A program made the translations under genes and the position numbers. Of a stretch of 64,000 bases of DNA, positions 1 through 64,000 are shown piece by piece; position 1 is the first letter of the stretch, and each line of letters opens with the position of its first letter. The notes under the pieces were generated by a model. The model was not told the origin of the DNA. It saw nothing but the letters and a program-made list of their open reading frames with translations, and searched no databases. The stretch comes from Streptomyces sp. SID3343 (GTDB taxonomy: Bacteria; Actinomycetota; Actinomycetes; Streptomycetales; Streptomycetaceae): NCBI RefSeq assembly GCF_009865215.1, contig NZ_WWJX01001556.1:1-64000 (forward strand), written 5' to 3'.

Positions 1-162
1 GGCCGGGTGGGGTGGGTCGGGGCGGGTCGGGCGCTTGCCGGCAGCGCAGCCGGCCCGACGCACTGCGGCCGAGCCACGGCAGGCTCGCCGTCGACCAAGC
101 TGACGCCGGTCCACCGCCGAGTCCTGGTGGCCACCGAAACAAGGAGAAGGACGAGCCTGAAC

Positions 163-1329
163 GTGTCCACTGCACCCACGGTCCTCAGTGATACCCCCGG
201 CTCCTTCGCCTGGGGCGTCTTTCACGAGCGGCACCCGAAGCTCATCCGACAGGTGCTCGACGCCCTGCCGTACGGACCGACCGAGCGGGCAGCGGTCGAC
301 GAACTCCTGTCCGAGAGCATCGGCGGCGTGCTGGAGCCGCTCAGCGAGAGCGCCCACGATCACGAACAGTGGCTGGTGTGGGGCGAGGGCTTGTTCGGAC
401 GGCCATGGGGCGAGGCGCCGTTCCTGTGGGCCGAGAGCTACTTCTACCGCAGGCTGCTCGAAGCCACCGGCTACTTCCGGCCCGGGCCCTGGCAAGGCAT
501 CGACCCGTTCGCCCCGTTCAAGAACGCCGAGTTGGCCGGCCCCGCCGTCGACGACGAACTGACGGCTCTCGACGACCTGCCTTCCCTGTCCGCCGACAAA
601 CGAGCCGAGGCGCTGCTCTCCTCAGCCCTGTGGGGCAATCGGGCAGACCTCGGTTTCCGCATCACCGCCTCGGCCGGACACACCCAAACCCCCGCCCTGC
701 TCGCGGACGACAGCCCACTCCTGTGGTCCACGCTCGCCGCAGCGACCACCGCGAGGGTCTGCGTCATCGCGGACAACGCCGGCCGGGAACTGCTGCCCGA
801 CCTCGTCCTGGTCGACCATCTCCTCACGAGCGGATCGGCCGCCGAGGTCGTCCTGTACGTCAAGCCCTCCCCCTATTACGTATCGGACGCGACCACCGCC
901 GACGTACTCGCCACCGTTGACCGCCTCCGCTCGGCCCCAGGGCAGGAGGCCGGACTGATCGGCCGACGCCTCTGGCAGGCGATGAACGGCGGCACCCTGG
1001 CGGTCCGCACCCACCCGTTCCTCTGCGCACCGCTGCCGTTCCACGACATGCCCGCCGACCTCACGGCAGAGCTCTCCCGTGCCACGCTGACGATCAGCAA
1101 GGGCGACCTCAACTACCGCCGCCTCGTCGGGGACCAACTCTGGGACCCCACAACCCCATTCGCCGACCGCGCCGCCCACTTCCCATCCCCGGTCGCCGCC
1201 CTGCGCACGTTGAAGTCGGACGTCATCGTCGGCCTCGACGCACCCGTGGTCACCGCACTGAACACCACAGACGAACCCTGGCGCACCAGCGGCAAGTACG
1301 GCCTCATCCAAACCCACACCGGAACGTAG
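163..1329 (+). CDS. ARMT1/DUF89-family protein
   Basis: Protein of about 388 residues resembling the DUF89/ARMT1 damage-control phosphatase family, whose bacterial members are often named protein-glutamate O-methyltransferase family. The N-terminal part has the family block APFLWAESYFYRRLLEATGY followed by GPWQGIDPFAPFKNAEL; later parts match the metal-phosphatase core (VCVIADNAGREL, LVLVDHLL, KGDLNYRRLVGD). The D in DNAGREL and in KGDLNYRR are the expected metal/phosphate-binding positions. The reading frame is open upstream, but GTG at 163 is preferred: a purine-rich AGGAGAAGG lies about 12 bases before it and the upstream translation is low-complexity. It is a stand-alone, chromosomal-type gene followed by 500 bases without a gene. 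The family call is good; the substrate is unknown. Confidence 0.85.
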   Translation: MSTAPTVLSDTPGSFAWGVFHERHPKLIRQVLDALPYGPTERAAVDELLSESIGGVLEPLSESAHDHEQWLVWGEGLFGRPWGEAPFLWAESYFYRRLLEATGYFRPGPWQGIDPFAPFKNAELAGPAVDDELTALDDLPSLSADKRAEALLSSALWGNRADLGFRITASAGHTQTPALLADDSPLLWSTLAAATTARVCVIADNAGRELLPDLVLVDHLLTSGSAAEVVLYVKPSPYYVSDATTADVLATVDRLRSAPGQEAGLIGRRLWQAMNGGTLAVRTHPFLCAPLPFHDMPADLTAELSRATLTISKGDLNYRRLVGDQLWDPTTPFADRAAHFPSPVAALRTLKSDVIVGLDAPVVTALNTTDEPWRTSGKYGLIQTHTGT

Positions 1330-1589
1330 TACCTCCCCAAGCCCTAGCCGACACCACAGAACCCCAACAGCAGCCACCCCCACCCCCGATCCCGAACACC
1401 AACCCACCAACCCCTCCGGCCCACCAACCAAGTCACTGCCGACCGAGTCCCCCACAAACCAGGTCGCCGACCCCGAGGTGATGCCCCGACTCACGCAGGC
1501 AGCCCCGGACAGAGGTCCAAAACTGTGAAGAAAACCGCAGCCCGCAGTGTTCGTGCCGGCCAGAAGCCCAAATCCGACCCTGACGCAAG

Positions 1590-1630
1590 TGGACCGTCAG
1601 CGGACCGAACCCTGAACCCGCGGATCAACA
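1590..1630 (-). pseudogene. tRNA-Lys 3'-half remnant
   Basis: The reverse strand of 1590-1630 matches the T-arm, variable loop and 3' anticodon stem of the tRNA-Lys at 1840-1912, but with base changes in the acceptor stem (GACGGTCC instead of GACGGCCC), in the T loop and in the anticodon loop, and with no 5' half. Duplicated tRNA 3' ends are what site-specific integration into a tRNA gene leaves behind. The flanking sequence is also duplicated, so a simple tandem duplication is possible too. Confidence 0.65.
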
Positions 1631-1749
1631 AGCTGGACACCGTTGGTAGTACCGGGGGCTGGGGCGGGTAGCGGTGCGCAGTTCCGTCCGACCGCGTCCC
1701 GCTGACACCGCCCGCAATGCGAAGCGCGAGCACCTCCGCTCACGCAAGC

Positions 1750-1774
1750 GGCCCCGGACCAGAGGTCCAGGGCC
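1750..1774. terminator. Hairpin downstream of tRNA-Lys
   Basis: Arms ggccccggacc and ggtccagggcc pair over 11 positions with one mismatch and a 3-base loop, about 65 bases beyond the tRNA 3' end. There is no T-run, which is common for GC-rich actinobacterial terminators. The duplicated copy near 1500 has lost much of the pairing. Confidence 0.5.
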
Positions 1775-1839
1775 GTGAAGAAGACCGCTGTTCGCGGTAT
1801 TCATGCTGGTCAGAAGCCTAAAGTGGGCCCTGACGCGAG

Positions 1840-1912
1840 TGGGCCGTCAGGGGATCGAACCCTGAACCCGCGGATTAAAAGTCCGCTGCTCTGCCAATTG
1901 AGCTAACGGCCC
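1840..1912 (-). tRNA. tRNA-Lys (anticodon UUU)
   Basis: The reverse strand folds as a complete cloverleaf of 73 bases: acceptor GGGCCGT/ACGGCCC, D arm GCTC/GAGC, anticodon stem GCGGA/TCCGC around loop CTTTTAA (anticodon TTT), T arm CAGGG/CCCTG with loop TTCGATC, and discriminator A. CCA is not encoded. tRNA genes are common integration targets for actinobacterial mobile elements. However, the mobile-type genes here lie on the 5' side of this tRNA, so it is not a textbook attachment site for them. Confidence 0.95.
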
Positions 1913-2371
1913 GGTTGGGCGCCGGCGGCGAACCGCGTTTTGCCCACCGGCAGCGTACCGGTAACCGATCGAACCTGCTGCGAGTATCCCCGGACACGCC
2001 GTGACCTGCGGGAACGTGGATGCGGGCATGTGAGGTCGGCACGTAGTCACGAGCATCTGAAATACGCATACCAGACATCGCGAGGTGCCCTTCTGGGCTC
2101 GCGGTCGTTGTGGCCGGAGCGCGGAAATCCGCGTCAGGGGTCCAAAATCCGCGTGAGTCGAACTCATCCGTGGGTGTCCGCGCTCACCTACGCGCTCACA
2201 TGGACCGCATCGCCGTGTCCGCAGTGGCGGCAATTTCATGACTGTCCGTGTTCGCAAATCAGCTTCACCGGAGAAGTTGGAACTCCTCGGAGGCTCATGG
2301 CCTCCGATCCATGACTCCGTCGGATGCCCTCCGGCATGGGCGAGGCGTGCCTTCTGGAAGGATGCCGTGCC
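1913..2371. promoter_or_regulatory. Intergenic region before the prepilin peptidase
   Basis: No supported gene. It must hold the tRNA promoter (minus) and the promoter of the plus-strand peptidase. Two direct copies of aaatccgcgt lie 17 bases apart near 2126 and 2143; their role is unknown. The change from chromosomal-type to element-type content falls in this stretch, but no repeat marks it. Confidence 0.4.
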
Positions 2372-2938
2372 GTGCGCATATCCCCGATACCTCTCGATGG
2401 GGACACCGTCGGCGTGCTACGCCGTGATTGGCAGGCGATCGCGGTTGCGTCCGCCATCACCGGTGCGGCCGTGGCGTGGCGGGTCGGCCTGCACGCGGTG
2501 TTGCCGGCCTTCCTCGCGTTCACGCTGCTTGCTGTTGTGCTTGTGGTGTGCGATCTACGGCTCCTGCGGCTACCGGATGCGCTGACTCTCCCGGCCTATC
2601 CGTTGCTCGTGGCGCCGTTCGCGGTTCCGCTCGACTGGTCCGCGACCGCGCGTGCGTTGACGGCGATGGCCGCGATGTTCACGGGCCACGTCCTGATCGC
2701 TCTGCTCGCTGGGGGAATCGGCCTCGGCGACGCCAAAGCGGCGGGCTTGATCGGGCTGGCGCTGGGCTGGTCGTCGTGGACCGCGCTGGCACAGGGGGAG
2801 GCTGTCGCGTACCTCTGTGCCGGCGCGTACGCGGTCGTGCTGGTGGTGAGCAGACGCGCCTCGCGCGAAAGCGTCGTGCCGTTCGGGCCCTTCTTGTTAG
2901 GCGCGACGGCACTCGTCATGATTGCCAAGGGCGTCTGA
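2372..2938 (+). CDS. A24-family prepilin peptidase
   Basis: Hydrophobic protein of about 188 residues. Both aspartate motifs of type IV prepilin peptidases are present: the first Asp in VVCDLRLLRLPD and the second in GIGLGDAK (the GxGD motif). Hydrophobic segments occupy most of the rest, as in the minimal A24 core without the N-terminal methylase domain. These membrane enzymes cut pilin-like leader peptides. GTG at 2372 is chosen because GGAAGGA lies 9 bases upstream; ATG at 2324 or 2336 is in frame but lacks a ribosome site. It is alone on the plus strand next to the long minus-strand transfer array, where no protein with a classic type IV pilin leader was seen, so its substrate is unclear. 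Confidence 0.85.
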   Translation: MRISPIPLDGDTVGVLRRDWQAIAVASAITGAAVAWRVGLHAVLPAFLAFTLLAVVLVVCDLRLLRLPDALTLPAYPLLVAPFAVPLDWSATARALTAMAAMFTGHVLIALLAGGIGLGDAKAAGLIGLALGWSSWTALAQGEAVAYLCAGAYAVVLVVSRRASRESVVPFGPFLLGATALVMIAKGV

Positions 2939-3321
2939 CCGCCGGCAGTTCGTCTGCGCCGGGTCGGCGCTTGGAGAGCCGGTCGAGGTGTGGGGCGGTC
3001 ACCCGTGCGAATGGGCACCCCGGGTTTCCGGTCGGGGCGTCCGGGGTGCGCGTTACTCCTCGTCGGTCAACCCGAAGCGCTGGAAACGGCGATCACCCGC
3101 CCGGGCGACCCACACCGCACCACTTCCGCGCGGCGGACGATGTGTCGAAACACGTGCGACGGTCGGTGTCGCAGGCAGTTCACACGGAGGGCGCTGGGCC
3201 TCGCGCCGTTGTACACGCCTTGCGAGGGGTCCGCTCTGTTGTGGTCGATCACGTTCACGCGGTACGCCGCCGGGCGGCCACGCTGGCCCTGGTGCCGGTG
3301 GCGCCTCGGGCAAGGGGTGGG
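2939..3321. other. Gene-poor stretch
   Basis: About 380 bases between convergent genes. Short open frames exist on both strands. One minus-strand frame (3067-3258) contains an HN-rich start (NVIDHNRADPSQGVYN) that faintly recalls an HNH nuclease, but it has no ribosome site and no family support. I see no gene that I can defend. Confidence 0.4.
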
Positions 3322-3932
3322 CTAAGGGGTGGGCAAGGGCACAGATGTAGCGGCGGTGGATCGCTGGCAGGCAGCGGCACCGTACGTGGCTCCGGTGGGG
3401 GTGAGGATCGTGTCGGGTACCGGCTTGATGCTCTCCACGCGTACGGACGGGTAGGGGTGGCTGTATTCCTCGGTGCCGCGGCGCAGGGCATGGGCGGTGT
3501 CGCTCAGGATCGTGGCGACCTGGTGGAGGCGGTAGTCGATGTGGGTGTGCCACTCGGCGCGTTGTTGGTTGCCGGCGGACCTGGGGAGGTCGGGGCGTTC
3601 GTCGACGTCGGCGGTGTCGTGGATGGCCGACGCGAGTTGGGCCAGGGCGCGGCTGGTGTCCGCGGCTGCGGCGGTGAGGACGGCGGTGGTGCGGCGGGAG
3701 AGGGGCGAGGCGTCGGCGGTGTCGGCGCTCGCGACGATCTCGTCGCCGAACTCGGAGGCGAGTGAGGCCAGCACGCTGTGTGCGGAAGCGAGCCTGGCGA
3801 CGGGCGCGAATGTGGAGTCGCCGCCGTGGGTGAGCCTGGTCACGGTTAGGTGGTGGCGCACCTGGTCGAGGGCTGCGGCCAGGTGCAGGTGGTCGCGCAG
3901 GTAGGAGTGGGGGTACTCCGCGGGGGGGTCAC
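3322..3932 (-). CDS. Helical protein of unknown function, start frame disturbed
   Basis: About 200 residues, rich in Ala/His/Thr helices (DHLHLAAALDQVRHHLTV, SAHSVLASLASEFGDEI). No family recognised. The natural start is GTG at 3932, 4-5 bases after a strong GGAGG and overlapping the stop of the upstream gene, but GTG is out of frame with the coding sequence by one base. The two frames meet at a run of seven C (minus strand) right after the start. One extra C would give a clean start. Either the run is variable or miscalled, or translation begins elsewhere. It is the last gene of the long minus-strand array. Unlike most accessory genes it does not end in arginines. Confidence 0.55.
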
Positions 3933-4921
3933 ATGTTCCTCCGAAAGGCGTTGTGACCGGCGGCCCTTGGTGTGGTGGATGGGGTCGGCGCCGTTGGAGT
4001 GGCGGCCGGGGCGGTCGTGCGCGAGCGGGCCGTGTCTGCGGTGGAGGGCCGGGTCGGCGCGCTGGTCTTGGGGGCGACAATGGGAGCATCGCCCGGCTTC
4101 GGGGGGCGGGCGCGCGCGTGGTCGCCGGATCGCGGATCCTCGGCCGGAGCGGGTTCGCCACAATCAGGTGTCCAGCCGAGGGTGCGCAACGTGCTGTCCA
4201 AGGTGGCGTGGTCGCGCATGCTGCGGCGGATGATGTCTGCGGGGATGTGTGTCAGGCGTCCCCAGTCCTCCAGGCCCATGCGGCGGCCGAAGGCGGAGTG
4301 GGGCGTGCCGTCGCCCAGTCTCGCGCGGTTCTCGGGTTCCTCGGTGATGGCCTGCTCGGGGTCCCAGCCTGCGGCGAGCCGCTTGCGCAAGGTGGTCGTG
4401 GTGCAGCCCGCGCGCGCGTCGACTCCCCACCGGTACAACGCCTTTGTCTCGCCGAATGCGGTGAGCGGGAGGGCGAAATGGGGTCCGTCCGGCCCCTTTT
4501 CGAGGGCTTCGGTGAACGATAGGCCGGATTGGGTGATGCGGTTGTAGAGCGTGTGGTACTTGATGCCGCTCTGCTCCGCCCAGCCGTGCAGAGTCAACGT
4601 CCGGTCGTTGTGTGTGAACTCCAATGCCGGTTTCTCGTGCTTGGCGCGGGTGATCGCGGTCTCGGGCTCCCATCCCAGGGCGAGGCGGGTTCGAAGGGCG
4701 TCGCGTTTGACCGAGCAGCGGGTGTCGGTGGCCCATTCGGCCAGCGTCTTGCTCTCCCCGAACGCGAGGATGTCGCCGCGAGACCGTGTCCAGTCGTAGC
4801 GGTCCATCCGGGTGTCCCGGGGCCATTTGGGGCGCTTTCCCTGTGTGGTCGAGGGCTCCGGTTCTCGCGTGGGAAGGCTGTCTTCGGCGGTGGTGGGGCC
4901 CAGGGGTGGGATGTCGGTCAA
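3929..4921 (-). CDS. Tandem HTH-like repeat protein
   Basis: About 330 residues. Four related units of ~40 residues are visible near residues 52-92, 107-141, 154-193 and 209-252, with the pattern AFGE.K.L..W..D.RC.....LR.RLA.GW.PE.AIT. The pattern resembles the short helix-turn-helix-like units of NUMOD-type DNA-binding modules ('tLseWar..g....tl..Rl..Gw.pe.Al'). A DNA-binding role is therefore likely but is inference. Unit 2 is more degenerate. The start is TTG at 4921, which overlaps the TGA of the upstream gene and follows GGAAGG by 5 bases. The C-terminus is disordered, Ala/Pro/Thr-rich, and ends FRRNM. Translationally coupled to the DnaB-N-like gene. Confidence 0.65.
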   Translation of the reverse strand: MTDIPPLGPTTAEDSLPTREPEPSTTQGKRPKWPRDTRMDRYDWTRSRGDILAFGESKTLAEWATDTRCSVKRDALRTRLALGWEPETAITRAKHEKPALEFTHNDRTLTLHGWAEQSGIKYHTLYNRITQSGLSFTEALEKGPDGPHFALPLTAFGETKALYRWGVDARAGCTTTTLRKRLAAGWDPEQAITEEPENRARLGDGTPHSAFGRRMGLEDWGRLTHIPADIIRRSMRDHATLDSTLRTLGWTPDCGEPAPAEDPRSGDHARARPPKPGDAPIVAPKTSAPTRPSTADTARSRTTAPAATPTAPTPSTTPRAAGHNAFRRNM

Positions 4922-6051
4922 GGTCGCCTTCCGCTGCGGGGTCCGTGAGCGGCAGTTGGGTTGGTGGGGTCGGGGCCGGTCGTGGGCCATGTGGCGACGC
5001 CGGTGCACCAGGGTGTGGCGGTGGTGGTGGGCGGCGTGTGCGTGAAGGGCGCCTTGGTCGCTGTGATGGCGTTGTGTCGGCGGGCGAGGGCGTCGTCGAG
5101 CGGGGTCAGGGCGGTGCGTGCGGCGGTGACGAGTCGGGATGTCGAAAGCGTGGGGTCGCCGGCGTGGGTGCCGACGGCGGCGGCTGCGGAGGCGGCCGTG
5201 CGCAGGACGTACGCGCGCAGGACGCGTCGGGCCCGGTAGTCGACGTCGGCGGGCATTCCCGAGGTTGCGATGTGTGCGACGAGTTCGGGGGTGAGGCCGC
5301 CGTCGCCGGCGGCGAAGGCTCCTTGGTGTTGGGCCTCCCAGGCCAGCGTCAGCGAGTCCACGGGTTCGCCTCGGAGAACCAATGCGTGCACGCAGCGGTA
5401 GAGGGTGGCGTGTGCCGTGTCGGCGAAGTCCGCGGGGGTCAACCAGCGGCTGAGGGCGCTCATCGGTGCGGGGTCGAGGATCAGCGCTCCGATCAGGGCC
5501 TGTTCGTCGTCCAGGTTGCCCGGCAGCGGTGGTTCGGGGTTCAACTCGGGCGTCGGCACGGCGGGCGTCGACGTCGCGGTGTCGTGGTCGGGTCGGCGGC
5601 GGTGGAGGTCGTCCAGGACGCGGTGGAGGTGACGGTGGTGGGTGAGGGTGTCGGCGAGGCCGTCGCGGGCGTGGTCGGCGGCGGCGACCTGGCCGAGTCG
5701 CACGGCGTGTTCGCGGACGAGGCGGTGGTCGGCGGCCTCGACGATCATCCGCGCGTATACGAGCGCGTGGCGGGGGCGGGGGCAGGCGGCCATGAGGGTG
5801 TGGGCGTACACCGGGGTGATGCCGGCCGCGTGGGCGCCCGCGTCGCGCACGAGCGCCATGGTGCGGTCCGCCATCGTCAGTCCCGGGTCCGGCGGGCGAT
5901 CGAGCAGGGCGCGGTAGAGGGCGGCGTGCGCGGGCCGATACATGTGGTGGGGTCGCAGGTGCGGGCGGACGGAGTCGATGCGGGAGGGTTCGAGCAGGAG
6001 CGCGCCCAGCAGGGCCTGTTCCGCGAGGACGAAGGGCTGCGTTCCGGTCAC
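4918..6051 (-). CDS. Protein with two DnaB-N-like domains, no helicase domain
   Basis: 377 residues. Two copies of a DnaB N-terminal-like domain are seen. The first begins EQALLGALLLEPSRIDSV and contains HMYRPAHAALYRALL; the second begins DEQALIGALILDPAPMSAL and contains FADTAHATLYRCVHAL. DnaB N-domains bind primase and helicase partners; here no RecA-like ATPase follows, so the protein may act as an adaptor or decoy in replication (inference). GTG at 6051 overlaps the upstream stop (GTGA) and follows GGGGAAG. The tail is basic and low-complexity, ending RSGRRP. Confidence 0.65.
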   Translation of the reverse strand: MTGTQPFVLAEQALLGALLLEPSRIDSVRPHLRPHHMYRPAHAALYRALLDRPPDPGLTMADRTMALVRDAGAHAAGITPVYAHTLMAACPRPRHALVYARMIVEAADHRLVREHAVRLGQVAAADHARDGLADTLTHHRHLHRVLDDLHRRRPDHDTATSTPAVPTPELNPEPPLPGNLDDEQALIGALILDPAPMSALSRWLTPADFADTAHATLYRCVHALVLRGEPVDSLTLAWEAQHQGAFAAGDGGLTPELVAHIATSGMPADVDYRARRVLRAYVLRTAASAAAAVGTHAGDPTLSTSRLVTAARTALTPLDDALARRHNAITATKAPFTHTPPTTTATPWCTGVATWPTTGPDPTNPTAAHGPRSGRRP

Positions 6052-6779
6052 CTTCCCCGTCGCGGGCCCGTGTCGCCGGCCTGCGGCGTCGGCCGGGTTG
6101 TGGCTGCGGGCGTGGGTGGCGCCTGCGCGCCGGCCGGGCTCACGGTGGTCGCCGCGCCCGTGATCGGGTGCCGGGTTGCCGGGGGTGTCGCCGGGCCGGT
6201 GGAGGCGGAGCGCATAGTCTCGGTGAGGCTCGACGCCGTCCGGGTGGCAGCAGCCAACTGGTCCGTCAGGAGGGCGAGACCGGAGAGGAAATCGGTCCCG
6301 TCGTGCTTGTGCATGCGTTCGGCCCAGTGATGGAGAACGTCGGTGATGTCGCGTAGCGCCCCGAGCATCTCGCCGCGACCGAGGACGATCTCCGCGACGA
6401 TCAGGGCGCCTTCGCGCGGGGACGACTTCACGCGCAACGCCTGGTCGAGCAGGAGGTGCGTGGCATCCCGGGCCGGGTGGTCCTCGGCGACGACGAGGTC
6501 GTCCGCGACGTCCACGCGGAACCTGCTCGCGGTGAGCATCCGGACCGCCTCGGCGACGCCGTGGCGCTCCGGGACGCGGTTTCCCAGCACGAACTCGACG
6601 TGAGTGGTGTGCTCGTCGCGCACGAAGCCGGCTCGTTCCAGGAGGTCACGGGCAAAGAGGTCGAGCCCGCAGTTTGAGACTCGGACCGTGGGCGGCAGGT
6701 CTTGCCGCGTGCTTGAGGGGTTCGGGTCGCGCCGGAACCTGAGCGGTGCTCCGTAAGCCCAGGGCGGGTCGAATTCCAT
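6048..6779 (-). CDS. AGF-module protein (accessory paralogue)
   Basis: About 243 residues with one copy of the ~65-residue module repeated through this element: ARDLLERAGFVRDEHTTHVE ... RMLTASRFRVDVADDLV. The middle (LGALRDITDVLHHWAERM) is helical; the C-terminal third is Ala/Pro/Thr-rich and ends GPRRGR. ATG at 6779 is chosen because CCGGAG lies 8 bases upstream. It overlaps the next gene by four bases (GTGA). Function unknown. Confidence 0.6.
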   Translation of the reverse strand: MEFDPPWAYGAPLRFRRDPNPSSTRQDLPPTVRVSNCGLDLFARDLLERAGFVRDEHTTHVEFVLGNRVPERHGVAEAVRMLTASRFRVDVADDLVVAEDHPARDATHLLLDQALRVKSSPREGALIVAEIVLGRGEMLGALRDITDVLHHWAERMHKHDGTDFLSGLALLTDQLAAATRTASSLTETMRSASTGPATPPATRHPITGAATTVSPAGAQAPPTPAATTRPTPQAGDTGPRRGR

Positions 6780-7008
6780 GGGGATCTCCGGTGATTGTGC
6801 GAGCAGGGTGGGTGCGGCGGGTCCGGCGTGACTGGCGTTCCTGCGTCGTGGGTCACGACGGCCTCGGCAGCCGGTGATGGTGAGCATGCGTGGGGCGCGG
6901 GCAGTGATCCCCTTTGATCAGGAATCTGGCCGAGGTCGCGTTCCTCGTGGTGCGGGCGGGAGGGTCCGGGCGGGGTGTGCGGTGTACTGCCTGGGCTGCG
7001 TTTGTTCT

Positions 7009-7940
7009 TCAGCGCACGGGGCGGGCTGGCGGTGGCGGTGGGCTGCTGGGCGGCGGTGTCGGCGCGGTCGGCGCTTTGAGGTCGACCCAGCTGGTCGTGC
7101 GTGTCGTTGCCCCTCGGGTCACCATGTGGTGCGGGCGGGGCGCAGGCGCTTCGCCCGGGTCGCGGTTGATGATGTCGGCGGCTAGGTTGAAGAGTTCCGC
7201 GGCGTAACCCAGGCGGTCGCTGTACGTGCCGTCTCCGAGGACCTGCGCGGCCCATCGGCCGAGGGCGTTGGTGAAGAGTGCGGCTTGCTGGAGGGCGGCG
7301 TTGATCTCCGCGGTGATGTCCGCCGTCTCGTCGGCGTTGAAGGAGAAGCCGAGTTGCTCGGTGAGGTCGGTGATGCGACGCTCCGCCTGACCGATGTCGT
7401 GGTCAGTCCAGGGGCGAGTGAGCAGGGAGGAATGGATGTCGACGTCGCAGCCGGCGACGCTCAGGACGCCGAGGGCAGTGCTGGCGATGCGAGCCCGCTG
7501 ATGACCGTCGGCTCCGTAGGGGGTGCGCCATACCTGGGAGTAGCTGCCGAGGGCGGCGGGTCGGAACCCGGACCGGCGCAGGACCAGTTCGACGAGATCG
7601 TCTGCGCCCACGGCGTGGGCCACGCCCAGAAGCGGGTCGTCGCGCATGACGACGGACAAGTGGTGGAAGTCGTCCGTGACGTGGAAGGACATCCTGTTCT
7701 GCGCGTACATGCGCGCGCTGATGTCCTGGCAAGCCTGGTGGACCCGGTCCGGGTTCACCAGGAACGGCTTGCCGTCCTCTCCGAGAAGTCGGCGTGCGGC
7801 AGCGCGGGCTCGTCGAGGTGGTTGATGACCCAGCCGATGTCGGGGCTGTCGGACGCGTGGACGTGGACGAGGGTCAGCGGCGCCCACGGATTGGCGTCCA
7901 GCGCTTCACCGGCGCTTCCGGTTGTGATGTCGGCGAACAC
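7009..7940 (-). pseudogene. AGF-module paralogue with internal deletion or frameshift
   Basis: A GTG at 7940 with GAGGAG just upstream opens a frame whose ~50 residues (LVHVHASDSPDIGWVINHLD, then EPALPHADF) align with the N-terminus of the paralogue at 12140-13351 (VDVLHDHTGSDGARLVDLVH, then LLHEPAL). The frame stops at 7755. Coding continues in another frame from GEDGKPFLVNPDRV, which aligns with GDDGRPFTMDRAGL about 75 residues further along in that paralogue. So the relaxase-like core is missing and the reading frame has shifted. The second part keeps a good module (LVLRRSGFRPAALGS ... VLSVAGCDVDIHSSLL) and a basic Pro-rich tail. A GTG overlaps the first stop (GTGA), so the halves may still be made as two coupled proteins. 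Confidence 0.6.
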
Positions 7941-8091
7941 GAAACTCCTCTTCGATGGTTGCGATGGCCTCGGCGCACGGTCGGCGTGCGCGCGGGACCG
8001 GGGGTTTGGCGTGGTGGTAGTTGTGGCCGTGGGCGCAGCCGATGTCGCCGGGCTGCGCGGAACCGGGCGGAGGTTTGGACGCCGGTGGCAT
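7906..8091 (-). CDS. Possible small protein
   Basis: A 61-residue frame between the methyltransferase and the split paralogue, with a His/Cys cluster (GCAHGHNYHHAKPP) and a helical acidic/basic end (EAIATIEEEFRVRRHH). It overlaps the next start by 35 bases and fills an otherwise empty 260-base gap. The ribosome site is weak, and there is no family match. Confidence 0.3.
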   Translation of the reverse strand: MPPASKPPPGSAQPGDIGCAHGHNYHHAKPPVPRARRPCAEAIATIEEEFRVRRHHNRKRR

Positions 8092-8201
8092 CGTCGAGTC
8101 GCGCTCCGGCTACGTGTCCAAAGCACGGTCACGGCAGTGCCGGCGCGCGACGCCGCATGGCGGTATTCCGTTCGTCCACAGGCTGTGGATGGAGGCGGGC
8201 A

Positions 8202-9320
8202 TCACGCGGCGAGGTCGAGATCCTCGCGCACCGTGGGCACGTGCGGGGCGAGAAGGTGTCGTGCCAGAGCGGGGGGTACGGCGTTGCCGATCTGCTCGAA
8301 CACGCGGGAGCGTCCGCCCTGCCAGGGGTAGTCGGCGGGGAACGTCTGCAGCACACCGGCCTGCGCGATGGTGAGTCGCAGGTCGGGGCTGCGCGGCGCG
8401 ATCGAGGCCACCCGATGGAGGCCGCCGTGGTCGGCGGCCTCCCACCGGGATTCGTTGGCTCGATGTCCGAAGAAGAGAGTGGGCGCGGGTTCGTCAAGGC
8501 GTCGAATGGCCGCGTGTGCCTGAGAGTTGCTGCGCAACACCCAGCTTCGCGAGGTCCCGGTCAGCGCCCACGACGGGCGTTCGACGCCGAACTCGTTGCC
8601 GCCGTTGCCGCGCCGTCGTCCGCGGGTGTTGACGGTGGCGTCGGTGTCCCAGCCCAGGGCCTGGGCCATGGACACCCAGCGATCCCTGCCCGGGCCGAAC
8701 AGGGACGGGGGCTGTGCTGCGGCGGCGTGGGTGGGCTCCGGAGGTATGGCGGACCGGGTCCGGGAGGCGATCAGGATCGCCCTCCGTCGCGTCTGCGGGA
8801 TGCCGTAGTCGGCCGCGTTGACGAGCCCGACCCACACCGAGAATCCCCACCCGCGCAGGATCTGCGCGTACTGCTTCCACAGGGCGAGCACGTCCGGGAC
8901 CTCTTCCATGACGACCCATCCGGGTCTACCGGCGTGGGTGTGCAGGGCATGGAGGTAGCGCATCGGCTCGGCGGCGAGCAGGGACCGCTCGTCCTGACAT
9001 GCCGTCAGCAGGCGCTGCCTGCTGTCGATCCCGCGTGAGAGGTCGTCGACCGCCTGGTGCACGAGACCTTGATCGAGCAAGCCCAGCCGTTTGCCCGCCG
9101 TACTCCACGCCTGGCACGGGGGGCTGGCGATCAATCCGCTCACGTGGTCGAGGAACGGGCCGACGGGGTGGGCCGCGATGTCCGCGCGCAGCGTGGCGTG
9201 ACCGGCGGCGAGTCGGGTCGCGCACGCGGCCTCGTCCCACTCGATGCCCACGTCGAACGCGCCGAGTTCGCGCAGTCCCTGCGCCCATCCTCCGGGGCCA
9301 GCGAACAGGTCGAGGATCAC
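8202..9320 (-). CDS. DNA (cytosine-5-)-methyltransferase
   Basis: 372 residues. Ordered C5-methyltransferase motifs are present: SAM-binding ILDLFAGPGGWAQGLREL, catalytic SPPCQAWS with the nucleophilic Cys, MEEVPDV in place of the ENV motif, YGIPQTRRRAILIASR, and the C-terminal QTFPADYPW ... FEQIGNAVPPALA. The target-recognition part lies around residues 190-290. GTG at 9320 overlaps the stop of the PAPS-reductase-like gene (GTGA), so the two are translationally coupled. No endonuclease is adjacent, so this is an orphan methyltransferase, perhaps protecting the element from host restriction or acting with its coupled partner. Ends DLDLAA, without the basic tail of the accessory set. Confidence 0.9.
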   Translation of the reverse strand: MILDLFAGPGGWAQGLRELGAFDVGIEWDEAACATRLAAGHATLRADIAAHPVGPFLDHVSGLIASPPCQAWSTAGKRLGLLDQGLVHQAVDDLSRGIDSRQRLLTACQDERSLLAAEPMRYLHALHTHAGRPGWVVMEEVPDVLALWKQYAQILRGWGFSVWVGLVNAADYGIPQTRRRAILIASRTRSAIPPEPTHAAAAQPPSLFGPGRDRWVSMAQALGWDTDATVNTRGRRRGNGGNEFGVERPSWALTGTSRSWVLRSNSQAHAAIRRLDEPAPTLFFGHRANESRWEAADHGGLHRVASIAPRSPDLRLTIAQAGVLQTFPADYPWQGGRSRVFEQIGNAVPPALARHLLAPHVPTVREDLDLAA

Positions 9321-10240
9321 GCGGCCTCCCCGAAATCCTCGCGGATAGGGGAGCCGGAGCGGCAGGCCCACGGCGAGCAGCCGTCCGCGTCGCCGGACTC
9401 GAGTTCGGCGTCGGCGACTGCGTCGAACACATCGCCTTGGCGCGCCCGCCATTCGTGGCTGGTCACGCGGTCGATCGGGGCGATGGACAACGGCAGCAGG
9501 CTGCGATGCAGATACGCTTCACCGAGCAGCGGCTTGCCTTCGGCGTTGGCTCTGGCATTGCCCGCGCGGATCGCGGCATCGAATTCGACGACGTCGAGCC
9601 ACTCGTCCGGCGAATCGTCCCGGAGAGCCCTCCACTGATGGTTTCCGTGGTACGGACAACCCAGGCAACTGGATTTCGGTGTATCGCCGAATCCCCTGGC
9701 TCGCAGGAGACGCTGGCAATCGGCGCGCGTGTATCCCAGGTCGAGCAGAGGGTGAACACTGCGCATGTAGTTGATACCGCTGGCCTTGGCACGGTGGATC
9801 TCGTCGACCGAAATTCCGATCCACTGCTCCACGAATACACTGCGGGGAACCGGCATCGGATGCGGAAACCCCAGAAGCTCCCTGACCTGGCGTTTGATAG
9901 GCTTCAGCTTGTATTCCGACGTGCATTGACGCCTCGTCAGCCCGGCATTTCCGTCGGGGTTGCGAATGTGCAGTGGCATCGAGGCGAACCGGTGGTGGGG
10001 ATCGAGCGCATCGGTTCTGATGTTTCCGGAGGAGACACGCAGGATGGGAATTCCCGCCGGTTTCGCGATCTCTCGTTCGATGCGATCCAGATGGGAATAC
10101 ACGGTTTTCGGCTCCCAGCCGGTATCACTGAAGATCGCATAGTCGAGGCGGGGCAGATGGCCTTCGGCCGCCAACAGGAGGCACGTGGTGCTCTGGACTC
10201 CGGCGCCGAGGCTGAGAATGCGCAGGGCGGGGGTGCTCAT
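9317..10240 (-). CDS. PAPS reductase-like (adenine nucleotide alpha hydrolase) protein
   Basis: 307 residues. The N-terminus ILSLGAGVQSTTCLLLAAEG is the PP-loop variant of PAPS-reductase-like ATP pyrophosphatases found in phages and mobile elements; FSDTGWEPKTVYSHLDRI follows as in that family. Cysteines in RRQCTSEYKLKPIKRQ and KSSCLGCPYHGN could hold a metal or carry sulfur. The family includes true PAPS reductases and DNA-modification enzymes such as DndC; which reaction this one performs cannot be read from sequence. It is sandwiched by 4-base overlaps between the coupling protein and the C5 methyltransferase, which points to a role in DNA modification or transfer rather than sulfate assimilation. 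Confidence 0.8.
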   Translation of the reverse strand: MSTPALRILSLGAGVQSTTCLLLAAEGHLPRLDYAIFSDTGWEPKTVYSHLDRIEREIAKPAGIPILRVSSGNIRTDALDPHHRFASMPLHIRNPDGNAGLTRRQCTSEYKLKPIKRQVRELLGFPHPMPVPRSVFVEQWIGISVDEIHRAKASGINYMRSVHPLLDLGYTRADCQRLLRARGFGDTPKSSCLGCPYHGNHQWRALRDDSPDEWLDVVEFDAAIRAGNARANAEGKPLLGEAYLHRSLLPLSIAPIDRVTSHEWRARQGDVFDAVADAELESGDADGCSPWACRSGSPIREDFGEAA

Positions 10241-12024
10241 GCGGTCTGCCCGAAGTCGTCGCGGACGGTGGAGAGCTTGGCCAGGGCGCGTTCGGTGATC
10301 GCGGCCGTCGCGCGGGCGGAGGCGGCGCCGAGTTCCTTCGCGGCGGGTTCCTTGTACCAGGGCTTGAGGTCCAGCAGGGCGGGGCGGATGCCGGTCGCGA
10401 ACATCAGGGCCTGGCCCTTGGGGAGCGCCCTGACCGCGTCGGCGGCCAGAATGCGCTCCTGGCGCATCGACGTCGATGTGGATTTCCCCGACTCGGAGGA
10501 CGAATACGACACGGTCTTGACGTCGTGGTCGCCGATCAACCTGGAGAGTTTGTCGGCGAAGTCGGCGTCGTCGATTCCGCTACCGATGACCTTGATGGTG
10601 GCGGCGCTCCACAGCGCGTCCATCCCGGCCTCGCCCCACACGCGAACGCCCTGGCGGTAGGACTGGAGAATGCAGATGGGGATGACCCCGCGACTGCCCA
10701 GGTGGCTGTACAGATCGGGGAGGTCGCTGATCTTGCAGACGTTGGCCGCCTCGTCGAGGATCGCCAGGCACGGGGCGTCCAGGCGCCCGCCGGAGCGTTC
10801 GGCCTGGATGACGGATGAGCGCATGACGGCGTCGGCCGCGGCGGCGATCAACGCGGATGCGCTGCCGCCACCGTCCTTGGACAGCAGGAACAAGGTGTCG
10901 CGGCTGTTCGCGAAGTCGGCGGGCTTGAACTCCGGCAGGTCCTCGTGCGGGGTCACCCACGCGGCGATCTCGGGGTCCAGCAGGCACGCGGCGTACTGGC
11001 GCGCGGTCTCGTAGATGCCGTCCCGGGTCTCGACGGCGCCGGAGACGGTGCCCTGCAGTTGGGCGGCGACGGCGTCGAGTCCGGCGTCCTGAAGGGTGTC
11101 GACCGGAGTGCGGTCGGCGGGGCTGGCCAGCCATGCCAGGACGTCGGTGATGGGCCGCCCGTCGCGGGCGGCGGCCAGGAACAGAGCGCACAGGGTGTTC
11201 TGCGCGGCGGTGGACCAGAAGTCGCCTTGTGAGGACTCGTCGACGCTGGCGCTGACGAAGTGGCCGGCGAGCCGCCGAGCGCCGGCCAGGTCGCGGGCGT
11301 CCGCGAGGATGTCCCACCACATCTCGCGTTCGGCGTGCGCGATCTGCTGGGGGTCCATCGTCCACACGGTGCCGACGTTCGCGCGGGCGTCCAGGGTGGC
11401 GGTGTACGCGTCGCCGGCGGCCTTGTTGGAGGTCAGCAGTACGGGGCCGGGAGCGCGGAGCATCGCGGGGATGGCCAACCCGGAGGTCTTGCCGCTGCGC
11501 GGAGCCATGATCGCAAGGATCACGTCCTCCCAACTGGAGCGGACTTCGCGGCGCGACGGCGCGAGCGTTCCGAGGAGGACACCGCGGTCGTCGTCCGGAA
11601 TGTCCTTGGGTACGACGTCTTTCAGGCTCGGCCGCAGGGACTGGGCCTTGACGGTGATCTCGGGGTCCATGAGCGAGGAGAGTTCACGGCGGGTGGCGAG
11701 GCCGTCGGTGGGCTTCCTAAAGCGGGAGTGGATCTTCAGGCCCAGGACGCCGGCGACGGCGAGCACCACGGCGGGGAGCACGTAACAGGTGGTGATCAGC
11801 ACGGCGTGCGGCAGATGCGGCCAGACGGCGGCTGGTCCCGTGATCGCCGTCACGGGCTCGTACGGGGCCCAAGGGCCCTCGACGATAACCGAGTTGGCGA
11901 GGTTCCCGAACAGCCAGCCAGAGCTCCCGGCGGTGAACGCCAGAGCGGTGGCACCGCCCATGAGATACAGGAGGGCGTCGATGCCGGGGGTGGAGGACGG
12001 GGCGGAGGCGCGTGGGGACGACAA
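10237..12024 (-). CDS. VirD4/TraG-type coupling protein
   Basis: 595 residues. Two N-terminal membrane segments (about residues 20-48 and 74-96) precede a FtsK/VirD4-like ATPase. Walker A is MAPRSGKTSG at about 173-182 and Walker B is LAILDEAANV. Family features such as SRDTLFLLSKDG and LYSHLGSRGVIPICILQSYR are present. Coupling proteins are inner-membrane hexamers that feed the relaxase-DNA complex and protein substrates to the type IV secretion channel. Start TTG at 12024 follows GGAG by 10 bases. The gene overlaps the PAPS-reductase-like gene by four bases. It lies 16 kb from the other transfer ATPases, with the paralogue array between them. Ends DDFGQTA, no basic tail. Confidence 0.93.
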   Translation of the reverse strand: MSSPRASAPSSTPGIDALLYLMGGATALAFTAGSSGWLFGNLANSVIVEGPWAPYEPVTAITGPAAVWPHLPHAVLITTCYVLPAVVLAVAGVLGLKIHSRFRKPTDGLATRRELSSLMDPEITVKAQSLRPSLKDVVPKDIPDDDRGVLLGTLAPSRREVRSSWEDVILAIMAPRSGKTSGLAIPAMLRAPGPVLLTSNKAAGDAYTATLDARANVGTVWTMDPQQIAHAEREMWWDILADARDLAGARRLAGHFVSASVDESSQGDFWSTAAQNTLCALFLAAARDGRPITDVLAWLASPADRTPVDTLQDAGLDAVAAQLQGTVSGAVETRDGIYETARQYAACLLDPEIAAWVTPHEDLPEFKPADFANSRDTLFLLSKDGGGSASALIAAAADAVMRSSVIQAERSGGRLDAPCLAILDEAANVCKISDLPDLYSHLGSRGVIPICILQSYRQGVRVWGEAGMDALWSAATIKVIGSGIDDADFADKLSRLIGDHDVKTVSYSSSESGKSTSTSMRQERILAADAVRALPKGQALMFATGIRPALLDLKPWYKEPAAKELGAASARATAAITERALAKLSTVRDDFGQTA

Positions 12025-12139
12025 GGGAAGGGCTCCTTGCGGGCAGGGGGACTCGCCGAGGGGTGGAGGGTGATCGGGGTGGCCGGTGCCTCGACGGCGA
12101 AGGGGTTTCGCGGGAGGCGGCGTCGGCCGGGCTGTGGGG

Positions 12140-13351
12140 TCAGCGGCTGCGGCGCGAGTCGCCGACGGTCGGCGGCGTTGTGGGTGAGGCGGGAGTTGCC
12201 GTCACGACAGCGGTGTGGGCCCTGGTCGCCGTGGTTGCCGTGGCGGCTCGGGTTCTGCCGATGTCTTCGGCGTGTGATCCGCCCGCGCGCATGCTCTGGG
12301 CGACGGTGCCCAGTTGCTGCACGTCGCGGAACAGGTTCTCGGCACTGGCGTGGATGCGGTTCGCCAGAGCGGGGTCGCCGAGCTGGTATCGACACCAGGA
12401 GGCCAGTCGGTCGGTGGTGACCCACAGTTCGGCAAATGCGCCGCGTTGGGGGTCGTAGAGCCGGTCGGCGATCGCGGCCCCGTCTTCGGCGGTGGCGCAG
12501 GAGTCGAGGAGGTCGCCGAGGTTCGCGATCGCCTCGCCCGGGCGAGGGATCGGCCCGGGGGTTTCGGCGTGGACGGCCAAGGCCGGGTCGACGGTGACGG
12601 TGTATCCGACGGCCGTGAGCATGGCGCTCGCGCGGTCGGCGAGGCGGGTGCGTTCGGCCTGATCGGCTCCGTAGGGGGTGCGCCAGAACCCGTCGGGGTT
12701 GTTCCGGAACCCGTCGGGGGTGTCTGCGTACCTGTGTTGCCAGCCGGCACGGGTCAGGAGTTGCCCGGCGAGTGCGTCGCCGCCGTATGCGTGTGCCGCC
12801 CCGTTGTCCCGGTCGCGCATCACCACAGTCGACGCCCGCGGGTGGCGGGCGAATTCGTCCTGCCCGGGCGGGAGGAAGCGGTCCTGCTCGGTGATGTCCT
12901 CGGCGAGGACGCGGCAGGCGTCGTTCAGGCCGGCTCGGTCCATGGTGAAGGGGCGTCCGTCGTCGCCGACGGTGGCGGCCAGCAGGTGCACGGTGCGGCG
13001 GGCATAGTCGTGCACGGCCGCCCAGCGCACGATGGTGTCGCCGTCGGCGCCGACGAAACCGGCGGCTGTCGCGAGGTGGCGTGCGACCTCCCGCCATTCC
13101 GTGTGCACGAGTTCGGGCGGACCGTATGGTTGCGCCACCGTCACGTGCCACGCGGTCCGGCCGCCGGCGGGGCTCGTTTTCTGGTGTTGCCGTCGAAGGG
13201 CGGGCTCGTGGAGGAGGTGGACCAGGTCGACCAGGCGCGCCCCGTCCGAGCCGGTGTGGTCGTGGAGGACGTCGACGTAGTCGAGGTCGGCGGCGGCGAG
13301 GTCGAGCATGTCGTGGGCGCTTTCGCGGTGTCGAACGTGGTTGATGAACAT
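12140..13351 (-). CDS. Relaxase-derived AGF-module protein 1
   Basis: 403 residues in two parts. Residues ~1-150 align with the N-terminal nuclease domain of the relaxase at 50157-51905: AWHVTVAQ (relaxase VWHCSVRA), HTEWREVARHLATAAGF (relaxase DQEWGDIARRIVAATGI), and YARRTVHLLAATVGDDGRPF against DDHIHIIANLVREDGRRP. Only the second histidine (H122) of the HxH motif remains; the first is Thr. The C-terminal half has the repeated module: LLTRAGWQHRY ... WRTPYGADQAERTRLAD ... LTAVGYTVTVDPALA. The tail ends GDSRRSR. ATG follows GGAG by 6 bases. A catalytically dead relaxase relative that may still bind the element's DNA or transfer partners (inference). Confidence 0.7.
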   Translation of the reverse strand: MFINHVRHRESAHDMLDLAAADLDYVDVLHDHTGSDGARLVDLVHLLHEPALRRQHQKTSPAGGRTAWHVTVAQPYGPPELVHTEWREVARHLATAAGFVGADGDTIVRWAAVHDYARRTVHLLAATVGDDGRPFTMDRAGLNDACRVLAEDITEQDRFLPPGQDEFARHPRASTVVMRDRDNGAAHAYGGDALAGQLLTRAGWQHRYADTPDGFRNNPDGFWRTPYGADQAERTRLADRASAMLTAVGYTVTVDPALAVHAETPGPIPRPGEAIANLGDLLDSCATAEDGAAIADRLYDPQRGAFAELWVTTDRLASWCRYQLGDPALANRIHASAENLFRDVQQLGTVAQSMRAGGSHAEDIGRTRAATATTATRAHTAVVTATPASPTTPPTVGDSRRSR

Positions 13352-13375
13352 GGCGGCTCCGCGTCAGGTCGTGGG

Positions 13376-14311
13376 TTATCGGCTGCGGCGCATGGCGCCC
13401 GACGAAGGTGTTCCGGTCCGCAGGGACGTGGCCGCGGCCGGTCGCGGGCGATGGAACGGGGAGGGCGCAGGTGCGGCCGGCTGCGAAGCGGTGGCCGGAC
13501 GGTGCCGTCCGGCCGCCTTGGCGGCGCGCGAGAGCCCCGCGTCTAGGCGCACGTCGTAGCCGAGGGCGTTGAGTTCCTTCGCAGACGTGAGGGCGCATGT
13601 GGTCAGGCCGTCCGTGTCGGTGCCGTAGCGGGTGCGCATCCATCCGTCGTCGAACGCGGTGCGCTGGAGTTCGAATCCGTTGCCGAGCAGGATCGCGCGG
13701 GCGAGAACGTCACCGCCTTCGGCCGTGACCACACGGCTCGTGTGGGAGCGCAGGACCACCGTGGCCGCCCCCTCGATGGTGTCTGCGGACGAGACCAGCG
13801 GGCTGCGGTCGAACGCGTCCTGGGCATTGAGTTCGCCGGTGATGGCCCGAACTTCGTCGAACACGCGCTGGTTGGTGGCGGGGAGAGGGGGCCTGCTGCC
13901 GTTGCGGCGGGCCGTGGTGGCGAGCAAATGCAGGTCCTCCGAGCTGCGGTTGCGCACGGCGATCCACGGACAGCCGGGGCTTGTGGCGGGCTCGTCGAAA
14001 CCGGCGGCGGTCAGGACGCGCCGCGCCACGAAGGTCCACTCGGCGTCGGCGAGTCGGCGACTCCCGGGATTCTGTTCGAGGACGCAGTGCCATACGGGGG
14101 CATCGACGCGGGCACCGATGAGGGACGAGCGCGCCGACAGTTGCACGTCGAGGTCTTTCGCGAAGGTGAGCGGATCGTCCGTGTCGGTCCGAGGACGGCC
14201 GGTGTTCGCGTGGACCAGGGTCGGTCGCGGCGAGAGCGGCCGGAAGGCGGGCCCGTAGAGATGGTCGACCGCGTCCTGCGCGTCGGTGTGGAACCGGGTG
14301 GTGGCGTACAC
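13376..14311 (-). CDS. Relaxase-derived AGF-module protein 2
   Basis: 311 residues and the copy closest to the relaxase. VDHLYGPAFRPL matches LAYLYGPGKAEE around the relaxase tyrosine (first Tyr replaced by His). VWHCVLEQ matches VWHCSVRA, DAEWTFVARRVLTAAGF matches DQEWGDIARRIVAATGI, and GCPWIAVRNRSSEDLHLLA matches GCRWVAVRHADDHIHIIA. The first metal histidine is thus Asp while H128 is kept. The C-terminal module is LARAILLGNGFELQRTAF ... LNALGYDVRLDAGLS. The tail ends AMRRSR. Start GTG at 14311 has only a weak ribosome site. Function unknown; not expected to cut DNA. Confidence 0.7.
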   Translation of the reverse strand: MYATTRFHTDAQDAVDHLYGPAFRPLSPRPTLVHANTGRPRTDTDDPLTFAKDLDVQLSARSSLIGARVDAPVWHCVLEQNPGSRRLADAEWTFVARRVLTAAGFDEPATSPGCPWIAVRNRSSEDLHLLATTARRNGSRPPLPATNQRVFDEVRAITGELNAQDAFDRSPLVSSADTIEGAATVVLRSHTSRVVTAEGGDVLARAILLGNGFELQRTAFDDGWMRTRYGTDTDGLTTCALTSAKELNALGYDVRLDAGLSRAAKAAGRHRPATASQPAAPAPSPFHRPRPAAATSLRTGTPSSGAMRRSR

Positions 14312-14353
14312 GTCGAAGTCCGTTCGGCAAGGAAAGGGCCGGGTTCGTGGCGG

Positions 14354-15298
14354 TCAGCGTTGGGGGCGCGTCGCCGCGGGGGGCGCGGTAGAGCACACCA
14401 TCGGTGCAGCGACGAACCCGCTGCCGTCGGTGCCTGACTCGGGCGGGCGGGGCCCGACGGTCGTTGCCGCGTAACCACCGAAGCGCTTCGCGGCTGGGGT
14501 GTGGTCCTGGGCGAGGGAGGCCCGGTAGTCGAGGGGGACGCGGGTGTACGCCCCGGTGACGGTGTAGCCAGCGGCACGCAGGAAGGTGTCGGCGACGACG
14601 GCGATCTGCGTGTGTTCGTCACTGTCGGCGGCGTGGGGGACGCGCCAGGCGCTCCGACCGGTCGGGGAGGTCGTGTGCTCGAACCCGGCGTGCGCGAGCA
14701 GGAGGCCAGCGAGTCGGTCTGCGCCCTCGGCGGTCACCTCGAAGGGGACCCGGTCGTGGAGGTCGACGGTCATCGGCTGGGTCCGTATGGAGTGAGGGGC
14801 AGGTCGGACGCGGCCGAGTCGGCGGAGCATGTAGAGCTCACCGTCGAGGGCGTCGAACTCGTCGAGGTAGTCGTGCACGGACGGGACGAGGAGGGTGGCG
14901 TCCAAGCGCGCGGCTGCGGCCACCAGGTGCACGGCGTGGGTGGCGTGGTCGCGGAGCAGGATCCACGGGGTTGCCAGCCGCCCGAAGCCGGACTCCAGAC
15001 CGGCGGAGTCCGCGACGCGGTGCGCGATGTCGGTCCACGCCCTGTCGCCGAGTACGTTGCCGACGGTGGTGTCGCCGAGGAGGAAGTGCCACGCGGGTTG
15101 CACGGGCGTGCCGGTGTGGCGTGCGTATCGTGCCGCCGGTCCGGCGATGGCGTCGGCGAGTTCGGAGTGGTCGGTGCCCAGTCCCGCGATGGGGGACGAG
15201 GTGGCCTGGTTGTGGATGACGCGTAGGCCCGAGACCGTTTGCGTGGTGTCGTGGTCGAAGAGGTCGTGAACGAAGGTGCGAACGATCTCGCCGTACAC
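14354..15298 (-). CDS. Relaxase-derived AGF-module protein 3
   Basis: 314 residues. The N-terminal half keeps the relaxase-like landmarks in weakened form: AWHFLLGD, DRAWTDIAHRVADSAGL, and TPWILLRDHATHAVHLVA where the relaxase has HIHIIA (first His replaced by Ala, H124 retained). The C-terminal module is LAGLLLAHAGFEHTTS ... FLRAAGYTVTGAYTRV. The tail ends TRPQR. Start GTG at 15298 follows GAAAGG. Same strand and spacing as its neighbours, so probably co-transcribed. Confidence 0.65.
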   Translation of the reverse strand: MYGEIVRTFVHDLFDHDTTQTVSGLRVIHNQATSSPIAGLGTDHSELADAIAGPAARYARHTGTPVQPAWHFLLGDTTVGNVLGDRAWTDIAHRVADSAGLESGFGRLATPWILLRDHATHAVHLVAAAARLDATLLVPSVHDYLDEFDALDGELYMLRRLGRVRPAPHSIRTQPMTVDLHDRVPFEVTAEGADRLAGLLLAHAGFEHTTSPTGRSAWRVPHAADSDEHTQIAVVADTFLRAAGYTVTGAYTRVPLDYRASLAQDHTPAAKRFGGYAATTVGPRPPESGTDGSGFVAAPMVCSTAPPAATRPQR

Positions 15299-15352
15299 GG
15301 CGGGTGGCCTTTCGTGGCAGGTCGTCGGATGGCGCGTTCGGTCGTGGCGTGG

Positions 15353-16234
15353 TCAGCGCCGACGCCGGGGGGTCGCGACGGCGGGTGCGAGCGCGACGCC
15401 GGGTGCGTCGGGGGTGATGGTGTGTCGTCGGGAGCCTTGGGTGGGGTGGGTAATGCGGCTGTGTGCTTGGGCGGATCGGGTGACGCCCAGGGCCGGGTCG
15501 ACGCGCACGATGTAGCCAGCGGCGGTGAGGCGGTGGCGGGTGGCGCGGGCGAGGTCGGTGATCTCGCTCGGGCCTGCGCCGAACGGGCTGTGGTACCAGG
15601 TGTCCTCGTACCGGGGGCCGGGGATCCACGCGAGGTCGCGGATGTGTGCGGCGATGTCTTTGTTGTGGGCGGCGAGGGTGACGAATCGGTCGGGGTGGGC
15701 GGCGACGAGTACGACGTCGGCTTCGCGGGGGATGTGCGGGTCGGCGTCCGCGAGCCGGGTCAGGACGTCGGCGAGTTCGCGGCACTCGGCGAGGACTCGG
15801 GAGTTGTCGACCTCGCGTGGCTCCTCGTGGAAGGCCACGAGCGAGGCGATCAGGTGCACCGTGTCGAGGTTTTCCCGAACGAGGATCCAGGGGCAGTCGC
15901 TGCTGTCCGGTCGGCCCGCGAGGCCGGCGGCCCGCAGGACGTGTGTACCGACGGCGCTCCACTCGCGGTCCGTGAGCAAATGCGAGCGGCCGTGCCGGCG
16001 AAGTGCGCAATACCAGGTCGTGTCGGTGTTCTGGAGGTCGTCGCGGTCGATGCGGTACAGGGAACCGGGTAGGTCGATTGCTCGTGCCAGGCGATCGCGT
16101 GTGTGATCGCACCAGGGGGCGGTGCCGGAGCGGTCCGCGGTGGCGGCGTCGTGGATCACTTGCATGGGGGCCGGATTGCCGCGCCGGTCGGTGAGGAGAT
16201 CGAGGACGTCGCGGGTGTCGGCGATGGTGGACAT
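15353..16234 (-). CDS. Relaxase-derived AGF-module protein 4
   Basis: About 293 residues. Relaxase-like N-domain: TWYCALRRHGRSHLLTDREW (relaxase VWHCSVRAAATDRVLTDQEW), VLRAAGLAGRPDSSDCPWIL, and LDTVHLIASLV in place of DDHIHIIANLV (first His is Thr; H127 kept). The C-terminal module is more divergent in its first half (IRDLAWIPGPRYEDTWYH) but normal in its second (LTAAGYIVRVDPALG). It ends ATPRRRR. ATG at 16234 is chosen as the first start consistent with the family N-terminus; the open upstream part is Pro-rich noise. Confidence 0.65.
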   Translation of the reverse strand: MSTIADTRDVLDLLTDRRGNPAPMQVIHDAATADRSGTAPWCDHTRDRLARAIDLPGSLYRIDRDDLQNTDTTWYCALRRHGRSHLLTDREWSAVGTHVLRAAGLAGRPDSSDCPWILVRENLDTVHLIASLVAFHEEPREVDNSRVLAECRELADVLTRLADADPHIPREADVVLVAAHPDRFVTLAAHNKDIAAHIRDLAWIPGPRYEDTWYHSPFGAGPSEITDLARATRHRLTAAGYIVRVDPALGVTRSAQAHSRITHPTQGSRRHTITPDAPGVALAPAVATPRRRR

Positions 16235-16277
16235 GGCGGGGATCAGCAGGACGAACCTCCCGTCGGTGGTACCGGTT

Positions 16278-17564
16278 TCAGCGCTTGCGCGGTCGGGGTG
16301 CGGCGGTGCCCGTGGGTGTCGACGTCGCGGCGGCGGTGGTGGTGAGTGAGGTGGGTGAGGGCGCCATGCCTTGTGTGCGGGTGCGGCGGGTTGCGGTGGG
16401 CGTGGGGAGGTGAGGGCCTTCGTGGGCGGCGCCGACTTGGCGGGAGATGTCGAGGACGTTCCACCCACGCTCGTATGCGCCTTGATCGGCGAGGTGCCAG
16501 GCCAGCTCGTCGAGGCACTCTCGAACGCGCTGGACCGTGCCGTCGTGGTCCAGGAGCAGGTGGGTAAGGGTCGGGGTGTCGGTTCGGACGTCGTCGCGGA
16601 GGCGGTCGACGACGTCGGCGATGGCCGGTGCCATCCAGGGCCCCAGGTGCGAGTTCCGACCGGCCAGCAACCCGGGGTCGACGTGCACGGTGTGGCCGAT
16701 CGCGGTGAGCAGGCGGGTGGCCTGTGTGCACCGTTTCTGCACGAGCCATTCCGCGCTGTCGGGCGGGAGTTGGTGTCGGTCGGGGGCGAACGCGGACTCG
16801 GCGAAACCGGCTCGTTCCAGCAGTCGTGCCGCTGTGTGATCGGCCCCGTGGGCCACGACCAGTCCGTTGTCGTCGCGAAGTTCCACTTCGGGAAGTGCGG
16901 CGTTGGGGGCGCTTCGCGTCGTGGCGGGTGTGGTCTTCGCTGGCACGTGGAACCCGCGCAGGGCGTAGAGGAGGCGGGCGGTCTCGGTCGCGGCCGTGGT
17001 CATGCCGGCGGCACGGCGGATGCGCTCGGCTTCCTTGTGGTGGCCCCGGGGGAATTGGCGTTGCCTGAGGGTGTCGAGGGTGTCGTTGACGCGGGTGAGC
17101 AGGCCGTGGCCGGGGTCGAGGAGGCAGTGGGTGAGGCTGGCCACGTCGGCGGGCCCGGGAAGGGACTGGATGCCCTCGACCGTGGCGATCAGGGCTGCCG
17201 TCGACAGGTGAGGAAGCAGGTCGTTCTCGGGCTCGAACAGGTGGCCAGCGACGGTGACGGGGTAGTCGGCCGCGGCCACTGCGGCGACGGCGCGGGCGCA
17301 TTGGGCGAGGTCGTCGTGGGGGTCGCCGGAGGTCAGGGAGTATTCGCGGTCGAGTGGACCGGAGTTCGTGGTTTCGCCGAAGCCGGCGGCGAGGAGGACG
17401 TCCCGGGAGATCCCGATGCCTCCTTCGGCGATGGGTTCGCGGTCCGGGGCGCGGCGGCTGATCAGGACGGCCGGGTCGTAGGCGCTCTCGTAGTCGATGG
17501 GATGCCACTTGGTTTGGCGCAGGTGGGCGCTCGTGGGCCGGCCGTACAGGGGGTGATCGGTCAT
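16278..17564 (-). CDS. Protein with two AGF modules
   Basis: 428 residues. The first module is near residues 35-110 (RDVLLAAGFGETTNSGP ... VAAADYPVTVAGHLF). A second, better one is in the C-terminal half (TAARLLERAGFAESAFAP ... LLTAIGHTVHVDPGLL). Between and after them are helical stretches (DVASLTHCLLDPGHGLLTRV; QRVRECLDELAWHLADQ). No relaxase-like domain is apparent. The tail is Thr/Pro-rich and ends PRPRKR. ATG at 17564 follows GGAAGAG. Confidence 0.6.
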   Translation of the reverse strand: MTDHPLYGRPTSAHLRQTKWHPIDYESAYDPAVLISRRAPDREPIAEGGIGISRDVLLAAGFGETTNSGPLDREYSLTSGDPHDDLAQCARAVAAVAAADYPVTVAGHLFEPENDLLPHLSTAALIATVEGIQSLPGPADVASLTHCLLDPGHGLLTRVNDTLDTLRQRQFPRGHHKEAERIRRAAGMTTAATETARLLYALRGFHVPAKTTPATTRSAPNAALPEVELRDDNGLVVAHGADHTAARLLERAGFAESAFAPDRHQLPPDSAEWLVQKRCTQATRLLTAIGHTVHVDPGLLAGRNSHLGPWMAPAIADVVDRLRDDVRTDTPTLTHLLLDHDGTVQRVRECLDELAWHLADQGAYERGWNVLDISRQVGAAHEGPHLPTPTATRRTRTQGMAPSPTSLTTTAAATSTPTGTAAPRPRKR

Positions 17565-17587
17565 GAGGTCTCTTCCTGGGAGCGGGG

Positions 17588-18049
17588 CTATCGGCCGAGA
17601 GCGCGCGGCGGGATGGGTGCCTCCGTGGTCGCCGGCGTCGGCAGCGCCTGCGGGGTGAGGGTGCGGCCGAGGGCGGCGGCTTCGCGGGCGTTCCGCAGGA
17701 TCGCCGTGGACAGTTCCAGCCGGGTGTCGCCGTGGTGCTCCCGCAGCCAGGCGCTGGCCAACGCCAGCGTCGGGGCATGGTGGTGGCTCATCTCGAAGAG
17801 GCGTTCGCGCCGGTCGCTGTACATCGCGACGGCCAGGAACCGGCGGTCCGCGTGGGTAGCGAGCGAGTCGTAGGCGACCAGCACGTGCCCGGGCCGGTCC
17901 CGCCGGTCGCGCACGACCGCGGAGGCGACGAGGGTCAGGTGTGGCCACCGGTCGGCGACCAGGCTCGCGGAGTCCGCCGAGGACGGTTCGACGGGGATCC
18001 AGGTGTCGCTCCCGAGGACGTCCGCGCCCTCCCACGTCGGGGATCGCAT
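17588..18049 (-). CDS. Unknown small protein
   Basis: 153 residues: a beta-rich N-terminal part (LTLVASAVVRDRRDRPGHVL) and a helical middle (HAPTLALASAWLREHHGDTR). The tail ends PPRALGR. Its ATG overlaps the TGA of the upstream gene by one base (TGATG), so it is coupled to it. No family recognised. Confidence 0.55.
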   Translation of the reverse strand: MRSPTWEGADVLGSDTWIPVEPSSADSASLVADRWPHLTLVASAVVRDRRDRPGHVLVAYDSLATHADRRFLAVAMYSDRRERLFEMSHHHAPTLALASAWLREHHGDTRLELSTAILRNAREAAALGRTLTPQALPTPATTEAPIPPRALGR

Positions 18050-18594
18050 CAGAACGGGTTCTCGTGAGGACGGTCGGCGGTGGTGGCCGCGGCGACGAGT
18101 TCGGGCAGGTCCGTGGGGTCTGCGTCGCGCTGGTCGATCCACCAGCCGGCCCGGCCGATGGTGCGGGCGGCCTGCTCGATGTCCTGCCAGGCTTGTTCGT
18201 CGAGGTCGCCTTCGATGACGAGGCTCGTGTGGGCGGCGGTGACGAGCTGGTGGCGGCAGCGGGTCGCCCACTGGACGGCCTTGTCGGTGCCGGTCAGGGG
18301 CTGCATGTCGAACTGGTGGGCCCAGGTGTCGGCGGCCTCCTGCTCGGCGGCGCGGCGCCCGGCGATCCAGGTCGCGGTGTCGTCGGTGTCGGTGGTGCGG
18401 GCGGCCTGCCAACAGGCGGTGCAGTCGCGGGTGGCCAGCCACCGGGCGAATCCCGCGCGCTCGTCGGCGGCTTTGTGGGAGAGGTCCTTGTCGGCCTGGT
18501 GGCCGCAGACGTGGTCGATGGTCCAGTGGGTGGCCACCCCCGGGGAATTCCGTTTGGGCGTTACGTTCGAGGTCGGGCTGCTGGTCTGCGGCAT
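18049..18594 (-). CDS. Conserved actinobacterial Cys/His protein
   Basis: 181 residues. After a short variable start, residues ~21-65 read THWTIDHVCGHQADKDL ... GFARWLATRDCTACWQAA. This is a pattern I recognise from uncharacterised Streptomyces plasmid and chromosomal proteins; the CGH and CTAC pairs could hold a zinc ion. The remainder is helical (LDEQAWQDIEQAARTIGRAG). The function is not known in the family. Unlike many neighbours it ends ENPF rather than in arginines. Coupled to the next gene. Confidence 0.6.
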   Translation of the reverse strand: MPQTSSPTSNVTPKRNSPGVATHWTIDHVCGHQADKDLSHKAADERAGFARWLATRDCTACWQAARTTDTDDTATWIAGRRAAEQEAADTWAHQFDMQPLTGTDKAVQWATRCRHQLVTAAHTSLVIEGDLDEQAWQDIEQAARTIGRAGWWIDQRDADPTDLPELVAAATTADRPHENPF

Positions 18595-18741
18595 ATCGAG
18601 TGCCTTTCGTTGGCGGTTGGGGTGGTGGCTCGCGCCGTTGCGGAGGGTCGTGCATCAGATGCACGATTCATGCGGCGGACGGAGGTGGTCTGGAGAGTGC
18701 TTGGCGGTGGTCTCGGGGACGCTTCCGCCTTCTGCGACGTC

Positions 18742-20541
18742 TCAGCGTGTTCTGCGGATGGCGTCTGTGGCCGCCGTGGCGATGGCGACGGGAGCGCTGG
18801 AGGGCTGGGTCAGGTGCAGCAAGGTGGTCCCCGGCAAGTGGCGGGACTTTGCGGTGAGGGTGAGCTGGAGTACGGCGCAGCCGGCGGTCGTGAGCTGCTT
18901 GACGCGGGTGACGGCTTGAGCGGTTTCGTCGGGGGTATAGACGGCGTCGGTGACGATCACGAGGAGGCGGCCGGCGCCGGGGCGGCTGAGTTCGAGGCCG
19001 TGGTCGAGTGCGTCGATGGCGTCGCCGAGGTTGTGGCTGCGGCCGTTGGCTTTGACCGTCGTCACGCGCTCTGGTGCTCGGTGGGTGGGTCGGGTCAATG
19101 CGGTCAGGTGCGTGTCGTAGGCGATGGTGGCGGTAAGGGAGTCGGGGTCGGTGAGGGCTGCCGCGCGTGCCACGATCCAGGCAGCGGACGCGACGGGCGC
19201 GCAGGCGGCACTCATGGAGCCGGAGACGTCGACGGCGATACCCACACGCAGCGGTGGGGTGGGCGAGCTGCGGCGGCGGGTGTGGGTGAACGGCTGTGCG
19301 GTGGGGACCGACCCGGCCGCGCGCTGGGCGTCGCGGGCGAGGGCGGCGCGCATGTTGAGGCGGCCGGGCGGGGTGGGGCTGGTGGTCCGCTCCTCGGTCC
19401 GCTCGCGGTAGGCGGCGGCACGCAGGGCGCGGCTCAGGCGCGCGGCGGCACTCTGCTCGGTGGCGGTGGGCCTGCGGGTGCCGGTGACCGGGTTGCCGTG
19501 GGGCGCCGGTGTGCCGTCGGGGTTGACGGTGGTGCCGCCGGCGTTGAACACGCTCTTGGCGATGGTGGCGGCTTTGCGTCGCCGGCCGGCCCGCTGGGCG
19601 CGGTCCTGAGCCTGCGCCTTGGACCGCGCGGCCGTGGCGGTGGTCGCTGCGGCCTGTGCCGCGAGGTCGGCGGCGTCGGTGGCTGCCGTGCTGTCCATGA
19701 CGACCCCCACGGCGCCGGACAGCAGATCGGTGAGGTTCTCCGGCACGGGCAGGGCGAGGGCCGCGGTGTCCAGGGCGTCGCACCAGTCTTGAGCGTGGGC
19801 GAGCATGGTCGTGGCGTCGTGGTCGGCGCACCGGTGGGCTGCGGTCCAGATGCGGGCGAGTGTGGCCAGCAGGTTTGCGCCCAGCACCTTTTCGCACAGA
19901 TCGGCGACGGCCCGGGATTCGCCGGCGTCCAGGATGCCGACGTCACGGCGGCCGAGGACCAGGGCCGCCACGGCGGCGGCGTGCTCGATGCCCTGGAGGG
20001 TGGGCTGGGCGACGTCGGGCATGACCAGGGTTCGGGCACTGGTGCGCAGGTACGTGCGGTCCGTGGGACGCGTGCTCAGGTGTGCGCCTTCGACGCGGCT
20101 CTCCTCCAGCAGGAGCGCGGCCTCGACGACACGGGGGTTCGCTCCGGCCGGCGCCGTCCAGACGGAGTGGGCCGCGTGCGCGGCCTCGTGGACGAATACT
20201 CCCCAGGCGGCGGGATACCTCTCCTCGTCGCCCACGATCCGCGGATGGATCTCGTGGGGCTGGAGCGGGGCGAACAGCGTGGCGTCGAACTCGACCTCGC
20301 CCAGAGTGGGGAAGAACGCGGCCGGTGCGCCGCTGCGCGTGCCGGGGCGGCAGGTGACGAGGAGGTCTTGGCGGCCGGAGAGGGCGACCAGCCGATCGCC
20401 GAGTTCGGCTCCCACGCGCAGCCACGCGTCCGGGGAGGAACGGGGTTGCGCGGGCGGGGCGCCGTCGTCGTCCCATCGCGCGAGGTCGGCGTCGTCGTCC
20501 GGCGTGGTGGCCAGAGACTGGACGTGGTGGTGGGCGCTCAT
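18742..20541 (-). CDS. VWA-domain protein with HExxH-like motif (MoxR partner)
   Basis: 599 residues. An N-terminal region contains a zinc-metalloprotease-like motif VFVHEAAHAAHSV (HEAAH) with a downstream LLLEESRVEGAH. A central Ala/Arg-rich linker follows. The C-terminal von Willebrand A domain has the MIDAS motif IAVDVSGSMSAA and further metal positions near IVTDAVYTPDET. Its ATG overlaps the stop of the MoxR-type ATPase. MoxR/VWA pairs act as chaperone-like complexes that remodel or insert cofactors into other proteins. A HExxH-VWA combination is consistent with the metallopeptidase-like members of that class. It ends AIRRTR. Confidence 0.8.
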   Translation of the reverse strand: MSAHHHVQSLATTPDDDADLARWDDDGAPPAQPRSSPDAWLRVGAELGDRLVALSGRQDLLVTCRPGTRSGAPAAFFPTLGEVEFDATLFAPLQPHEIHPRIVGDEERYPAAWGVFVHEAAHAAHSVWTAPAGANPRVVEAALLLEESRVEGAHLSTRPTDRTYLRTSARTLVMPDVAQPTLQGIEHAAAVAALVLGRRDVGILDAGESRAVADLCEKVLGANLLATLARIWTAAHRCADHDATTMLAHAQDWCDALDTAALALPVPENLTDLLSGAVGVVMDSTAATDAADLAAQAAATTATAARSKAQAQDRAQRAGRRRKAATIAKSVFNAGGTTVNPDGTPAPHGNPVTGTRRPTATEQSAAARLSRALRAAAYRERTEERTTSPTPPGRLNMRAALARDAQRAAGSVPTAQPFTHTRRRSSPTPPLRVGIAVDVSGSMSAACAPVASAAWIVARAAALTDPDSLTATIAYDTHLTALTRPTHRAPERVTTVKANGRSHNLGDAIDALDHGLELSRPGAGRLLVIVTDAVYTPDETAQAVTRVKQLTTAGCAVLQLTLTAKSRHLPGTTLLHLTQPSSAPVAIATAATDAIRRTR

Positions 20542-21740
20542 CGCGAGTGGCCCCGGTGTGCGGTGCCGGTGCTGCCCGGGGGCTGCCGGACGGCCGAGGC
20601 GGGAAGCTGCTTGCCGAGGGTGAGCGGGGCGACCTCCCTGACGCCGGCAACCTTGACGACGGCAGCGGCGACGGCGTCGCGATCCTCCACAGGAGCGATG
20701 CCGACCAGGTTCGCGAGCGCGGCTTTGGTGCCGAGGACGGCCTCGGTCTTCTGATAGCTGAGCAGCTCTCGCAGTTGGGGGGCCCAGCCCAGCTCACCCA
20801 GTTCGACTTGGTGGGCGAGGTGTCGGGCGACCCGGACCACCCGGGCATCGATCCTCAAGGCCAGGGCGAGGTCGTAGTCCGTGCCGATCTGGATCTGCAC
20901 GCTGAACCGGCTCGCGAGTGCCTCCGTCAGAACGGCCCCGTGGACGCCGGGATTGTGGCCCGCCACCACGTAGAAGCCGGGCTCGGCCTTGACGGTCTCG
21001 CCCTTGTGGGCCTTGACCTGGATCTGTCGGCGCCCGTCCATCGCGGGATACAGCGCCGCCAGGACCTTGGGTGAGATCAAGGTGGCATCGTCGATCAGCA
21101 GGGCACGGCCCTCGGTCATCGCGGTGACCAGCGGACCGTACTGGAAGACGTAGCCTCCGCTGTCAGCCTGCGTGTACTCGCCGATCAAGTCGCCGACCGT
21201 GGTGTCGCCGTCACCGGCGACGGTGAGCAGGTCCGGGAACGCCGCCTCCACCAACGACGTCTTGCCGGTGCCCGGAGGACCGTAGAGCAGCAGCGGCACG
21301 TCGGCGTCGCGCAGGCGATTCAGAGCGTCGACGTCGGGCAGATCGGCCAGCTCCCGGGGGTGGTAGAGCTGGCCCCCCGCGCGGCGGATCGGGCCGGTCT
21401 GCCTGGGCGCTGCTGCGGGAATGGTCGTGCGGGCCGTGGCCGCCGGGGCGCGGGCAGGGTGGGTGCCCGGTGGGCTGATCACAGCGGTCTGCGCGGCTGC
21501 GGCGGTTTTCGCGTTCGCGCGGAGCTCCGGTTGTCCGGTTCCGCCTTGGTCGGCCTCGCCGCGTCGTACCAGGGTGAGGGCGGCGTTGCGGACGGCGCCG
21601 TGGGAGTGGCCCACCTGCCTGGCCATGTCCCCGATGGTGAACGTGTCCGTCGGCCGGTCGGCCAGCAGTCGGGCCACCTTGGCCCGGAGTTCGCCGCCCC
21701 TGGTGCGCGCTGGACCGGTAGGCGTTCCGGGTGTGGTCAA
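20538..21740 (-). CDS. MoxR-family AAA+ ATPase with N-terminal HTH
   Basis: 400 residues. Residues ~10-65 look like a winged-helix (FTIGDMARQVGHSHGAVRNA). The AAA+ domain has Walker A LLYGPPGTGKTSLVEA at about 152-166, Walker B RALLIDDATLI (DD rather than the usual DE), and the MoxR features GPLVTAMTEGRA and AEPGFYVVAGHNPG with sensor/arginine region ALASRFSVQI. MoxR/CbbQ-type ATPases work with VWA partners; the partner follows with an ATGA overlap. Start TTG at 21740, preceded by AAGGGG. Why a conjugative array should carry this pair is unclear. Ends RGHSR. Confidence 0.85.
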   Translation of the reverse strand: MTTPGTPTGPARTRGGELRAKVARLLADRPTDTFTIGDMARQVGHSHGAVRNAALTLVRRGEADQGGTGQPELRANAKTAAAAQTAVISPPGTHPARAPAATARTTIPAAAPRQTGPIRRAGGQLYHPRELADLPDVDALNRLRDADVPLLLYGPPGTGKTSLVEAAFPDLLTVAGDGDTTVGDLIGEYTQADSGGYVFQYGPLVTAMTEGRALLIDDATLISPKVLAALYPAMDGRRQIQVKAHKGETVKAEPGFYVVAGHNPGVHGAVLTEALASRFSVQIQIGTDYDLALALRIDARVVRVARHLAHQVELGELGWAPQLRELLSYQKTEAVLGTKAALANLVGIAPVEDRDAVAAAVVKVAGVREVAPLTLGKQLPASAVRQPPGSTGTAHRGHSR

Positions 21741-21752
21741 AACGAGGCCCCT

Positions 21753-22114
21753 TCATGCGGGTGCGGGCGGGGTTGGCGATGAGCTGGAGAGGCCGGCCGC
21801 TCTCGGAAGGATCACGGACTGTGTCGACATCGGCGACCGGGCCAACCGGGGCGTACCGTCGGCGCTCACCGGCCGACCGAGGGCTCGGTCCAGGTGCAGG
21901 GGATGGTGGGCGACGGGCAGCTCGCCGGCTGCCGAGCAGGCCCGTGCGTCCGCTTCGTACCGGGTTCCGTCGCTCGGCAGGCGCAGCCTGGCGTCTCGTC
22001 GAAGCCGGCTTGGAGCAGGATCCGCCGGGCGGCGGCGTTGTAGCCGGTGGTGGTGATCTCGCCGGTGATGGTGTGCCGGATCGTCATGAACGGCTCTGCT
22101 GGTGCTTCGTGCAA
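21753..22114 (-). pseudogene. Short AGF-module gene with frameshift
   Basis: TTG at 22114, 7 bases after GGAG, opens a frame reading MTIRHTITGEITTTGYNAAA then RRILLQAGFDETPG, a clear first half of the repeated module. The same frame then degenerates. From about 22003 the other frame gives LRLPSDGTRYEADAR ... LPVAHHPLHLDRALG, the expected second half, and runs to TGA at 21753 just before the MoxR start. A single missing base near 22003 (or two extra) explains it. It could be a real null mutation or a sequencing error. Confidence 0.55.
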
Positions 22115-22254
22115 GGCGGATCTCCTATCGGTGGTGGCGGGAAAGCTCCGGGGCGGGCCTCACCGCCCCGCAGTTACCTGACTCGCCTTTCCGCACGTTC
22201 TGGTAGCCGGGTGTACCAACAAGGACCATGGGGTCCTCGCGGGAGGTGGGGTGG

Positions 22255-22785
22255 TCAGCGCGTGGGGTGGGTCGGGTCCTGGGCTGGGGGGAGCCAGGGC
22301 GGAGGCAGCACCGGGCGGGGCGGGGCGGGCGTGTCCGGGGTCGGCGCGGGACGTGTGGCTGCGGCGCGAGCGCCCTCGGGTCCGGTGAGTGCGCGGACCG
22401 TCCGTGCCCGGTCGTCGATGCCGGCCCGCTTCGGGGCCTCGGTGGTCTCGCGGACGGGGCGGGGGTTCGTGGCACGTTTGGGGATGGCATCCCACGCCTG
22501 GAGATATTCACCGGCGCTGGTGATGAGCTGGGCGGCTCGCGTCAGTTCGACTCGGGCTACACGCAGGCGATCGCGTGCCTGCCCGCCCTGGGGGGCGTCG
22601 TAGGTGCCCTTCGCGGCGGTGGCCAGGAGCTTGTCCAGGGCCGCGAAGAGGGGACTGTCGTCGACTGCGGCGAACAGGATGTTCGCGACGTCATTGGGGT
22701 CGGCGGCGGAGAGAGCGGTGGTCAGCGCCTGGAGGTCCTCGACGCTCGCGGGCGGGGTACGCGGCTGCTCGTCAGGGGTGGGCAC
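22255..22785 (-). CDS. Unknown helical protein
   Basis: 176 residues. GTG at 22785 follows AGGAGG by 6 bases. N-terminal two thirds are helical (VEDLQALTTALSAADPNDV; RDRLRVARVELTRAAQLITS); the rest is a Pro-rich tail ending THPTR. No family recognised. Same strand and probably the same transcript as neighbours. Confidence 0.55.
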   Translation of the reverse strand: MPTPDEQPRTPPASVEDLQALTTALSAADPNDVANILFAAVDDSPLFAALDKLLATAAKGTYDAPQGGQARDRLRVARVELTRAAQLITSAGEYLQAWDAIPKRATNPRPVRETTEAPKRAGIDDRARTVRALTGPEGARAAATRPAPTPDTPAPPRPVLPPPWLPPAQDPTHPTR

Positions 22786-22842
22786 CAGCGGCCTCCTTTC
22801 GGGTGTGTGAGGGTGTGCGGGCGGCCGTCCGAGCGCCGCCGG

Positions 22843-23568
22843 TCATCGGCGCGTACGTGCTGGAGGGCTCGGCCGCGCGACCGTTTCGGCGGGGTTGGGG
22901 AGGGCGGTGGCCCGACTGGTGGCGGCGGAGGTCGTGCGCGCGGCGGTGGCTCGGAGGGCGTATGCCGCGAGGTGAAAGTCGGCGGTGGGCGCGGGTTTCG
23001 CTTTGGGGGGATTCCACTGCGCGAGGTGGTGTGCGGCGAGGTCCAGGTCCTGAATGGCGGCGGCCAGATGGGTCGCGGCGCTGTGCAGGGCCGAATCGAT
23101 GGAGTTCCGTTCGGGACCGGGATGGTCTTCGACGCGTTCGCGCAGAGTCAGGACGAGGAATTCGATCCCGCTCAGGGCCCCGTAGTCGTCGTCCAGGAGC
23201 GTCTCCACCAGCGCTGCCTGGGCATGGGGATGGGGGCGGAGCGAGACCTGGTGGGCGACGTGGGGGAGGCCGAGATTCGTGTCGAGCGGTTGTTGTACGT
23301 GGATGGGCAGATCGCGCAGTTCGCTGTCGACCAGGAGCAGGACGTGGCCCGCGCTCAGCGCGGCGACGGCAGTGGACGCAAGGTCGCGCTCCTCTTGGAA
23401 CGAGAGCCCCTCACGCAGGGAGAATGCGGATTCGTCGGGGGACCAACGGAATCCCGTGCCCATGAGCAACTTCGCGACACGATCGTCGCGTTGCTCGTCG
23501 AAGGAGCGGATGACGATGCTGCCACTCGCGGTGCTGCGATGCATGATCTGGTCGTATTCGATGCTCAT
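22843..23568 (-). CDS. AGF-module protein
   Basis: 241 residues with the module near the N-terminus: GSIVIRSFDEQRDDRVAKLL then MGTGFRWSPDESAFSL, followed by AVAALSAGHVLLLVDSEL. The middle is helical (GIEFLVLTLRERVEDH; SALHSAATHLAAAIQDLDL). Basic tail ending PPARTRR. ATG follows AAGGAG by 4 bases, a strong start. Confidence 0.6.
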   Translation of the reverse strand: MSIEYDQIMHRSTASGSIVIRSFDEQRDDRVAKLLMGTGFRWSPDESAFSLREGLSFQEERDLASTAVAALSAGHVLLLVDSELRDLPIHVQQPLDTNLGLPHVAHQVSLRPHPHAQAALVETLLDDDYGALSGIEFLVLTLRERVEDHPGPERNSIDSALHSAATHLAAAIQDLDLAAHHLAQWNPPKAKPAPTADFHLAAYALRATAARTTSAATSRATALPNPAETVARPSPPARTRR

Positions 23569-23655
23569 GGTCTCCTTTTGTTCCTGACTGTCGCGGGTCG
23601 GTGGTACTGCGGGTCGAACCGATGGCGGTGCCGCGGGGCCTGCCGCGGACCGAGC

Positions 23656-24984
23656 TCATCGCGAGCGGGCGTTGTCTGCCGGGGTACGCGCGGGCTGTGC
23701 CGCCGCAGGAGTCGTGGGAGTGGGCGCGACTGCGGCACCTGTCCGGGTGGTCGAGCGTGCGGCTGCCGCTCGTGCGGAGACCGGCGTGGTGAACGGTGTC
23801 GCGGCGGGCGTGTCCGCGAGGTGGTCGCTGACGTACAGCAGCGAGTGGCCGATGTTGCCCAGGCGACGGGACGAGGCGGCCAGTTCGGTCGACAGTTCGG
23901 CGCCGAGCTCACCCGGGAGTTCCGCGCAGCGCTGGGCGGCCGAGTCGACCAAGCGGTGGGCGTTGGCCAACGGCCCCGTTTGGGAGGTGAGTTGGTCCAG
24001 GGCGCGGGAGATGGTCGCTGCGTCGGCTCCCTTTCCCACGAAGGCGTCGAAGGCTTGCGGTTCGACTTCGACCGGGGGCGGCGATTGCTTCGTGGCGGGG
24101 GCTGGATCCGTGACGGCTTCGGCCGGCCGGCCGGAGCGCAGGCGGTCGCTGGCCGCGTCGAGGCTGGCACCGACCTGCTCCAGACGGGTTGCCGCGTCGG
24201 TCAGACGTTCCGCCAGCGAGGGCCCCAGAGTCGCCACGCGGGCCGCAGACCATGCCGCAGCGGCGCGCAGCAGCCGCCGCAGGGCATCGACGAGGGCCCG
24301 CGCGCCGGTCGGCCCGTCGAGGACTTCGGCCACGTCGACCGCCCTGTCCTTTTTCTCGCCCTGCCACGGCTTGTCGGCGTCGAGAACCGCGGAGCGATTC
24401 GGTTCGGGCTTGGGATCGGTGAGCGTGCCGGGCAGGATGTGAACGGTGGATCCCGTGGCGCGCAGAACCTGCGTCGCGGCGCGAACACTCTCGCTGGCGG
24501 CGACTGGGTCCGTACCGGCTGGCAGCGTGTACACGTCGAGATCCTTGGCGCGGCGGAATCCCGCGACCCCCAGCACCATCGCCGCGTTGGGGTGGTTGTC
24601 GGTGAAGGCGGCGGTGATGCCGTCGGTGGGGTGCATCCCGAAAGCGACATCCGCGCCGTGGGCGGTGGTTGGGACTTTGGCCAGTCGAGGAGCCTGGGCC
24701 GGGGCGGCGGCGCGCAGGGTTCCCGGTTCGGGTTCGAAGGCCACGTCGGCCGCCACGTCGAGTTTCGCCGCGCGCAGGATCGCGACGGCCTGGGCGGCGC
24801 GGTCGGCTTCGGGCTGGTTGCCGGCGGTGAGGGCGTACAGTCCCCGCTCCGCGGTCCGTTCGAAGCCGAGGGCGTTGAGAAGGTGGGCTGCGGCCGGTCG
24901 CTTGCTGTGATTGGCGGCGACGATGCCGACGCCGTCGCGGCGGCCGATGACGATGTCGGGATCGGCGACTTCGGTGGGTGCCAT
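23656..24984 (-). CDS. Protein with two AGF modules and helical bundle
   Basis: 442 residues. Module 1 spans residues ~13-80 (AAAHLLNALGFERTAERGLY ... ILRAAKLDVAADVAF) and module 2 ~112-185 (AAMVLGVAGFRRAKDLDVY ... VLRATGSTVHILPGTL). The second half is a long helical, coiled-coil-like region (LVDALRRLLRAAAAWSAARV; LSTELAASSRRLGNIGHSLL) reminiscent of antigen-like or methyl-accepting helical bundles. Ends DNARSR. ATG follows GAGGAA by 7 bases. Confidence 0.6.
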   Translation of the reverse strand: MAPTEVADPDIVIGRRDGVGIVAANHSKRPAAAHLLNALGFERTAERGLYALTAGNQPEADRAAQAVAILRAAKLDVAADVAFEPEPGTLRAAAPAQAPRLAKVPTTAHGADVAFGMHPTDGITAAFTDNHPNAAMVLGVAGFRRAKDLDVYTLPAGTDPVAASESVRAATQVLRATGSTVHILPGTLTDPKPEPNRSAVLDADKPWQGEKKDRAVDVAEVLDGPTGARALVDALRRLLRAAAAWSAARVATLGPSLAERLTDAATRLEQVGASLDAASDRLRSGRPAEAVTDPAPATKQSPPPVEVEPQAFDAFVGKGADAATISRALDQLTSQTGPLANAHRLVDSAAQRCAELPGELGAELSTELAASSRRLGNIGHSLLYVSDHLADTPAATPFTTPVSARAAAARSTTRTGAAVAPTPTTPAAAQPARTPADNARSR

Positions 24985-24998
24985 GGGCGTTCCTCGGG

Positions 24999-25379
24999 TC
25001 AGCGCCGCGGGGCGTGCGCGGTCGACGTCACGGGATCGGTGGTGAATCGCCTCGGTGGCTGGGAGGCGGCTACGGGGACGGTGTCCGTCGGGGCCGCCGT
25101 TGCGGCTGCTGTGAAGCGCGGTTCGGGAGTCGGCGGCAGGTCGGAGCGGACGGGGATGCCGGCTTCGCGGAGGACCGTGACCACGTTGTGGGCGTGTCGC
25201 AGGTCGAGAACGTCTTCGTCGGCGTAGTCCAGGACGTGCGTGCCGACTCCCCGGGCGTCGAAGCCGGCGATGTCGAGGAGGCGAGCGGCCAGGGGCGGGG
25301 CGTTGTCGGTGGTCAGGGCGACGATGCCGAATTGCGGATGCAGGCCGACTGAGACTTCCGGCTGGGGAGTGGGTGCCAT
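24999..25379 (-). CDS. Minimal AGF-module protein
   Basis: 126 residues, little more than one module: GIVALTTDNAPPLAARLLDI then AGFDARGVGTHVLDY ... VVTVLREAGIPVRSDL. A Thr/Ala/Pro tail follows, ending TAHAPRR. It defines the module as an independent unit. ATG follows AAGGAACG. Confidence 0.6.
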   Translation of the reverse strand: MAPTPQPEVSVGLHPQFGIVALTTDNAPPLAARLLDIAGFDARGVGTHVLDYADEDVLDLRHAHNVVTVLREAGIPVRSDLPPTPEPRFTAAATAAPTDTVPVAASQPPRRFTTDPVTSTAHAPRR

Positions 25380-25400
25380 GGGGTTCGTTCCTTCGAGGGG

Positions 25401-26264
25401 TCAGCGGTGGCGCGGCGGCGCGCTGTGAACGCGCCCCAGTGCCGAGGGCTGGAGGGGGAGGGACGCTGGGACCGGGGAGGCGGTGCTCGTCAGGACGAGC
25501 GCGGCGGCGCTGCGTCGGTTCGCGTCGGGGTCGCCGAGGCTGGGATCGCGGCGGATGCGGACGGATTCGCGCGTCAGGTGCCTGAGCAGGTGCTCTGTCG
25601 AGGCCGCGGTCTCATCCGTGGGCATCAGGAGGTAGCCGCAGTGGGTCCACGGCCGCATGGCGTGGTCTTCGAGGGCGCGCGTCACGGCCGGGTGCGCGGT
25701 GTCCGGGACACGTGCCCGCAGACGGCCGTGTCGGTCGCGGCCGAGGACGACTTCGGTTCCTCCGTCCAGCGCGGCGGCGCGCAGCCGAATGGTCGCGGCT
25801 TCGTGTTGCGGCCACCACTGGGTGGCGATCACATCTGCGGCGCGTTCCGGGTCGGTCGGGACGGTGATGCCTACGGGTCCGTTGCCGTCGAAGGCCCAGT
25901 CGTGGTCAAGGTTCACGTGGCGCGGGGCGAGCGATCCGGCGACGAAGCGTTTCGGATCGTCGGGATCGCGCACGACGAGGAGTTCGTCTTCGCGCTTGCC
26001 GACGAGAAGCAGGCTCTGGCCGGGGGTCCTCAGGAGCGCGTCCCGAAGGCGAGTCGGGCCCCAGGTGCGCTGGGCGAGTTCGGACATGTTGTGGTGGTCG
26101 GTGCCGGAGCGTTTGATCGGCAGCCAGCCGAGCACCGCACGCACGCGTTTCCCGAGGGTCTCCAGGGCCTGGGCGAGGTCGTGGTCGTAGGCGGCGTCGC
26201 GCTCACGCACGGTGCCGAAGCGTCGTGTCCAGTGGTTCAGGGGCGGGGAACCATCGGCGAGCAT
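25401..26264 (-). CDS. LDHDW/AGF protein A
   Basis: 287 residues; first of three neighbouring paralogues (25401-28174) with one plan: a helical N-terminus (RDAAYDHDLAQALETLGKRV), a central block LLVVRDPDDPKRFVAGSLAP and RHVNLDHDWAFDGNG ... VPTDPERAADVIATQWWP, then a divergent AGF-like module (AVTRALEDHAMRPWTHCGYL ... LTRESVRIRRDPSLG). Tail ends PPRHR. ATG with GGAGG 6 bases upstream. Confidence 0.6.
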   Translation of the reverse strand: MLADGSPPLNHWTRRFGTVRERDAAYDHDLAQALETLGKRVRAVLGWLPIKRSGTDHHNMSELAQRTWGPTRLRDALLRTPGQSLLLVGKREDELLVVRDPDDPKRFVAGSLAPRHVNLDHDWAFDGNGPVGITVPTDPERAADVIATQWWPQHEAATIRLRAAALDGGTEVVLGRDRHGRLRARVPDTAHPAVTRALEDHAMRPWTHCGYLLMPTDETAASTEHLLRHLTRESVRIRRDPSLGDPDANRRSAAALVLTSTASPVPASLPLQPSALGRVHSAPPRHR

Positions 26265-26358
26265 GGGGTCCTCCTTTCGAGGAATCGGCGGGCGGGGCCG
26301 GGTCGTGTTCTCGTTCGGGCCGTCGACCCTTGGAGCGGTGCCGTCTTCCTTCGGCGCG

Positions 26359-27279
26359 TCAGCGGCGGCGGGGGGCGGTGGGGGCGCTCGGTGGTCGTGG
26401 GCGCGTTGCGCTGCTGGGTGGGGCGGTGCGCCTGTGGGATGCGGTCTTCATCGCAAGCGCGAGAGCGGCGAGGGAGTTCGCTCTCGCCAGGTCCGCGTGG
26501 ACGACGACGCCGGCTTCGCGTAGGGACCGCACGGTGCGGCGGGCCAGGGGGATGTTGCCGCCGTAGAGGCTGAGCCGGCCCGGTCCCGCGTCTTCGAACC
26601 CGTGGTCCCTGAGGATGTCCAGCGCGTGCGGCGGAGTGGTCTCTGTGATGTGGGCGACCGCCATGTCGAACAGCGGAAAGCGGCCGACGCGCACGTGGGG
26701 TTCGAGGTTGGTGGGCCCGGTGTCGATGCGGCGCTGCGGAATGCGGTCGAGTCGGTCCAGGGCGGCGTGCAGCGGCGGAAGGAGTCGGGTCTTGATGATT
26801 GCCGCTGCTTGTTCGGGGTCGTCGGGAATGGCGACGACCGGTGGGGCGAGGGGGTCGTGGGGCCAGTCGTGCCGGGGATCGGCGCCCCACGGGGCGAGGG
26901 AACCGACGATGTGGCGCTCGCGGTTGTCGGGGTCGGGGGCGACCAACAGTCGCTCGACGCCGGGTCCGATCAGGACCGCTGCGTGCGGGCACGGGTACTC
27001 GGTGACCGCGCGGACCAGCATGGTTGTTTCCCACACGGTCTCGGCCAGCACGCGGCGGCCGGAGACGAGGAGGCGGCTGGCGTTGGCTTGCCACCAGCCC
27101 TGCAGTCGGTCGGCGATGGCGTTCGCCAGGTTGTACAGGGCGGGGAAGTCGGGCTGCTGGTGGTGGCGTTCGTTCTCGTTGCCACGGTTGTCGGGGGTGA
27201 TGTCGTCTCCGCTGGTGGTCGGGCGCTCCCGGGTGGATGGGGTTGATGCGGCCCGTTCACCGAGCGGCAGAAGGCGCAC
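26359..27279 (-). CDS. LDHDW/AGF protein B
   Basis: About 306 residues. Same plan as its two neighbours: LQGWWQANASRLLVSGRR, central RLLVAPDPDNRERHIVGSLA then PWGADPRHDWPHDP ... IPDDPEQAAAIIKTRLLPP, and a good module ALDILRDHGFEDAGPGRL ... VRSLREAGVVVHADLA. Tail ends PTAPRRR. The start is uncertain: GTG at 27279 is the only nearby in-frame start but lacks a ribosome site, and no start codon lies closer to the conserved part. The gene may have lost its original start. Confidence 0.5.
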   Translation of the reverse strand: MRLLPLGERAASTPSTRERPTTSGDDITPDNRGNENERHHQQPDFPALYNLANAIADRLQGWWQANASRLLVSGRRVLAETVWETTMLVRAVTEYPCPHAAVLIGPGVERLLVAPDPDNRERHIVGSLAPWGADPRHDWPHDPLAPPVVAIPDDPEQAAAIIKTRLLPPLHAALDRLDRIPQRRIDTGPTNLEPHVRVGRFPLFDMAVAHITETTPPHALDILRDHGFEDAGPGRLSLYGGNIPLARRTVRSLREAGVVVHADLARANSLAALALAMKTASHRRTAPPSSATRPRPPSAPTAPRRR

Positions 27280-27331
27280 CGCGACAGGCGGTGGCAGGTT
27301 CAGGCGGTTCGGGGCTGGGCCGCGAGCGTGC

Positions 27332-28174
27332 TCACGCCCGGGGGAACCGACTCGGCCGGGTGGCCGGGGCCGCCTGGGCGGTGGATGCGGAGGGGGTGTG
27401 CGGCGCGGCGAGTGTGGTGCCGGCGCTCGTGCGCGTTCCCCGTGGCGGCAGTGAGTGGTCTCGGCGGACGCGGAAGTCGCATTCCTGCAGGTGCTCGACG
27501 AGGTGGTTGGCTTGTTCCAGGTCCCAGTCGCGCAGGGCGTAGACGCAGTCGCCATCGGTCGTCAACCCGTGGTATTCGAGGTCGTGCATGAGGTTCCACG
27601 GCGCGGTGTCGGTGACGTGGGCGGTGAGTCGGCCGGGGTGCGGCCATGTCCGGTCGATGCCCACGACGACTTCCGTGCCTCCGGCGACCGCGGCCTGTCG
27701 CAGCGCGGTGACGGCCGCCTGTTGCTGGGGCAGTAGGTGTGTGGCGATGGCGTCGACGGCCCGGTGCGGGTCTGCCGGGATGCGCAGTACGGCGGGGGCG
27801 TGGGGGTCGTGGGTCCAGTCGTGGTCCAAGTTGACGCTTGTGGGGGCCAGGCACGCGACGAGGAAGGTGTCCGGGTCGGTCGGATGACGCACGACCAGGA
27901 CGTCGCCCTGGCGGCGCAGGCACAGCGTCACCTTCTGTCCGGGAGCGGTTGTGAGGGCTTCGCGCATCTCGTCGGCTCCCCACAGCTCCCTGCCGAGTTC
28001 GATCATGTCGGCGCGGTCGAGATTGCTTCCGCCCCAGTGAAAGGGGATCGGCAGTCGGGCGACGGCCACGGACGCGATGGCGTCCAAGGCGTGCCGGAGG
28101 CGGGGGTCCTGGGCGGCTGCCTTCTCGGCTGGCGAGGCGTGCCGCACGGAGGCGACGCGGTGGCGGTCGTTCAA
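27332..28174 (-). CDS. LDHDW/AGF protein C
   Basis: 280 residues. Helical N-terminus (DPRLRHALDAIASVAVARL), central VLVVRHPTDPDTFLVACLAP then TSVNLDHDWTHDPHAP ... IPADPHRAVDAIATHLLP, and a divergent module (LMHDLEYHGLTTDGDCVYAL ... LQECDFRVRRDHSL). Tail ends RPSRFPRA. TTG at 28174 follows AGGAG by 8 bases. First accessory gene after the VirB4-like ATPase gene. Confidence 0.6.
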   Translation of the reverse strand: MNDRHRVASVRHASPAEKAAAQDPRLRHALDAIASVAVARLPIPFHWGGSNLDRADMIELGRELWGADEMREALTTAPGQKVTLCLRRQGDVLVVRHPTDPDTFLVACLAPTSVNLDHDWTHDPHAPAVLRIPADPHRAVDAIATHLLPQQQAAVTALRQAAVAGGTEVVVGIDRTWPHPGRLTAHVTDTAPWNLMHDLEYHGLTTDGDCVYALRDWDLEQANHLVEHLQECDFRVRRDHSLPPRGTRTSAGTTLAAPHTPSASTAQAAPATRPSRFPRA

Positions 28175-28306
28175 GTGACGCTCCTGTGGGGGTGATCGAG
28201 GCGAAGCCGGTGCGCGGCGTTCGCGCGGCTGTCGAGGCAGTCGGCGGGGTTCGGCCGGGCTTGGAGGGGATGTCGGTCCTCGTTCCCGGTGAACCCGTGG
28301 GGGTTT

Positions 28307-29803
28307 TCAGTGCATGCGGGCGTCGGTGTCGAAGAGTGTGAGTTCGTGGGGGTGCAGGAGGTGTTGGACGACGAAGCTTCGTCCGGCGACGCGCCACAAT
28401 CCGCGTCCCTTGACCAGCGCGGACACTGCCTGGGTCTCGACGCTCGTCAGGCCCAACAAAGATGCGGAGGAGGCGAGTTGATCGGCTTCCTGGCGGTAGA
28501 TGATGCGCGTGCTGCAGTCCGCGAGGAGGCCCTCGGCCAGGGCCCGGCCCTTTGATCCGGCGTCGCCCGCGCTGAGCAGGTCGGAGAGGCGGTGGATCAC
28601 CATGAGGTTCGAGATTCCCAAGCCTCGGGAGAGCTTCCACTGGGATTGCATGCGCTCCAGGAGGGGGACGTGGCGCATGACGCGCCACGCCTCGTCGTAG
28701 ACGACCCAGCGGCGGCCTCCGCCGGGGTCGGCGAGCGCGGATTCCATCCAGGCGCTGGCGCAGGTCATGGCGAGGACGAGGGCCGTGTCGTCGCCGGCGC
28801 CGCCCAAGCGGGAGAGGTCGATGGACAACATGGGTGCGCGGGCGTCGAAGCTGGCCGTGGATTCGGCGTCGAACATGCCGGCCAGGTCGCCGGAGACCAG
28901 ACGGCGCAGGGCGTGGGCGAGGTCCTCGGCGGCCAGGCCCAGGCGCCCGTTGTGCTCGCCGAACGCCTCGTCCAGGAGGTCCGGATGGCCGAGGACGTGG
29001 GCGACGTCGCCGAGCAGCGGGGTGCGTCCGGCGGTTTGCGCGTTGTTGACCGCGTGGTCCAGGGCGACGTCCAACGCGGTGTGCTCCATGGGCAGCAGTT
29101 CGCGGCGCAGCACGGTCTTCGCCAGGGAGTTGAGGAGCAGGAGCCGGCGCTTGCGGACTTCTGCGACCCAGTTGCGTGCGTCGACGGAGGACGGGCGGGC
29201 GGGAGCGTCCAGCGGGTTCAGCCGGCCCGGCAGTCCGGGGCCCAGGGCGATGGTGGTGCCGCCCAGGGCGTGGGCGACCGCAGACCACTCGCCCTTGGGG
29301 TCGCACGGCACGTAGATGCGGTAGCCGCAGGCCACCGCCCGCACGGCGAGGCTCTTGGCCAGGGCGGACTTGCCCATGCCGATCACCCCGGCCAGCAGGA
29401 TGTTCGGGTTGGTGAAGCCCTCCAGGCGTTGGTACAGGCTGAACGGGTCGTAGCAGAACGCTCCCTCGGCGTGGAGATCCCTGCCGATGTAGAGCCCTTC
29501 GCTTCCGAGTCCGCCCTCGGCGAGGAAGGGGTACGCGCCACCGGCGGTGGCGGTCGTCATGCGGTGGGCGGGGAGGCGGAGTTTGCCGCCGCGGGCGGAC
29601 GCGGGGCCCGAGCGCCCGGACGTCGGGTAGGTCGGGCCCAGATCCGGGTCGGGGGCGGGGCTGGTGCGGCGCTTCTCGCGGACGGCCGCGCGGCGGGCCC
29701 GGCCCTGGGCGCGGTCGAGTTGGGCGCGGGCGGCCTTGCGTTCGGCGCGCGGGGCGGCGGCCGGGGTGAACAGCGGGCTGGCGCTGGCGCGGCGGAGGCT
29801 CAC
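28307..29803 (-). CDS. VirB4/TraC-like conjugative ATPase (ATPase half)
   Basis: 498 residues. Walker A is LLAGVIGMGKSALAKSL at about 137-153 and Walker B is GRRWVVYDEAWRVM. VirB4-type features are AFCYDPFSLYQR (cargo-binding entry), IYVPCDPKGEWSAVAHALG and the C-terminal QAVSALVKGRGLWRVAGR. VirB4 proteins energise pilus assembly and substrate transport at the inner membrane. The usual VirB4 N-terminal half is missing; the SCO6880-type protein two genes upstream probably supplies it. GTG at 29803 follows AAGGAG by 9 bases. No basic terminal tail (ends DTDARMH). Confidence 0.9.
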   Translation of the reverse strand: MSLRRASASPLFTPAAAPRAERKAARAQLDRAQGRARRAAVREKRRTSPAPDPDLGPTYPTSGRSGPASARGGKLRLPAHRMTTATAGGAYPFLAEGGLGSEGLYIGRDLHAEGAFCYDPFSLYQRLEGFTNPNILLAGVIGMGKSALAKSLAVRAVACGYRIYVPCDPKGEWSAVAHALGGTTIALGPGLPGRLNPLDAPARPSSVDARNWVAEVRKRRLLLLNSLAKTVLRRELLPMEHTALDVALDHAVNNAQTAGRTPLLGDVAHVLGHPDLLDEAFGEHNGRLGLAAEDLAHALRRLVSGDLAGMFDAESTASFDARAPMLSIDLSRLGGAGDDTALVLAMTCASAWMESALADPGGGRRWVVYDEAWRVMRHVPLLERMQSQWKLSRGLGISNLMVIHRLSDLLSAGDAGSKGRALAEGLLADCSTRIIYRQEADQLASSASLLGLTSVETQAVSALVKGRGLWRVAGRSFVVQHLLHPHELTLFDTDARMH

Positions 29804-29805
29804 CT

Positions 29806-30276
29806 CTACTTCTCCTTCGTGCGGTGGGCCGGTCCCGGTGCGCTCTTGCGCAGGTCGGCGGGTGTGGCGTGGCGGCGGACTCGGGTCAGGGCGCCGATGT
29901 GGCGCTGGCACACGGTCAGTTCCGGTGCGCCTTCGGGGGTTCGGCGGTGGCAGACGTCGCGGTCGGGGGTGGCGCCGTCGGTGTGGGGTGCGTGGTGGTA
30001 GGCGTGGTGGAGTTGTTCGGCGGCCTGCCACAGGTGGGTGCGGGCGGCCTTGAGGTGGTCGCCCTCGGCGGCGGCGATCGGCGCGGTGCGGGTGGTGTGT
30101 GCGTCGATCAGGTGGTGCAGGGCGATCAGGTGGCCGTGGAGGTCGTCGAGTTCGCGGCGGGTGGCGGCGCCGGTGAGGCCCGGGAGGTCGACGGTGCGGT
30201 GGCAGTCGAGGGCGATGGCGGCGAACAGGAGGAAGTTCGATTCCGGCGCGTCTGGCTGCTGTGGGGTGCGGGGCAT
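29806..30276 (-). CDS. Unknown small protein between T4SS ATPase genes
   Basis: 156 residues, His-rich and helical (ELDDLHGHLIALHHLIDAHT; LWQAAEQLHHAYHHAP), followed by VCHRRTPEGAPELTVCQRHI with two spaced Cys. No membrane segment and no family recognised. Lies 2 bases before the ATPase start in the transfer operon. Ends RTKEK. Confidence 0.6.
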   Translation of the reverse strand: MPRTPQQPDAPESNFLLFAAIALDCHRTVDLPGLTGAATRRELDDLHGHLIALHHLIDAHTTRTAPIAAAEGDHLKAARTHLWQAAEQLHHAYHHAPHTDGATPDRDVCHRRTPEGAPELTVCQRHIGALTRVRRHATPADLRKSAPGPAHRTKEK

Positions 30277-30320
30277 GGCGTCCGTCTTTCGCGGTGGGGG
30301 TGGGTGACGGCGCGTCAGCG

Positions 30321-31781
30321 TCAGGCGGCGAGGGCGAGGGGCAGGGCGGCCGTGGTGAAGGCTTCGCCTTGCTGCCAGGTGAGGCGGCGCAGGTCGACCA
30401 GGGCGGCGACGGCTGCGGTCTCGATCTGCGCACAGGCGGCGTCGAGGTCCTTGCTCGTCTCGGCGCTCACGGTGACCAGTCCGGTCAGGGCGACATCGGC
30501 GTGGCCGGCGATCAGTTCGCGTTCGCGCTGTTTGATGTCGGCGTATTCGACGCTGTCCGACTCGCTGTCGACCTGGCCCTTGCGGATGCGCTCGTTGGCG
30601 TCGGCGATCACCGTGGCCTTGCGGCGCTGGACGTCGCGCAGCGCGGATTCCAGGCCCTGCGGGGTGTAGACGAGGGAGAGGGTGCGCCGAACCCCGGAGG
30701 TGAACAGCAACTGGTGGAGGAACCCGGAGTGGGTCTCGGTGCGCGGCCAGTTCTCGATCCAGAACGTGGCGTGGAAGGCGGTGTCGGTGCGGATGCGGTC
30801 CGCCTCCTCGACGACCACCACGGGTCCGGCCGCCGCCGGTTCGGCCTGGGCGCGGCCCTCGTCGGACCAGCGGTCCAGGGCGGTCAGCGACGCGGGGTCG
30901 TAGGCGGTGCGCACAACGGCGGCGATCTCTTGAGCAGTTAGCCATCCGTTCGGTATGACCCCTGCCGGTCGCGCGGCCTGGTCGAAGGTGGTGGTCAACT
31001 GCGCAAGGACGGCGAAAGCGCCGGTGAGGCCACCGCCGGCCTGGTTGATCAGGCGCCGGGCGGCGGTGAGGTCCAACGCGACGGCCACGTACGCCTCGTG
31101 GGGCGCCGCCGCAGGTCCGGCGGCGGTGAGCAGGTCGGTGTAGATGTCGGCGGCGAACGGCGCGTCGGGGTTGCCGTTCTCGGCCCAGTAGCGCTGGAGG
31201 GCGTCGCCGCTGGAGGGCACGGTGCGTTCCAGGACCTGGACCCGGGCGATCTGCCCGGTCCGCGCCATCGACGCCAAAACCCGGCCCCAACCGTGCACGT
31301 TGTGGTTCTGCGTCGCCGGGTCCAGAAGCGCGAACGCCCTGGAGGCGACGCGAACGACGGCGGTCAGGGTGGCGGCGTGCGGGTCGTGGACGGCGGCGAG
31401 TTCCCCGCCGGGGGCGGTGACCACGCGCACCGACGCGGCGGTGCCGGGCAGGTGCAGTACGCCGTCGCGGCGCGGTCGTGAGGCGGGACGGGCGAGCCAG
31501 ACGAGTTGGCCGCGGGCACGGCGGCGGGCGTAGCGGCCGGCGATGGGTGCCCATTCGGCGAGGGATCGGCCTCGGTGGCGGACGATCACCAGCGCGGCCA
31601 GCACGGCCCACAGGGGGATCAGTTTGAGGGCTGTGAGCAGGCCCAGGGTGAGCATGGTGGCCAGGAGCAGGATTCCGATGGTGGCGGCGACGATGAGCTG
31701 GGGCCAGGTGAGGCCGAGGAGGACGCCGCGCCGGGAGCGGTGCGGGAATCGCACGGTGGCAGGGGGTTCTTCGAGGGTCAT
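30321..31781 (-). CDS. SCO6880-family T4SS protein (VirB3/VirB4 N-terminal-like)
   Basis: 486 residues. Starts with RFPHRSRRGVLLGLTWPQL and two membrane segments (about residues 23-70), the PrgI/VirB3-like part; the cytosolic remainder includes ATLTAVVRVASRAFALLDP and VEEADRIRTDTAFHATFWIE, the hallmarks of the SCO6880 family found in actinobacterial type IV secretion loci. No Walker A is present. Together with the ATPase at 28307-29803 it probably makes a split VirB3-VirB4. ATG follows AAGGAA by 8 bases. Ends LPLALAA. Confidence 0.85.
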   Translation of the reverse strand: MTLEEPPATVRFPHRSRRGVLLGLTWPQLIVAATIGILLLATMLTLGLLTALKLIPLWAVLAALVIVRHRGRSLAEWAPIAGRYARRRARGQLVWLARPASRPRRDGVLHLPGTAASVRVVTAPGGELAAVHDPHAATLTAVVRVASRAFALLDPATQNHNVHGWGRVLASMARTGQIARVQVLERTVPSSGDALQRYWAENGNPDAPFAADIYTDLLTAAGPAAAPHEAYVAVALDLTAARRLINQAGGGLTGAFAVLAQLTTTFDQAARPAGVIPNGWLTAQEIAAVVRTAYDPASLTALDRWSDEGRAQAEPAAAGPVVVVEEADRIRTDTAFHATFWIENWPRTETHSGFLHQLLFTSGVRRTLSLVYTPQGLESALRDVQRRKATVIADANERIRKGQVDSESDSVEYADIKQRERELIAGHADVALTGLVTVSAETSKDLDAACAQIETAAVAALVDLRRLTWQQGEAFTTAALPLALAA

Positions 31782-31871
31782 GGGGTGGTTCCTTCGACGG
31801 ATGGTCGGCGGGGCGGGGCCGTGCCCGCCGCCGCGTCATCGGCGGCGGACACGGCGATCGGGTGGCGTCCG

Positions 31872-33479
31872 TCAGTCGCCGGTGGGCGGCTTGTTCGGGT
31901 AGACCCAGCGGTTCGGCGTCGCCGAACCCTGCGGGGACGGACCGGTGCGACCCGCTCCGGGAGCGACGGCCGGATTGATCGGCGCGGGGCGTCCGCTCCC
32001 CGTTGCGGGCGAAGGGGTCGTCCCTCCGGCGCGAGGCGCGGAGCCCGGTGCCGGTGCCGGTGCCGACGAGCCGCTCCCTGTGGGGGCGGGGCGTGAGGGT
32101 GCCCCCGAGCGGACCGGGGCGGTGGCCGGTGTCGACCCTCCGGTCGCGGGCGGCGTCGATCCCGACTCGGGTGCCGGCGCGGCGGTGCCGGCGCTCGTGG
32201 AGGCGGACACGCCACCGGTGGGCGCGGGCGTCGAGTCAGGTGCGGCTGACGAACCGGACTCCGGGGCCGTGACCGAGGGGCCGGGTTCTCCTGCCCGGCG
32301 GATCAGCGGCTGGCCCTGGTCTCCGTCGGACTGCGGCCTCTTGATGAGCGGTTGGCCCTTGTCGCCCGAAGCGCTGGGGTCCTCGCCGAACTTGAACTGC
32401 GTCGGCCCGCCGCCGCCTCCGCCACCATCACCGCCTCCGCCGGAGGGGTCGATCCCGCCGAGGACGCCGTCCTTGCCCATGCCGGGGAACTTCAACGGAC
32501 CTTGCGGGGCGCCGCCCTTGGCGCCGCCGCCCATGGCCATGCCGCCGGCCTTCTGCGCAGCCGCCGCGGCGGTGGACAGACCCGCCGAAGCGCTGCCGTG
32601 CAGGTCCTGGCCGTTGCCGCCTTCCCCTGCCCAGTGGATGAACTTGTACGTGATCATCGGGCAGCACAAGACGATCGCCATCACGACGATCCCCGCCATG
32701 ACGTCGCTCAGGGCCGCCAGGCCGTCGGAGCTGTCCGACTTGCCCATGGCCGCGACGCCCAGCACGAAGACCACGGTCATCAGGAGTTTGCTCACGACGA
32801 GCGTTGCGGTGGCCTCGATCCAGCCGCGTCGCCAGCGCCGTGCCGCCTCCCAGCCGCCACCGGCCCCGGCGAAGACCGCCAGCGTGACCATGATCAGGAT
32901 GGACACCTTGCGGAAGACCATCACGCCCCAGTACAGGAAGCACGCGACGGCGCATCCCAGGGCGACGAGTGCGGCGACGGCCCAGCCGAGCGGGTACATC
33001 GATCCGAAGCTGGACACCTGGACGATCCGGCGGATCGACGCCTCGATCGACGAGTCCGCAGCGTCGAACAGCCCGGCGGACAAGGCGTCCACGACGGTCA
33101 GGGCGACGGATGTGAAGGCGATCGCGCCGAACTGGAACATGACGCCGATGACGGTGCCGGTGACTGCTTGGGCGAGTGCCTGTTCGTCCCGGCGGAACGC
33201 GGCCCGGATGAGCTGGGCGCAGAACGTCCCGACGATCATGACCAGGCCGATGGGCAGCAGCAGCGCGTAGTTGTCGCGGAACCAGCTCGCGTTCAGGTCG
33301 ACGCGGGTGGTGTTGTCGACGGCGCGTGCGGCCAAGTCGGCGGCGCTGGCGGCGAGTTCGCCCATGCTCTTGGCCATCCACGCGCCGATGCCGTCGGTGA
33401 TGGCCGCGCCGGTACTGGAGACGACGCCTCCCACCGCGTCGCAGACCTTGTCGACCAAGGGCACATTGCAGACCCCCAT
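31872..33479 (-). CDS. VirB6/TrbL-like polytopic membrane protein
   Basis: 535 residues. About 5-6 hydrophobic segments between residues 68 and 275 (LLLPIGLVMIVGTF; GWAVAALVALGCAVACFL; VSILIMVTLAVFAGAG; LLMTVVFVLGVAAMG; MAGIVVMAIVLCCPMI) fit a VirB6-type channel component. From about 290 a Gly/Ser/Pro-rich, probably disordered C-terminal extension of more than 200 residues follows. ATG at 33479 follows GGAGGA by 7 bases. Central membrane protein of the transfer operon, between the VirB8-like and SCO6880 genes. Confidence 0.8.
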   Translation of the reverse strand: MGVCNVPLVDKVCDAVGGVVSSTGAAITDGIGAWMAKSMGELAASAADLAARAVDNTTRVDLNASWFRDNYALLLPIGLVMIVGTFCAQLIRAAFRRDEQALAQAVTGTVIGVMFQFGAIAFTSVALTVVDALSAGLFDAADSSIEASIRRIVQVSSFGSMYPLGWAVAALVALGCAVACFLYWGVMVFRKVSILIMVTLAVFAGAGGGWEAARRWRRGWIEATATLVVSKLLMTVVFVLGVAAMGKSDSSDGLAALSDVMAGIVVMAIVLCCPMITYKFIHWAGEGGNGQDLHGSASAGLSTAAAAAQKAGGMAMGGGAKGGAPQGPLKFPGMGKDGVLGGIDPSGGGGDGGGGGGGPTQFKFGEDPSASGDKGQPLIKRPQSDGDQGQPLIRRAGEPGPSVTAPESGSSAAPDSTPAPTGGVSASTSAGTAAPAPESGSTPPATGGSTPATAPVRSGAPSRPAPTGSGSSAPAPAPGSAPRAGGTTPSPATGSGRPAPINPAVAPGAGRTGPSPQGSATPNRWVYPNKPPTGD

Positions 33480-33508
33480 GGGGATTCCTCCTTTCTACGT
33501 GGGCGGGG

Positions 33509-34183
33509 TCAGGGCGCGACGTTCGGCGTGATGCCGACGAGGGCGCAGTCCTTGTCCGGTCGGCACTGGACGGCGAGGGTGACCGTGCGCGGTTCCGCGC
33601 CGCCGCCCGAGCCGTTCCAGCGGATGGTCTGCTTGCCGGTGACGGTCACCGCGTAGGCGTAGGCGTCGGTGATCCGGTCCGGCTCGGCGTTCAGCGCGGC
33701 GGTGAACGCGGCGGGGATGTGGCCTTCCGCGACCTCGGCGGTGGCGTACTGTCCGCCGTCGCGCATCCGCGACCACAGGATCGGATCCGGGACCGCGCGG
33801 GCGACGGAGTCCGGGTCGGCGTAGTCCCTCTCGTGCGTCAACCAGCTCTGCAGCGCGGCGAGATGCCCGGTCTGGGTGTCGACGCGGGTGTCGTAGGACC
33901 AGAGGTCCTTCGCGAACGCCTTCGCGAACACCACCGGATCCGAGGTTCGGGAGAGCCCCGTGTCGGGGGCCGTCGGAGCTTCCTTGGTGGCGCCCTTGGG
34001 CGCCACCGTAGGGCGGCTCGCCGCGTCGGGTCCGCGATGCGAGGGGGCGTCGTCGGTGGTGGCCCAGGCCAGCAGCGCGGTGGCTGCCATCAGGACGAGC
34101 AGCACCGTGCTGCCCAGCAGGATGCGGGTGCGCATGTCCAGGTTCGCGCCGTACGTGACGGGGTTCTTCGTGCGGCCCTTCAC
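33509..34183 (-). CDS. VirB8/TcpC-like membrane-anchored protein
   Basis: 224 residues: short cytosolic N-terminus, one membrane helix (ILLGSTVLLVLMAATALLAW, about 21-40), a linker, then a soluble domain (DPVVFAKAFAKDLWSYDTRV ... YAYAVTVTGKQTIRWNGSGG). The order one helix + NTF2-like outer domain is that of VirB8/TcpC scaffold proteins; the assignment is from architecture and position, not a motif. GTG at 34183 overlaps the stop of the DUF6112 gene (GTGA). Confidence 0.6.
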   Translation of the reverse strand: MKGRTKNPVTYGANLDMRTRILLGSTVLLVLMAATALLAWATTDDAPSHRGPDAASRPTVAPKGATKEAPTAPDTGLSRTSDPVVFAKAFAKDLWSYDTRVDTQTGHLAALQSWLTHERDYADPDSVARAVPDPILWSRMRDGGQYATAEVAEGHIPAAFTAALNAEPDRITDAYAYAVTVTGKQTIRWNGSGGGAEPRTVTLAVQCRPDKDCALVGITPNVAP

Positions 34184-34488
34184 TGGATTTTGGTGCCCAT
34201 GGCCGAGAAGAACGTGACGATGCCGTTGGCGCCGCCCAGCAGCAGCGCGGCGCCGCTGCAGATGAGCACGCCCTTCTTGCCGTTGGCCTCGGCCTGGTGG
34301 GAGCCGGAATGGTTGCCCCAGGCCCACACGGCGCCGGACACGCACAGGGCGCCGACGATCGCGATGATCCCGAAGAGGTTGACGGAACTCACGACGTCCT
34401 TCAGGACGGACAGGCCCGGCAACCCGCCTTCCTTCGGCGTGACGCCCGGGTCGAAGGCGAGGTTCTGGGTCTTTTCGAGCAGCTTCAT
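34180..34488 (-). CDS. DUF6112-family small membrane protein
   Basis: 102 residues with two hydrophobic helices (NLFGIIAIVGALCVSGAVWA; VLICSGAALLLGGANGIVTF) separated by a polar loop WGNHSGSHQAEANGKKG. Size and topology match the DUF6112 proteins found in actinobacterial T4SS loci and are those of VirB2-like pilin subunits. A pilin or channel-subunit role is plausible but unproven. ATG follows AGGAG by 5 bases. Confidence 0.75.
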   Translation of the reverse strand: MKLLEKTQNLAFDPGVTPKEGGLPGLSVLKDVVSSVNLFGIIAIVGALCVSGAVWAWGNHSGSHQAEANGKKGVLICSGAALLLGGANGIVTFFSAMGTKIQ

Positions 34489-34595
34489 GAGAACTCCTGG
34501 CGCGATGCGCGATGAGAGGGAGGAGTGCCGCGGCAGAGCGCCTGCGGCGAGAGATCACGTGGCCCCTGGGGCGGCGCGAGGATGCTGTGGCCGGG

Positions 34596-35864
34596 TCAGC
34601 CGACGACGATGCGGCGGGCCGCGAGGATCTGCGGCTTCCACGCGGCGATGGTCGCGATCCTGGTCACGTCGCCCGTCTTGGGCGCGTTGACGATCAGACC
34701 GCCGCCGATGACCATCCCCACGTGTTCGGGGACGGCGGCGGTGCCGCGGGTGAACACGAGGTCTCCGGGGCGCAGGTCGGCGACGGTGACGGCCGTGCCC
34801 TCGTTGACCTGGGTGTACGTGGTGCGGGTGAGCTGGACGCCGGCCGCCGCGTAGGCCCGCTGCATGAGCGAGCTGCAGTCGCAGCGACCCATCGGGTCCG
34901 GGCCGCGCGGGTCCGTGCAGGTGCCGCCCCACTGGTAGGGCGTGCCGAGCTGGCCCAGCGCCCAGCGGATCGCCGTCTGCACGGCGGGCGGCGCGTCCGT
35001 GGGGATCGCGTAGCCCTCGGGCAGCGCCCCCGCGGGGATGGTTCCGAACCCCGAACCGTCACCACCGGCCCCGGAGCCGGCGGTGGAGGTGCATCCCGCC
35101 AGGCCGGCCCGAGCCGGCGGCGGGGGTGGTGCGGCTGGCGTCGAGGGCGTGGTCGACGACGGTGTGGTCGCGGGGGCGGGACTGATCGGCGGTGCCGGGA
35201 CGCCCGGGGTCGGCCGGTCGATGGGGTTGACGGCGACGGGCAGCGCGGCGGGGTGGGCGGGCGTCGTTCCGATCTGGGGCAGGACTCCTTCGATGGCCTT
35301 CTGGAGGGCCGTGGCCAGGGGTTCCCATTTGTCGTACGCGTCGGGGAATCCGGATTGCTGGACGGTCTGTGCGGCCTGACCCAGCGTCAGTTGCTCCCAG
35401 CCCTTGACCTTCTTGAGGGCCGCGTAGAACTTCGTGCTGGAGTAGACCGGATCCATGATCTGCTCGACCGAGCCCCAGCCCTGAGAGGGGCGTTGCTGGA
35501 ACAGGCCGACCGAATCCCTGTCCCCATAGGACAAGTTGATCAGCGTCGATTCCTGCATCGCCACGGCCAAGGCGATGCTCTGCCCGCGGGCCGAGACTTT
35601 GAGGGCCTGACCGGTGGCGACGATCGTCTGGGCGTTGGGGATCTGCTCGCGCGGGTTGGCCAGTTGCGGGATGTGCACGTTGCCGCTGAGGCCGGCCAGG
35701 ATGCGTTTGACCTCCTCGGCGATCGCCGCCGAGTCGACCGCGCCCTCCGCCGAGGTGTTCGCACACTTGGCCGAGGCGGTGCCCGACAGCGCGATCACGA
35801 TCGGCGCGATCATCACCAACGGCGACAGGGCGATCGCCCCGACGATGAGCCCCGCCTTCTTCAC
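34596..35864 (-). CDS. Secreted NlpC/P60 cell-wall hydrolase with lytic-transglycosylase-like domain
   Basis: About 422 residues. A basic start and membrane/signal helix (KKAGLIVGAIALSPLVMI; then PIVIALSGTASA) is followed by a lysozyme-like region (SIALAVAMQESTLINLSYGD then RDSVGLFQQRPSQGWGS). A Pro/Thr linker follows, then a C-terminal NlpC/P60 domain (LGTPYQWGGTC ... GRCDCSSLMQRAYAAAGV ... PEHVGMVIG), with catalytic Cys in CDCSS and His in EHVG. This is the VirB1-type enzyme that opens peptidoglycan for the transfer channel. GTG at 35864 is chosen at the basic start of the signal helix. It is the first gene of the minus-strand array, about 325 bases from the divergent promoter. Confidence 0.9.
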   Translation of the reverse strand: MKKAGLIVGAIALSPLVMIAPIVIALSGTASAKCANTSAEGAVDSAAIAEEVKRILAGLSGNVHIPQLANPREQIPNAQTIVATGQALKVSARGQSIALAVAMQESTLINLSYGDRDSVGLFQQRPSQGWGSVEQIMDPVYSSTKFYAALKKVKGWEQLTLGQAAQTVQQSGFPDAYDKWEPLATALQKAIEGVLPQIGTTPAHPAALPVAVNPIDRPTPGVPAPPISPAPATTPSSTTPSTPAAPPPPPARAGLAGCTSTAGSGAGGDGSGFGTIPAGALPEGYAIPTDAPPAVQTAIRWALGQLGTPYQWGGTCTDPRGPDPMGRCDCSSLMQRAYAAAGVQLTRTTYTQVNEGTAVTVADLRPGDLVFTRGTAAVPEHVGMVIGGGLIVNAPKTGDVTRIATIAAWKPQILAARRIVVG

Positions 35865-36191
35865 GGACGACCCTCGCGCATCCGACAGGGCCAGGAGTGT
35901 CGCTGCGCCCGCGAGATATCCGGGGGCGGTATCCGTTTCGATTTCATCACGCCTCGATTCATTGGCGGGCGCGCACCGCTTTCGGTTTCCGGTTGCGGCG
36001 CGCACCCGACTTCGTCCGGAGACCCGGTGTTACCGCACCGGGAATCCGATTCACCCCGCCTGGACACGGGGCAACACGCGGGCGTCGATGTGAATCCCAC
36101 CATTTACGCCACGCTGTTCCGCAGATCGATCGGCTTCGCGCCTCACGGTCGGAGAACGCCCCGGGTGTCGGGGTCTTCCTTGGAACACGAC
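35865..36191 (-). promoter_or_regulatory. Long leader of the transfer operon
   Basis: About 325 bases between the predicted minus-strand promoter (36195-36222) and the NlpC/P60 start, without a supported gene. A leader of this length could hold regulation, but no clear riboswitch or terminator was recognised. Confidence 0.4.
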
Positions 36192-36194
36192 CGG

Positions 36195-36222
36195 AGACTA
36201 GACCCGAGTCGTGACGCCGCAA
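36195..36222 (-). promoter_or_regulatory. Promoter of the minus-strand transfer operon
   Basis: On the minus strand TTGCGG, 16 bases, TAGTCT: a fair match to the HrdB-type consensus of actinomycetes (TTGAC-like / TAG..T). It lies inside the left 37-bp arm and points to the NlpC/P60 gene. Confidence 0.55.
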
Positions 36223-36406
36223 AATCGTGAGGATTCACGAGTCCCGTGTGAATCAATGAATACGGACGGCACGGCATGGCGCGGCATTCCCCGACATTCC
36301 ACAGGGTCTCTGCCTGCATGTTTGTTCCAGTCGACGCAGCTCCCGGGGGTCGTTCGACGATTCTGCGGCATCCGTGTGCCGCACCGGCGGAATCGGGAGA
36401 ACGATT

Positions 36407-36434
36407 TTGTGGCGTCACACATCGGGTCTAGTCT
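36407..36434 (+). promoter_or_regulatory. Promoter of the plus-strand methyltransferase operon
   Basis: TTGTGG, 16 bases, TAGTCT in the right 37-bp arm, pointing to the methyltransferase at 36514. Spacing and -10 are identical to the minus-strand promoter, so both directions should respond to the same factors. Confidence 0.55.
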
Positions 36435-36513
36435 CCGTTTCCCATCGCCGGTGCGGATTGATCTTCACGACCCCGGGATGGCCTCCTCCGTATTTCGAGA
36501 AAGGCTCGCGCCT

Positions 36514-37239
36514 ATGCCCTACGCCCTGCATCGAGGTGACGCTTTGAGCGTTCTCTCGGGGCTCCCCGACGAAAGCGTCGACGCGCTCGTCACCGACCCT
36601 CCGTACAACTCCGGCGGGCGCACGAGCATGGATCGGACCACGCGCAGCGCGCGGTCCAAGTACACGTCCGAAAAGGGTGGGCTCCCGGATTTCGGCGACG
36701 AGAACAAGGACCAGCGCAGTTTCACCAGGTGGATGACGGAGATCCTGCGGGAGTCGTATCGGGTCACGGTTCCCACGGGCACCGCGATCGTGTTCATCGA
36801 CTGGCGGCAGTTGCCGTCGCTCACGGACGCGATGCAGATGGCCGGGTGGACGTGGCGCGGCGTCGCCGCCTGGCACAAGCCCGCGAGCCGGCCGCAGAAG
36901 GGCCGGATCAAGCAGTCCTGCGAGTTCATCGTGTGGGGCAGTAAGGGGGCCGTCGATGCCTCCAGGAACCCGGTCTATTTGCCGGGGTTGTACACCGCGT
37001 CCCAGCCGCGCAAGGACCGCAAGCACATCACGCAGAAGCCGCTGTCGGTGATGCGCGAGTTGGTCACGTTGTGCCCGCCCGGCGGCGTGGTCCTGGATCC
37101 GTTCGCGGGTTCGGGCACGACCGGGGTCGCGGCCCTGATGGAGGGCCGCCGGTTCATCGGCGTCGAGTACTCGCCGCAGTACGCCGACATCGCCGAGGCA
37201 CGACTGGCCGAGGCCGCCCAGTACGAACTCGCGGCCTGA
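36514..37239 (+). CDS. DNA methyltransferase, DPPY class (N6-adenine or N4-cytosine)
   Basis: About 241 residues. Catalytic motif VTDPPYNSGG near residue 30 and SAM-binding motif VVLDPFAGSGTTG near 190 are in the beta-class order (catalytic motif first). KPLSVMRELVTLCPPGG also fits the family. DPPY indicates an exocyclic-amino methyltransferase, probably N6-adenine; N4-cytosine cannot be excluded. ATG at 36514 is taken because the conserved start PYALHRGDALSVL follows; ATG at 36478 would add 12 residues. No nuclease is adjacent, so it is an orphan enzyme, first gene of the plus operon and divergently controlled with the transfer genes. Ends YELAA. Confidence 0.88.
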   Translation: MPYALHRGDALSVLSGLPDESVDALVTDPPYNSGGRTSMDRTTRSARSKYTSEKGGLPDFGDENKDQRSFTRWMTEILRESYRVTVPTGTAIVFIDWRQLPSLTDAMQMAGWTWRGVAAWHKPASRPQKGRIKQSCEFIVWGSKGAVDASRNPVYLPGLYTASQPRKDRKHITQKPLSVMRELVTLCPPGGVVLDPFAGSGTTGVAALMEGRRFIGVEYSPQYADIAEARLAEAAQYELAA

Positions 37240-37322
37240 CCCCCGAGCGGCCGGGTCGAGCCCCGGCCTCAGGATCGACCCGGCCGCCTGCCCCCGCCCC
37301 GCCGAGAAAGGGCCATTTCCTC

Positions 37323-38030
<708 letters not shown>

Positions 38031-38050
38031 ACCCGTCCGAAGGGAGTTTC

Positions 38051-38809
38051 GTGTACGACTTCGACCTGGAGGACTGGACACCGGCCGACGACGAGGCGGC
38101 CGAGGCGATCGAGGAGTTGTGCCTGCACGCGCCCGACCTGCTTCCGGTCTCCGCGCAGATCGACGCCAGTGAACAGTTCCTGGCGCTCGGCGACCTGGCC
38201 GCGCCGTGGGCCCCCGGCGGCTACCCGTGGCTTCGCGTGGTGCATATCGCACGGGATCCACTGACGGCCACCGCCCGCGTCGAGCACGCACAGGCCGCCA
38301 CGCTCGCCCTCGCCGAGGGTTGGCTTCTGGAGCGCGGCGCCGATCCCGACCGGCTGGTGCGCGATCCCGACCAACTCGCACCCGCCGACCCGCAGACACA
38401 CGAGATCGAGGGCCGCACGCGTGAAGCCGGCAACCGGCTCCGCGTCCTGGAGCACTCCAGCGACTACGACACCGACCAGAGCGCCGAGACCTGGGTCGTC
38501 ATGCACGACGACCAACCCGTCGATGCCGAGCTGCCGTTCGTGGTGCAGATCGAACAGGTGCTGCGCGACCCCTGGCGCTACTCGGTGCGCGAAGGGCGCT
38601 TCCCCGACCGGGACACGGCCGTGCGATGGCTCACCACACGCGAAGACCCCCTGTCGCAGGCGACCCCCGTCGACCCGGTGGGCCGCTCACAAACGGCGGC
38701 GGCCCGCAGCCGCACCGCAGCGCCGTCGGGCCCGGGACCGACCGGACCGACCCTTGCCCATCCCGCACGGTCGGCGGGGACGGCTCCGACCACCGGGCCC
38801 GGTCGATGA
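38051..38809 (+). CDS. Unknown acidic protein
   Basis: 252 residues; very acidic N-terminus (YDFDLEDWTPADDEAAEAIE), mixed alpha/beta middle (PWLRVVHIARDPLTATARVE), then a second segment (WVVMHDDQPVDAELPFVVQI; DRDTAVRWLTTRED) and an Ala/Pro tail ending TTGPGR. GTG follows AAGGGAG. It overlaps the RelE-like gene by four bases (ATGA). It occupies the place an antitoxin would but does not resemble one. Confidence 0.55.
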   Translation: MYDFDLEDWTPADDEAAEAIEELCLHAPDLLPVSAQIDASEQFLALGDLAAPWAPGGYPWLRVVHIARDPLTATARVEHAQAATLALAEGWLLERGADPDRLVRDPDQLAPADPQTHEIEGRTREAGNRLRVLEHSSDYDTDQSAETWVVMHDDQPVDAELPFVVQIEQVLRDPWRYSVREGRFPDRDTAVRWLTTREDPLSQATPVDPVGRSQTAAARSRTAAPSGPGPTGPTLAHPARSAGTAPTTGPGR

Positions 38810-39267
38810 GCGTCGTGCGGTGGGGATTCAACGCCCTGCCCGAAGCCATCGAGGACCTGGACCGCATGCCCCGCGACATCCGCGCCGACGCCCTGGCCCT
38901 GGTGCACGACGTCATGCGCACCCACATCCGCGGCCCCCGACTCGACAACCACCAAGCCCGCGAACTCGACGGCTGCCGCAAGCTCTACGTCGGCCCAGCC
39001 GCCGACTGGCGCGTGGTGTACATCGAAATGCCACAGCCTCCGGGGCCCCGCGACCACCAGGACATCGTCATCGTCGCGGCCGGCCCACGCGCCGACCTGA
39101 GCGTCTACGAAGCCGCGGCGGCACGCCTGCGGACCAACCACGCCGGCAACGACCGCACCCCGCAGGCCGCCCGCGCCCGCTCCTCGCACGCCGGCCCCGC
39201 ACCGACCACGCCGACCGCGCGCGTTCCCGCTGCCGCGCCCTCACCACGCCCGGCACCGCGCCGCTGA
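38806..39267 (+). CDS. RelE/HigB-like protein
   Basis: 153 residues. Residues ~1-105 look like a RelE/ParE-superfamily fold: ALPEAIEDLDRMPRDIRADA, then LDGCRKLYVGPAADWRVVYI, the strand pair that carries active-site residues in such mRNA interferases. The remainder is a Pro/Ala tail ending PAPRR, unusual for RelE toxins, which normally end after the fold. No recognisable antitoxin is adjacent. It could be an orphan toxin, a toxin neutralised by the overlapping upstream protein, or a RelE-derived effector. Confidence 0.65.
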   Translation: MSVVRWGFNALPEAIEDLDRMPRDIRADALALVHDVMRTHIRGPRLDNHQARELDGCRKLYVGPAADWRVVYIEMPQPPGPRDHQDIVIVAAGPRADLSVYEAAAARLRTNHAGNDRTPQAARARSSHAGPAPTTPTARVPAAAPSPRPAPRR

Positions 39268-39287
39268 ACCACCCGTACGAGGACCCC

Positions 39288-39827
39288 ATGGACAAGGAAC
39301 TCCCCCCGCCCGGCCCCCTCCTGGGAACCCGCGTCCTGGACGAACTCCTGGGCCCGGACGCTCTGGCCACACTGCGCCACCGGCACCACGAGAACCCCGC
39401 GCAGGAACAGATGGCTTCGCTGATCTTCCACTGCGCCCTCAACCTCAACACCCGCGACCTGATCTTCCGACAGGTCGCGCACGCCGCCGCGAACGCCCTG
39501 GCGGCTATGGGCACCGACGCGGAAACACCACCACAAAACACGTCGGGAGTGGCCACCGCACGGATCGAATTCCTGGCGGGAGAACGCGAACAGGCCCGCC
39601 ACCACCTGTGCCTGCTCATCGGCGCCTACAACGCCTGCACCCCACCACCACCCCCGGAGCACGGGCAACGCAGGACTCACGAAATCGACCCCGAGCACCG
39701 CGCGCTGTCGATCGTGCCCACCCCTGCCGAACCCGCGACCCACCGGACGGCCCAGCCCCCCGTCCCACCGTCGACCACGGCCGCCGGCGCCCAGGCCCCC
39801 GACCTCGGCCGACGCCGGGCCCGCTGA
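39288..39827 (+). CDS. Unknown protein
   Basis: 179 residues. Helical core (QEQMASLIFHCALNLNTRDL then IFRQVAHAAANALAAMG; EREQARHHLCLLIGAYNA) and disordered C-terminal third ending GRRRAR. ATG follows GAGGAC. No family recognised. Confidence 0.55.
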   Translation: MDKELPPPGPLLGTRVLDELLGPDALATLRHRHHENPAQEQMASLIFHCALNLNTRDLIFRQVAHAAANALAAMGTDAETPPQNTSGVATARIEFLAGEREQARHHLCLLIGAYNACTPPPPPEHGQRRTHEIDPEHRALSIVPTPAEPATHRTAQPPVPPSTTAAGAQAPDLGRRRAR

Positions 39828-39872
39828 AACCGAACCCGCCCCCTCCCCACCGCACCTGTCAAGAGGACCGTC

Positions 39873-40733
39873 ATGCCCACGATCACCTCCCCGCTCGCCG
39901 ACGAACACACCGAACGTGCCGTGGCGATGCTCAACCCGCGCTGGTCGACCTGGGTCCTGCAGACCATGGCCCAAACCCCGGGCGAACATCTGCGTACGGG
40001 TGAGGTGGCCCGCGCGCTTCCGTGGCTCTCCGTCAGCCTGGTGTCCCAGCGGATCGCCCGCCTCGCCCAGGACGGCCTCGTCGAAGCCGCCACCCACCAG
40101 GGCCGGCACTCCGGCTACCGCTTGACGACGGCGGGGCGGTCGCTGGAGCCGGTGCACACCTCGCTCGCCGCCTGGTCGCGCGAACACCTCGCGCACACCG
40201 GCCCGCTCCCGCAGGCGGAGGCGGCCGAGCAGACGCTCGCCGCGTTGCGCAACCGCCACACCCTCCCGATCCTCCAAGTCCTGCGCGACCGGGACCTGGT
40301 CAGGTTCGGCGACCTCAAGCAGGCCGCCCCCGGCCTTCAGGACGCCATGCTGGGCCTTCGCCTGCACCAGCTCCAGGACGACGGCCTCGTCGCCCGCACC
40401 GACGGACATCGCGGCCAGTACGCGCTCACCGAACGTGGGCGAGCCCTGGACCCGGTCATCGGCGACCTGACCGTCTGGGCCCACCGGCACATCGCTCCCG
40501 CCAACAGCCCCTCCCCGACCGCCGTGGCACTCACCGCCGTCCGGACGTCGGCCCGTCCGACCACGCCGCCGAACGCACCTGCGCACGACGCGACCCGATC
40601 GGCGGCGACCGGCCGAAGCACCGTTCACGTCGCCGTGTTCGCGGTGACCTTCTCCCACCCCGGCGACACCCTCGGCCCCGGCCCGGCCACCCCCACCGTC
40701 GCCGGACCCCCGCGCGCCGGGCAGCGCCGGTGA
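39873..40733 (+). CDS. HxlR-type regulator with two winged-helix domains
   Basis: 286 residues. Two HxlR-like winged-helix units: residues ~15-105 (NPRWSTWVLQTMAQTPG ... VSQRIARLAQDGLVEAATHQ) and ~118-205 (RNRHTLPILQVLRDRDLVRF ... LGLRLHQLQDDGLVARTDGH). Single-domain HxlR proteins dimerise on DNA; a tandem version could bind as a monomer. A ~80-residue Pro/Thr tail ending GQRR follows. It is overlapped by the first DUF317 gene (GTGA) and may regulate the plus operon. Confidence 0.85.
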   Translation: MPTITSPLADEHTERAVAMLNPRWSTWVLQTMAQTPGEHLRTGEVARALPWLSVSLVSQRIARLAQDGLVEAATHQGRHSGYRLTTAGRSLEPVHTSLAAWSREHLAHTGPLPQAEAAEQTLAALRNRHTLPILQVLRDRDLVRFGDLKQAAPGLQDAMLGLRLHQLQDDGLVARTDGHRGQYALTERGRALDPVIGDLTVWAHRHIAPANSPSPTAVALTAVRTSARPTTPPNAPAHDATRSAATGRSTVHVAVFAVTFSHPGDTLGPGPATPTVAGPPRAGQRR

Positions 40734-41575
40734 CGCCCGAGGAACTGGACGCCCTCACCGCCCACGACGACCTCGAAGAGCTGTTCGTCTCGCCGCGTCA
40801 CCTGGCCGGGTCGCGCGCCGACGGCGACGAAGCGATCAAGCCCTTGCTGGACGCGGGCTGGTCCCACCGGTACGACGATCTCGGGAACGTGTACGTCGAC
40901 TCGCCGTGCATGAGGGTACGGGTGGCCTTCACGCCCGAGGGCGAGGACATCGGACTGTGGCACGTCACCGCCGCGACCCTGCCGATGCACTTGCCCAGGT
41001 GGAAGATGGTCGCCGACGCGCGGGTCCCCGTCGAGGCCGTCGCCGCCTTCACCACCGCCCTGGCCGCGAGTGTCGCGGCAGACGGCGAGGAGTTCCTGGT
41101 CGCCCCCTTGGGTGCCACGCCGGGCTGGTACCCGCTCTCCGAGGCGGGCTGGCGCGAACGCATCGACGACGCCCTGGCCGAGTTCGTCTCTCCCGAGGGT
41201 TTGGCCCACCTGGTGTGCAATCGCTCCCCCAGCTCCTACGCGGGAGAGATGTCGAGCGGTCCACACGCGTGGGATCTGGAGATCGGGGGCGGTCGATATC
41301 GCGATCACGCCACGTTCACCAGCGACACCCCCGCGCACCTGATCGCCGCCTTCACCACGGCCCTCGCCGATCCGACGCCCGTGCCCCGCACCCGACGCGA
41401 ACTCCCGAAGGAGTACCTGCGGCACCTGACCGCGACGCCCGCCGGGCACGCGCCTGCCCGCGCGAACGCGGCGGCGAGCCGCACCACCACAAATGCCCGG
41501 GCCGCGCCGCCCGTGGCCGCACACCCGACCGGAGCGGTCGCCGCGGCTCCGCATCGCACGACGGCGAAGCGATAG
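40730..41575 (+). CDS. DUF317 (SPDY) protein, two domains
   Basis: 281 residues. First DUF317 unit: LFVSPRHLAGSRADGDEAIK, AGWSHRYDDLGNVYVDSPCM, GLWHVTAATLPMHLPRWKMV, AVAAFTTALAA. Second unit is more divergent (GWYPLSEAGWRERIDDALAE ... HLIAAFTTALADP). DUF317 is known from Streptomyces plasmids and chromosomes without an assigned function. Disordered tail ends TTAKR. GTG overlaps the HxlR stop. Confidence 0.8.
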   Translation: MTPEELDALTAHDDLEELFVSPRHLAGSRADGDEAIKPLLDAGWSHRYDDLGNVYVDSPCMRVRVAFTPEGEDIGLWHVTAATLPMHLPRWKMVADARVPVEAVAAFTTALAASVAADGEEFLVAPLGATPGWYPLSEAGWRERIDDALAEFVSPEGLAHLVCNRSPSSYAGEMSSGPHAWDLEIGGGRYRDHATFTSDTPAHLIAAFTTALADPTPVPRTRRELPKEYLRHLTATPAGHAPARANAAASRTTTNARAAPPVAAHPTGAVAAAPHRTTAKR

Positions 41576-41660
41576 CACCCGCTGCACGCCTGCCTCCCCG
41601 CGTCGGGGTGGCGGCCGTGCCACATCAGGCGGATCGAGCCGCACGGAGAAGGGAGTTCCC

Positions 41661-42524
41661 TTGCACACGTACACGGAGACCTCCGAGATCTTGGAGGAGG
41701 ACGTCGAGTGCGAGGCGTGGATCGCGCCGCCGTACCTGGCCGGGATCGGCGACAGCGACCTGGCGTTCCGCGCCCTCGAAGAGGAATTCGGGTGGACATG
41801 GGTCAAAGGCCCCGGACACACCGAGAGCGCCCACAGTCCATGCGAACGAGCCAGAGTCACGCTCGCAAAGCGTGAAGACGATCCGGACGAGCAGTGGGAC
41901 TGGGAGATCCACGTCGACCCGGGCTTCGGCGCCGGTGAGGAATGGCGGGCCGAGTTCGAGCACGAGACGCCGGTGGAGGTTGTCCGGGCGACGGCCACCG
42001 CCATCGCCCGCGACCTCGCCGGCGACGGGCCCACGCGGACACCCACCGGCATCGGCTTCACCGCGGTGGTGGACCGCGCGGGTTGGCCCATCCACCTGCA
42101 CGGCCACACGGCGGTGGGCACGATCGCCCCGAACGGGCTCCTGGCCGTCACCCGCTCGCACCCCTCGGCGGGACCACGCTCCGACGACTGGACCTGGCAC
42201 CTGCGCGCGGGCGAGATCAACGACCTCGTCTGGGCCGGACGCCTGTCCGCGTCGATGCCACGGCACGTCGTCGCCGCCGCGATGGACGCCCTCACCGATC
42301 CCCAACCCGTCCTGCGCGAGGCCCGTTGGCTGCCCACCTCCTCCCTGCACCTGATCAGGGTCCGCCCCTCCCACTGGGTGCCCACCGCCGCGATGAACAC
42401 CGCAGCCGTGCCACCGGCCCGCGCACCACGCGTCCCCACCGGCCTCACCCCGGACCAACTCGCCCTCGCCGCCCGGCACCACACGAACAACCCACCCACC
42501 ACCTCGACCGCGCCCCCCCGATGA
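41661..42524 (+). CDS. DUF317-like protein
   Basis: 287 residues; diverged DUF317 pair: EAWIAPPYLAGIGDSDLAFR, WTWVKGPGHTESAHSPCER, WDWEIHVDPGFGAGEEWRAE, and a second part ending MPRHVVAAAMDALTDPQPVL. TTG at 41661 after AAGGGAG is the best start. Tail ends STAPPR. Confidence 0.65.
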   Translation: MHTYTETSEILEEDVECEAWIAPPYLAGIGDSDLAFRALEEEFGWTWVKGPGHTESAHSPCERARVTLAKREDDPDEQWDWEIHVDPGFGAGEEWRAEFEHETPVEVVRATATAIARDLAGDGPTRTPTGIGFTAVVDRAGWPIHLHGHTAVGTIAPNGLLAVTRSHPSAGPRSDDWTWHLRAGEINDLVWAGRLSASMPRHVVAAAMDALTDPQPVLREARWLPTSSLHLIRVRPSHWVPTAAMNTAAVPPARAPRVPTGLTPDQLALAARHHTNNPPTTSTAPPR

Positions 42525-42554
42525 CCAACCACGCCCGAAAGCAACGGAGTTGAC

Positions 42555-43058
42555 GTGACTCGAATACGACCCCAGGCCCGAACAGTGTGGCTGACCGACC
42601 TCGACGCGATCCCCGACCGACTGGCGACGGCGGTGACCAGCGCCCTGGAATTCGTCGAGGAACACCTCGCCATCGAAACGAGCTTCACCGCGACGCTGCG
42701 CGACCTCGGTGTAGTCGTCTGTGAGGAACACGAGCTGTCACTCGGCTTCTCCCGGGTGATCGAAAGCGAGGTCGTACGCCGTATGACGGCCGCCGGCGGC
42801 GCATTCCCGCCGCCGCTGATCTCGCGGGACACGGACTACGAGGCAATCCAGGAGATCGAAGCCCTCCCCACGGTCCTCCAGAAAGCCCTCGCCGCGACCG
42901 CGATCACCCAACTACGCGCCAACACAAACCCGTTGCCTTCGACGCGAGCGCGTATCGCAGGACCCGACCGATCCCCCGAGGCGGCACCGACCGGCCCGCA
43001 ATCGGTCGCGGGAAACCCCGCCCTCGTACCGGGCGCATTGTCTCGCCGTGGGCGCTGA
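42555..43058 (+). CDS. VWLTDL-family protein 1
   Basis: 167 residues. Paralogue of the gene at 44525: RTVWLTDLDAIPDRLATAVT, VRRMTAAGGAFPPPLIS, IEALPTVLQKALAATAITQL. No known family. Basic tail ends LSRRGR. GTG follows CGGAG. Confidence 0.6.
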   Translation: MTRIRPQARTVWLTDLDAIPDRLATAVTSALEFVEEHLAIETSFTATLRDLGVVVCEEHELSLGFSRVIESEVVRRMTAAGGAFPPPLISRDTDYEAIQEIEALPTVLQKALAATAITQLRANTNPLPSTRARIAGPDRSPEAAPTGPQSVAGNPALVPGALSRRGR

Positions 43059-43121
43059 CCGGACCGCGCCACCCCGGCCACCTTCGTCTCGGCGCCGGTA
43101 CGCCATGCCCACAGGAGTCCT

Positions 43122-44504
43122 GTGCACTACCACGATCTGGGCGACTGGCTCGAAGAACGCCCAAGGCGAGAGCTGCTCGTCGCCCCCCGATATCTCGCCG
43201 GATCCGTACAGCACGACAGCGTCATCGAGCGCCTGGACCAAGACCACGGCTGGGCACGCGAGAGCGACACCGCCGGCGGCGACTATCTCGCCAGCCCGTG
43301 CCGACGCGTCCAAATCGCCCACCGCCCCGAGCGTGGCCTCACGTTCTCCTGGCAGATCAGCGCCGCCGACCGACCGCTGGGACCGGCCCGCTGGGAGGCA
43401 CTGTTCGACGAGGGGATCCCGGACGAGACGGTCCACGCGTTCCTGGACACCCTCGCCCAAGACGTCGACGACGGCCACGACCGCTTCCTGAACGGAGCCA
43501 CGCTTCCCGGGATCGCCTACGGGCCGCTGCTCGCCGCCGGATGGGAACCCACCGTGGGTGATCGCCCCGGCGTCCTCGGGGACGGCCCACGCGTGATCAC
43601 CGCACCCCGGGACACGGCCCAACTCGTCCACCAGGGGCACCTGCCCGACGACACCCGGATCGTCCGCGACCACCGATACCACTGGGAGGTACGGGGCGGA
43701 GACCCCTTCTGGGATCCGACCTGGCGCGCCGCCTTCGCCGGAGCCGTCCCCACCCACCTGATCGCGGCCGTCACCACCGAACTCGCCGACCCCCGACCCG
43801 TGGCCCGCACCGCGGACCAGCTCCCCTCGCAGAACTGGACACTGCTGCGCGTCATGCCCACCGAATGGCTCCCCGCCCCGGACGTGGCCACCGCAGCTCA
43901 GGCCCGCACCACCGCGGCTCCCTGCCCGCCGACCGCCGGGAGACCCACCACCACCGGTCACCACACCACCCGCCCCGCGACGCTGACCCACCGCTCAGCC
44001 CAGGAGAAGCCCATGGCGAACCCGGACACCGTCCTCCCCGGCCTCGACCACCTCATCGCAAGGCACCTCGGACGCTCCGTCGCCGACCTGTGCGCCGAAC
44101 GCGAAACGGCCCCGTCCACCGACGCGCGCGTCGACCACATCCTCGACCGGTACCGCGCAATCCAAGACGCCGAAGAGGGAATGGCGGAGTTCCGCGAGGT
44201 CCTGGTCGAGACCCTGGCAGCCGGCGACTGGTATTTCAACCCCGAAACAGCCCAGGCCACCGTCGCCACCGCCGCCGACCTGCTCGCCCTGGCCGTGCGG
44301 CGGCACGAGACGACCGAGGACCTCTGGCGCGTCGTCCCCCTGACCAACCTCCACGCGTCGCAAGGCCCGATCCCGCAGGAGCCCTCCCGCGCCGCCGTCG
44401 CCCGGAACCGAACCACCATCCCCACGACCATGCCCACCACGAGCGACAGTACGACTCCCCGGCACCCGACCGAGGAACCCATCGCGCCCCGCCCACGCCG
44501 CTGA
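43122..44504 (+). CDS. DUF317 protein fused in frame to a second protein
   Basis: 460 residues as an open frame. Residues 1-~290 are a DUF317 pair (LLVAPRYLAGSVQHDSVIER, WARESDTAGGDYLASPCRR, HLIAAVTTELADPRP). From residue ~298 a second protein begins (MANPDTVLPGLDHLIARHLG then RSVADLCAERET), with its own ATG at 44013 and a good GGAG 7 bases upstream. No stop separates them, but one frame over reads PAPRR-stop at the place where the DUF317 gene should end, like its neighbours. So a one-base indel in the low-complexity tail may have fused two genes, or the second is also started internally. Ends PRPRR. Confidence 0.65.
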   Translation: MHYHDLGDWLEERPRRELLVAPRYLAGSVQHDSVIERLDQDHGWARESDTAGGDYLASPCRRVQIAHRPERGLTFSWQISAADRPLGPARWEALFDEGIPDETVHAFLDTLAQDVDDGHDRFLNGATLPGIAYGPLLAAGWEPTVGDRPGVLGDGPRVITAPRDTAQLVHQGHLPDDTRIVRDHRYHWEVRGGDPFWDPTWRAAFAGAVPTHLIAAVTTELADPRPVARTADQLPSQNWTLLRVMPTEWLPAPDVATAAQARTTAAPCPPTAGRPTTTGHHTTRPATLTHRSAQEKPMANPDTVLPGLDHLIARHLGRSVADLCAERETAPSTDARVDHILDRYRAIQDAEEGMAEFREVLVETLAAGDWYFNPETAQATVATAADLLALAVRRHETTEDLWRVVPLTNLHASQGPIPQEPSRAAVARNRTTIPTTMPTTSDSTTPRHPTEEPIAPRPRR

Positions 44505-44524
44505 CACCCACCGAGAGGCAGCCG

Positions 44525-45037
44525 ATGACCGACACGACCGCCCCCACCAACCCGGCCGGCGAGACCGTGTGGCTCACCGATCTCCTGCCCGACACCGGAC
44601 ACGCCGTCCACGCGATCCTCGAATGCGTCGCGGAGGAGATGTCCTTCGACGAATCCTTCTCCGAGGCTCTCAAGGGATGGACCCAAGCCCTCCGAGGTGC
44701 CTTCAAGATGAAGCCCGACCTGGTGCCTCTCCTGGAAAACGAGGCCGTGCGCCGCGTCACCGCCGCAGCCGGTCACACCCCCTCCGGCCTGCTCGACCCA
44801 CCCGACCACGCCATGATCGCCGCCATCGACGCCCAACCCGCCCCCGTACGCCAAGCCCTGATCGACCGAGCCCTGCACCACCTGCGGCTCACCCCCGCGC
44901 CCACCGGGGCCCTCGCCCGCAGCGCCGCACTCACCACCTCCGTTCCCGCCCCCGTGTCCGGGACCGCCCCCACCACCGTCGCGACCACCACGCCGACCGC
45001 GACCGCGGCACGCCGGACCGCCCACCGCGCGCCCTGA
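44525..45037 (+). CDS. VWLTDL-family protein 2
   Basis: 170 residues. ETVWLTDLLPDTGHAVHAIL, a helical middle (SEALKGWTQALRGAFKMKPD), then AVRRVTAAAGHTPSGLLDPP and AQPAPVRQALIDRALHHLRL align with the gene at 42555. Thr/Ala tail ends RRTAHRAP. Function unknown. Confidence 0.6.
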   Translation: MTDTTAPTNPAGETVWLTDLLPDTGHAVHAILECVAEEMSFDESFSEALKGWTQALRGAFKMKPDLVPLLENEAVRRVTAAAGHTPSGLLDPPDHAMIAAIDAQPAPVRQALIDRALHHLRLTPAPTGALARSAALTTSVPAPVSGTAPTTVATTTPTATAARRTAHRAP

Positions 45038-45057
45038 CCACCCTGGAGACCCCGCCC

Positions 45058-45618
45058 GTGGCACCCACCCCTTCCGCCGACCGCGGCGGCATCCACGCGA
45101 CACCCCGGCCCGGCACCCACCGAGCGACCACCACGCTGGGCGCGCCACCACGGAAGATGATGAACACCCTTCCGCCGGACGGCCCACACCTGGTGATCGT
45201 CAAGCTCGTCCAACGAGCCGCGACCCATCTCGACGAACTCGACGACGAGTTCCGCTCCCACGCCCAGTGGCTGGCCACCGACCTCACCCACGCCGCAGAC
45301 CGCTCCCACCGCCTGTTCAACCCCTCCGGCGTCGTGCAGATGGCCGGGCAGAAGATCGACCTCCTCGCCACCCGCATCAAGGACGCCGACACCCACCTCC
45401 AGGCACTCCTGGACGCCTACACCGACCTCGGCCCCGCACCCGCCCCCACAACGACCCAACCCACCCGGGCCCACGCCGCCGACGCGGAGGCCGCGCCCAC
45501 CCGCGCCGCGGCGACCCGCCGAAGCCCCACGTCCCGAAGCCGACCCACCCCACCCGAGACCGAAACCACGACCAGCGCCCCGGCTTCGCACGCCGGCGCA
45601 TCGCGGGGCCGCCGCTGA
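45058..45618 (+). CDS. Unknown helical protein
   Basis: 186 residues. A helical, coiled-coil-like centre (LVQRAATHLDELDDEFRSHA; KIDLLATRIKDADTHLQALL) lies between low-complexity ends; tail ends SRGRR. GTG with GGAG 10 bases upstream. No family. Confidence 0.55.
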   Translation: MAPTPSADRGGIHATPRPGTHRATTTLGAPPRKMMNTLPPDGPHLVIVKLVQRAATHLDELDDEFRSHAQWLATDLTHAADRSHRLFNPSGVVQMAGQKIDLLATRIKDADTHLQALLDAYTDLGPAPAPTTTQPTRAHAADAEAAPTRAAATRRSPTSRSRPTPPETETTTSAPASHAGASRGRR

Positions 45619-45660
45619 CCGAACCCCGCGACCCCACCCCATGACGAACCGTGGAGCACC

Positions 45661-46686
45661 GTGTTCATCCTCAGGCCGTACAACACCGACTACCGGGACC
45701 TGGAATACGTGCGGCGAGACGGACGTCGCGAGGGTTCCCTGCACGCGTGCCTCAACCACTACTTCGGGAACATGGACGCCGTGGTCCTCGCAGGTAGCGA
45801 ACGAACGGTCTTCGACCGTCGGCACGCACAGCCGGGCGACCGCGTGCGCATCCGGGACTTCTCCAACCACGGCTTCAACGGCGTCCTGGCGTCGACCTAC
45901 ACGACGGACGGCCGATTCGGCGGACATCTCGCGCTGGACCGCCTCGCCGTCATCCCCACCGACATCGACCAGATCCGCGCCCACGCCGCACGCAGGGATC
46001 CCTCACTCACCGACGGCGCCGGAACGCCGCTGATCGACGTCGCCATCCTGCGGCGCGAGACGGGCCCCGCGGTGGCGATCACCCCGGGCGTCGCCTTGGG
46101 CGAGGGCTTCGTTCCGGCTGGATACAGCTACGTCGAGCCCGTTCCCAGCAACCATTCGGCGGCCCACCTGGTCGCCTACGCCCGCGAGGTCGCCGAACGC
46201 TACCTGCCGCACAGCCCCGTGCCTTTCCGATTCCGGACCCCCTGGCGGCCGGGAGCCCGCGAGAGCGCCCGAGCGGCCCCCGCCGAACGCACGACCGCCC
46301 CTATCCGTGCCGGCAACCTCACTTCCGCCCAGGTTCGTGCCCTGGACGCCATCGCCGACGGCGGCATCGTCCTGCGCGACCACCGGACCAGCATCAAGAA
46401 CAACCCCGGCCGTCCACGCGTGTCGGCCCCCACCTACATGATCCTGCGCGACCACGGGCTCGTCGCCGCCGACACCACCGCGAACGAGGGCCGGGAACTA
46501 CGCCTGACCCCCCTCGGCGAACAAGTCCACGCCCGCCTCGCCCGCGACGCGGGACCGCCCACACGGGCCGCCGCCGCGATCAGCCGCACCACCGCACCGA
46601 CCCAGACCTCCCCGCCCTCACACGGCCCAGCGACACCCCACACGAGCCCCACCGTCGGCAACTCCACGCCGCGACACCGACGGTGA
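45661..46686 (+). CDS. Unknown protein with C-terminal winged-helix-like segment
   Basis: 341 residues. The N-terminal half is alpha/beta (FILRPYNTDYRDLEYVRRDG; GDRVRIRDFSNHGFNGVL; DVAILRRETGPAVAITPGVA). Residues ~230-300 look like a winged-helix unit (TSAQVRALDAIADGGIVLRD ... TYMILRDHGLVAADTTANEG). Thr/Pro tail ends PRHRR. GTG with GGAG 5 bases upstream. A hairpin follows at 46719-46753. Confidence 0.55.
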   Translation: MFILRPYNTDYRDLEYVRRDGRREGSLHACLNHYFGNMDAVVLAGSERTVFDRRHAQPGDRVRIRDFSNHGFNGVLASTYTTDGRFGGHLALDRLAVIPTDIDQIRAHAARRDPSLTDGAGTPLIDVAILRRETGPAVAITPGVALGEGFVPAGYSYVEPVPSNHSAAHLVAYAREVAERYLPHSPVPFRFRTPWRPGARESARAAPAERTTAPIRAGNLTSAQVRALDAIADGGIVLRDHRTSIKNNPGRPRVSAPTYMILRDHGLVAADTTANEGRELRLTPLGEQVHARLARDAGPPTRAAAAISRTTAPTQTSPPSHGPATPHTSPTVGNSTPRHRR

Positions 46687-46718
46687 CATCGCGTCACATC
46701 TGAGTGCCCATCACCACG

Positions 46719-46753
46719 CTGCCCTGCCCGGGAATTCGCTCCGGGTGGGGCAG
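46719..46753. terminator. Hairpin after the 45661-46686 gene
   Basis: 13-base arms ctgccctgcccgg / ccgggtggggcag pair fully if two G-U pairs are allowed, with a 9-base loop, 33 bases after the stop. Confidence 0.55.
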
Positions 46754-46895
46754 TCCCGATACCGGGTGAGCCCTGTCAATCGGCCAGTTCGCCCACGGCA
46801 GACACACATGACTGGATACACCCCGCCGACCGATGCCAACGTACGGACGTCGGCAAAACCGCCGACGAAACCGCAGGTCAGCGAAGGGGTTCCGT

Positions 46896-47303
46896 ATGCT
46901 CGACAACCCGTCCCACCACACCCGTGACGCCCTTGCCGATGCCGCCTCGACCGGCCCGCACCCCCGCACCCCGCCTCTCGCGGCCTCGACCGACGACGGT
47001 CGGGCGTGGCTCACCGACCCCGGCGCGCCCCACCACGTCCTGGCCACCTTGCGTGACGCCGGTTGGGGCGTCGCCGAGGACCGCTCGGCCAACGTCTACA
47101 CGTCCTCGCCTGACGCCTGCGCGTTCGTGCGGTTCACCCCCGAACACCCCGGCGGTGCGCGCGGACCACTGTGGGAGGTCGCCGTCGACGACCACCGAGG
47201 CGACGACTGGACCCAGACCTTCGACGACTCCACTCCGAGCGAGCTGGTCCACGCGTTCGTCACCGCCCTGCTCACCACGCGGCGGCGCACCGAGTCCGTC
47301 TGA
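46896..47303 (+). CDS. Single-unit DUF317 protein
   Basis: 135 residues with one DUF317 unit (HHVLATLRDAGWGVAEDRSA, VYTSSPDACAFVRFTPEHPG, LWEVAVDDHRGDDWTQTF, SELVHAFVTALLTT). ATG follows AAGGGG by 5 bases. Short end RRRTESV. First gene after the 46.7 kb hairpin. Confidence 0.7.
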   Translation: MLDNPSHHTRDALADAASTGPHPRTPPLAASTDDGRAWLTDPGAPHHVLATLRDAGWGVAEDRSANVYTSSPDACAFVRFTPEHPGGARGPLWEVAVDDHRGDDWTQTFDDSTPSELVHAFVTALLTTRRRTESV

Positions 47304-47345
47304 CCGACCGGCAGCCGACCACACCCGACGTCGAAGGGCTCACCC

Positions 47346-47732
47346 GTGCACCTGACCCTCCTTCCCGCCCCCACCCGCCATGTCCCGACGACCGCCCCGC
47401 ACCCGGATCTCGTCCACATGGAGGGCGACCGATGGATCAAGGGAGCGGGCACCCCCTACCCCGTGCTCGACCTCCTGGTCGCGGACGGCTGGTCGATCGT
47501 CCTCGACCACCGCGCCGACGTACACGCCGGTTCCCCCGACGGCCGTGCCTACGTCGGCTACCTCCCGGAATCTCCTCACACCCGCCTCGGCGACCTGTGG
47601 CACATCACCGTCGAGGGCACCGCCGACAGGCCCGGCTGGGAACAGGTCTTCGGCGCCGCAGTGCCCGCCGAGGTCGTCGCCGGCTTCGTCGCCGCCCTCC
47701 TGACCGCACGCGACCGGCCCGACGAGTTCTGA
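47346..47732 (+). CDS. Single-unit DUF317 protein
   Basis: 128 residues (YPVLDLLVADGWSIVLDHRA, VHAGSPDGRAYVGYLPESPH, LWHITVEGTADRPGWEQVFG, EVVAGFVAALLTA). GTG follows GAAGGG. A close relative of the preceding gene, so probably a tandem duplicate. Confidence 0.7.
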   Translation: MHLTLLPAPTRHVPTTAPHPDLVHMEGDRWIKGAGTPYPVLDLLVADGWSIVLDHRADVHAGSPDGRAYVGYLPESPHTRLGDLWHITVEGTADRPGWEQVFGAAVPAEVVAGFVAALLTARDRPDEF

Positions 47733-47805
47733 CACCCCTCACATCACGGCGGGTCCGGCATCCGAACTCCCGGCGATACCCCGTCATCCCCCGAAAGGAC
47801 CGGCG

Positions 47806-48075
47806 CTGCTCACACCCGACGAATACGACCTGATCCGCACCCGCGCCCTCGGCGGCAGCGCGGGACCGTGGTCGGTCCGCACCGAAACCCGCGACCGCCA
47901 CGCCATCCTTCGCCTCCTCGACCGGCACGGGCGCATCGTCGCGACCACCGTCGCCTGCCTGCACGATGATTCCGACGCGTTGGACAGGGCCGAGAACGAT
48001 CTCCTGTTCATTGCCTACGCCCACCAATGGACCACGAGTCTGCTTGAGCTTCCCCCGTTGTGTGGGAGGTGTTGA
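47806..48075 (+). CDS. Small conserved-type protein with apparent CTG start
   Basis: 89 residues: LLTPDEYDLIRTRALGGSAG then PWSVRTETRDRHAI and VATTVACLHDDSDALDRAEN. The pattern 'E...IR.RA..aS.GPW.v' is common in small Streptomyces phage and plasmid proteins of unknown function. No ATG, GTG or TTG is in frame; CTG at 47806, 7 bases after AAAGGAC, is the only plausible start. The C-terminus (LLELPPLCGRC) looks abnormal, so the gene may be truncated near 48050. Confidence 0.5.
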   Translation: MLTPDEYDLIRTRALGGSAGPWSVRTETRDRHAILRLLDRHGRIVATTVACLHDDSDALDRAENDLLFIAYAHQWTTSLLELPPLCGRC

Positions 48076-48284
48076 TCAGCTGGCCGATCGGCTGCACGCC
48101 ACGGATCGCAGCACGACACCGCACCGCGCCATCGCTTCACCGGTGTCCCCAGCCTGACTGCGCGCAAGGCCCGAGCCGCACACGCGAACGGCGTGTGCGG
48201 CTCTCGCCGTTCGGGTCGCCCGGGATGTCACCAGGGCGAAGAACCCCTTGATCGCGATCCGAACGACGGCGGCAGCCGACGCTC
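48076..48284. other. Gene-free stretch with terminator hairpin
   Basis: Nothing coding that I can support. It contains the strong hairpin at 48173-48203 that probably ends plus-strand transcription. Confidence 0.5.
48173..48203. terminator. Perfect 12-bp hairpin ending the plus operon
   Basis: gagccgcacacg / cgtgtgcggctc, loop of 7 bases, about 100 bases beyond the last plus-strand stop. GC-rich and without a T-run. Confidence 0.6.
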
Positions 48285-48770
48285 CATGGACATGAGGCCA
48301 TCGTCCTCCACACGCTGTCGGGCTTCCTCGGCCACATGGGGCTGCTCATCTCACAGCAGTACCAAGAACCCGAGTGGCTCGGCGTCATGACACTCTCCGG
48401 GATCCCTGCGGTCGAGGTCCCCTCGGACGACTCCGCTGATCCCGCCATACCGCGTCGACGTGTTGACGAGTCCCGACCTTTGGCGCCCACCGCATTGCCG
48501 GGACACGACGCCGGCGTCGCCTGGCACACGGCCGGATCCGGCAAAGACGAGATGGTGGTCGTGCTCAGCGGCCTGCTTCCGCTCGGGGTGGCTCGCCGCA
48601 GGCCCGAGGTTCTCCCTGATCTCGACGGGTTCCTCGTCGAGATCGAGCGCAAGTCATACGCCGGCACGGTCATCCGCGAGGTACACGCGCGGCTTGCCCC
48701 GGCCGTGCGCCAGCACGACACGATCCTCGACAGCAGGTGCCTGGTCTGCGGGGACCCAGGCCCGACGCGC
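48285..48770 (+). pseudogene. Possible gene remnant
   Basis: One plus-strand frame reads protein-like sequence (AIVLHTLSGFLGHMGLLISQ; EPEWLGVMTLSGIPAVEV; DGFLVEIERKSYAGTVIREV) with reasonable composition, but it has no start with a ribosome site at its beginning and runs into the 3' end of the opposing gene at 48774. Best read as a 5'-truncated remnant; family unknown. Confidence 0.25.
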
Positions 48771-48773
48771 TTG

Positions 48774-49313
48774 TCAGCACGCGACGCCGGCCCGGCGCCA
48801 TGCCGCCAGGACGTCGTCGCACGCCGCACGCGCTTCCGGGCCGACTTCCGCGTTCAGCACGAGGTGGATTACCAGCTTGCGGACGGCGGGCAGATCGAGA
48901 CTGAGCACCGCGAGGACTCTCTCCAGAGCGTCGATCAGACTGCGCAGATCAATGCTGTGGATGGGGTCGGGGTAGTCCGACAGCAGGCTGACCAAGCACG
49001 CGCCGCCGTCGTCGCCGTCGGCGGTGGCTTGAACCAGTGCCGCGTGGCAGGCCCACACCGCGTTCAGGGCGTAGACGGGCAGGGCAAGGGCCCGCACGTG
49101 CTCGGCGTGGTAGTCCGTGGTGGCGCAGTCGCCGACCAACTCGGCGGCGATCTTCCAGGTCAGGGCCGGCTGCAGATAGCGGGTGTCGTCGAGGGTGCAC
49201 GAGGCAGCCGACCCCACGGTCTCCAGGACCTCGCCGACCAATCGGGCGTCGGTGTTCCAGGCGAAGCTGGAGGGAAGAAGGACAGGGCGATCGCCGGCAT
49301 GCGGGCTGCTCAT
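48774..49313 (-). CDS. Unknown helical protein
   Basis: About 179 residues; consistent helical coding sequence (DARLVGEVLETVGSAASCTL; WKIAAELVGDCATTDYHAEH; SLIDALERVLAVLSLDLPAV). ATG at 49313 is the best of several starts; the ribosome site is weak. Isolated gene in a disorganised region between two operons; no family recognised. A 20-bp hairpin lies about 100 bases upstream of it. Confidence 0.5.
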   Translation of the reverse strand: MSSPHAGDRPVLLPSSFAWNTDARLVGEVLETVGSAASCTLDDTRYLQPALTWKIAAELVGDCATTDYHAEHVRALALPVYALNAVWACHAALVQATADGDDGGACLVSLLSDYPDPIHSIDLRSLIDALERVLAVLSLDLPAVRKLVIHLVLNAEVGPEARAACDDVLAAWRRAGVAC

Positions 49314-49662
49314 ACGGAAGGTCTGCCCGGACAGCCTGTGGGCGACGCCCCCCTTTTGGGCTACGTGGCAGCCGCCGCCGTGTCCAATGTCGGGAAGCCG
49401 GGCGGGAAACAACGGATGAGGGTCGCCACCGGTTCGGGTGGCGACCCTCATCCGTTCCATCCAACGTCGATCGTTCGTGTCGATCGTTGCGCTCGTCGGC
49501 GTGGGCGATGTTGTCGTGGAGACCGGGGCACACTCCGTCGGAACCTATGGAACGGCGACACCGCGGCCATCGGGGGAACGGTGATCGCTGCGCTCGGGGC
49601 AGACACGTCCACCAACGAGGTGGAACCGACCCGTGATGCGCTGACGCGCCACCGGTCAACGG
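49314..49662. other. Intergenic region with long hairpin
   Basis: No supported gene. Holds the perfect hairpin at 49411-49456 and, just after it, two copies of cgatcgtt about 14 bases apart. Confidence 0.5.
49411..49456. terminator. 20-bp perfect inverted repeat
   Basis: aacggatgagggtcgccacc and its exact complement are separated by the 6-base loop ggttcg. It lies between the 3' end of the minus-strand mobilisation operon (49663) and the start of the gene at 49313, where it would stop read-through. A protein-binding operator is the alternative. Confidence 0.7.
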
Positions 49663-50061
49663 CTAGAAGTACGTTCCGCGCAAGGTGCCGTCAAAGCCCA
49701 TGGACGCGACGGCCTCGTCGAAGGAGGGCCAGTACCGGTCCGGGGGGCCTGCGCCCAGTTCGTCGAACTCGTCTACGGTCAGCTCGGGTTCGTGCCATTG
49801 GTGGGCGCAGCGGCAGCGGATCCACACGGTGCCGCGGTGGAGGATGACCAGCCAGTCGCGGCGCGCGGAGCAGGAGGCGCAGCGGATCGGGATTCCTCGT
49901 GCGCGCAGTTCGTCGGGGTGTTCGGTGCACCGTGCGAGTTCGTCGTGGTCGTAGGTGCAGGGGTCGGGCATGGGGTGGAGGTTGGGCGGCGCGTCCGGGT
50001 CGGGGGGCCGCCAGGCGAAGGGGTCCGTGTCGGGTTCGGGCTCGTGATCGGGTCGCTGCAA
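49663..50061 (-). CDS. Zinc-ribbon-like small protein
   Basis: About 132 residues. Cysteine pairs IRCASCSARRDW and WIRCRCAHQWHE form a C-x2-C ... C-x-C arrangement typical of small zinc ribbons; the end is acidic (LTVDEFDELGAGPPDRYWPS). TTG at 50061 follows GGAGAGG by 8 bases; ATG at 50094 is an alternative. Last gene of the relaxase operon. Function unknown. Confidence 0.6.
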   Translation of the reverse strand: MQRPDHEPEPDTDPFAWRPPDPDAPPNLHPMPDPCTYDHDELARCTEHPDELRARGIPIRCASCSARRDWLVILHRGTVWIRCRCAHQWHEPELTVDEFDELGAGPPDRYWPSFDEAVASMGFDGTLRGTYF

Positions 50062-50156
50062 GGGTGAGCCTCTCCGTCGGGGAAGGAACACCATGGACGT
50101 GAAGCGGGCCGAAGTCCATGGTGTTCCGAATCACATCCGGGAGATTCCGTTGCAGG

Positions 50157-51905
50157 TCAACGTCGGTGTTCGCGTTGCGGGGTCTCGGGCCGCACGAGAG
50201 CTGCCGCAGGTGCCGGTGCAGGCTTCGATGGGCCCGACGTGCGCTTGGTGGCGCGTCGGGGAGCGGGCGCGGGTAGGTGGGCGATGTGGCGCAGTCGCCA
50301 GATGAGGACGTCGGCGGTGTTGTCGGCGCTGTCGAGTTCGCGCATGGCCGTTGCTTCGGTGAGGAGCGTCTTCGGGTCGTGTCCGGCACGTTCGGCCTGG
50401 TCCAGGGTGGCGGCCAGTGCGTCCCATCGCGCGTCGTCGCCGGGGCCGGTGGTTGCGTCGGGCAGGGCGGTGGCGATGGTGGCCCGGTGGCGGTCACGTT
50501 CCACAGCGGGCAGGGCGCGGCCCGCGTTGTGCAGGGCCCGCATGGGTGGTGCGGCGGCGTTGCGGTAGGCGGCGCGCAGGTGTTGGGCGGTGGCGTGTGC
50601 GGCGGCGGCTTGTTGTGCGTGGCCGTGGGCTGTGTGCCAGCGTGCGGCGGCGACGGTGATCAGGACGAGGGTGCACAGGACGGTGGCGGTGGCGGCGCCG
50701 TCCTCGCCTCGGCCGAGTGCTCCTCCGGCGTAGACGATTTCGCGGGCGATCGAGCGCAGGGCGCGTTGGTCGGCTCGTCCGGCGCGGATGTGGGAGCGGC
50801 TGGCGCGTTCGAATTCTCGGGCTGCGGCTCGTAGTTCGGCGCGGACGTCGGCGGAGGCGGTCTGGGAGAGTGCGTCGAGGACTTCCCCGACCCCGATCAG
50901 GCGGGCGGCCGTTCCGGGGTCGTCGTCCTCGTCGAAGTCGGCCGCGGCCCGGTCGAGGGCGTCGGTGGCCCGGCGCCGGGCCTGCGCCGGGCGCGAGCGT
51001 GTGGGCCCCGTACGTCCGCCGCCGTGGGGGCGTTCGTGCGTTCCGGTGGTGATCCATTGGTCTTCGGGGTCGTGGTCGAGGCGGCGTCGGATGGCGGGCA
51101 GGGAGAGGTCGGGGGCGAGTTTGGATCCCGAGTACCAGATCGGTTGTCCGTCGGCGTTGTGGTCTCCGGGTAGGGCGACGGTGTAGCCGATGATGTCGCC
51201 GGAGGGGGCGCGGCGTTGGTTCACGCGGACGCCTTCGCCGCGTAGGCGGGTGAAGAATTCGGTCTCGTCGGCGGCGCCGGCGAGGGAGCGGCGGACGGCT
51301 TCGCGGAGCAGTTCGCGCGGGGTGGATTCGAGGCCGCGTCGTTTGGCCTTGTGTCGTTCGGGGCTGGTGGGGCGCTTGGCGGCGGTGCCGTCGCCTGCGG
51401 CGAGTTCGCGCAGGCCCAGGTCCTTTTCGATGCGGCGGGCCTCGGCTTGGGCTCGCTTGCCCTCGAAGTCGCTGTCCGGTCGGCGGCCGTCCTCGCGGAC
51501 GAGGTTGGCGATGATGTGGATGTGGTCGTCGGCGTGGCGCACGGCGACCCATCGGCATCCGGCGTCGTCGCCGTCGGGATCGATGCCGGTGGCGGCGACG
51601 ATGCGGCGGGCGATGTCGCCCCATTCCTGGTCGGTCAGGACGCGGTCGGTGGCTGCGGCCCGCACGGAGCAGTGCCACACGTGTTTGTTCGGTCGCTCCT
51701 CGGTGGGAAGTGCGAGGAGCGGTCGGTCGAGGACGCGTTCGAGGGGTTTGAGGGAGTCGCTGGGGTCGCGGCCGGGGTCGGGGGCCATGCCGTCGAAGGA
51801 GGCGACGATGTGTGGGTCGACGTGTTCCTCGGCTTTGCCGGGGCCGTAGAGGTAGGCGAGCAGGCCGATGGTGCGTGGTCCACGTTTGTGGATGCGGGGG
51901 ATCAC
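50157..51905 (-). CDS. Relaxase / mobilisation nuclease (MobA/VirD2 type)
   Basis: 582 residues. N-terminal nuclease domain: GLLAYLYGPGKAEEHVDPHI with candidate catalytic tyrosines Y18/Y20, HVWHCSVRA, DQEWGDIARRIVAATGI, and the metal motif DDHIHIIANLVREDGRRP (H128, H130). The middle (SAGAADETEF-type region near LLREAVRRSLAGAADETEFF and LRGEGVRVNQRRAPSGDIIG) resembles the MobA linker; the C-terminal half is helical. It would nick oriT and lead the strand through the transfer channel. GTG overlaps the mobC stop (GTGA). The tail (RPETPQREHRR) is basic, as in translocated relaxases. The founding member for the degenerate copies at 12-16 kb. Confidence 0.92.
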   Translation of the reverse strand: MIPRIHKRGPRTIGLLAYLYGPGKAEEHVDPHIVASFDGMAPDPGRDPSDSLKPLERVLDRPLLALPTEERPNKHVWHCSVRAAATDRVLTDQEWGDIARRIVAATGIDPDGDDAGCRWVAVRHADDHIHIIANLVREDGRRPDSDFEGKRAQAEARRIEKDLGLRELAAGDGTAAKRPTSPERHKAKRRGLESTPRELLREAVRRSLAGAADETEFFTRLRGEGVRVNQRRAPSGDIIGYTVALPGDHNADGQPIWYSGSKLAPDLSLPAIRRRLDHDPEDQWITTGTHERPHGGGRTGPTRSRPAQARRRATDALDRAAADFDEDDDPGTAARLIGVGEVLDALSQTASADVRAELRAAAREFERASRSHIRAGRADQRALRSIAREIVYAGGALGRGEDGAATATVLCTLVLITVAAARWHTAHGHAQQAAAAHATAQHLRAAYRNAAAPPMRALHNAGRALPAVERDRHRATIATALPDATTGPGDDARWDALAATLDQAERAGHDPKTLLTEATAMRELDSADNTADVLIWRLRHIAHLPAPAPRRATKRTSGPSKPAPAPAAALVRPETPQREHRR

Positions 51906-52558
51906 GCGGCGTCGCGGTGGTCGAGGAGTCGGTCGGTCACCGCGTCCAGGCGGGCGACCGCGTTGACCACGGCGGTCAGGACGGCGTCGGTGTGGGGGGC
52001 TGGTCCGCCCGAGTTGAGGACCTTGGCGACCTGGTTGAGGTTGGTGCCGATGTGGGCGAGGTGGCGGCGGGCGGCGAAGAGTTCGGCGACCAGCTCGCGC
52101 TCGCCGGCCACTACGGCGGCGGTGGCGTTCAGGTCACGGGCGGCGGCCAGGGCCGCGTGGGCGAGGAAGCCGGCGGGCGTCATACCGCAAGCTGCTGCGG
52201 CGGCGCAGATCAGCGCGAGTTCTTCGTCGTCGAGGCGGGTGCTCTTTTGGTGGGCGCGCTTGTGCTGGGGGGCTTTGTGCGGGCGATCACGCACACGCGG
52301 CTCGGGCTGCGGGGCGTGTTCGCAGTCGGCGTCGTGGCAGAGGTGTTGCTTCTCCCCTGTCTGCGGTCCGCCCTCGGTCGCAGCCTCCCCCTCCGGCGCC
52401 CCCCGGCGCCGGAGGGACCCCGCCACCCCTGGGGCGGGGCTGCCCAAAGCAATGCTCCCGACGGGTGCATTGCTTTGGGGACAACTTGCTCCGGCAACGT
52501 CGGGAAGCTTTTGACCTGCGGAAACGCCTATCGGGGGTTCTTCGCGGGAGGTGTTCAC
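51902..52558 (-). CDS. mobC: MobC-like relaxosome accessory protein
   Basis: 218 residues as drawn. The C-terminal ~120 residues are MobC-like: KSTRLDDEELALICAAAAAC (ribbon-helix-helix-like start), GMTPAGFLAHAALAAARDLN, then ELFAARRHLAHIGTNLNQVA and KVLNSGG, the conserved signature. Such proteins bind oriT and help the relaxase melt the nick site. The first ~70 codons overlap three inverted repeats (52389-52479), so the real start may be downstream, for example GTG at 52426, leaving the repeats partly non-coding. GTG at 52558 overlaps the upstream stop. Confidence 0.85.
   Translation of the reverse strand: MNTSREEPPIGVSAGQKLPDVAGASCPQSNAPVGSIALGSPAPGVAGSLRRRGAPEGEAATEGGPQTGEKQHLCHDADCEHAPQPEPRVRDRPHKAPQHKRAHQKSTRLDDEELALICAAAAACGMTPAGFLAHAALAAARDLNATAAVVAGERELVAELFAARRHLAHIGTNLNQVAKVLNSGGPAPHTDAVLTAVVNAVARLDAVTDRLLDHRDAA
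52389..52500. other. Candidate origin of transfer (oriT)
   Basis: Three inverted repeats in a row: 12-bp arms at 52389-52400/52405-52416 (ccctccggcgcc), 7-bp arms at 52418-52424/52433-52439 (ccccgcc), and 13-bp perfect arms at 52443-52455/52467-52479 (cccaaagcaatgc). They are followed by ggacaacttgctccggcaac. Inverted repeats beside mobC and the relaxase gene are the usual oriT setting, with the nick in the sequence next to the last arm. The exact nic site is not identified. Confidence 0.55.
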
Positions 52559-52779
52559 GCCGCGTCCCGGAGTGCGGTTCGACGGGTGGCGAGCTGCATT
52601 CGCGCCACGAAATCGGCTGCCTTGTCGGGGGTGTGCAGGACTTCGGGGCGGGCGTCGCTGGTGCGGCGCACGATCCAGGTGCCGTTCGGGCCCTGGGCGG
52701 CGTCGTGGATCACGTCGAATGCGATCAACGCGAGGAGCCAGGCGTCGATCTCGGCGGGGGTGGTCGGGCTGTCGGACAC
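52555..52779 (-). CDS. Small conserved-type protein upstream of mobC
   Basis: 74 residues (AEIDAWLLALIAFDVIHDAA; GTWIVRRTSDARPEVLHTPD). GTG follows GGAGG by 6 bases. Overlaps mobC by four bases. No family recognised. Confidence 0.6.
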   Translation of the reverse strand: MSDSPTTPAEIDAWLLALIAFDVIHDAAQGPNGTWIVRRTSDARPEVLHTPDKAADFVARMQLATRRTALRDAA

Positions 52780-52907
52780 GGGGAGCCTCCGTTGCGGCTG
52801 GAGTCGGGTTCGGTCCAGCCGGCGGGTGTTCCGGCCTCGCGAGGCGGTCGGAACACCCGCCGGCGGTTTCGCGGTCGGGTGGGACGGGTGGGGTGTCCGG
52901 CCGGCGG

Positions 52908-53891
52908 CTATCGCAGCTTGCGCATGAGGACGGTCAGCCGGTCGTTGGACAGCGGTATCCCCTGTCCTCGGATGGCGCCGGCGACCACCGCCCGGGTCAC
53001 CTGTCCGCTGTCCGCGACGGCTGTCCTGGCCAGCGCCAGGAGGTCTTCTTCGGTCACCGGATCCCTCCGGTCACCCTGCTCCGCCGGCGTCTCCGGTCGG
53101 TCACCTGACGGAGTCGGCCGGTGACCGGGCAGGGTGGCCGGTCGGGTGTCCGCCGGGTGTCCTTGCTGGTCGTGGCCTTGGTCGGTGTCCGGGTCGGAGG
53201 GGACGGCGTGAAGTTTGCGGGTCGCTGTCCGAGGGTCGGTGCGCGGTGACCGGTCCCCGTCCGCCGATGTCGATGTCCCCGGGGCCGACGCTTGTCCGCC
53301 GAGGTGACCACCTTCGGGGGCGGTCGTCCGAGCGGGCGGCGGGGTGTCCCACTCGCCCTCGGGCTGGTGATCTGGCGTTGTCGCGCCGGTCGGCGTGAGC
53401 GGTTGTCCGCGGGTCTCGGACAGGGTCGCGGTGGCCGGTTGTCCGGTGTCCGGGCCGGTGGCGCGGGCGATGAGGATGTACAGGTGGACGGCGCCGGCCA
53501 GGGCCAGCGGCGCGAGCGTGGACAGGACGCCGACGGTCGCATCCCCCAGCCGTAGTCCGCCGGTCGCCGGGTCACTCCACTCGTTGAGGCGGACCGCGTG
53601 CAGGGCGTTGGCCCAGATGCTCGCGGCGGTGGCGCTGCCGAACAGTGACCAGGCGTAGATCCGGGCGGCCAGGGGTGCGGTGCGCAGGACCAGGAGCGCG
53701 CGGATGCCGTAGGCGATGAACCCGTCGATGAGCAGCGGGAAGAGGAGGGTGAGGGGTCCGCGTACGTGGACGGCCTGGGCCATCTGTCGCAGGGCGTCGT
53801 AGGACAGGGCGAAGCCGGCGGCGCCGAGCAGGGCGATGGCCGCGCGGTCCCATCCGGTTGCCCGGTGGGGTGTCGCGGGGGCGGTGTTCAC
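52908..53891 (-). CDS. DUF2637 / SpdB-like membrane protein
   Basis: 327 residues. Four hydrophobic helices in the first ~140 residues (AAIALLGAAGFALSYDALRQ; LTLLFPLLIDGFIAYGIRAL; ARIYAWSLFGSATAASIWAN; VLSTLAPLALAGAVHLYILI) match DUF2637, the family of Streptomyces plasmid spread proteins (SpdB-like) involved in moving DNA between mycelial compartments. The soluble C-terminal half is polar and disordered and finishes with a helical unit (EEDLLALARTAVADSGQVTR then AVVAGAIRGQGIPLSNDR) like the C-terminal helix-turn-helix of some of these proteins. GTG overlaps the WhiB-like stop. Confidence 0.85.
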   Translation of the reverse strand: MNTAPATPHRATGWDRAAIALLGAAGFALSYDALRQMAQAVHVRGPLTLLFPLLIDGFIAYGIRALLVLRTAPLAARIYAWSLFGSATAASIWANALHAVRLNEWSDPATGGLRLGDATVGVLSTLAPLALAGAVHLYILIARATGPDTGQPATATLSETRGQPLTPTGATTPDHQPEGEWDTPPPARTTAPEGGHLGGQASAPGTSTSADGDRSPRTDPRTATRKLHAVPSDPDTDQGHDQQGHPADTRPATLPGHRPTPSGDRPETPAEQGDRRDPVTEEDLLALARTAVADSGQVTRAVVAGAIRGQGIPLSNDRLTVLMRKLR

Positions 53892-54412
53892 GCGGCCTCG
53901 GTGCGGGGGACGACGATCGGCGGGCGGGTCTTGCGGCGGGGCTTGCTGCGGGTCTCGCGGAGCAGGCGCAGCACTCGTTCGGGTTCGCAGTCCAGGAGCA
54001 GGGCGATGCGTGCCACGGGGATCCGGGCGATGGTGGCCTGCAGGGCGACGGCGCGTTGTTCGGGCATCGTCAGGTGGATGCGGCGCCCGGTGAGGGCTGC
54101 GGCGACGCGGGCTGGGTCCAGGCGGCGGTACCTGTTGCGCCGAAGCGGCTTGCGTTCCTTTTCGGTGACGCCGCCGCGTATGCCCCAGCGGTCGCCCTCT
54201 TCGAGGGAGGCGTCCAGGCAGGTCGAGCGGACCGGGCACCAGTGGCAGATGGCCTTGGCGCGGTTGATCCGGTCGGTGAACTCTGTGCCTTCGCCTTCGG
54301 GGAACCACAGGTCGGGGTCGGTGTGGCGGCGGCAGGACCCGGTGTCCTTCCAACTCTGGTCACCCAGGGTGCGAAAGAGCGGTTCGGGCGTGGGCGGGGT
54401 GGTGGCGCTCAT
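53888..54412 (-). CDS. WhiB-family iron-sulfur regulator
   Basis: 174 residues. The four WhiB cysteines are GSCRRH, AICHWCPVRSTC (C-x2-C-x5-C), with the following turn WGIRGGVTEKERK in place of the usual GGWTxxER. WhiB proteins bind a 4Fe-4S cluster and modulate the main sigma factor. The extra ~75 C-terminal residues contain a helix-turn-helix-like stretch (MPEQRAVALQATIARIPVAR). ATG follows GGAG by 7 bases. Regulates probably this mobilisation/replication operon. Confidence 0.92.
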   Translation of the reverse strand: MSATTPPTPEPLFRTLGDQSWKDTGSCRRHTDPDLWFPEGEGTEFTDRINRAKAICHWCPVRSTCLDASLEEGDRWGIRGGVTEKERKPLRRNRYRRLDPARVAAALTGRRIHLTMPEQRAVALQATIARIPVARIALLLDCEPERVLRLLRETRSKPRRKTRPPIVVPRTEAA

Positions 54413-54508
54413 GGCGATGCTCCATTCCCCCGCCGAGCCCGGGTGTGGCAGGCCGGGGCTCGGCGGGGTTCGTGCGGGTCGTGGAAAGGCGAGGCGGGTG
54501 CCGGGTGT

Positions 54509-55231
54509 TCAGGCGGCGTCGCGGGCGTGCGCGCGGTCGAGTTCGCGTTGCGCGCGGATGGCGCGGCGCAGGTCCTCGCCGGTGAGGTGCACTTCGGTGG
54601 CCATCTCGATCAGGCGGGACGCGATGCGATCGCCGAGGTAGTCGCCGAGGTGGTCGAAGCGCAGGTTCGTCGTGATCAGCGTCGGGAGCATGTGCTCGTA
54701 CCGGCGATTGATCAGCCGGTAGATCAGCTCCTCCGTCCATTCGGACGGCTTGGCCGCGCCCAGGTCGTCGAGGATGAGCAGCGGACTGTTGGCGACGGCC
54801 AGGAATTCGCGCTCGTTGTCGGCGTCCTTGCGCGGGCGCAGGTGGGCATGCAGGTCGGGCTGGTTGTACGCGGTCCAGCGGGTCGCGCAGCCCGAGGCGA
54901 TGAGGCGGCGCAGGGCGCCGAAGGCGTTGTGGGTCTTGCCGGTTCCGGTGGTCCCGCCGATGAGCAGGGTCGGTCCGGTGGTGATCCTGCGCATGCCGGT
55001 GATGCCCCGGTCGGCGGCGCGCAGGACCTCGTCGACCCAGGACAGGACGTCGGGGTGCCACGGCTGGGCGTCGCGGAAGAGCGGCGGGATGCGCTCGCCG
55101 GCCAGACGCAGGGCCTCGCCTCGGGGGTCGTCGGGTTCGAGGCGGACCTCGATGGTGGGGTCGATGCCGCGCGCGGCGAGGATCTCGGCCATGCGGCGTT
55201 CGAAGCGGCCGATCCGCTGGGGCTCGGTCAC
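54509..55231 (-). CDS. DnaC/IstB-like helicase-loader ATPase
   Basis: About 240 residues. Walker A LLIGGTTGTGKTHNAFGAL near residue 95 and Walker B PLLILDDLGAAKPSEWTEEL; LITTNLRFDHLGDYLGDRIA gives sensor and arginine-finger positions typical of DnaC/DnaI loaders. GTG at 55231 overlaps the stop of the replisome-organiser gene (GTGA) and is preferred to GTG at 55243. The pair resembles phage replication modules: an origin binder followed by a helicase loader. Confidence 0.88.
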   Translation of the reverse strand: MTEPQRIGRFERRMAEILAARGIDPTIEVRLEPDDPRGEALRLAGERIPPLFRDAQPWHPDVLSWVDEVLRAADRGITGMRRITTGPTLLIGGTTGTGKTHNAFGALRRLIASGCATRWTAYNQPDLHAHLRPRKDADNEREFLAVANSPLLILDDLGAAKPSEWTEELIYRLINRRYEHMLPTLITTNLRFDHLGDYLGDRIASRLIEMATEVHLTGEDLRRAIRAQRELDRAHARDAA

Positions 55232-56319
55232 AGCGACCCCCACGAACCCGCGCCGGCGCCGACCAGGCCCGTGTCGGCGGGGGCCGGGTTGGTCCAGGGC
55301 CTGTAGCCGGTCACGCCCGGTCGGCCTGCCATGGGGGCGGGCGGGTTGAGGGCCTCGTTGACCAGGCTCGGCAGGGTGCTGGGGTGCAGCGCCTTGGCAC
55401 GCAGCCCCTCCAGGCCGGCGCGGACGGCGTCGGGGGCGATGCCCTCGTCCAGCAGTCGGGCGACCAGCTTGGCGGTGTGACCCAGGACGTCCTTGGGCGG
55501 GCGCGTTCGGCAGGCGCCGACGTGTTCGGCGATCAGCTCGCGCGCCGTCGGGGCGTCCGTCGTGGTCGCGTCCGTGGTCACCGGCGGGTTGTGGCCGAGG
55601 TGTTCGGCAGCGGTCGGTGCGGGCGCGCTGCGCCCCCCGGAGGGAGAGGTCCTAGGTCCTACGGTCCTAGGTCCAGGCGTTGAGCCTTCAGAGAACGTTC
55701 CGGGAGGGTTCGCGGACTGTTCCGAGAAAGGCGTTTGACCTGCGGGTTCGACACCCTCGGCCGTCGAGGCGTCGGATACGGGCACGTCGACAGCGGCGGG
55801 GTGCGCGGTGGCGGCGGGGACGGCCCCGGCGGTCGTCGCGACGACCGCCGGCGGCGTCCTCGCCGCGTCCGGAGCCTTTCGGGAAGGCTTCGGGAGGGCT
55901 TCGGGAGGCGTCGGGGCAGACCCGGAGTCACCGGTGCACGGACCCTTGCACTTGGAGCACGGCTGGGTCGGCTGGTGCACGGGGCACGAAGGCCAGTGGG
56001 GCGCGCCCGGCTTGTCGATCCGCTGGTGTTCCTTCCAGTTGACCGTGTGCAAGTAGGTCTTGCCGTCGCAGCCCACGTATCGGCAGATGACCCCGACGGC
56101 GGCGAGTTGGCGCAGGTCGTCGGCGACGTCTTCCTCGGAGTGCTCGTCGACGCGCATGCACCAGATCTTGGCGCGGATGTACTTGGGGTGGTCGCGGATG
56201 CGGCCGAAGTCGTCGGAGAACGGCCACAGTCCGCCGAAGGTGCGCTCGGCCGACAGGGTCACCATCGCCAGCGTCTCGGAGTCGTAGAACTCGGGCTTGG
56301 TGCAGCGGATCCTCGGCAC
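55228..56319 (-). CDS. Phage-type replisome organiser (DnaD-like) protein
   Basis: 363 residues. The N-terminus MPRIRCTKPEFYDSETLAMV and FGGLWPFSDDFGRIRDHPKY, then AAVGVICRYVGCDGKTYLHT and NWKEHQRIDKPGAPHW, is the winged-helix start of replisome organisers of actinophages and mobile elements. A zinc-like cluster (CPVHQPTQPCSKCKGPC), a long Pro/Ala/Thr linker and a helical end (AKLVARLLDEGIAPDAVRAG) follow. It likely binds the origin and recruits the loader encoded next. GTG at 56319 follows directly on the upstream TGA. Confidence 0.82.
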   Translation of the reverse strand: MPRIRCTKPEFYDSETLAMVTLSAERTFGGLWPFSDDFGRIRDHPKYIRAKIWCMRVDEHSEEDVADDLRQLAAVGVICRYVGCDGKTYLHTVNWKEHQRIDKPGAPHWPSCPVHQPTQPCSKCKGPCTGDSGSAPTPPEALPKPSRKAPDAARTPPAVVATTAGAVPAATAHPAAVDVPVSDASTAEGVEPAGQTPFSEQSANPPGTFSEGSTPGPRTVGPRTSPSGGRSAPAPTAAEHLGHNPPVTTDATTTDAPTARELIAEHVGACRTRPPKDVLGHTAKLVARLLDEGIAPDAVRAGLEGLRAKALHPSTLPSLVNEALNPPAPMAGRPGVTGYRPWTNPAPADTGLVGAGAGSWGSL

Positions 56320-56682
56320 TCAGCATCCCCTCGCCGTCGCGGCGGTCAGACGCGCGGTCGCGGGGTGGAAGTCGTGGGGCAGGTCCCAGGCGATCCCGGG
56401 GAAGGCGCGCTGCAGACGCCAGGCGACGATGGCCCCGAGGTGAACCGGCAGGTCCAGGAGGACGCCGCGCTCGTCGAGCAGGCGCGCGGTCAGGGTCCCG
56501 GTCGGGCCGAGGGCGGTGCGGACGAAGGCCAGGTCGCCGGCCAGGTCGCCGATCAACCAGGCGAGATCGTGGTCGACCGCACGGTCGCACACGCAGTGAT
56601 GGGAGCAGGGGTTTGGCGGCGTGACGTGGACGTGCCCGGCGGCGCCGGGCGCGGGCAGGTCTGTACGCACGATGTCGGTCAT
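56320..56682 (-). CDS. Unknown small protein, first gene of the replication operon
   Basis: 120 residues with a Cys/His cluster near residue 26 (NPCSHHCVCDRAVDHD) and a helical rest (LGAIVAWRLQRAFPGIAWDL). The stop is immediately adjacent to the next start. No family recognised. Confidence 0.6.
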   Translation of the reverse strand: MTDIVRTDLPAPGAAGHVHVTPPNPCSHHCVCDRAVDHDLAWLIGDLAGDLAFVRTALGPTGTLTARLLDERGVLLDLPVHLGAIVAWRLQRAFPGIAWDLPHDFHPATARLTAATARGC

Positions 56683-57143
56683 GCGAGAATCCCCGAATCG
56701 TAGGTGAAGTGACCGGCGCTTCCCTGGACAGGTGGGCCGGTCGCTTCGGTTATGGAATATCCGAGCCTCTTCGTGGGGTTCGAGCCCGGCGTCCGGGGGT
56801 TACCGCCCCCGGGCGCCGTTGCGCTCTCACCACCCCGTAGCGGCGGTGCTGGTGAGCTAGGTCATGGGATCGCGCGCTCCTCGGGTGGGCCGCAGGGCGG
56901 CTTCGGACGGACACCATGGCACCCGTCCGGAACCAAGTCCACCCTCGTTCGCAACACCGGGTCACCGGGTCACGACAATGTGAAGCCACGTCGGGTGACT
57001 CCCCGTCGCTTCGCCGTGGGCTGTCCGTAGTAGATCATGAAAACCAGCCACCGCGAAGAGGTGATCTACACAACCTCGACTTGCCTCCGGATTGGTAGGT
57101 CGTGCACAGTGGGGGCCATGGGACACGACAGGGAGGTGACGCC
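56683..57143. promoter_or_regulatory. Divergent control region and possible replication origin
   Basis: 460 bases between the replication operon (minus) and an XRE regulator (plus). It contains a strong hairpin at 56787-56818 (arms cggcgtccggggg / cccccgggcgccg), a second imperfect one around 56824-56856, and the inverted pair at 57030-57069. A TACGAT close to the minus-strand start is a possible -10. Origins of actinobacterial elements often sit beside the initiator gene. Confidence 0.5.
57030..57069. promoter_or_regulatory. Operator-like inverted repeat before the XRE gene
   Basis: Perfect 8-bp arms gtagatca (57030-57037) and tgatctac (57062-57069), 24 bases apart, about 75 bases before the start of the XRE gene; TTGCCT follows at 57081. 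A likely autoregulatory site. Confidence 0.55.
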
Positions 57144-57605
57144 ATGACCGGCGAGGTGGACGAAGCGGTGCCCGAACCGGGCATGCTCGCCCGGCGCCTG
57201 GAGCACCTGTTCGCGACCGTGCATCCGCGCGACCGCGGCCCGTACTCCACGCCCGAGGCAGTGGAGTTGATCAACGAGATGGCCGGCGAGACGGTGATGG
57301 GCGCCACGTACATGTGGCAACTGCGCACCGGACGCAGGGACGACCCCACACACAGCCGCCTCAACGCCGTGGCCAAGTTCTTCGGCGTATCCGTCACGTA
57401 CTTCTACGACGACGCGGTGGCCGAGCGCACCGACGCCCAGCTCGCGATGCTCACGGCCGTGCGCGACGCCGGGGTGCGTTCGATCGCCCTGCGCGCGAAC
57501 GGTCTCTCGCCGGAAAGTCAGGCCGCCGTCACCGCAATGCTCGACCGCGTGCGACTACTGGAGGGCCTGCCCCAGCCCGCCGAGGACCCGGGACCCGTCG
57601 AGTAG
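57144..57605 (+). CDS. XRE-family regulator, cassette copy 1
   Basis: 153 residues. Helix-turn-helix in STPEAVELINEMAGETVMGA then TYMWQLRTGRRDDPTHSRLN, followed by AVAKFFGVSVTYFYDDAVAE, the usual XRE end, and a helical C-terminal part (MLTAVRDAGVRSIALRANGL). Very similar in plan to the XRE protein at 61975-62448. ATG follows GGGAGG by 7 bases. Heads the first of two XRE / ImmA / MAB_1171c-like cassettes. Confidence 0.85.
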   Translation: MTGEVDEAVPEPGMLARRLEHLFATVHPRDRGPYSTPEAVELINEMAGETVMGATYMWQLRTGRRDDPTHSRLNAVAKFFGVSVTYFYDDAVAERTDAQLAMLTAVRDAGVRSIALRANGLSPESQAAVTAMLDRVRLLEGLPQPAEDPGPVE

Positions 57606-57975
57606 TTCTCGTGCATTGCCAGGCCGCGACACGGCGAGCGCCGACCCGGACTCGAAGGACGCTTCCGCATCCCGCGTGGGACGACCGAGACCGGACGCGC
57701 CGTTGCCGACCGACCACGGACCACGAACCGACCCACAGGGAACGGCTCCGTCGTCATGCACTCGAATCGGGGCTCGGACGTCGGCACGGGTGACCACGCC
57801 CCCTCCGCATGAAGCCGAGACGCGCGACCCGAGTGCCGCTGATCACATATGTCGGATCTGATTCTTAATCAGCCGAAATCGTGTCCTAGCATTCGCGTGG
57901 GAGTCGCGCGGGTCGTCGGCTTCGCTGCGAGCGGGGGTTCGCGCTCCCGATCGTCGGAGCCTTGAGGACCCACAC
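57606..57975. promoter_or_regulatory. Intergenic region between XRE and ImmA-like genes
   Basis: 370 bases, no gene. A palindrome ctgatt-ctt-aatcag near 57857-57871 lies just before a possible -10 tagcat (about 57887), so the ImmA-like gene probably has its own XRE-controlled promoter. Confidence 0.45.
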
Positions 57976-58345
57976 GTGGACGACTTGCGACGACTGCTCG
58001 CTGCCTGCGAGCGGCGGCTGGAGGGGATCGCGATACCTCGGCCCTTCGACCTGGACGTCTTCCGCCGCACCGTGGAGGAGCTGCGTGGGCGCGACATAGG
58101 GATCGCGGCGGCCACGGATCCCGATCTGAGCGGACGCGTTCACGCCGGACGTGGAGACCTCCGGGTTGCGCGGGCGTCACGGCTTCGCTCCCGCCCAGGA
58201 GCGCGAGGCGGAGATGCTCGCCTCGATGATCTACGCGCGTGCCACGTCCCCGCGTCTGCCCCCGCCTCCGACGGGCGATCCGTTCCTGGACCGCTTCGCG
58301 ACGATGCTCGGGCACCACTACCGCGGCGGCAAGGGCCGCTGGTGA
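57976..58345 (+). pseudogene. ImmA/IrrE-like gene with the catalytic core deleted
   Basis: GTG at 57976 (GAGGA 8 bases upstream) opens LRRLLAACERRLEGIAIPRP then FDLDVFRRTVEELRG, matching the N-terminus of the intact ImmA-like protein at 61380-61904. After about residue 50 the match jumps in another frame to GRHGFAPAQEREAEMLASMI, the equivalent of GRTSYNDFQELEAETLATLL near the end of that protein. About 65 residues including the HELAH zinc site are gone and the frame has shifted. The first frame stays open into the next gene, so a fusion is possible. The protease cannot be active. Confidence 0.65.
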
Positions 58346-59574
58346 CCGTTCTCGACGTCCTCCCGATCGTGGTGATCTGGGCGGCGGCGCTGTGGCATGC
58401 GCCCAAGCTCGCGGGCCCGCTGTGGCAGCGCTGGATGCCCGTCGGCCTGCTGGCCCTGGCCCTGTGTCTGACCATCCGCCTCGACCCGGTGTCCGACTGG
58501 ATCAGCGAACGCACCGGCATGCCGAACCTCGCGGTCCTGCTCAAACACTCCCTCGCGGTCGTGGTGACCGGGGCCTGGCTCGAATGGGCCCTGCTCCTGC
58601 GCGCCACCGATGAGCCCGCGCATCGTCTCCTGCGTGTCACGAGCGTCCTGCGATGGACGACCCTGGCCGGCCTTCTCGTCACCTACCTGCGGGTCCCGGA
58701 CTCGGCGAACGCGGAGTTCTTCGCCGGCCAGGGCCACGATCCGGCCGCCGCCCGGCACGAGCTGGTCTTCACGCTCTACCTGGCCGTCACCGGACTGCTC
58801 GCGGCCCGGGTGTTCTGGCACAAGAGCCGACTCGCCCGCGACCCCGCCGTCGTGTGGGGAACACGCCTGCTCGCGACGGCCTTCGTCCTGACCCCCGGCT
58901 ACGGACTCGGGCGCCTGGTCGCGCTCACCGCCTACGCCACCGGACACACCGCCCCCGGCGCCTTCAACACCACCCGACTGAGCTGGCCCTTCGGCGCCGT
59001 GTCCGTCCTGCTCATCGTCGCGGGAGTCTCCATCCCGGGCTTCGTCACTCTCAGTCGGACCTGGATCGCCCGTCGGCGGCTGCGCAGGCTGCGCACCCTG
59101 TGGACCCTCGTCGTCCCCGCGATCCCCGACACCGTCCTGCCGACGCCCCCCGACGCACGCACCGACCCGCTGGGCCTGGGCACCACGCATCTGCGCCTGG
59201 TCCGCCGGGTCGTCGAGATCCGCGACGGCATGCTGGCCCTGCGCCGCTACGCCGACCCGGACCTGTGCGAACGCCTGCGGGCGGACCTGGAAGGACGCGG
59301 GCTCACGGATCCGGACCTCGAACTGGCGACCGTCGCGGCGTGGACGATCCTGACGGCCGACGCCTTGCACAACGGCCGGACTCCCCAGCGCGTGGTGGCG
59401 CCGCCACCGCGCCCGCCGAAGGCGAACCTCGACGCGGAGGCGCAACGACTCGTCGACATCGCCTCCGCCCTCCGCCGGCCCCGGACCGGCGCATGCGTCG
59501 AGGCGATCCGCGAAGCCACCGCCGACACCGTGGGGCGTCCTCCCGCCCGGGAGGACGCCCCACCGGCGGCGTGA
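58342..59574 (+). CDS. MAB_1171c-like polytopic membrane protein, copy 1
   Basis: 410 residues. About seven hydrophobic helices in the first 250 residues (VLPIVVIWAAALWHA; MPVGLLALALCLTIRLDPVS; LKHSLAVVVTGAWLEWALLL; FTLYLAVTGLLAARVFW; FGAVSVLLIVAGVSIPGFVT), then a cytosolic helical domain (LVRRVVEIRDGMLALRRYAD; VAAWTILTADALHN). This architecture and the XRE/ImmA neighbours are those of the MAB_1171c family of putative transporters; no substrate is known. GTG overlaps the frame of the broken ImmA-like gene. Confidence 0.75.
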   Translation: MTVLDVLPIVVIWAAALWHAPKLAGPLWQRWMPVGLLALALCLTIRLDPVSDWISERTGMPNLAVLLKHSLAVVVTGAWLEWALLLRATDEPAHRLLRVTSVLRWTTLAGLLVTYLRVPDSANAEFFAGQGHDPAAARHELVFTLYLAVTGLLAARVFWHKSRLARDPAVVWGTRLLATAFVLTPGYGLGRLVALTAYATGHTAPGAFNTTRLSWPFGAVSVLLIVAGVSIPGFVTLSRTWIARRRLRRLRTLWTLVVPAIPDTVLPTPPDARTDPLGLGTTHLRLVRRVVEIRDGMLALRRYADPDLCERLRADLEGRGLTDPDLELATVAAWTILTADALHNGRTPQRVVAPPPRPPKANLDAEAQRLVDIASALRRPRTGACVEAIREATADTVGRPPAREDAPPAA

Positions 59575-59593
59575 GCGACTTGCCAACCTGGGA

Positions 59594-60199
59594 TCAGCCG
59601 AGGATCCAGCAACCGGCGGCGAGAACGAACCCGACGGCGGCACCGACCACCGTCTGCGCAAACGTGTGCGCCCGCAGAACCACCCGCGACCACGCGACAA
59701 GCGGGACGAGCACGGCCGCGAACGCCCACCACGGGCCCAGGGCGTACGCGGTCTGCGTGACGGCCCCGGTCATCACCGTGGTGTGGACACTGATTTTCCA
59801 CACGGTGGTGACGGCCGTGAGCGCCAACAGCGTCACCACCATCACCACGACGAGCAGGACCATGTCGTGCGGCGCCCCGAGCACCAGCATCGACGCCAGG
59901 CCGATAGCCACCAAGGCAACGACCACGGGCATCACGCGCATCCGTTGCGCCCGCTTGCTCAGGTGCCGATCCGCCCATCGGCCGCGCCGTATGCCGACCT
60001 TGACGAGTGCCAGGGGCAGCACGGCCGCGAACAGGATCGCCCACACCGCCCAGCCGACGCCCGACCATCCACTCGTGATCGCCCCAACCAACAGCAACAG
60101 CCCCATGACGATGTACTGCGGCGCCAGGGCTTCGGTTACCGCCCGCGCGAATCGCTCCCTCGGTCGGGTGGACGTCGAGGACCGGTGCAGCGTGCTCAT
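59594..60199 (-). CDS. PAP2-like membrane protein
   Basis: 201 residues with five or so hydrophobic helices. SRVVLRAHTFAQTVVGAAVG near the end resembles the third motif of PAP2 phosphatases (SR...H...D...G), and WKISVHTTVMTGAVTQ lies where the PSGH motif would be; the first motif is not clear, and the Asp of motif 3 is Gln. So it may be an inactive or divergent member. ATG overlaps the MAB_1171c stop (ATGA). It is present only in the second cassette. Confidence 0.7.
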   Translation of the reverse strand: MSTLHRSSTSTRPRERFARAVTEALAPQYIVMGLLLLVGAITSGWSGVGWAVWAILFAAVLPLALVKVGIRRGRWADRHLSKRAQRMRVMPVVVALVAIGLASMLVLGAPHDMVLLVVVMVVTLLALTAVTTVWKISVHTTVMTGAVTQTAYALGPWWAFAAVLVPLVAWSRVVLRAHTFAQTVVGAAVGFVLAAGCWILG

Positions 60200-61383
60200 G
60201 TCGCGTTCTCCGGGATCGCGTCGTGGACCCGACCCATCGTGGGCGAGGCGAACGCCCGGGCCACGCGCACCAGCCAGGCGGTCTCCGCCTCCGACTCCGC
60301 CGCCGGATGCGGCGTGTACGAGGGATCCCCCGATCCCGACAGGCCCTGTTCGGTCAGCCGCAGGACCTCCTTGAGCCAATACGCCTCGGCCACTACGGCG
60401 CGCTCGACCTCGGGCACCCCTGCTCGCTCCACCGCGAGCACCGCGTCCCGGTGCAGGCCCGGCGGTGCGGTATCGCGCAGAGTCAGGGCCGCGTCGCGGA
60501 TCTCGATCCCCCGGCGATGCAGCCGATACGTCAACTCCACCGGGCTGTGCTCGCGGGGTTCGTTCTCGCCGCGCATGACCACGTGCGGCACCGCGTCGGT
60601 CAACACGGCCCACAGCGCGTACAGCCGACGCATCGCCACCCACTGCTTCCATCGGCGCAGGGCGAGGGCGAATACGGAGTACGACGTCCCGGCGAGGATC
60701 AACGTGATGGCGCCCAGTTTGACCACCTTGGACGCCGTCTCGAAGGCGCCGTCACCCCCGGGCCAGGTGCCGCCGGACGCCGTGACCAGCAGGTATGTCG
60801 CCCGCAGGGCGCAGTAGCCCACGCCCAGCAGGTTCCCCAGGGCCAACGTCGCCAACGATCGTCGCAGACCGCCGGCCGGGGCCACTCGGGATGCGCGCCC
60901 CACCAGCAGGGTGCCCACTCCGGTCGCCAACGTCGCGCTCGCGACGAACACGAGCTGATACGCGGTGGCGACCGCGTCACCGGCGTGGTCGGTGATGAAG
61001 TAGTCCCCGCCGTGGTCCCGTTCGGGGATGAGGAAGAACAGGATGACCAACGCGCAGATCATCACGCCGGCCGTGATGTACCGGGGCGAGGTGAAGGCCG
61101 GCGGTTCCTCCGTGGGAGAGACCAGGGCGGTGATCCAGTTGACGAGCAGGAGCATCGCCACGACCCCGGTGGCGTGCTTGAGCAGGGTGCCCACCTGTGC
61201 CACGCCGGTGACGTTCTCGATCGCCTCGGCGACCCGGGGCATGCGGATCGTGAGCGAGACGGCCAGGGCGACGAACGCCCCCCACAGCGGCTGGGTCTGG
61301 AACGAGGTGCGGACCGTGGGACGCCGCCACACGACGATGGTCCAGGCCAGCAGCACGACAACCAGTTCAAGTACGTGGATCAT
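60196..61383 (-). CDS. MAB_1171c-like polytopic membrane protein, copy 2
   Basis: 395 residues. Starts MIHVLELVVVLLAWTIVVW, then SFQTQPLWGAFVALAVSLTI, VAMLLLVNWITALVSPTEEP, ITAGVMICALVILFFLIPER, and a cytosolic end (YRLHRRGIEIRDAALTLRDT; AEAYWLKEVLRLTEQGL) that aligns with copy 1. ATG overlaps the ImmA-like stop by four bases, so it is coupled. Confidence 0.78.
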   Translation of the reverse strand: MIHVLELVVVLLAWTIVVWRRPTVRTSFQTQPLWGAFVALAVSLTIRMPRVAEAIENVTGVAQVGTLLKHATGVVAMLLLVNWITALVSPTEEPPAFTSPRYITAGVMICALVILFFLIPERDHGGDYFITDHAGDAVATAYQLVFVASATLATGVGTLLVGRASRVAPAGGLRRSLATLALGNLLGVGYCALRATYLLVTASGGTWPGGDGAFETASKVVKLGAITLILAGTSYSVFALALRRWKQWVAMRRLYALWAVLTDAVPHVVMRGENEPREHSPVELTYRLHRRGIEIRDAALTLRDTAPPGLHRDAVLAVERAGVPEVERAVVAEAYWLKEVLRLTEQGLSGSGDPSYTPHPAAESEAETAWLVRVARAFASPTMGRVHDAIPENAT

Positions 61384-61904
61384 GAGCGCCTGCGGGAGCG
61401 TCGCGCCGGTTGGGTCAGATCCGCGTGCAGCCGCGACAGGACTCGGCCCGACAGCTCCGGCCCGGGCGGGGGAGCCGGGATCGTGAGCAAAGTCGCGAGC
61501 GTCTCGGCCTCCAGCTCCTGGAAGTCGTTGTACGAGGTGCGCCCGATGATGCGCCGGATCGTGGACGGATCCAAGTCGGGTGAGAGCTGCCCCGCCATGA
61601 GGGCGTCCATCCCGGCGCTGTGGTCGCACAGGATGTGCGCCAGCTCGTGCGCGACGATCTGCCGTTGGTGCGCCGGACTGGTCGAAGCGTCGTACCAGAC
61701 CCAGTCCGCCGTCTCGGTGGCCGCCCACATCCCACACGGCATCCCCGCCGGCATGCCTTCCGGTAGCGGGAGCAACCGCAGCTCCCGCCCCCGGGACCGC
61801 GAGATGTTCTCGCACAGCAACTGCGCGTCGAACGGGTCAGGGATGACGATGTCCAGGCGTTCCAGCCGCTTGCGGGAGGCTTCCCGCAGGCGTTTGAGGT
61901 CCAT
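61380..61904 (-). CDS. ImmA/IrrE-type metallopeptidase-like protein
   Basis: 174 residues with the zinc-peptidase motif RQIVAHELAHILCDH (HELAH), preceded by ADWVWYDASTSPAHQ as in the family, and followed by RRIIGRTSYNDFQELEAETL then ATLLTI, with the third-ligand Glu region. ImmA-type proteins cleave or antagonise the partner XRE repressor, as in ICEBs1, and so switch mobile elements on. ATG follows GGAGG by 9 bases. The intact counterpart of the broken copy at 57976. Confidence 0.85.
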   Translation of the reverse strand: MDLKRLREASRKRLERLDIVIPDPFDAQLLCENISRSRGRELRLLPLPEGMPAGMPCGMWAATETADWVWYDASTSPAHQRQIVAHELAHILCDHSAGMDALMAGQLSPDLDPSTIRRIIGRTSYNDFQELEAETLATLLTIPAPPPGPELSGRVLSRLHADLTQPARRSRRRS

Positions 61905-61974
61905 GCGCGCAATCCTCCGTTGTACCCACGACGACGGAGGCCGCCCGTCGCCGCTGTTGCTGCGGGTGCAGATC

Positions 61975-62448
61975 TCAATCACGTTCGACGGCTCCCGGGA
62001 CGCGAACGGCCCGGGAGCCGGTCTTGAGTCCTTCGAGGCGCCGCGCCTGCTCGATCACGGCGCTCACCATCCGCAGGCTGTCCGCCGACAGGCCGTCGGC
62101 GCGAAAGACCAACCTGTGGACGTCGTTCTCCCGCATCCGCGACCACGCGTCCCGCTCCGCGGCGATGCGCTCGGCCGCCGCATCGTCGAAGAAGTAGACG
62201 GGTTCGACGTTGAAGAACCGCGCGAGCGCGTCGATGGTCTTCAACGTCGGGTTCGTCTGCACCCCCGTCCGAAGCTGCTGCACCAGGCTCGCGGAGACCG
62301 TCGCCCCCTCGGGGCCCGCCTGCTCCTTGATCCCTCGCGCGACCTCGCCGTTGCTGTACGCGCCTCCGTCGGGTCTGCGCACGCTGGCGAACAGTCGGTC
62401 AAGCTTCGCGGCCAGCGTCATAGTCGGCACATCAGGCTTCTCGCCCAC
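61975..62448 (-). CDS. XRE-family regulator, cassette copy 2
   Basis: 157 residues. LAAKLDRLFASVRRPDGGAY, SNGEVARGIKEQAGPEGATV then SASLVQQLRTGVQTNPTLKT (helix-turn-helix) and IDALARFFNVEPVYFFDDAA; C-terminal RMRENDVHRLVFRADGLSAD parallels the first XRE protein. GTG at 62448 follows GGGAGG by 9 bases. Probable repressor of this cassette and partner of the ImmA-like protein. Confidence 0.85.
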   Translation of the reverse strand: MGEKPDVPTMTLAAKLDRLFASVRRPDGGAYSNGEVARGIKEQAGPEGATVSASLVQQLRTGVQTNPTLKTIDALARFFNVEPVYFFDDAAAERIAAERDAWSRMRENDVHRLVFRADGLSADSLRMVSAVIEQARRLEGLKTGSRAVRVPGAVERD

Positions 62449-62616
62449 TCCGTCGCACCTCCCTCGTCGGAGGCACAGACTGCACGAATCGCCATCATCG
62501 CGTCCATCAAATTGGTGAATGACGAGAATCACATGCCAACGGACTGTGAGCCGTGCATGCGGAGGCGGAAACGAAGGCCGCCGAGGGCTCATCATCCGAC
62601 CGGAACGCGGCATACG

Positions 62617-63471
62617 TTAGGGACCCGGGATACCGACCCGGGCAATCCCGCCGTACGTGAACAGTCCGGACGCGCGTCGGCGAGGGCCGGGGTGGACGTC
62701 GGGGTACCACGAGGACACCTCGATGAGTCCGGGTTGGACGAGGGGCAATCCCGCGAGGAGCCGATGGATGTCGTGTCGTTCGCGGATGCGACCCCAGTTG
62801 CCGCGGGTGGCGGCGAGCATGGTTTCGGTGATCACGTTGCGCATCGTCTTGTCGTCGCTGACGAGGTGGCTCACGGCGAGGTAGCTGCCCGGGGCCTGCC
62901 AGCGCGTGATGCGGCCGATCAACTCGGCGGGGTCGGCGCTGTCGGGAACGCATTGCAGGACGTTGGCGAGCAGTACGGCGGTGGGCCGGGCCGGGTCGAT
63001 GAGTCGGGTGATGTCGGGGTGGTCCAGGAGGGAGTGGTCGGTGATGTCGGCATCAACGACGGCGATGTCGTCGTTCTGATCCAGGACCATATTGCCCGCG
63101 CCGATGGCGCTCGGGTCCCGATCTACGTAGACGACTCGTGCGTGAGGATGGGCACTCTGGGCGATCTGGTGGACGTTGCGCGCGGCTGGCAGACCGCATC
63201 CGAGGTCGACGAACTGGCGCACGCCGAACTCTTCGGCGAGCTTGCGAACGGCGCGTTCGGTGAACGCTCGGGCGGCGCGTACCACGGTCCACGCGCGAGG
63301 GGCGATGCGCAGCAGGGCCAGGCACGCGTCCTTGTCGCAGTCATAGTGGTCCCGGCCGTCGAGCAGACGGTTGTGGATGCGCGCGTCTGTGGCGGTGTCC
63401 GCGTCGATGGCACGGTGGGCGACGCGGGACGAGGCCGGGTCGGTCGACGGGGCCGGGGTGTCATGGGTCAT
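62617..63471 (-). CDS. PF04672-type SAM-dependent methyltransferase
   Basis: 284 residues. DARIHNRLLDGRDHYDCDKD, RAARAFTERAVRKLAEEFGV then RQFVDLGCGLPAARNVHQIA, HARVVYVDRDPSAIGAGNMV and PTAVLLANVLQCVPDSADPA are the ordered motifs of the S-adenosyl-methyltransferase family abundant in Streptomyces (formerly DUF574); the substrate is unknown. ATG follows GGAG by 7 bases. Such genes often stand next to XRE regulators in actinomycetes. Confidence 0.9.
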   Translation of the reverse strand: MTHDTPAPSTDPASSRVAHRAIDADTATDARIHNRLLDGRDHYDCDKDACLALLRIAPRAWTVVRAARAFTERAVRKLAEEFGVRQFVDLGCGLPAARNVHQIAQSAHPHARVVYVDRDPSAIGAGNMVLDQNDDIAVVDADITDHSLLDHPDITRLIDPARPTAVLLANVLQCVPDSADPAELIGRITRWQAPGSYLAVSHLVSDDKTMRNVITETMLAATRGNWGRIRERHDIHRLLAGLPLVQPGLIEVSSWYPDVHPGPRRRASGLFTYGGIARVGIPGP

Positions 63472-63557
63472 GCGGTGTCTCCAGGGTCGGCCTGCGCGCG
63501 GTGTCGGCGATGGGCGGCTTCGCGTTGCCCGTTCGCCGCCGACGCCGGGGGCTTTGC

Positions 63558-64000
63558 TCAGTGGGCGCAGGGATGGTGGAGGTGTGCGACGCCTCCGTAC
63601 ATCGCCCATTCCCGGGTCGTCTGAAGTACTCCGCGGTCGGGGTCGGGGCGCCAGTGGGACACGTCGACGAGTCCGGGATCGAGAGGCTCGAATGTGGCGA
63701 GGAGGTGGTCGAGTTCGGCGCGGGTGCGTATGCGTCCCCATTGGCCGGCGGTGCTGGTGTTCATGTGGTCGGTGACGGCGGTGCGGTGGTGAACGTCGTC
63801 GGCGACGAGGTGACTGACGACGAGGAGGCTTCCGGGGACGAGTCGTTCGCGCAGACGTTGCAGGAGTCGGGTGACGGCGGTGTCGTCGGGCAGGCCGTGC
63901 AGTGCGGCGGTGAGCAGGACACCAGTGGGTGCGCCGGGGACGATCAGGGGGTGGTCGAGGATCGAGTCGATGTCGACCAAGTCGGCGTGGAGTGCTCGGG
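63558..64000 (-). CDS. PF04672-type SAM-dependent methyltransferase, partial
   Basis: C-terminal part only; the 5' end lies beyond the window. ADLVDIDSILDHPLIVPGAP then TGVLLTAALHGLPDDTAV and VPGSLLVVSHLVADD match the same family as the preceding gene. Its stop is 86 bases from the next start, so they form a tandem pair. Confidence 0.88.
   Translation of the reverse strand, partial: RALHADLVDIDSILDHPLIVPGAPTGVLLTAALHGLPDDTAVTRLLQRLRERLVPGSLLVVSHLVADDVHHRTAVTDHMNTSTAGQWGRIRTRAELDHLLATFEPLDPGLVDVSHWRPDPDRGVLQTTREWAMYGGVAHLHHPCAH

Follow-up and report, generated by a model that had tools for sequence, protein, structure and literature searches.

Several systems that pass proteins through a VirD4-type gate are known to use signals at the substrate C-terminus. 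Protein substrates of the Agrobacterium VirB/D4 system carry a C-terminal Arg signal (Vergunst 2005, according to the passages of PMC10025392 and PMC3297438 that cite it), while the XVIPCD signal of Xanthomonas has a Gln-rich tail (PMC10025392). The F plasmid pED208 is described as transferring ParA, ParB, SSB, PsiA, and PsiB along with TraI (PMC8406263). In the literature that we searched, substrate recognition by the type IV secretion systems (T4SSs) of Actinobacteria has been little studied.

We analyzed a 64,000-nt stretch of DNA from Streptomyces sp. SID3343 (contig NZ_WWJX01001556.1, positions 1 to 64,000; hereafter, the window), which carries a conjugative element with its own relaxase and, beside the coupling-protein gene traG, four genes for relaxase-like proteins (c1 to c4). 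Genes were called with a home-made caller. The features needed here are as follows:

7009–7940, minus strand: decayed fifth copy, with a frameshift and an internal deletion taking out the core of the nuclease domain
10237–12024, minus strand: traG, VirD4-type coupling protein (PF12696, E = 1e-32; PF02534, E = 2e-21)
12140–13351, minus strand: c1, relaxase-like domain (RTVHLLA, HxH lost), second domain, and helical C-terminal part; end RRSR
13376–14311, minus strand: c2, relaxase-like domain (SEDLHLLA; His for the motif-I Tyr) and second domain; end RRSR
14354–15298, minus strand: c3, relaxase-like domain (HAVHLVA) and second domain; end RPQR
15353–16234, minus strand: c4, relaxase-like domain (DTVHLIA) and second domain; end RRRR
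16278–17564, minus strand: c5, two stretches like the second domain, without a relaxase domain; end PRKR; matched by blastp to the second domain of c1
50157–51905, minus strand: true relaxase (PF03432, E = 1.8e-8), HxDDHIH intact; basic end EHRR
51902–52558, minus strand: MobC/NikA-like relaxosome protein (PF21983, PF05713)

The start of c4 was taken as the ATG at 16234, the longer reading frame from 16468 being unnecessary. The four genes form an operon-like run with intergenic gaps of 24 to 55 bp, and traG lies directly downstream of c1, at a spacing of 115 bp. Their common second domain begins after residue ~170 and also occurs alone or duplicated, as in c5, which is 43% identical to a protein on a sister contig (C143:29565–30869). 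The decayed copy shares 75% DNA identity with a C143 copy across ~560 bp. Searches of c1 to c4 against Pfam, PHROG, and NCBIfam gave no noteworthy match, and none at E ≤ 1 to the Pfam Relaxase model, for which the true relaxase passes the gathering score; likewise, no XVIPCD or BID domain was found in c1 to c5 (Pfam, E ≤ 1).

A reading of the letters alone (the sequence-only reading) had claimed that all four genes begin with a domain like the relaxase nuclease, and this was borne out by several kinds of comparison. Local alignment with the element's relaxase scored well above shuffled sequences (z = 17 for c2, 15 for c4, and 7 for both c1 and c3), and blastp recovered the relaxase with c2 (E = 6e-14) and c4 (E = 9e-9). 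A profile of the degenerate family, built without any true relaxase, was compared by hhalign with 33 true relaxases; the alignment spans 167 columns at a probability of 100% (E = 4e-45). These alignments show that the N-terminal domain of c1 to c4 is homologous along its full length to the element's MOBP-type relaxase. The predicted fold of c2 (AlphaFold2, pLDDT 85, from an alignment free of relaxases) resembles the MobM relaxase, which gave its best long matches by TM-score (E 0.19, probability 0.57, TM 0.46 by target); the model of the true relaxase found the same MobM match (E 0.18, probability 0.72, TM 0.53), and the order of strands and helices is identical in the two models. Since Foldseek returned no match at E < 0.001 for either model, the fold supports homology through the parallel with the true relaxase, whose model is not a fully independent control because its alignment included the degenerate family. 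A search of PDB sequences with both profiles returned nothing relevant.

The proposed loss of the nuclease site was also upheld by alignment. From the metal motif of the relaxase (H124-A-D-D-H128-I-H130), c1 to c4 retain the H130 position alone; H124, D126, and H128 are all substituted, with replacements that differ between copies. HxDxHxH is broken in these four and in all 48 non-relaxase family members, none of which (0/48) has both motif His residues together. The second His had been said to be always kept, which is true of c1 to c4 but not of the sister copy C143:22403–23608, nor of ~18 of the 48 family members (counted by eye). The motif-I tyrosine (LLAYLYG) is lost in c1 to c4 and in four C143 copies, although most 425-aa Streptomyces relatives retain it. 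With both metal triad and tyrosine gone, c1 to c4 are, as far as sequence can show, catalytically dead. MobM uses a His nucleophile, and c2 has His at the motif-I Tyr position; together with the Tyr of the Streptomyces orthologues, this could speak for active nucleases with altered chemistry, working through other metal ligands or a His nucleophile. The replacement of all three metal-motif residues, with no consistent substitute among the copies, makes that very improbable. The landmarks WHC, EW, and W.A.R are conserved in c1 to c4, which suggests that a DNA-binding core has been kept.

The descent of these proteins differs from what had been claimed, namely derivation from the element's own relaxase. 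In our tree, the 36 true relaxases form a single clade (support 90/88), which recurs in 99% of bootstrap trees; outside it, on long branches, lie the degenerate proteins. A separate genome-wide search for relaxases used a hand-made, consensus-like query rather than a natural sequence, and only its matches were used. The sister contig C143 carries four further degenerate copies; c2 is orthologous to C143:20138–21142 (support 100/99), so the expansion is older than the split of the two elements, and c1 clusters with C143:21206/22403. On the evidence of the tree, then, the degenerate proteins are older lineages and not recent copies of the element's relaxase. An expanded set inside one element, as first described, is indeed present here, but the family is widespread beside traG in Streptomycetaceae: a degenerate relaxase-like gene lies upstream of traG in 31 of 80 loci, and all 40 such genes are on the strand of traG and at most 6.2 kb away. 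A 169-residue paralogue consisting of the relaxase domain only, without the tail described below, adjoins in many loci. tblastn with c1 found nothing in viral contigs and only three weak matches in plasmids. We regard c1 to c4 as dead members of an old relaxase-like family in the traG module of T4SS-type elements of Streptomycetaceae.

If these genes were decaying relics of ancient relaxase duplications, the broken copy at 7009–7940 would be expected, as would the dN/dS of 0.84 between c1 and C143:22403, a pair whose divergence is near-saturated. However, each of the two elements has four intact reading frames, seven close Streptomyces pairs gave dN/dS of 0.21 to 0.56, and the position is conserved in the 31 loci above. 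These data show that the degenerate family is under purifying selection, which largely refutes the reading as relics and leaves it little credence.

We then consider the C-termini. A bipartite tail, new here, recurs on many element proteins that are otherwise unrelated; in it, R-x-x-A-A-x-A-R-S stands ~40 residues from the end and is followed by a variable linker of ~30 residues and a final Arg cluster. When a seeded profile was trained solely on the DnaB-N family and applied to 1162 element proteins from outside that family, 17.3% matched, against 0.3% of 334 chromosomal proteins and 0.1% in the region just upstream; 194 of 228 matches lay 34 to 46 residues from the C-terminus (controls, 0 of 8). 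Basic ends were found in 31% of element proteins and 10% of chromosomal controls. This seeded model took the place of an unsupervised EM motif search from random seeds, which locked onto homologous structural families and did not generalize. Composition alone was ruled out as the cause of the tail by shuffles, chromosomal controls, and the fixed spacing. An origin as DNA repeats (cassette ends) was rejected, since the motif and the gene bodies do not differ in codon usage, which points to selection on the protein; the DNA pattern of the motif, with eight matches in 15 whole genomes, one of them near traG, was too sparse for use. The annotation (PGAP) of one related plasmid confirmed the tagged C-termini of four proteins. 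Relevant features in the window are as follows:

4918–6051, minus strand: protein with DnaB-helicase N-terminal domain (PF00772, E = 3.5e-27); basic end only
28307–35864, minus strand: T4SS structural block (VirB4-like ATPase, SCO6880/PrgI-like, TrbL/VirB6-like, NlpC/P60); untagged
38051–38809, plus strand: tagged protein without assigned function; motif at -40, above the 1% threshold
38806–39267, plus strand: tagged ParE-toxin-like protein (PF05016); motif at -37
40730–41575, plus strand: tagged DUF317/SPDY protein (PF03771); motif at -39
43122–44504, plus strand: DUF317/SPDY protein (PF03771); tail SRAAVARNRTT, basic end; below the strict threshold and a member of the training set of the lineage tail model
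45661–46686, plus strand: protein with tail TRAAAAISRTT at -41; end PRHRR

The T4SS block has annotated counterparts on S. angustmyceticus p1, and relatives of the DnaB-N protein at 4918–6051 have the clearest tag of all. Most Streptomyces dead relaxases bear this kind of tail, and in 24 of them both of its ends are conserved, with a variable linker between; only 26% of the degenerate family pass the strict model. In the window, c1, c3, and c4 gave no significant score for the strict motif (p = 0.12 to 0.16), and the best match in c2 is wrongly spaced. Because the model for the window's lineage gave no significance for c1, c3, and c4, we downgraded the claim that the four window copies are tagged: with their basic ends (RRSR, RRSR, RPQR, and RRRR in c1 to c4), they surely share only the Arg end of the tail. 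Among true relaxases, tagged ones are located on islands of integrase, MobC, and relaxase, for which reading 20 kb revealed no traG, and are mostly of one clade, hence few acquisitions; most of those encoded by ICEs end in basic residues but lack the motif.

In our preferred reading, to which we give a probability of roughly 55%, the dead relaxase relatives of the traG module would attach to the relaxosome or to transfer DNA but not nick it, and would be substrates of the TraG-gated T4SS, recognized via the basic C-terminal tail. That tail would be the counterpart of the bipartite signal on unrelated element proteins and on relaxases of mobilizable islands, and since so many element proteins carry the counterpart, the dead relaxases may be protein cargo or docking partners that move with the T-strand. 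A cargo role had been among the suggestions of the sequence-only reading; it gains indirect support from the shared tail, tempered by how little of that tail c1 to c4 share for certain. More tentatively, and with the balance slightly against it, T4SS-type elements of Streptomycetaceae may deliver at least a dozen unrelated proteins to the recipient via TraG, all marked by a common bipartite C-terminal tag, the candidates being dead relaxases, DnaB-N proteins, ParE-like toxins, HTH regulators, and DUF317 proteins; mobilizable islands may then use this channel too, through the tag on their relaxases.

The cotranscription-like arrangement with traG, the window copies without a strict tag, and the untagged paralogue that adjoins in many loci would equally suit donor-side relaxosome accessories or regulators, whose dead domains bind oriT, relaxase, or TraG and tune transfer, the tail merely binding DNA. 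We consider this unlikely, though the most serious competitor, because conservation of the tail within the family is sequence-specific and spaced, and because the tail is common to families that do not bind DNA and to mobilizable islands that lack a T4SS. Less probable still is a relaxase scaffold co-opted outside DNA processing (e.g., as toxin, anti-defense protein, or channel adhesin), delivered or not: the long branches indicate strong divergence, and tagged proteins nearby include a ParE-like toxin, HTH regulators, and DUF317 proteins, but c1 to c4 match no family model, none in a search of defense models, and the conserved landmarks suggest that the DNA-binding core was retained.

If translocation of the dead relaxases occurs as proposed, the domain known for nicking and piloting DNA in conjugation has a large sister family that is inactive and is kept next to the gene for the coupling protein, and in conjugative elements of Gram-positive bacteria protein cargo carries an address that can be read. 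Cargo lists would then be predictable from sequence, the choice of mobilizable islands by a helper channel would have a suggested basis, and the signal that a VirD4-type protein of Actinobacteria recognizes could be tested directly.

Among known systems, c1 to c4 are closest to MOBP relaxases (MobA/VirD2-like, PF03432), one of which is encoded on the same element, and with which they share full-length N-domain homology, the order of secondary structure, and a basic C-terminal end. In contrast to these, they lack the metal triad, the motif-I Tyr, and a Pfam match, have a second domain in place of the long helical relaxase C-terminus, and adjoin traG, not mobC. MobM (MOBV; PDB 4lvm and others), the best long structural match by TM-score for c2 and the true relaxase alike, is an active nuclease of another MOB family and only 10 to 13% identical to them. 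As in the Agrobacterium VirB/D4 system, so far as the citing passages describe it, an Arg-rich C-terminus is found on several unrelated proteins alongside one VirD4-type protein; here, however, a second conserved motif lies ~40 residues upstream at fixed spacing, the elements are actinobacterial, and translocation is inferred. Bartonella BID and Xanthomonas XVIPCD are likewise portable C-terminal modules on unrelated effectors of VirD4-type T4SSs, but as domains of ~100 to 120 residues, whereas the tail here is of about 45 residues, mostly linker, and matches no Pfam model. With pED208, the elements would share the idea that dedicated conjugation systems deliver several maintenance proteins in addition to the relaxase; unlike here, the portion of PMC8406263 that covers this transfer describes neither a shared tag nor dead relaxases.

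The window's DNA is a conjugative element, in which c5, c4, c3, c2, c1 and traG follow one another on the minus strand with intergenic gaps of 24-115 bp. Its main features are as follows:

10237-12024, minus strand: traG, VirD4-type coupling protein (PF12696, PF02534)
12140-13351, minus strand: c1, relaxase-like copy
13376-14311, minus strand: c2, relaxase-like copy
14354-15298, minus strand: c3, relaxase-like copy
15353-16234, minus strand: c4, relaxase-like copy
16278-17564, minus strand: c5, neighbor with second-domain-like stretches only
28307-35864: T4SS block (VirB4-like ATPase, PrgI/EccE-like, TrbL/VirB6-like, NlpC/P60)
38051-47732, plus strand: small genes including DUF317/SPDY, HxlR and ParE-like proteins
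50157-52558: relaxase (PF03432) and MobC/NikA partner

Immediately downstream of traG lie two genes (8202-10240, minus strand), one for a C5-cytosine DNA methylase, the other SspD-like (PAPS-reductase family); the pair is also conserved on the sister contig C143 and is possibly anti-restriction in role. A 599-aa protein with a weak VWA match is paired with an AAA_5 ATPase (18742-21677, minus strand), almost unchanged in other Streptomycetaceae loci (e.g., L104, L164, L178, L179). Another contig of this genome, C298, equals window 16035-64000 at 100% identity and breaks into unrelated DNA within c4 (window 16034/C298:48764); this may reflect a branch in the assembly or a genuine variant without c1-c3 and traG.

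The proposal that the N-terminal domains of c1-c4 are homologous to the element's relaxase held up. Pairwise scores lay 7 to 17 standard deviations above shuffled sequences, c2 matched the relaxase at E=6e-14 (blastp), and a degenerate-family profile, built without any true relaxase, matched a profile of 33 true relaxases across the entire domain (E=4e-45). From the relaxase metal motif (H124-x-D126-x-H128-x-H130), c1-c4 retain the last His only, and the motif-I tyrosine is absent as well. Both HxH histidines were present in 0 of 48 related non-relaxase proteins. The sequence-only reading had the second His always kept; this is true of the four window copies but not of the family, since 18 of the 48 relatives lack it and about 30 retain it (counted by eye).

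Structure prediction pointed the same way. An AlphaFold2 model of c2, from c2 and 30 relatives with no true relaxase, reached pLDDT 85 and pTM 0.78. Foldseek found no PDB match at E<0.001; the highest query-normalized TM-scores belonged to MobM relaxase structures (4lvm_C: E 0.19, probability 0.57, TM 0.37 when normalized by query, 0.46 when normalized by target). The window's true relaxase, modeled likewise as a yardstick from an alignment that contained the degenerate family, found the same MobM entries (E 0.18, probability 0.72), with strands and helices in identical order. The predicted relaxase fold of c2 is therefore as well supported as that of the true relaxase, yet the evidence is weak in absolute terms.

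In a tree of 84 domains, a single branch (90/88; 99% of bootstrap trees) set the 36 true relaxases apart from all other domains; c2 was sister to C143:20138-21142 (100/99) and c1 grouped with C143:21206 and C143:22403 (100/94). The window copies thus predate the split of this genome's two elements and did not arise by recent duplication of the local relaxase. Finer placement is unsafe because branches are long, with c3, c4 and C143:28319 left unplaced. The second, related element is spread over contigs C143 (L009/L018), C149 (L011/L021) and C624 (L012/L022); the end of C149 and start of C624 lie within one relaxase gene, their overlap identical, and C143 carries this element's traG, at 78% identity, together with four relaxase-like copies adjoining a large polyketide-synthase-like gene. 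A decayed fifth family member, with a frameshift and an internal deletion, occupies 7009-7940 (minus strand) of the window, its intact relative being at C143 21206-22360.

A TraG-based scan gave 80 loci, and all related loci belong to Streptomycetaceae (Streptomyces, Kitasatospora, Streptacidiphilus and others). At least one degenerate relaxase-domain protein occurred in 31/80, two or more in 9/80, and such a domain or the second domain alone in 58/80. All 40 degenerate genes examined lay on traG's strand, 0.16-6.1 kb away. Most often the protein has ~425 residues, with 'MIAHLQRASNTAGLLTYLYGPGERG...RNQPRQVHVVATLAR', and is accompanied by a 169-residue neighbor that consists of the domain only; in L119:4560-5069 and similar genes, this lone domain has lost all motif histidines, has no tail and adjoins the two-domain protein. 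Among seven close pairs dN/dS was 0.21-0.56, indicating that these proteins are maintained.

Inspection of C-termini revealed one two-part ending common to many unrelated element proteins. An 11-column profile (A-R-V-x-A-A-[LR]-A-R-S-T), trained on a single DnaB-N-like family (60 sequences) with the threshold reached by 1% of shuffled tails, matched 17.3% of 1162 proteins from all other families, compared to 0.3% of the 334 control proteins drawn from 20 chromosomal segments. The stretch between -150 and -75 in the same element proteins gave 0.1%. In whole-protein scans, 194/228 matches sat 34-46 residues ahead of the stop, where none of the controls' 8 matches fell (-30 to -50 zone: Fisher p=2e-22, ignoring relatedness among proteins). 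Fourteen families had at least 25% of members tagged; TraG and most T4SS structural families had no tagged member. Twenty further regions of other genomes repeated the pattern (40/330 proteins, mostly at 34-45 residues), codon use in the motif equaled that of gene bodies, and the PGAP annotation of S. angustmyceticus plasmid p1 confirmed the tail ends of four proteins there (DnaB-N, winged-helix, two hypothetical). Among the proteins read from the more distant plasmid pNO33, the motif was not found. Many proteins of the second expanded gene set at 38051-47732 (DUF317/SPDY, small DUF317-like fragments, ParE-like, HxlR-like) carry the tail. In traG loci of another clade (L165, L174, L175, L180), Arg-rich ends follow a different upstream motif, e.g., 'ITAARAATWAR', maybe a variant tag.

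The strict tail threshold was also passed by 9/31 distinct relaxases, with the motif at -37 to -48 and mostly basic terminal residues. Around eight of them, 20-kb surroundings held integrase-, replication- and MobC-type genes and no TraG-like gene, and PF00589, DUF3631 or DnaB, MobC and Relaxase were confirmed on example islands. These loci look like integrative mobilizable elements dependent on another element's channel. The strongest hint for TraG reading the tail is that the relaxases of these loci share the ending of ICE proteins; against this, tagged relaxases are mostly a single clade, and ICE-encoded relaxases mostly have the basic end only.

For the window copies themselves, tail evidence is weak. 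Each of the four terminates in an Arg cluster, and both ends of the tail, joined by a variable linker, are conserved among 24 Streptomyces relatives, but a lineage-specific tail model gave c1, c3 and c4 no significance and matched c2 at -23. For this reason we put the probability that c1-c4 are cargo only slightly above one half (about 0.55).

The family combines a dead relaxase domain, linkage to traG and selection, in an element whose proteome shares a common tail. The N-domain would bind transfer DNA or the relaxosome without cutting, TraG would read the C-terminal tail, and the dead relaxase might be delivered along with the T-strand complex or dock it. In our search of open-licence papers, neither this tail nor a dead relaxase family was found described. 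Agrobacterium substrates, with their C-terminal Arg signal, offer a known parallel, as do the BID and XVIPCD signals (PMC3297438, PMC10025392) and the transfer of proteins by F plasmid pED208 (PMC8406263).
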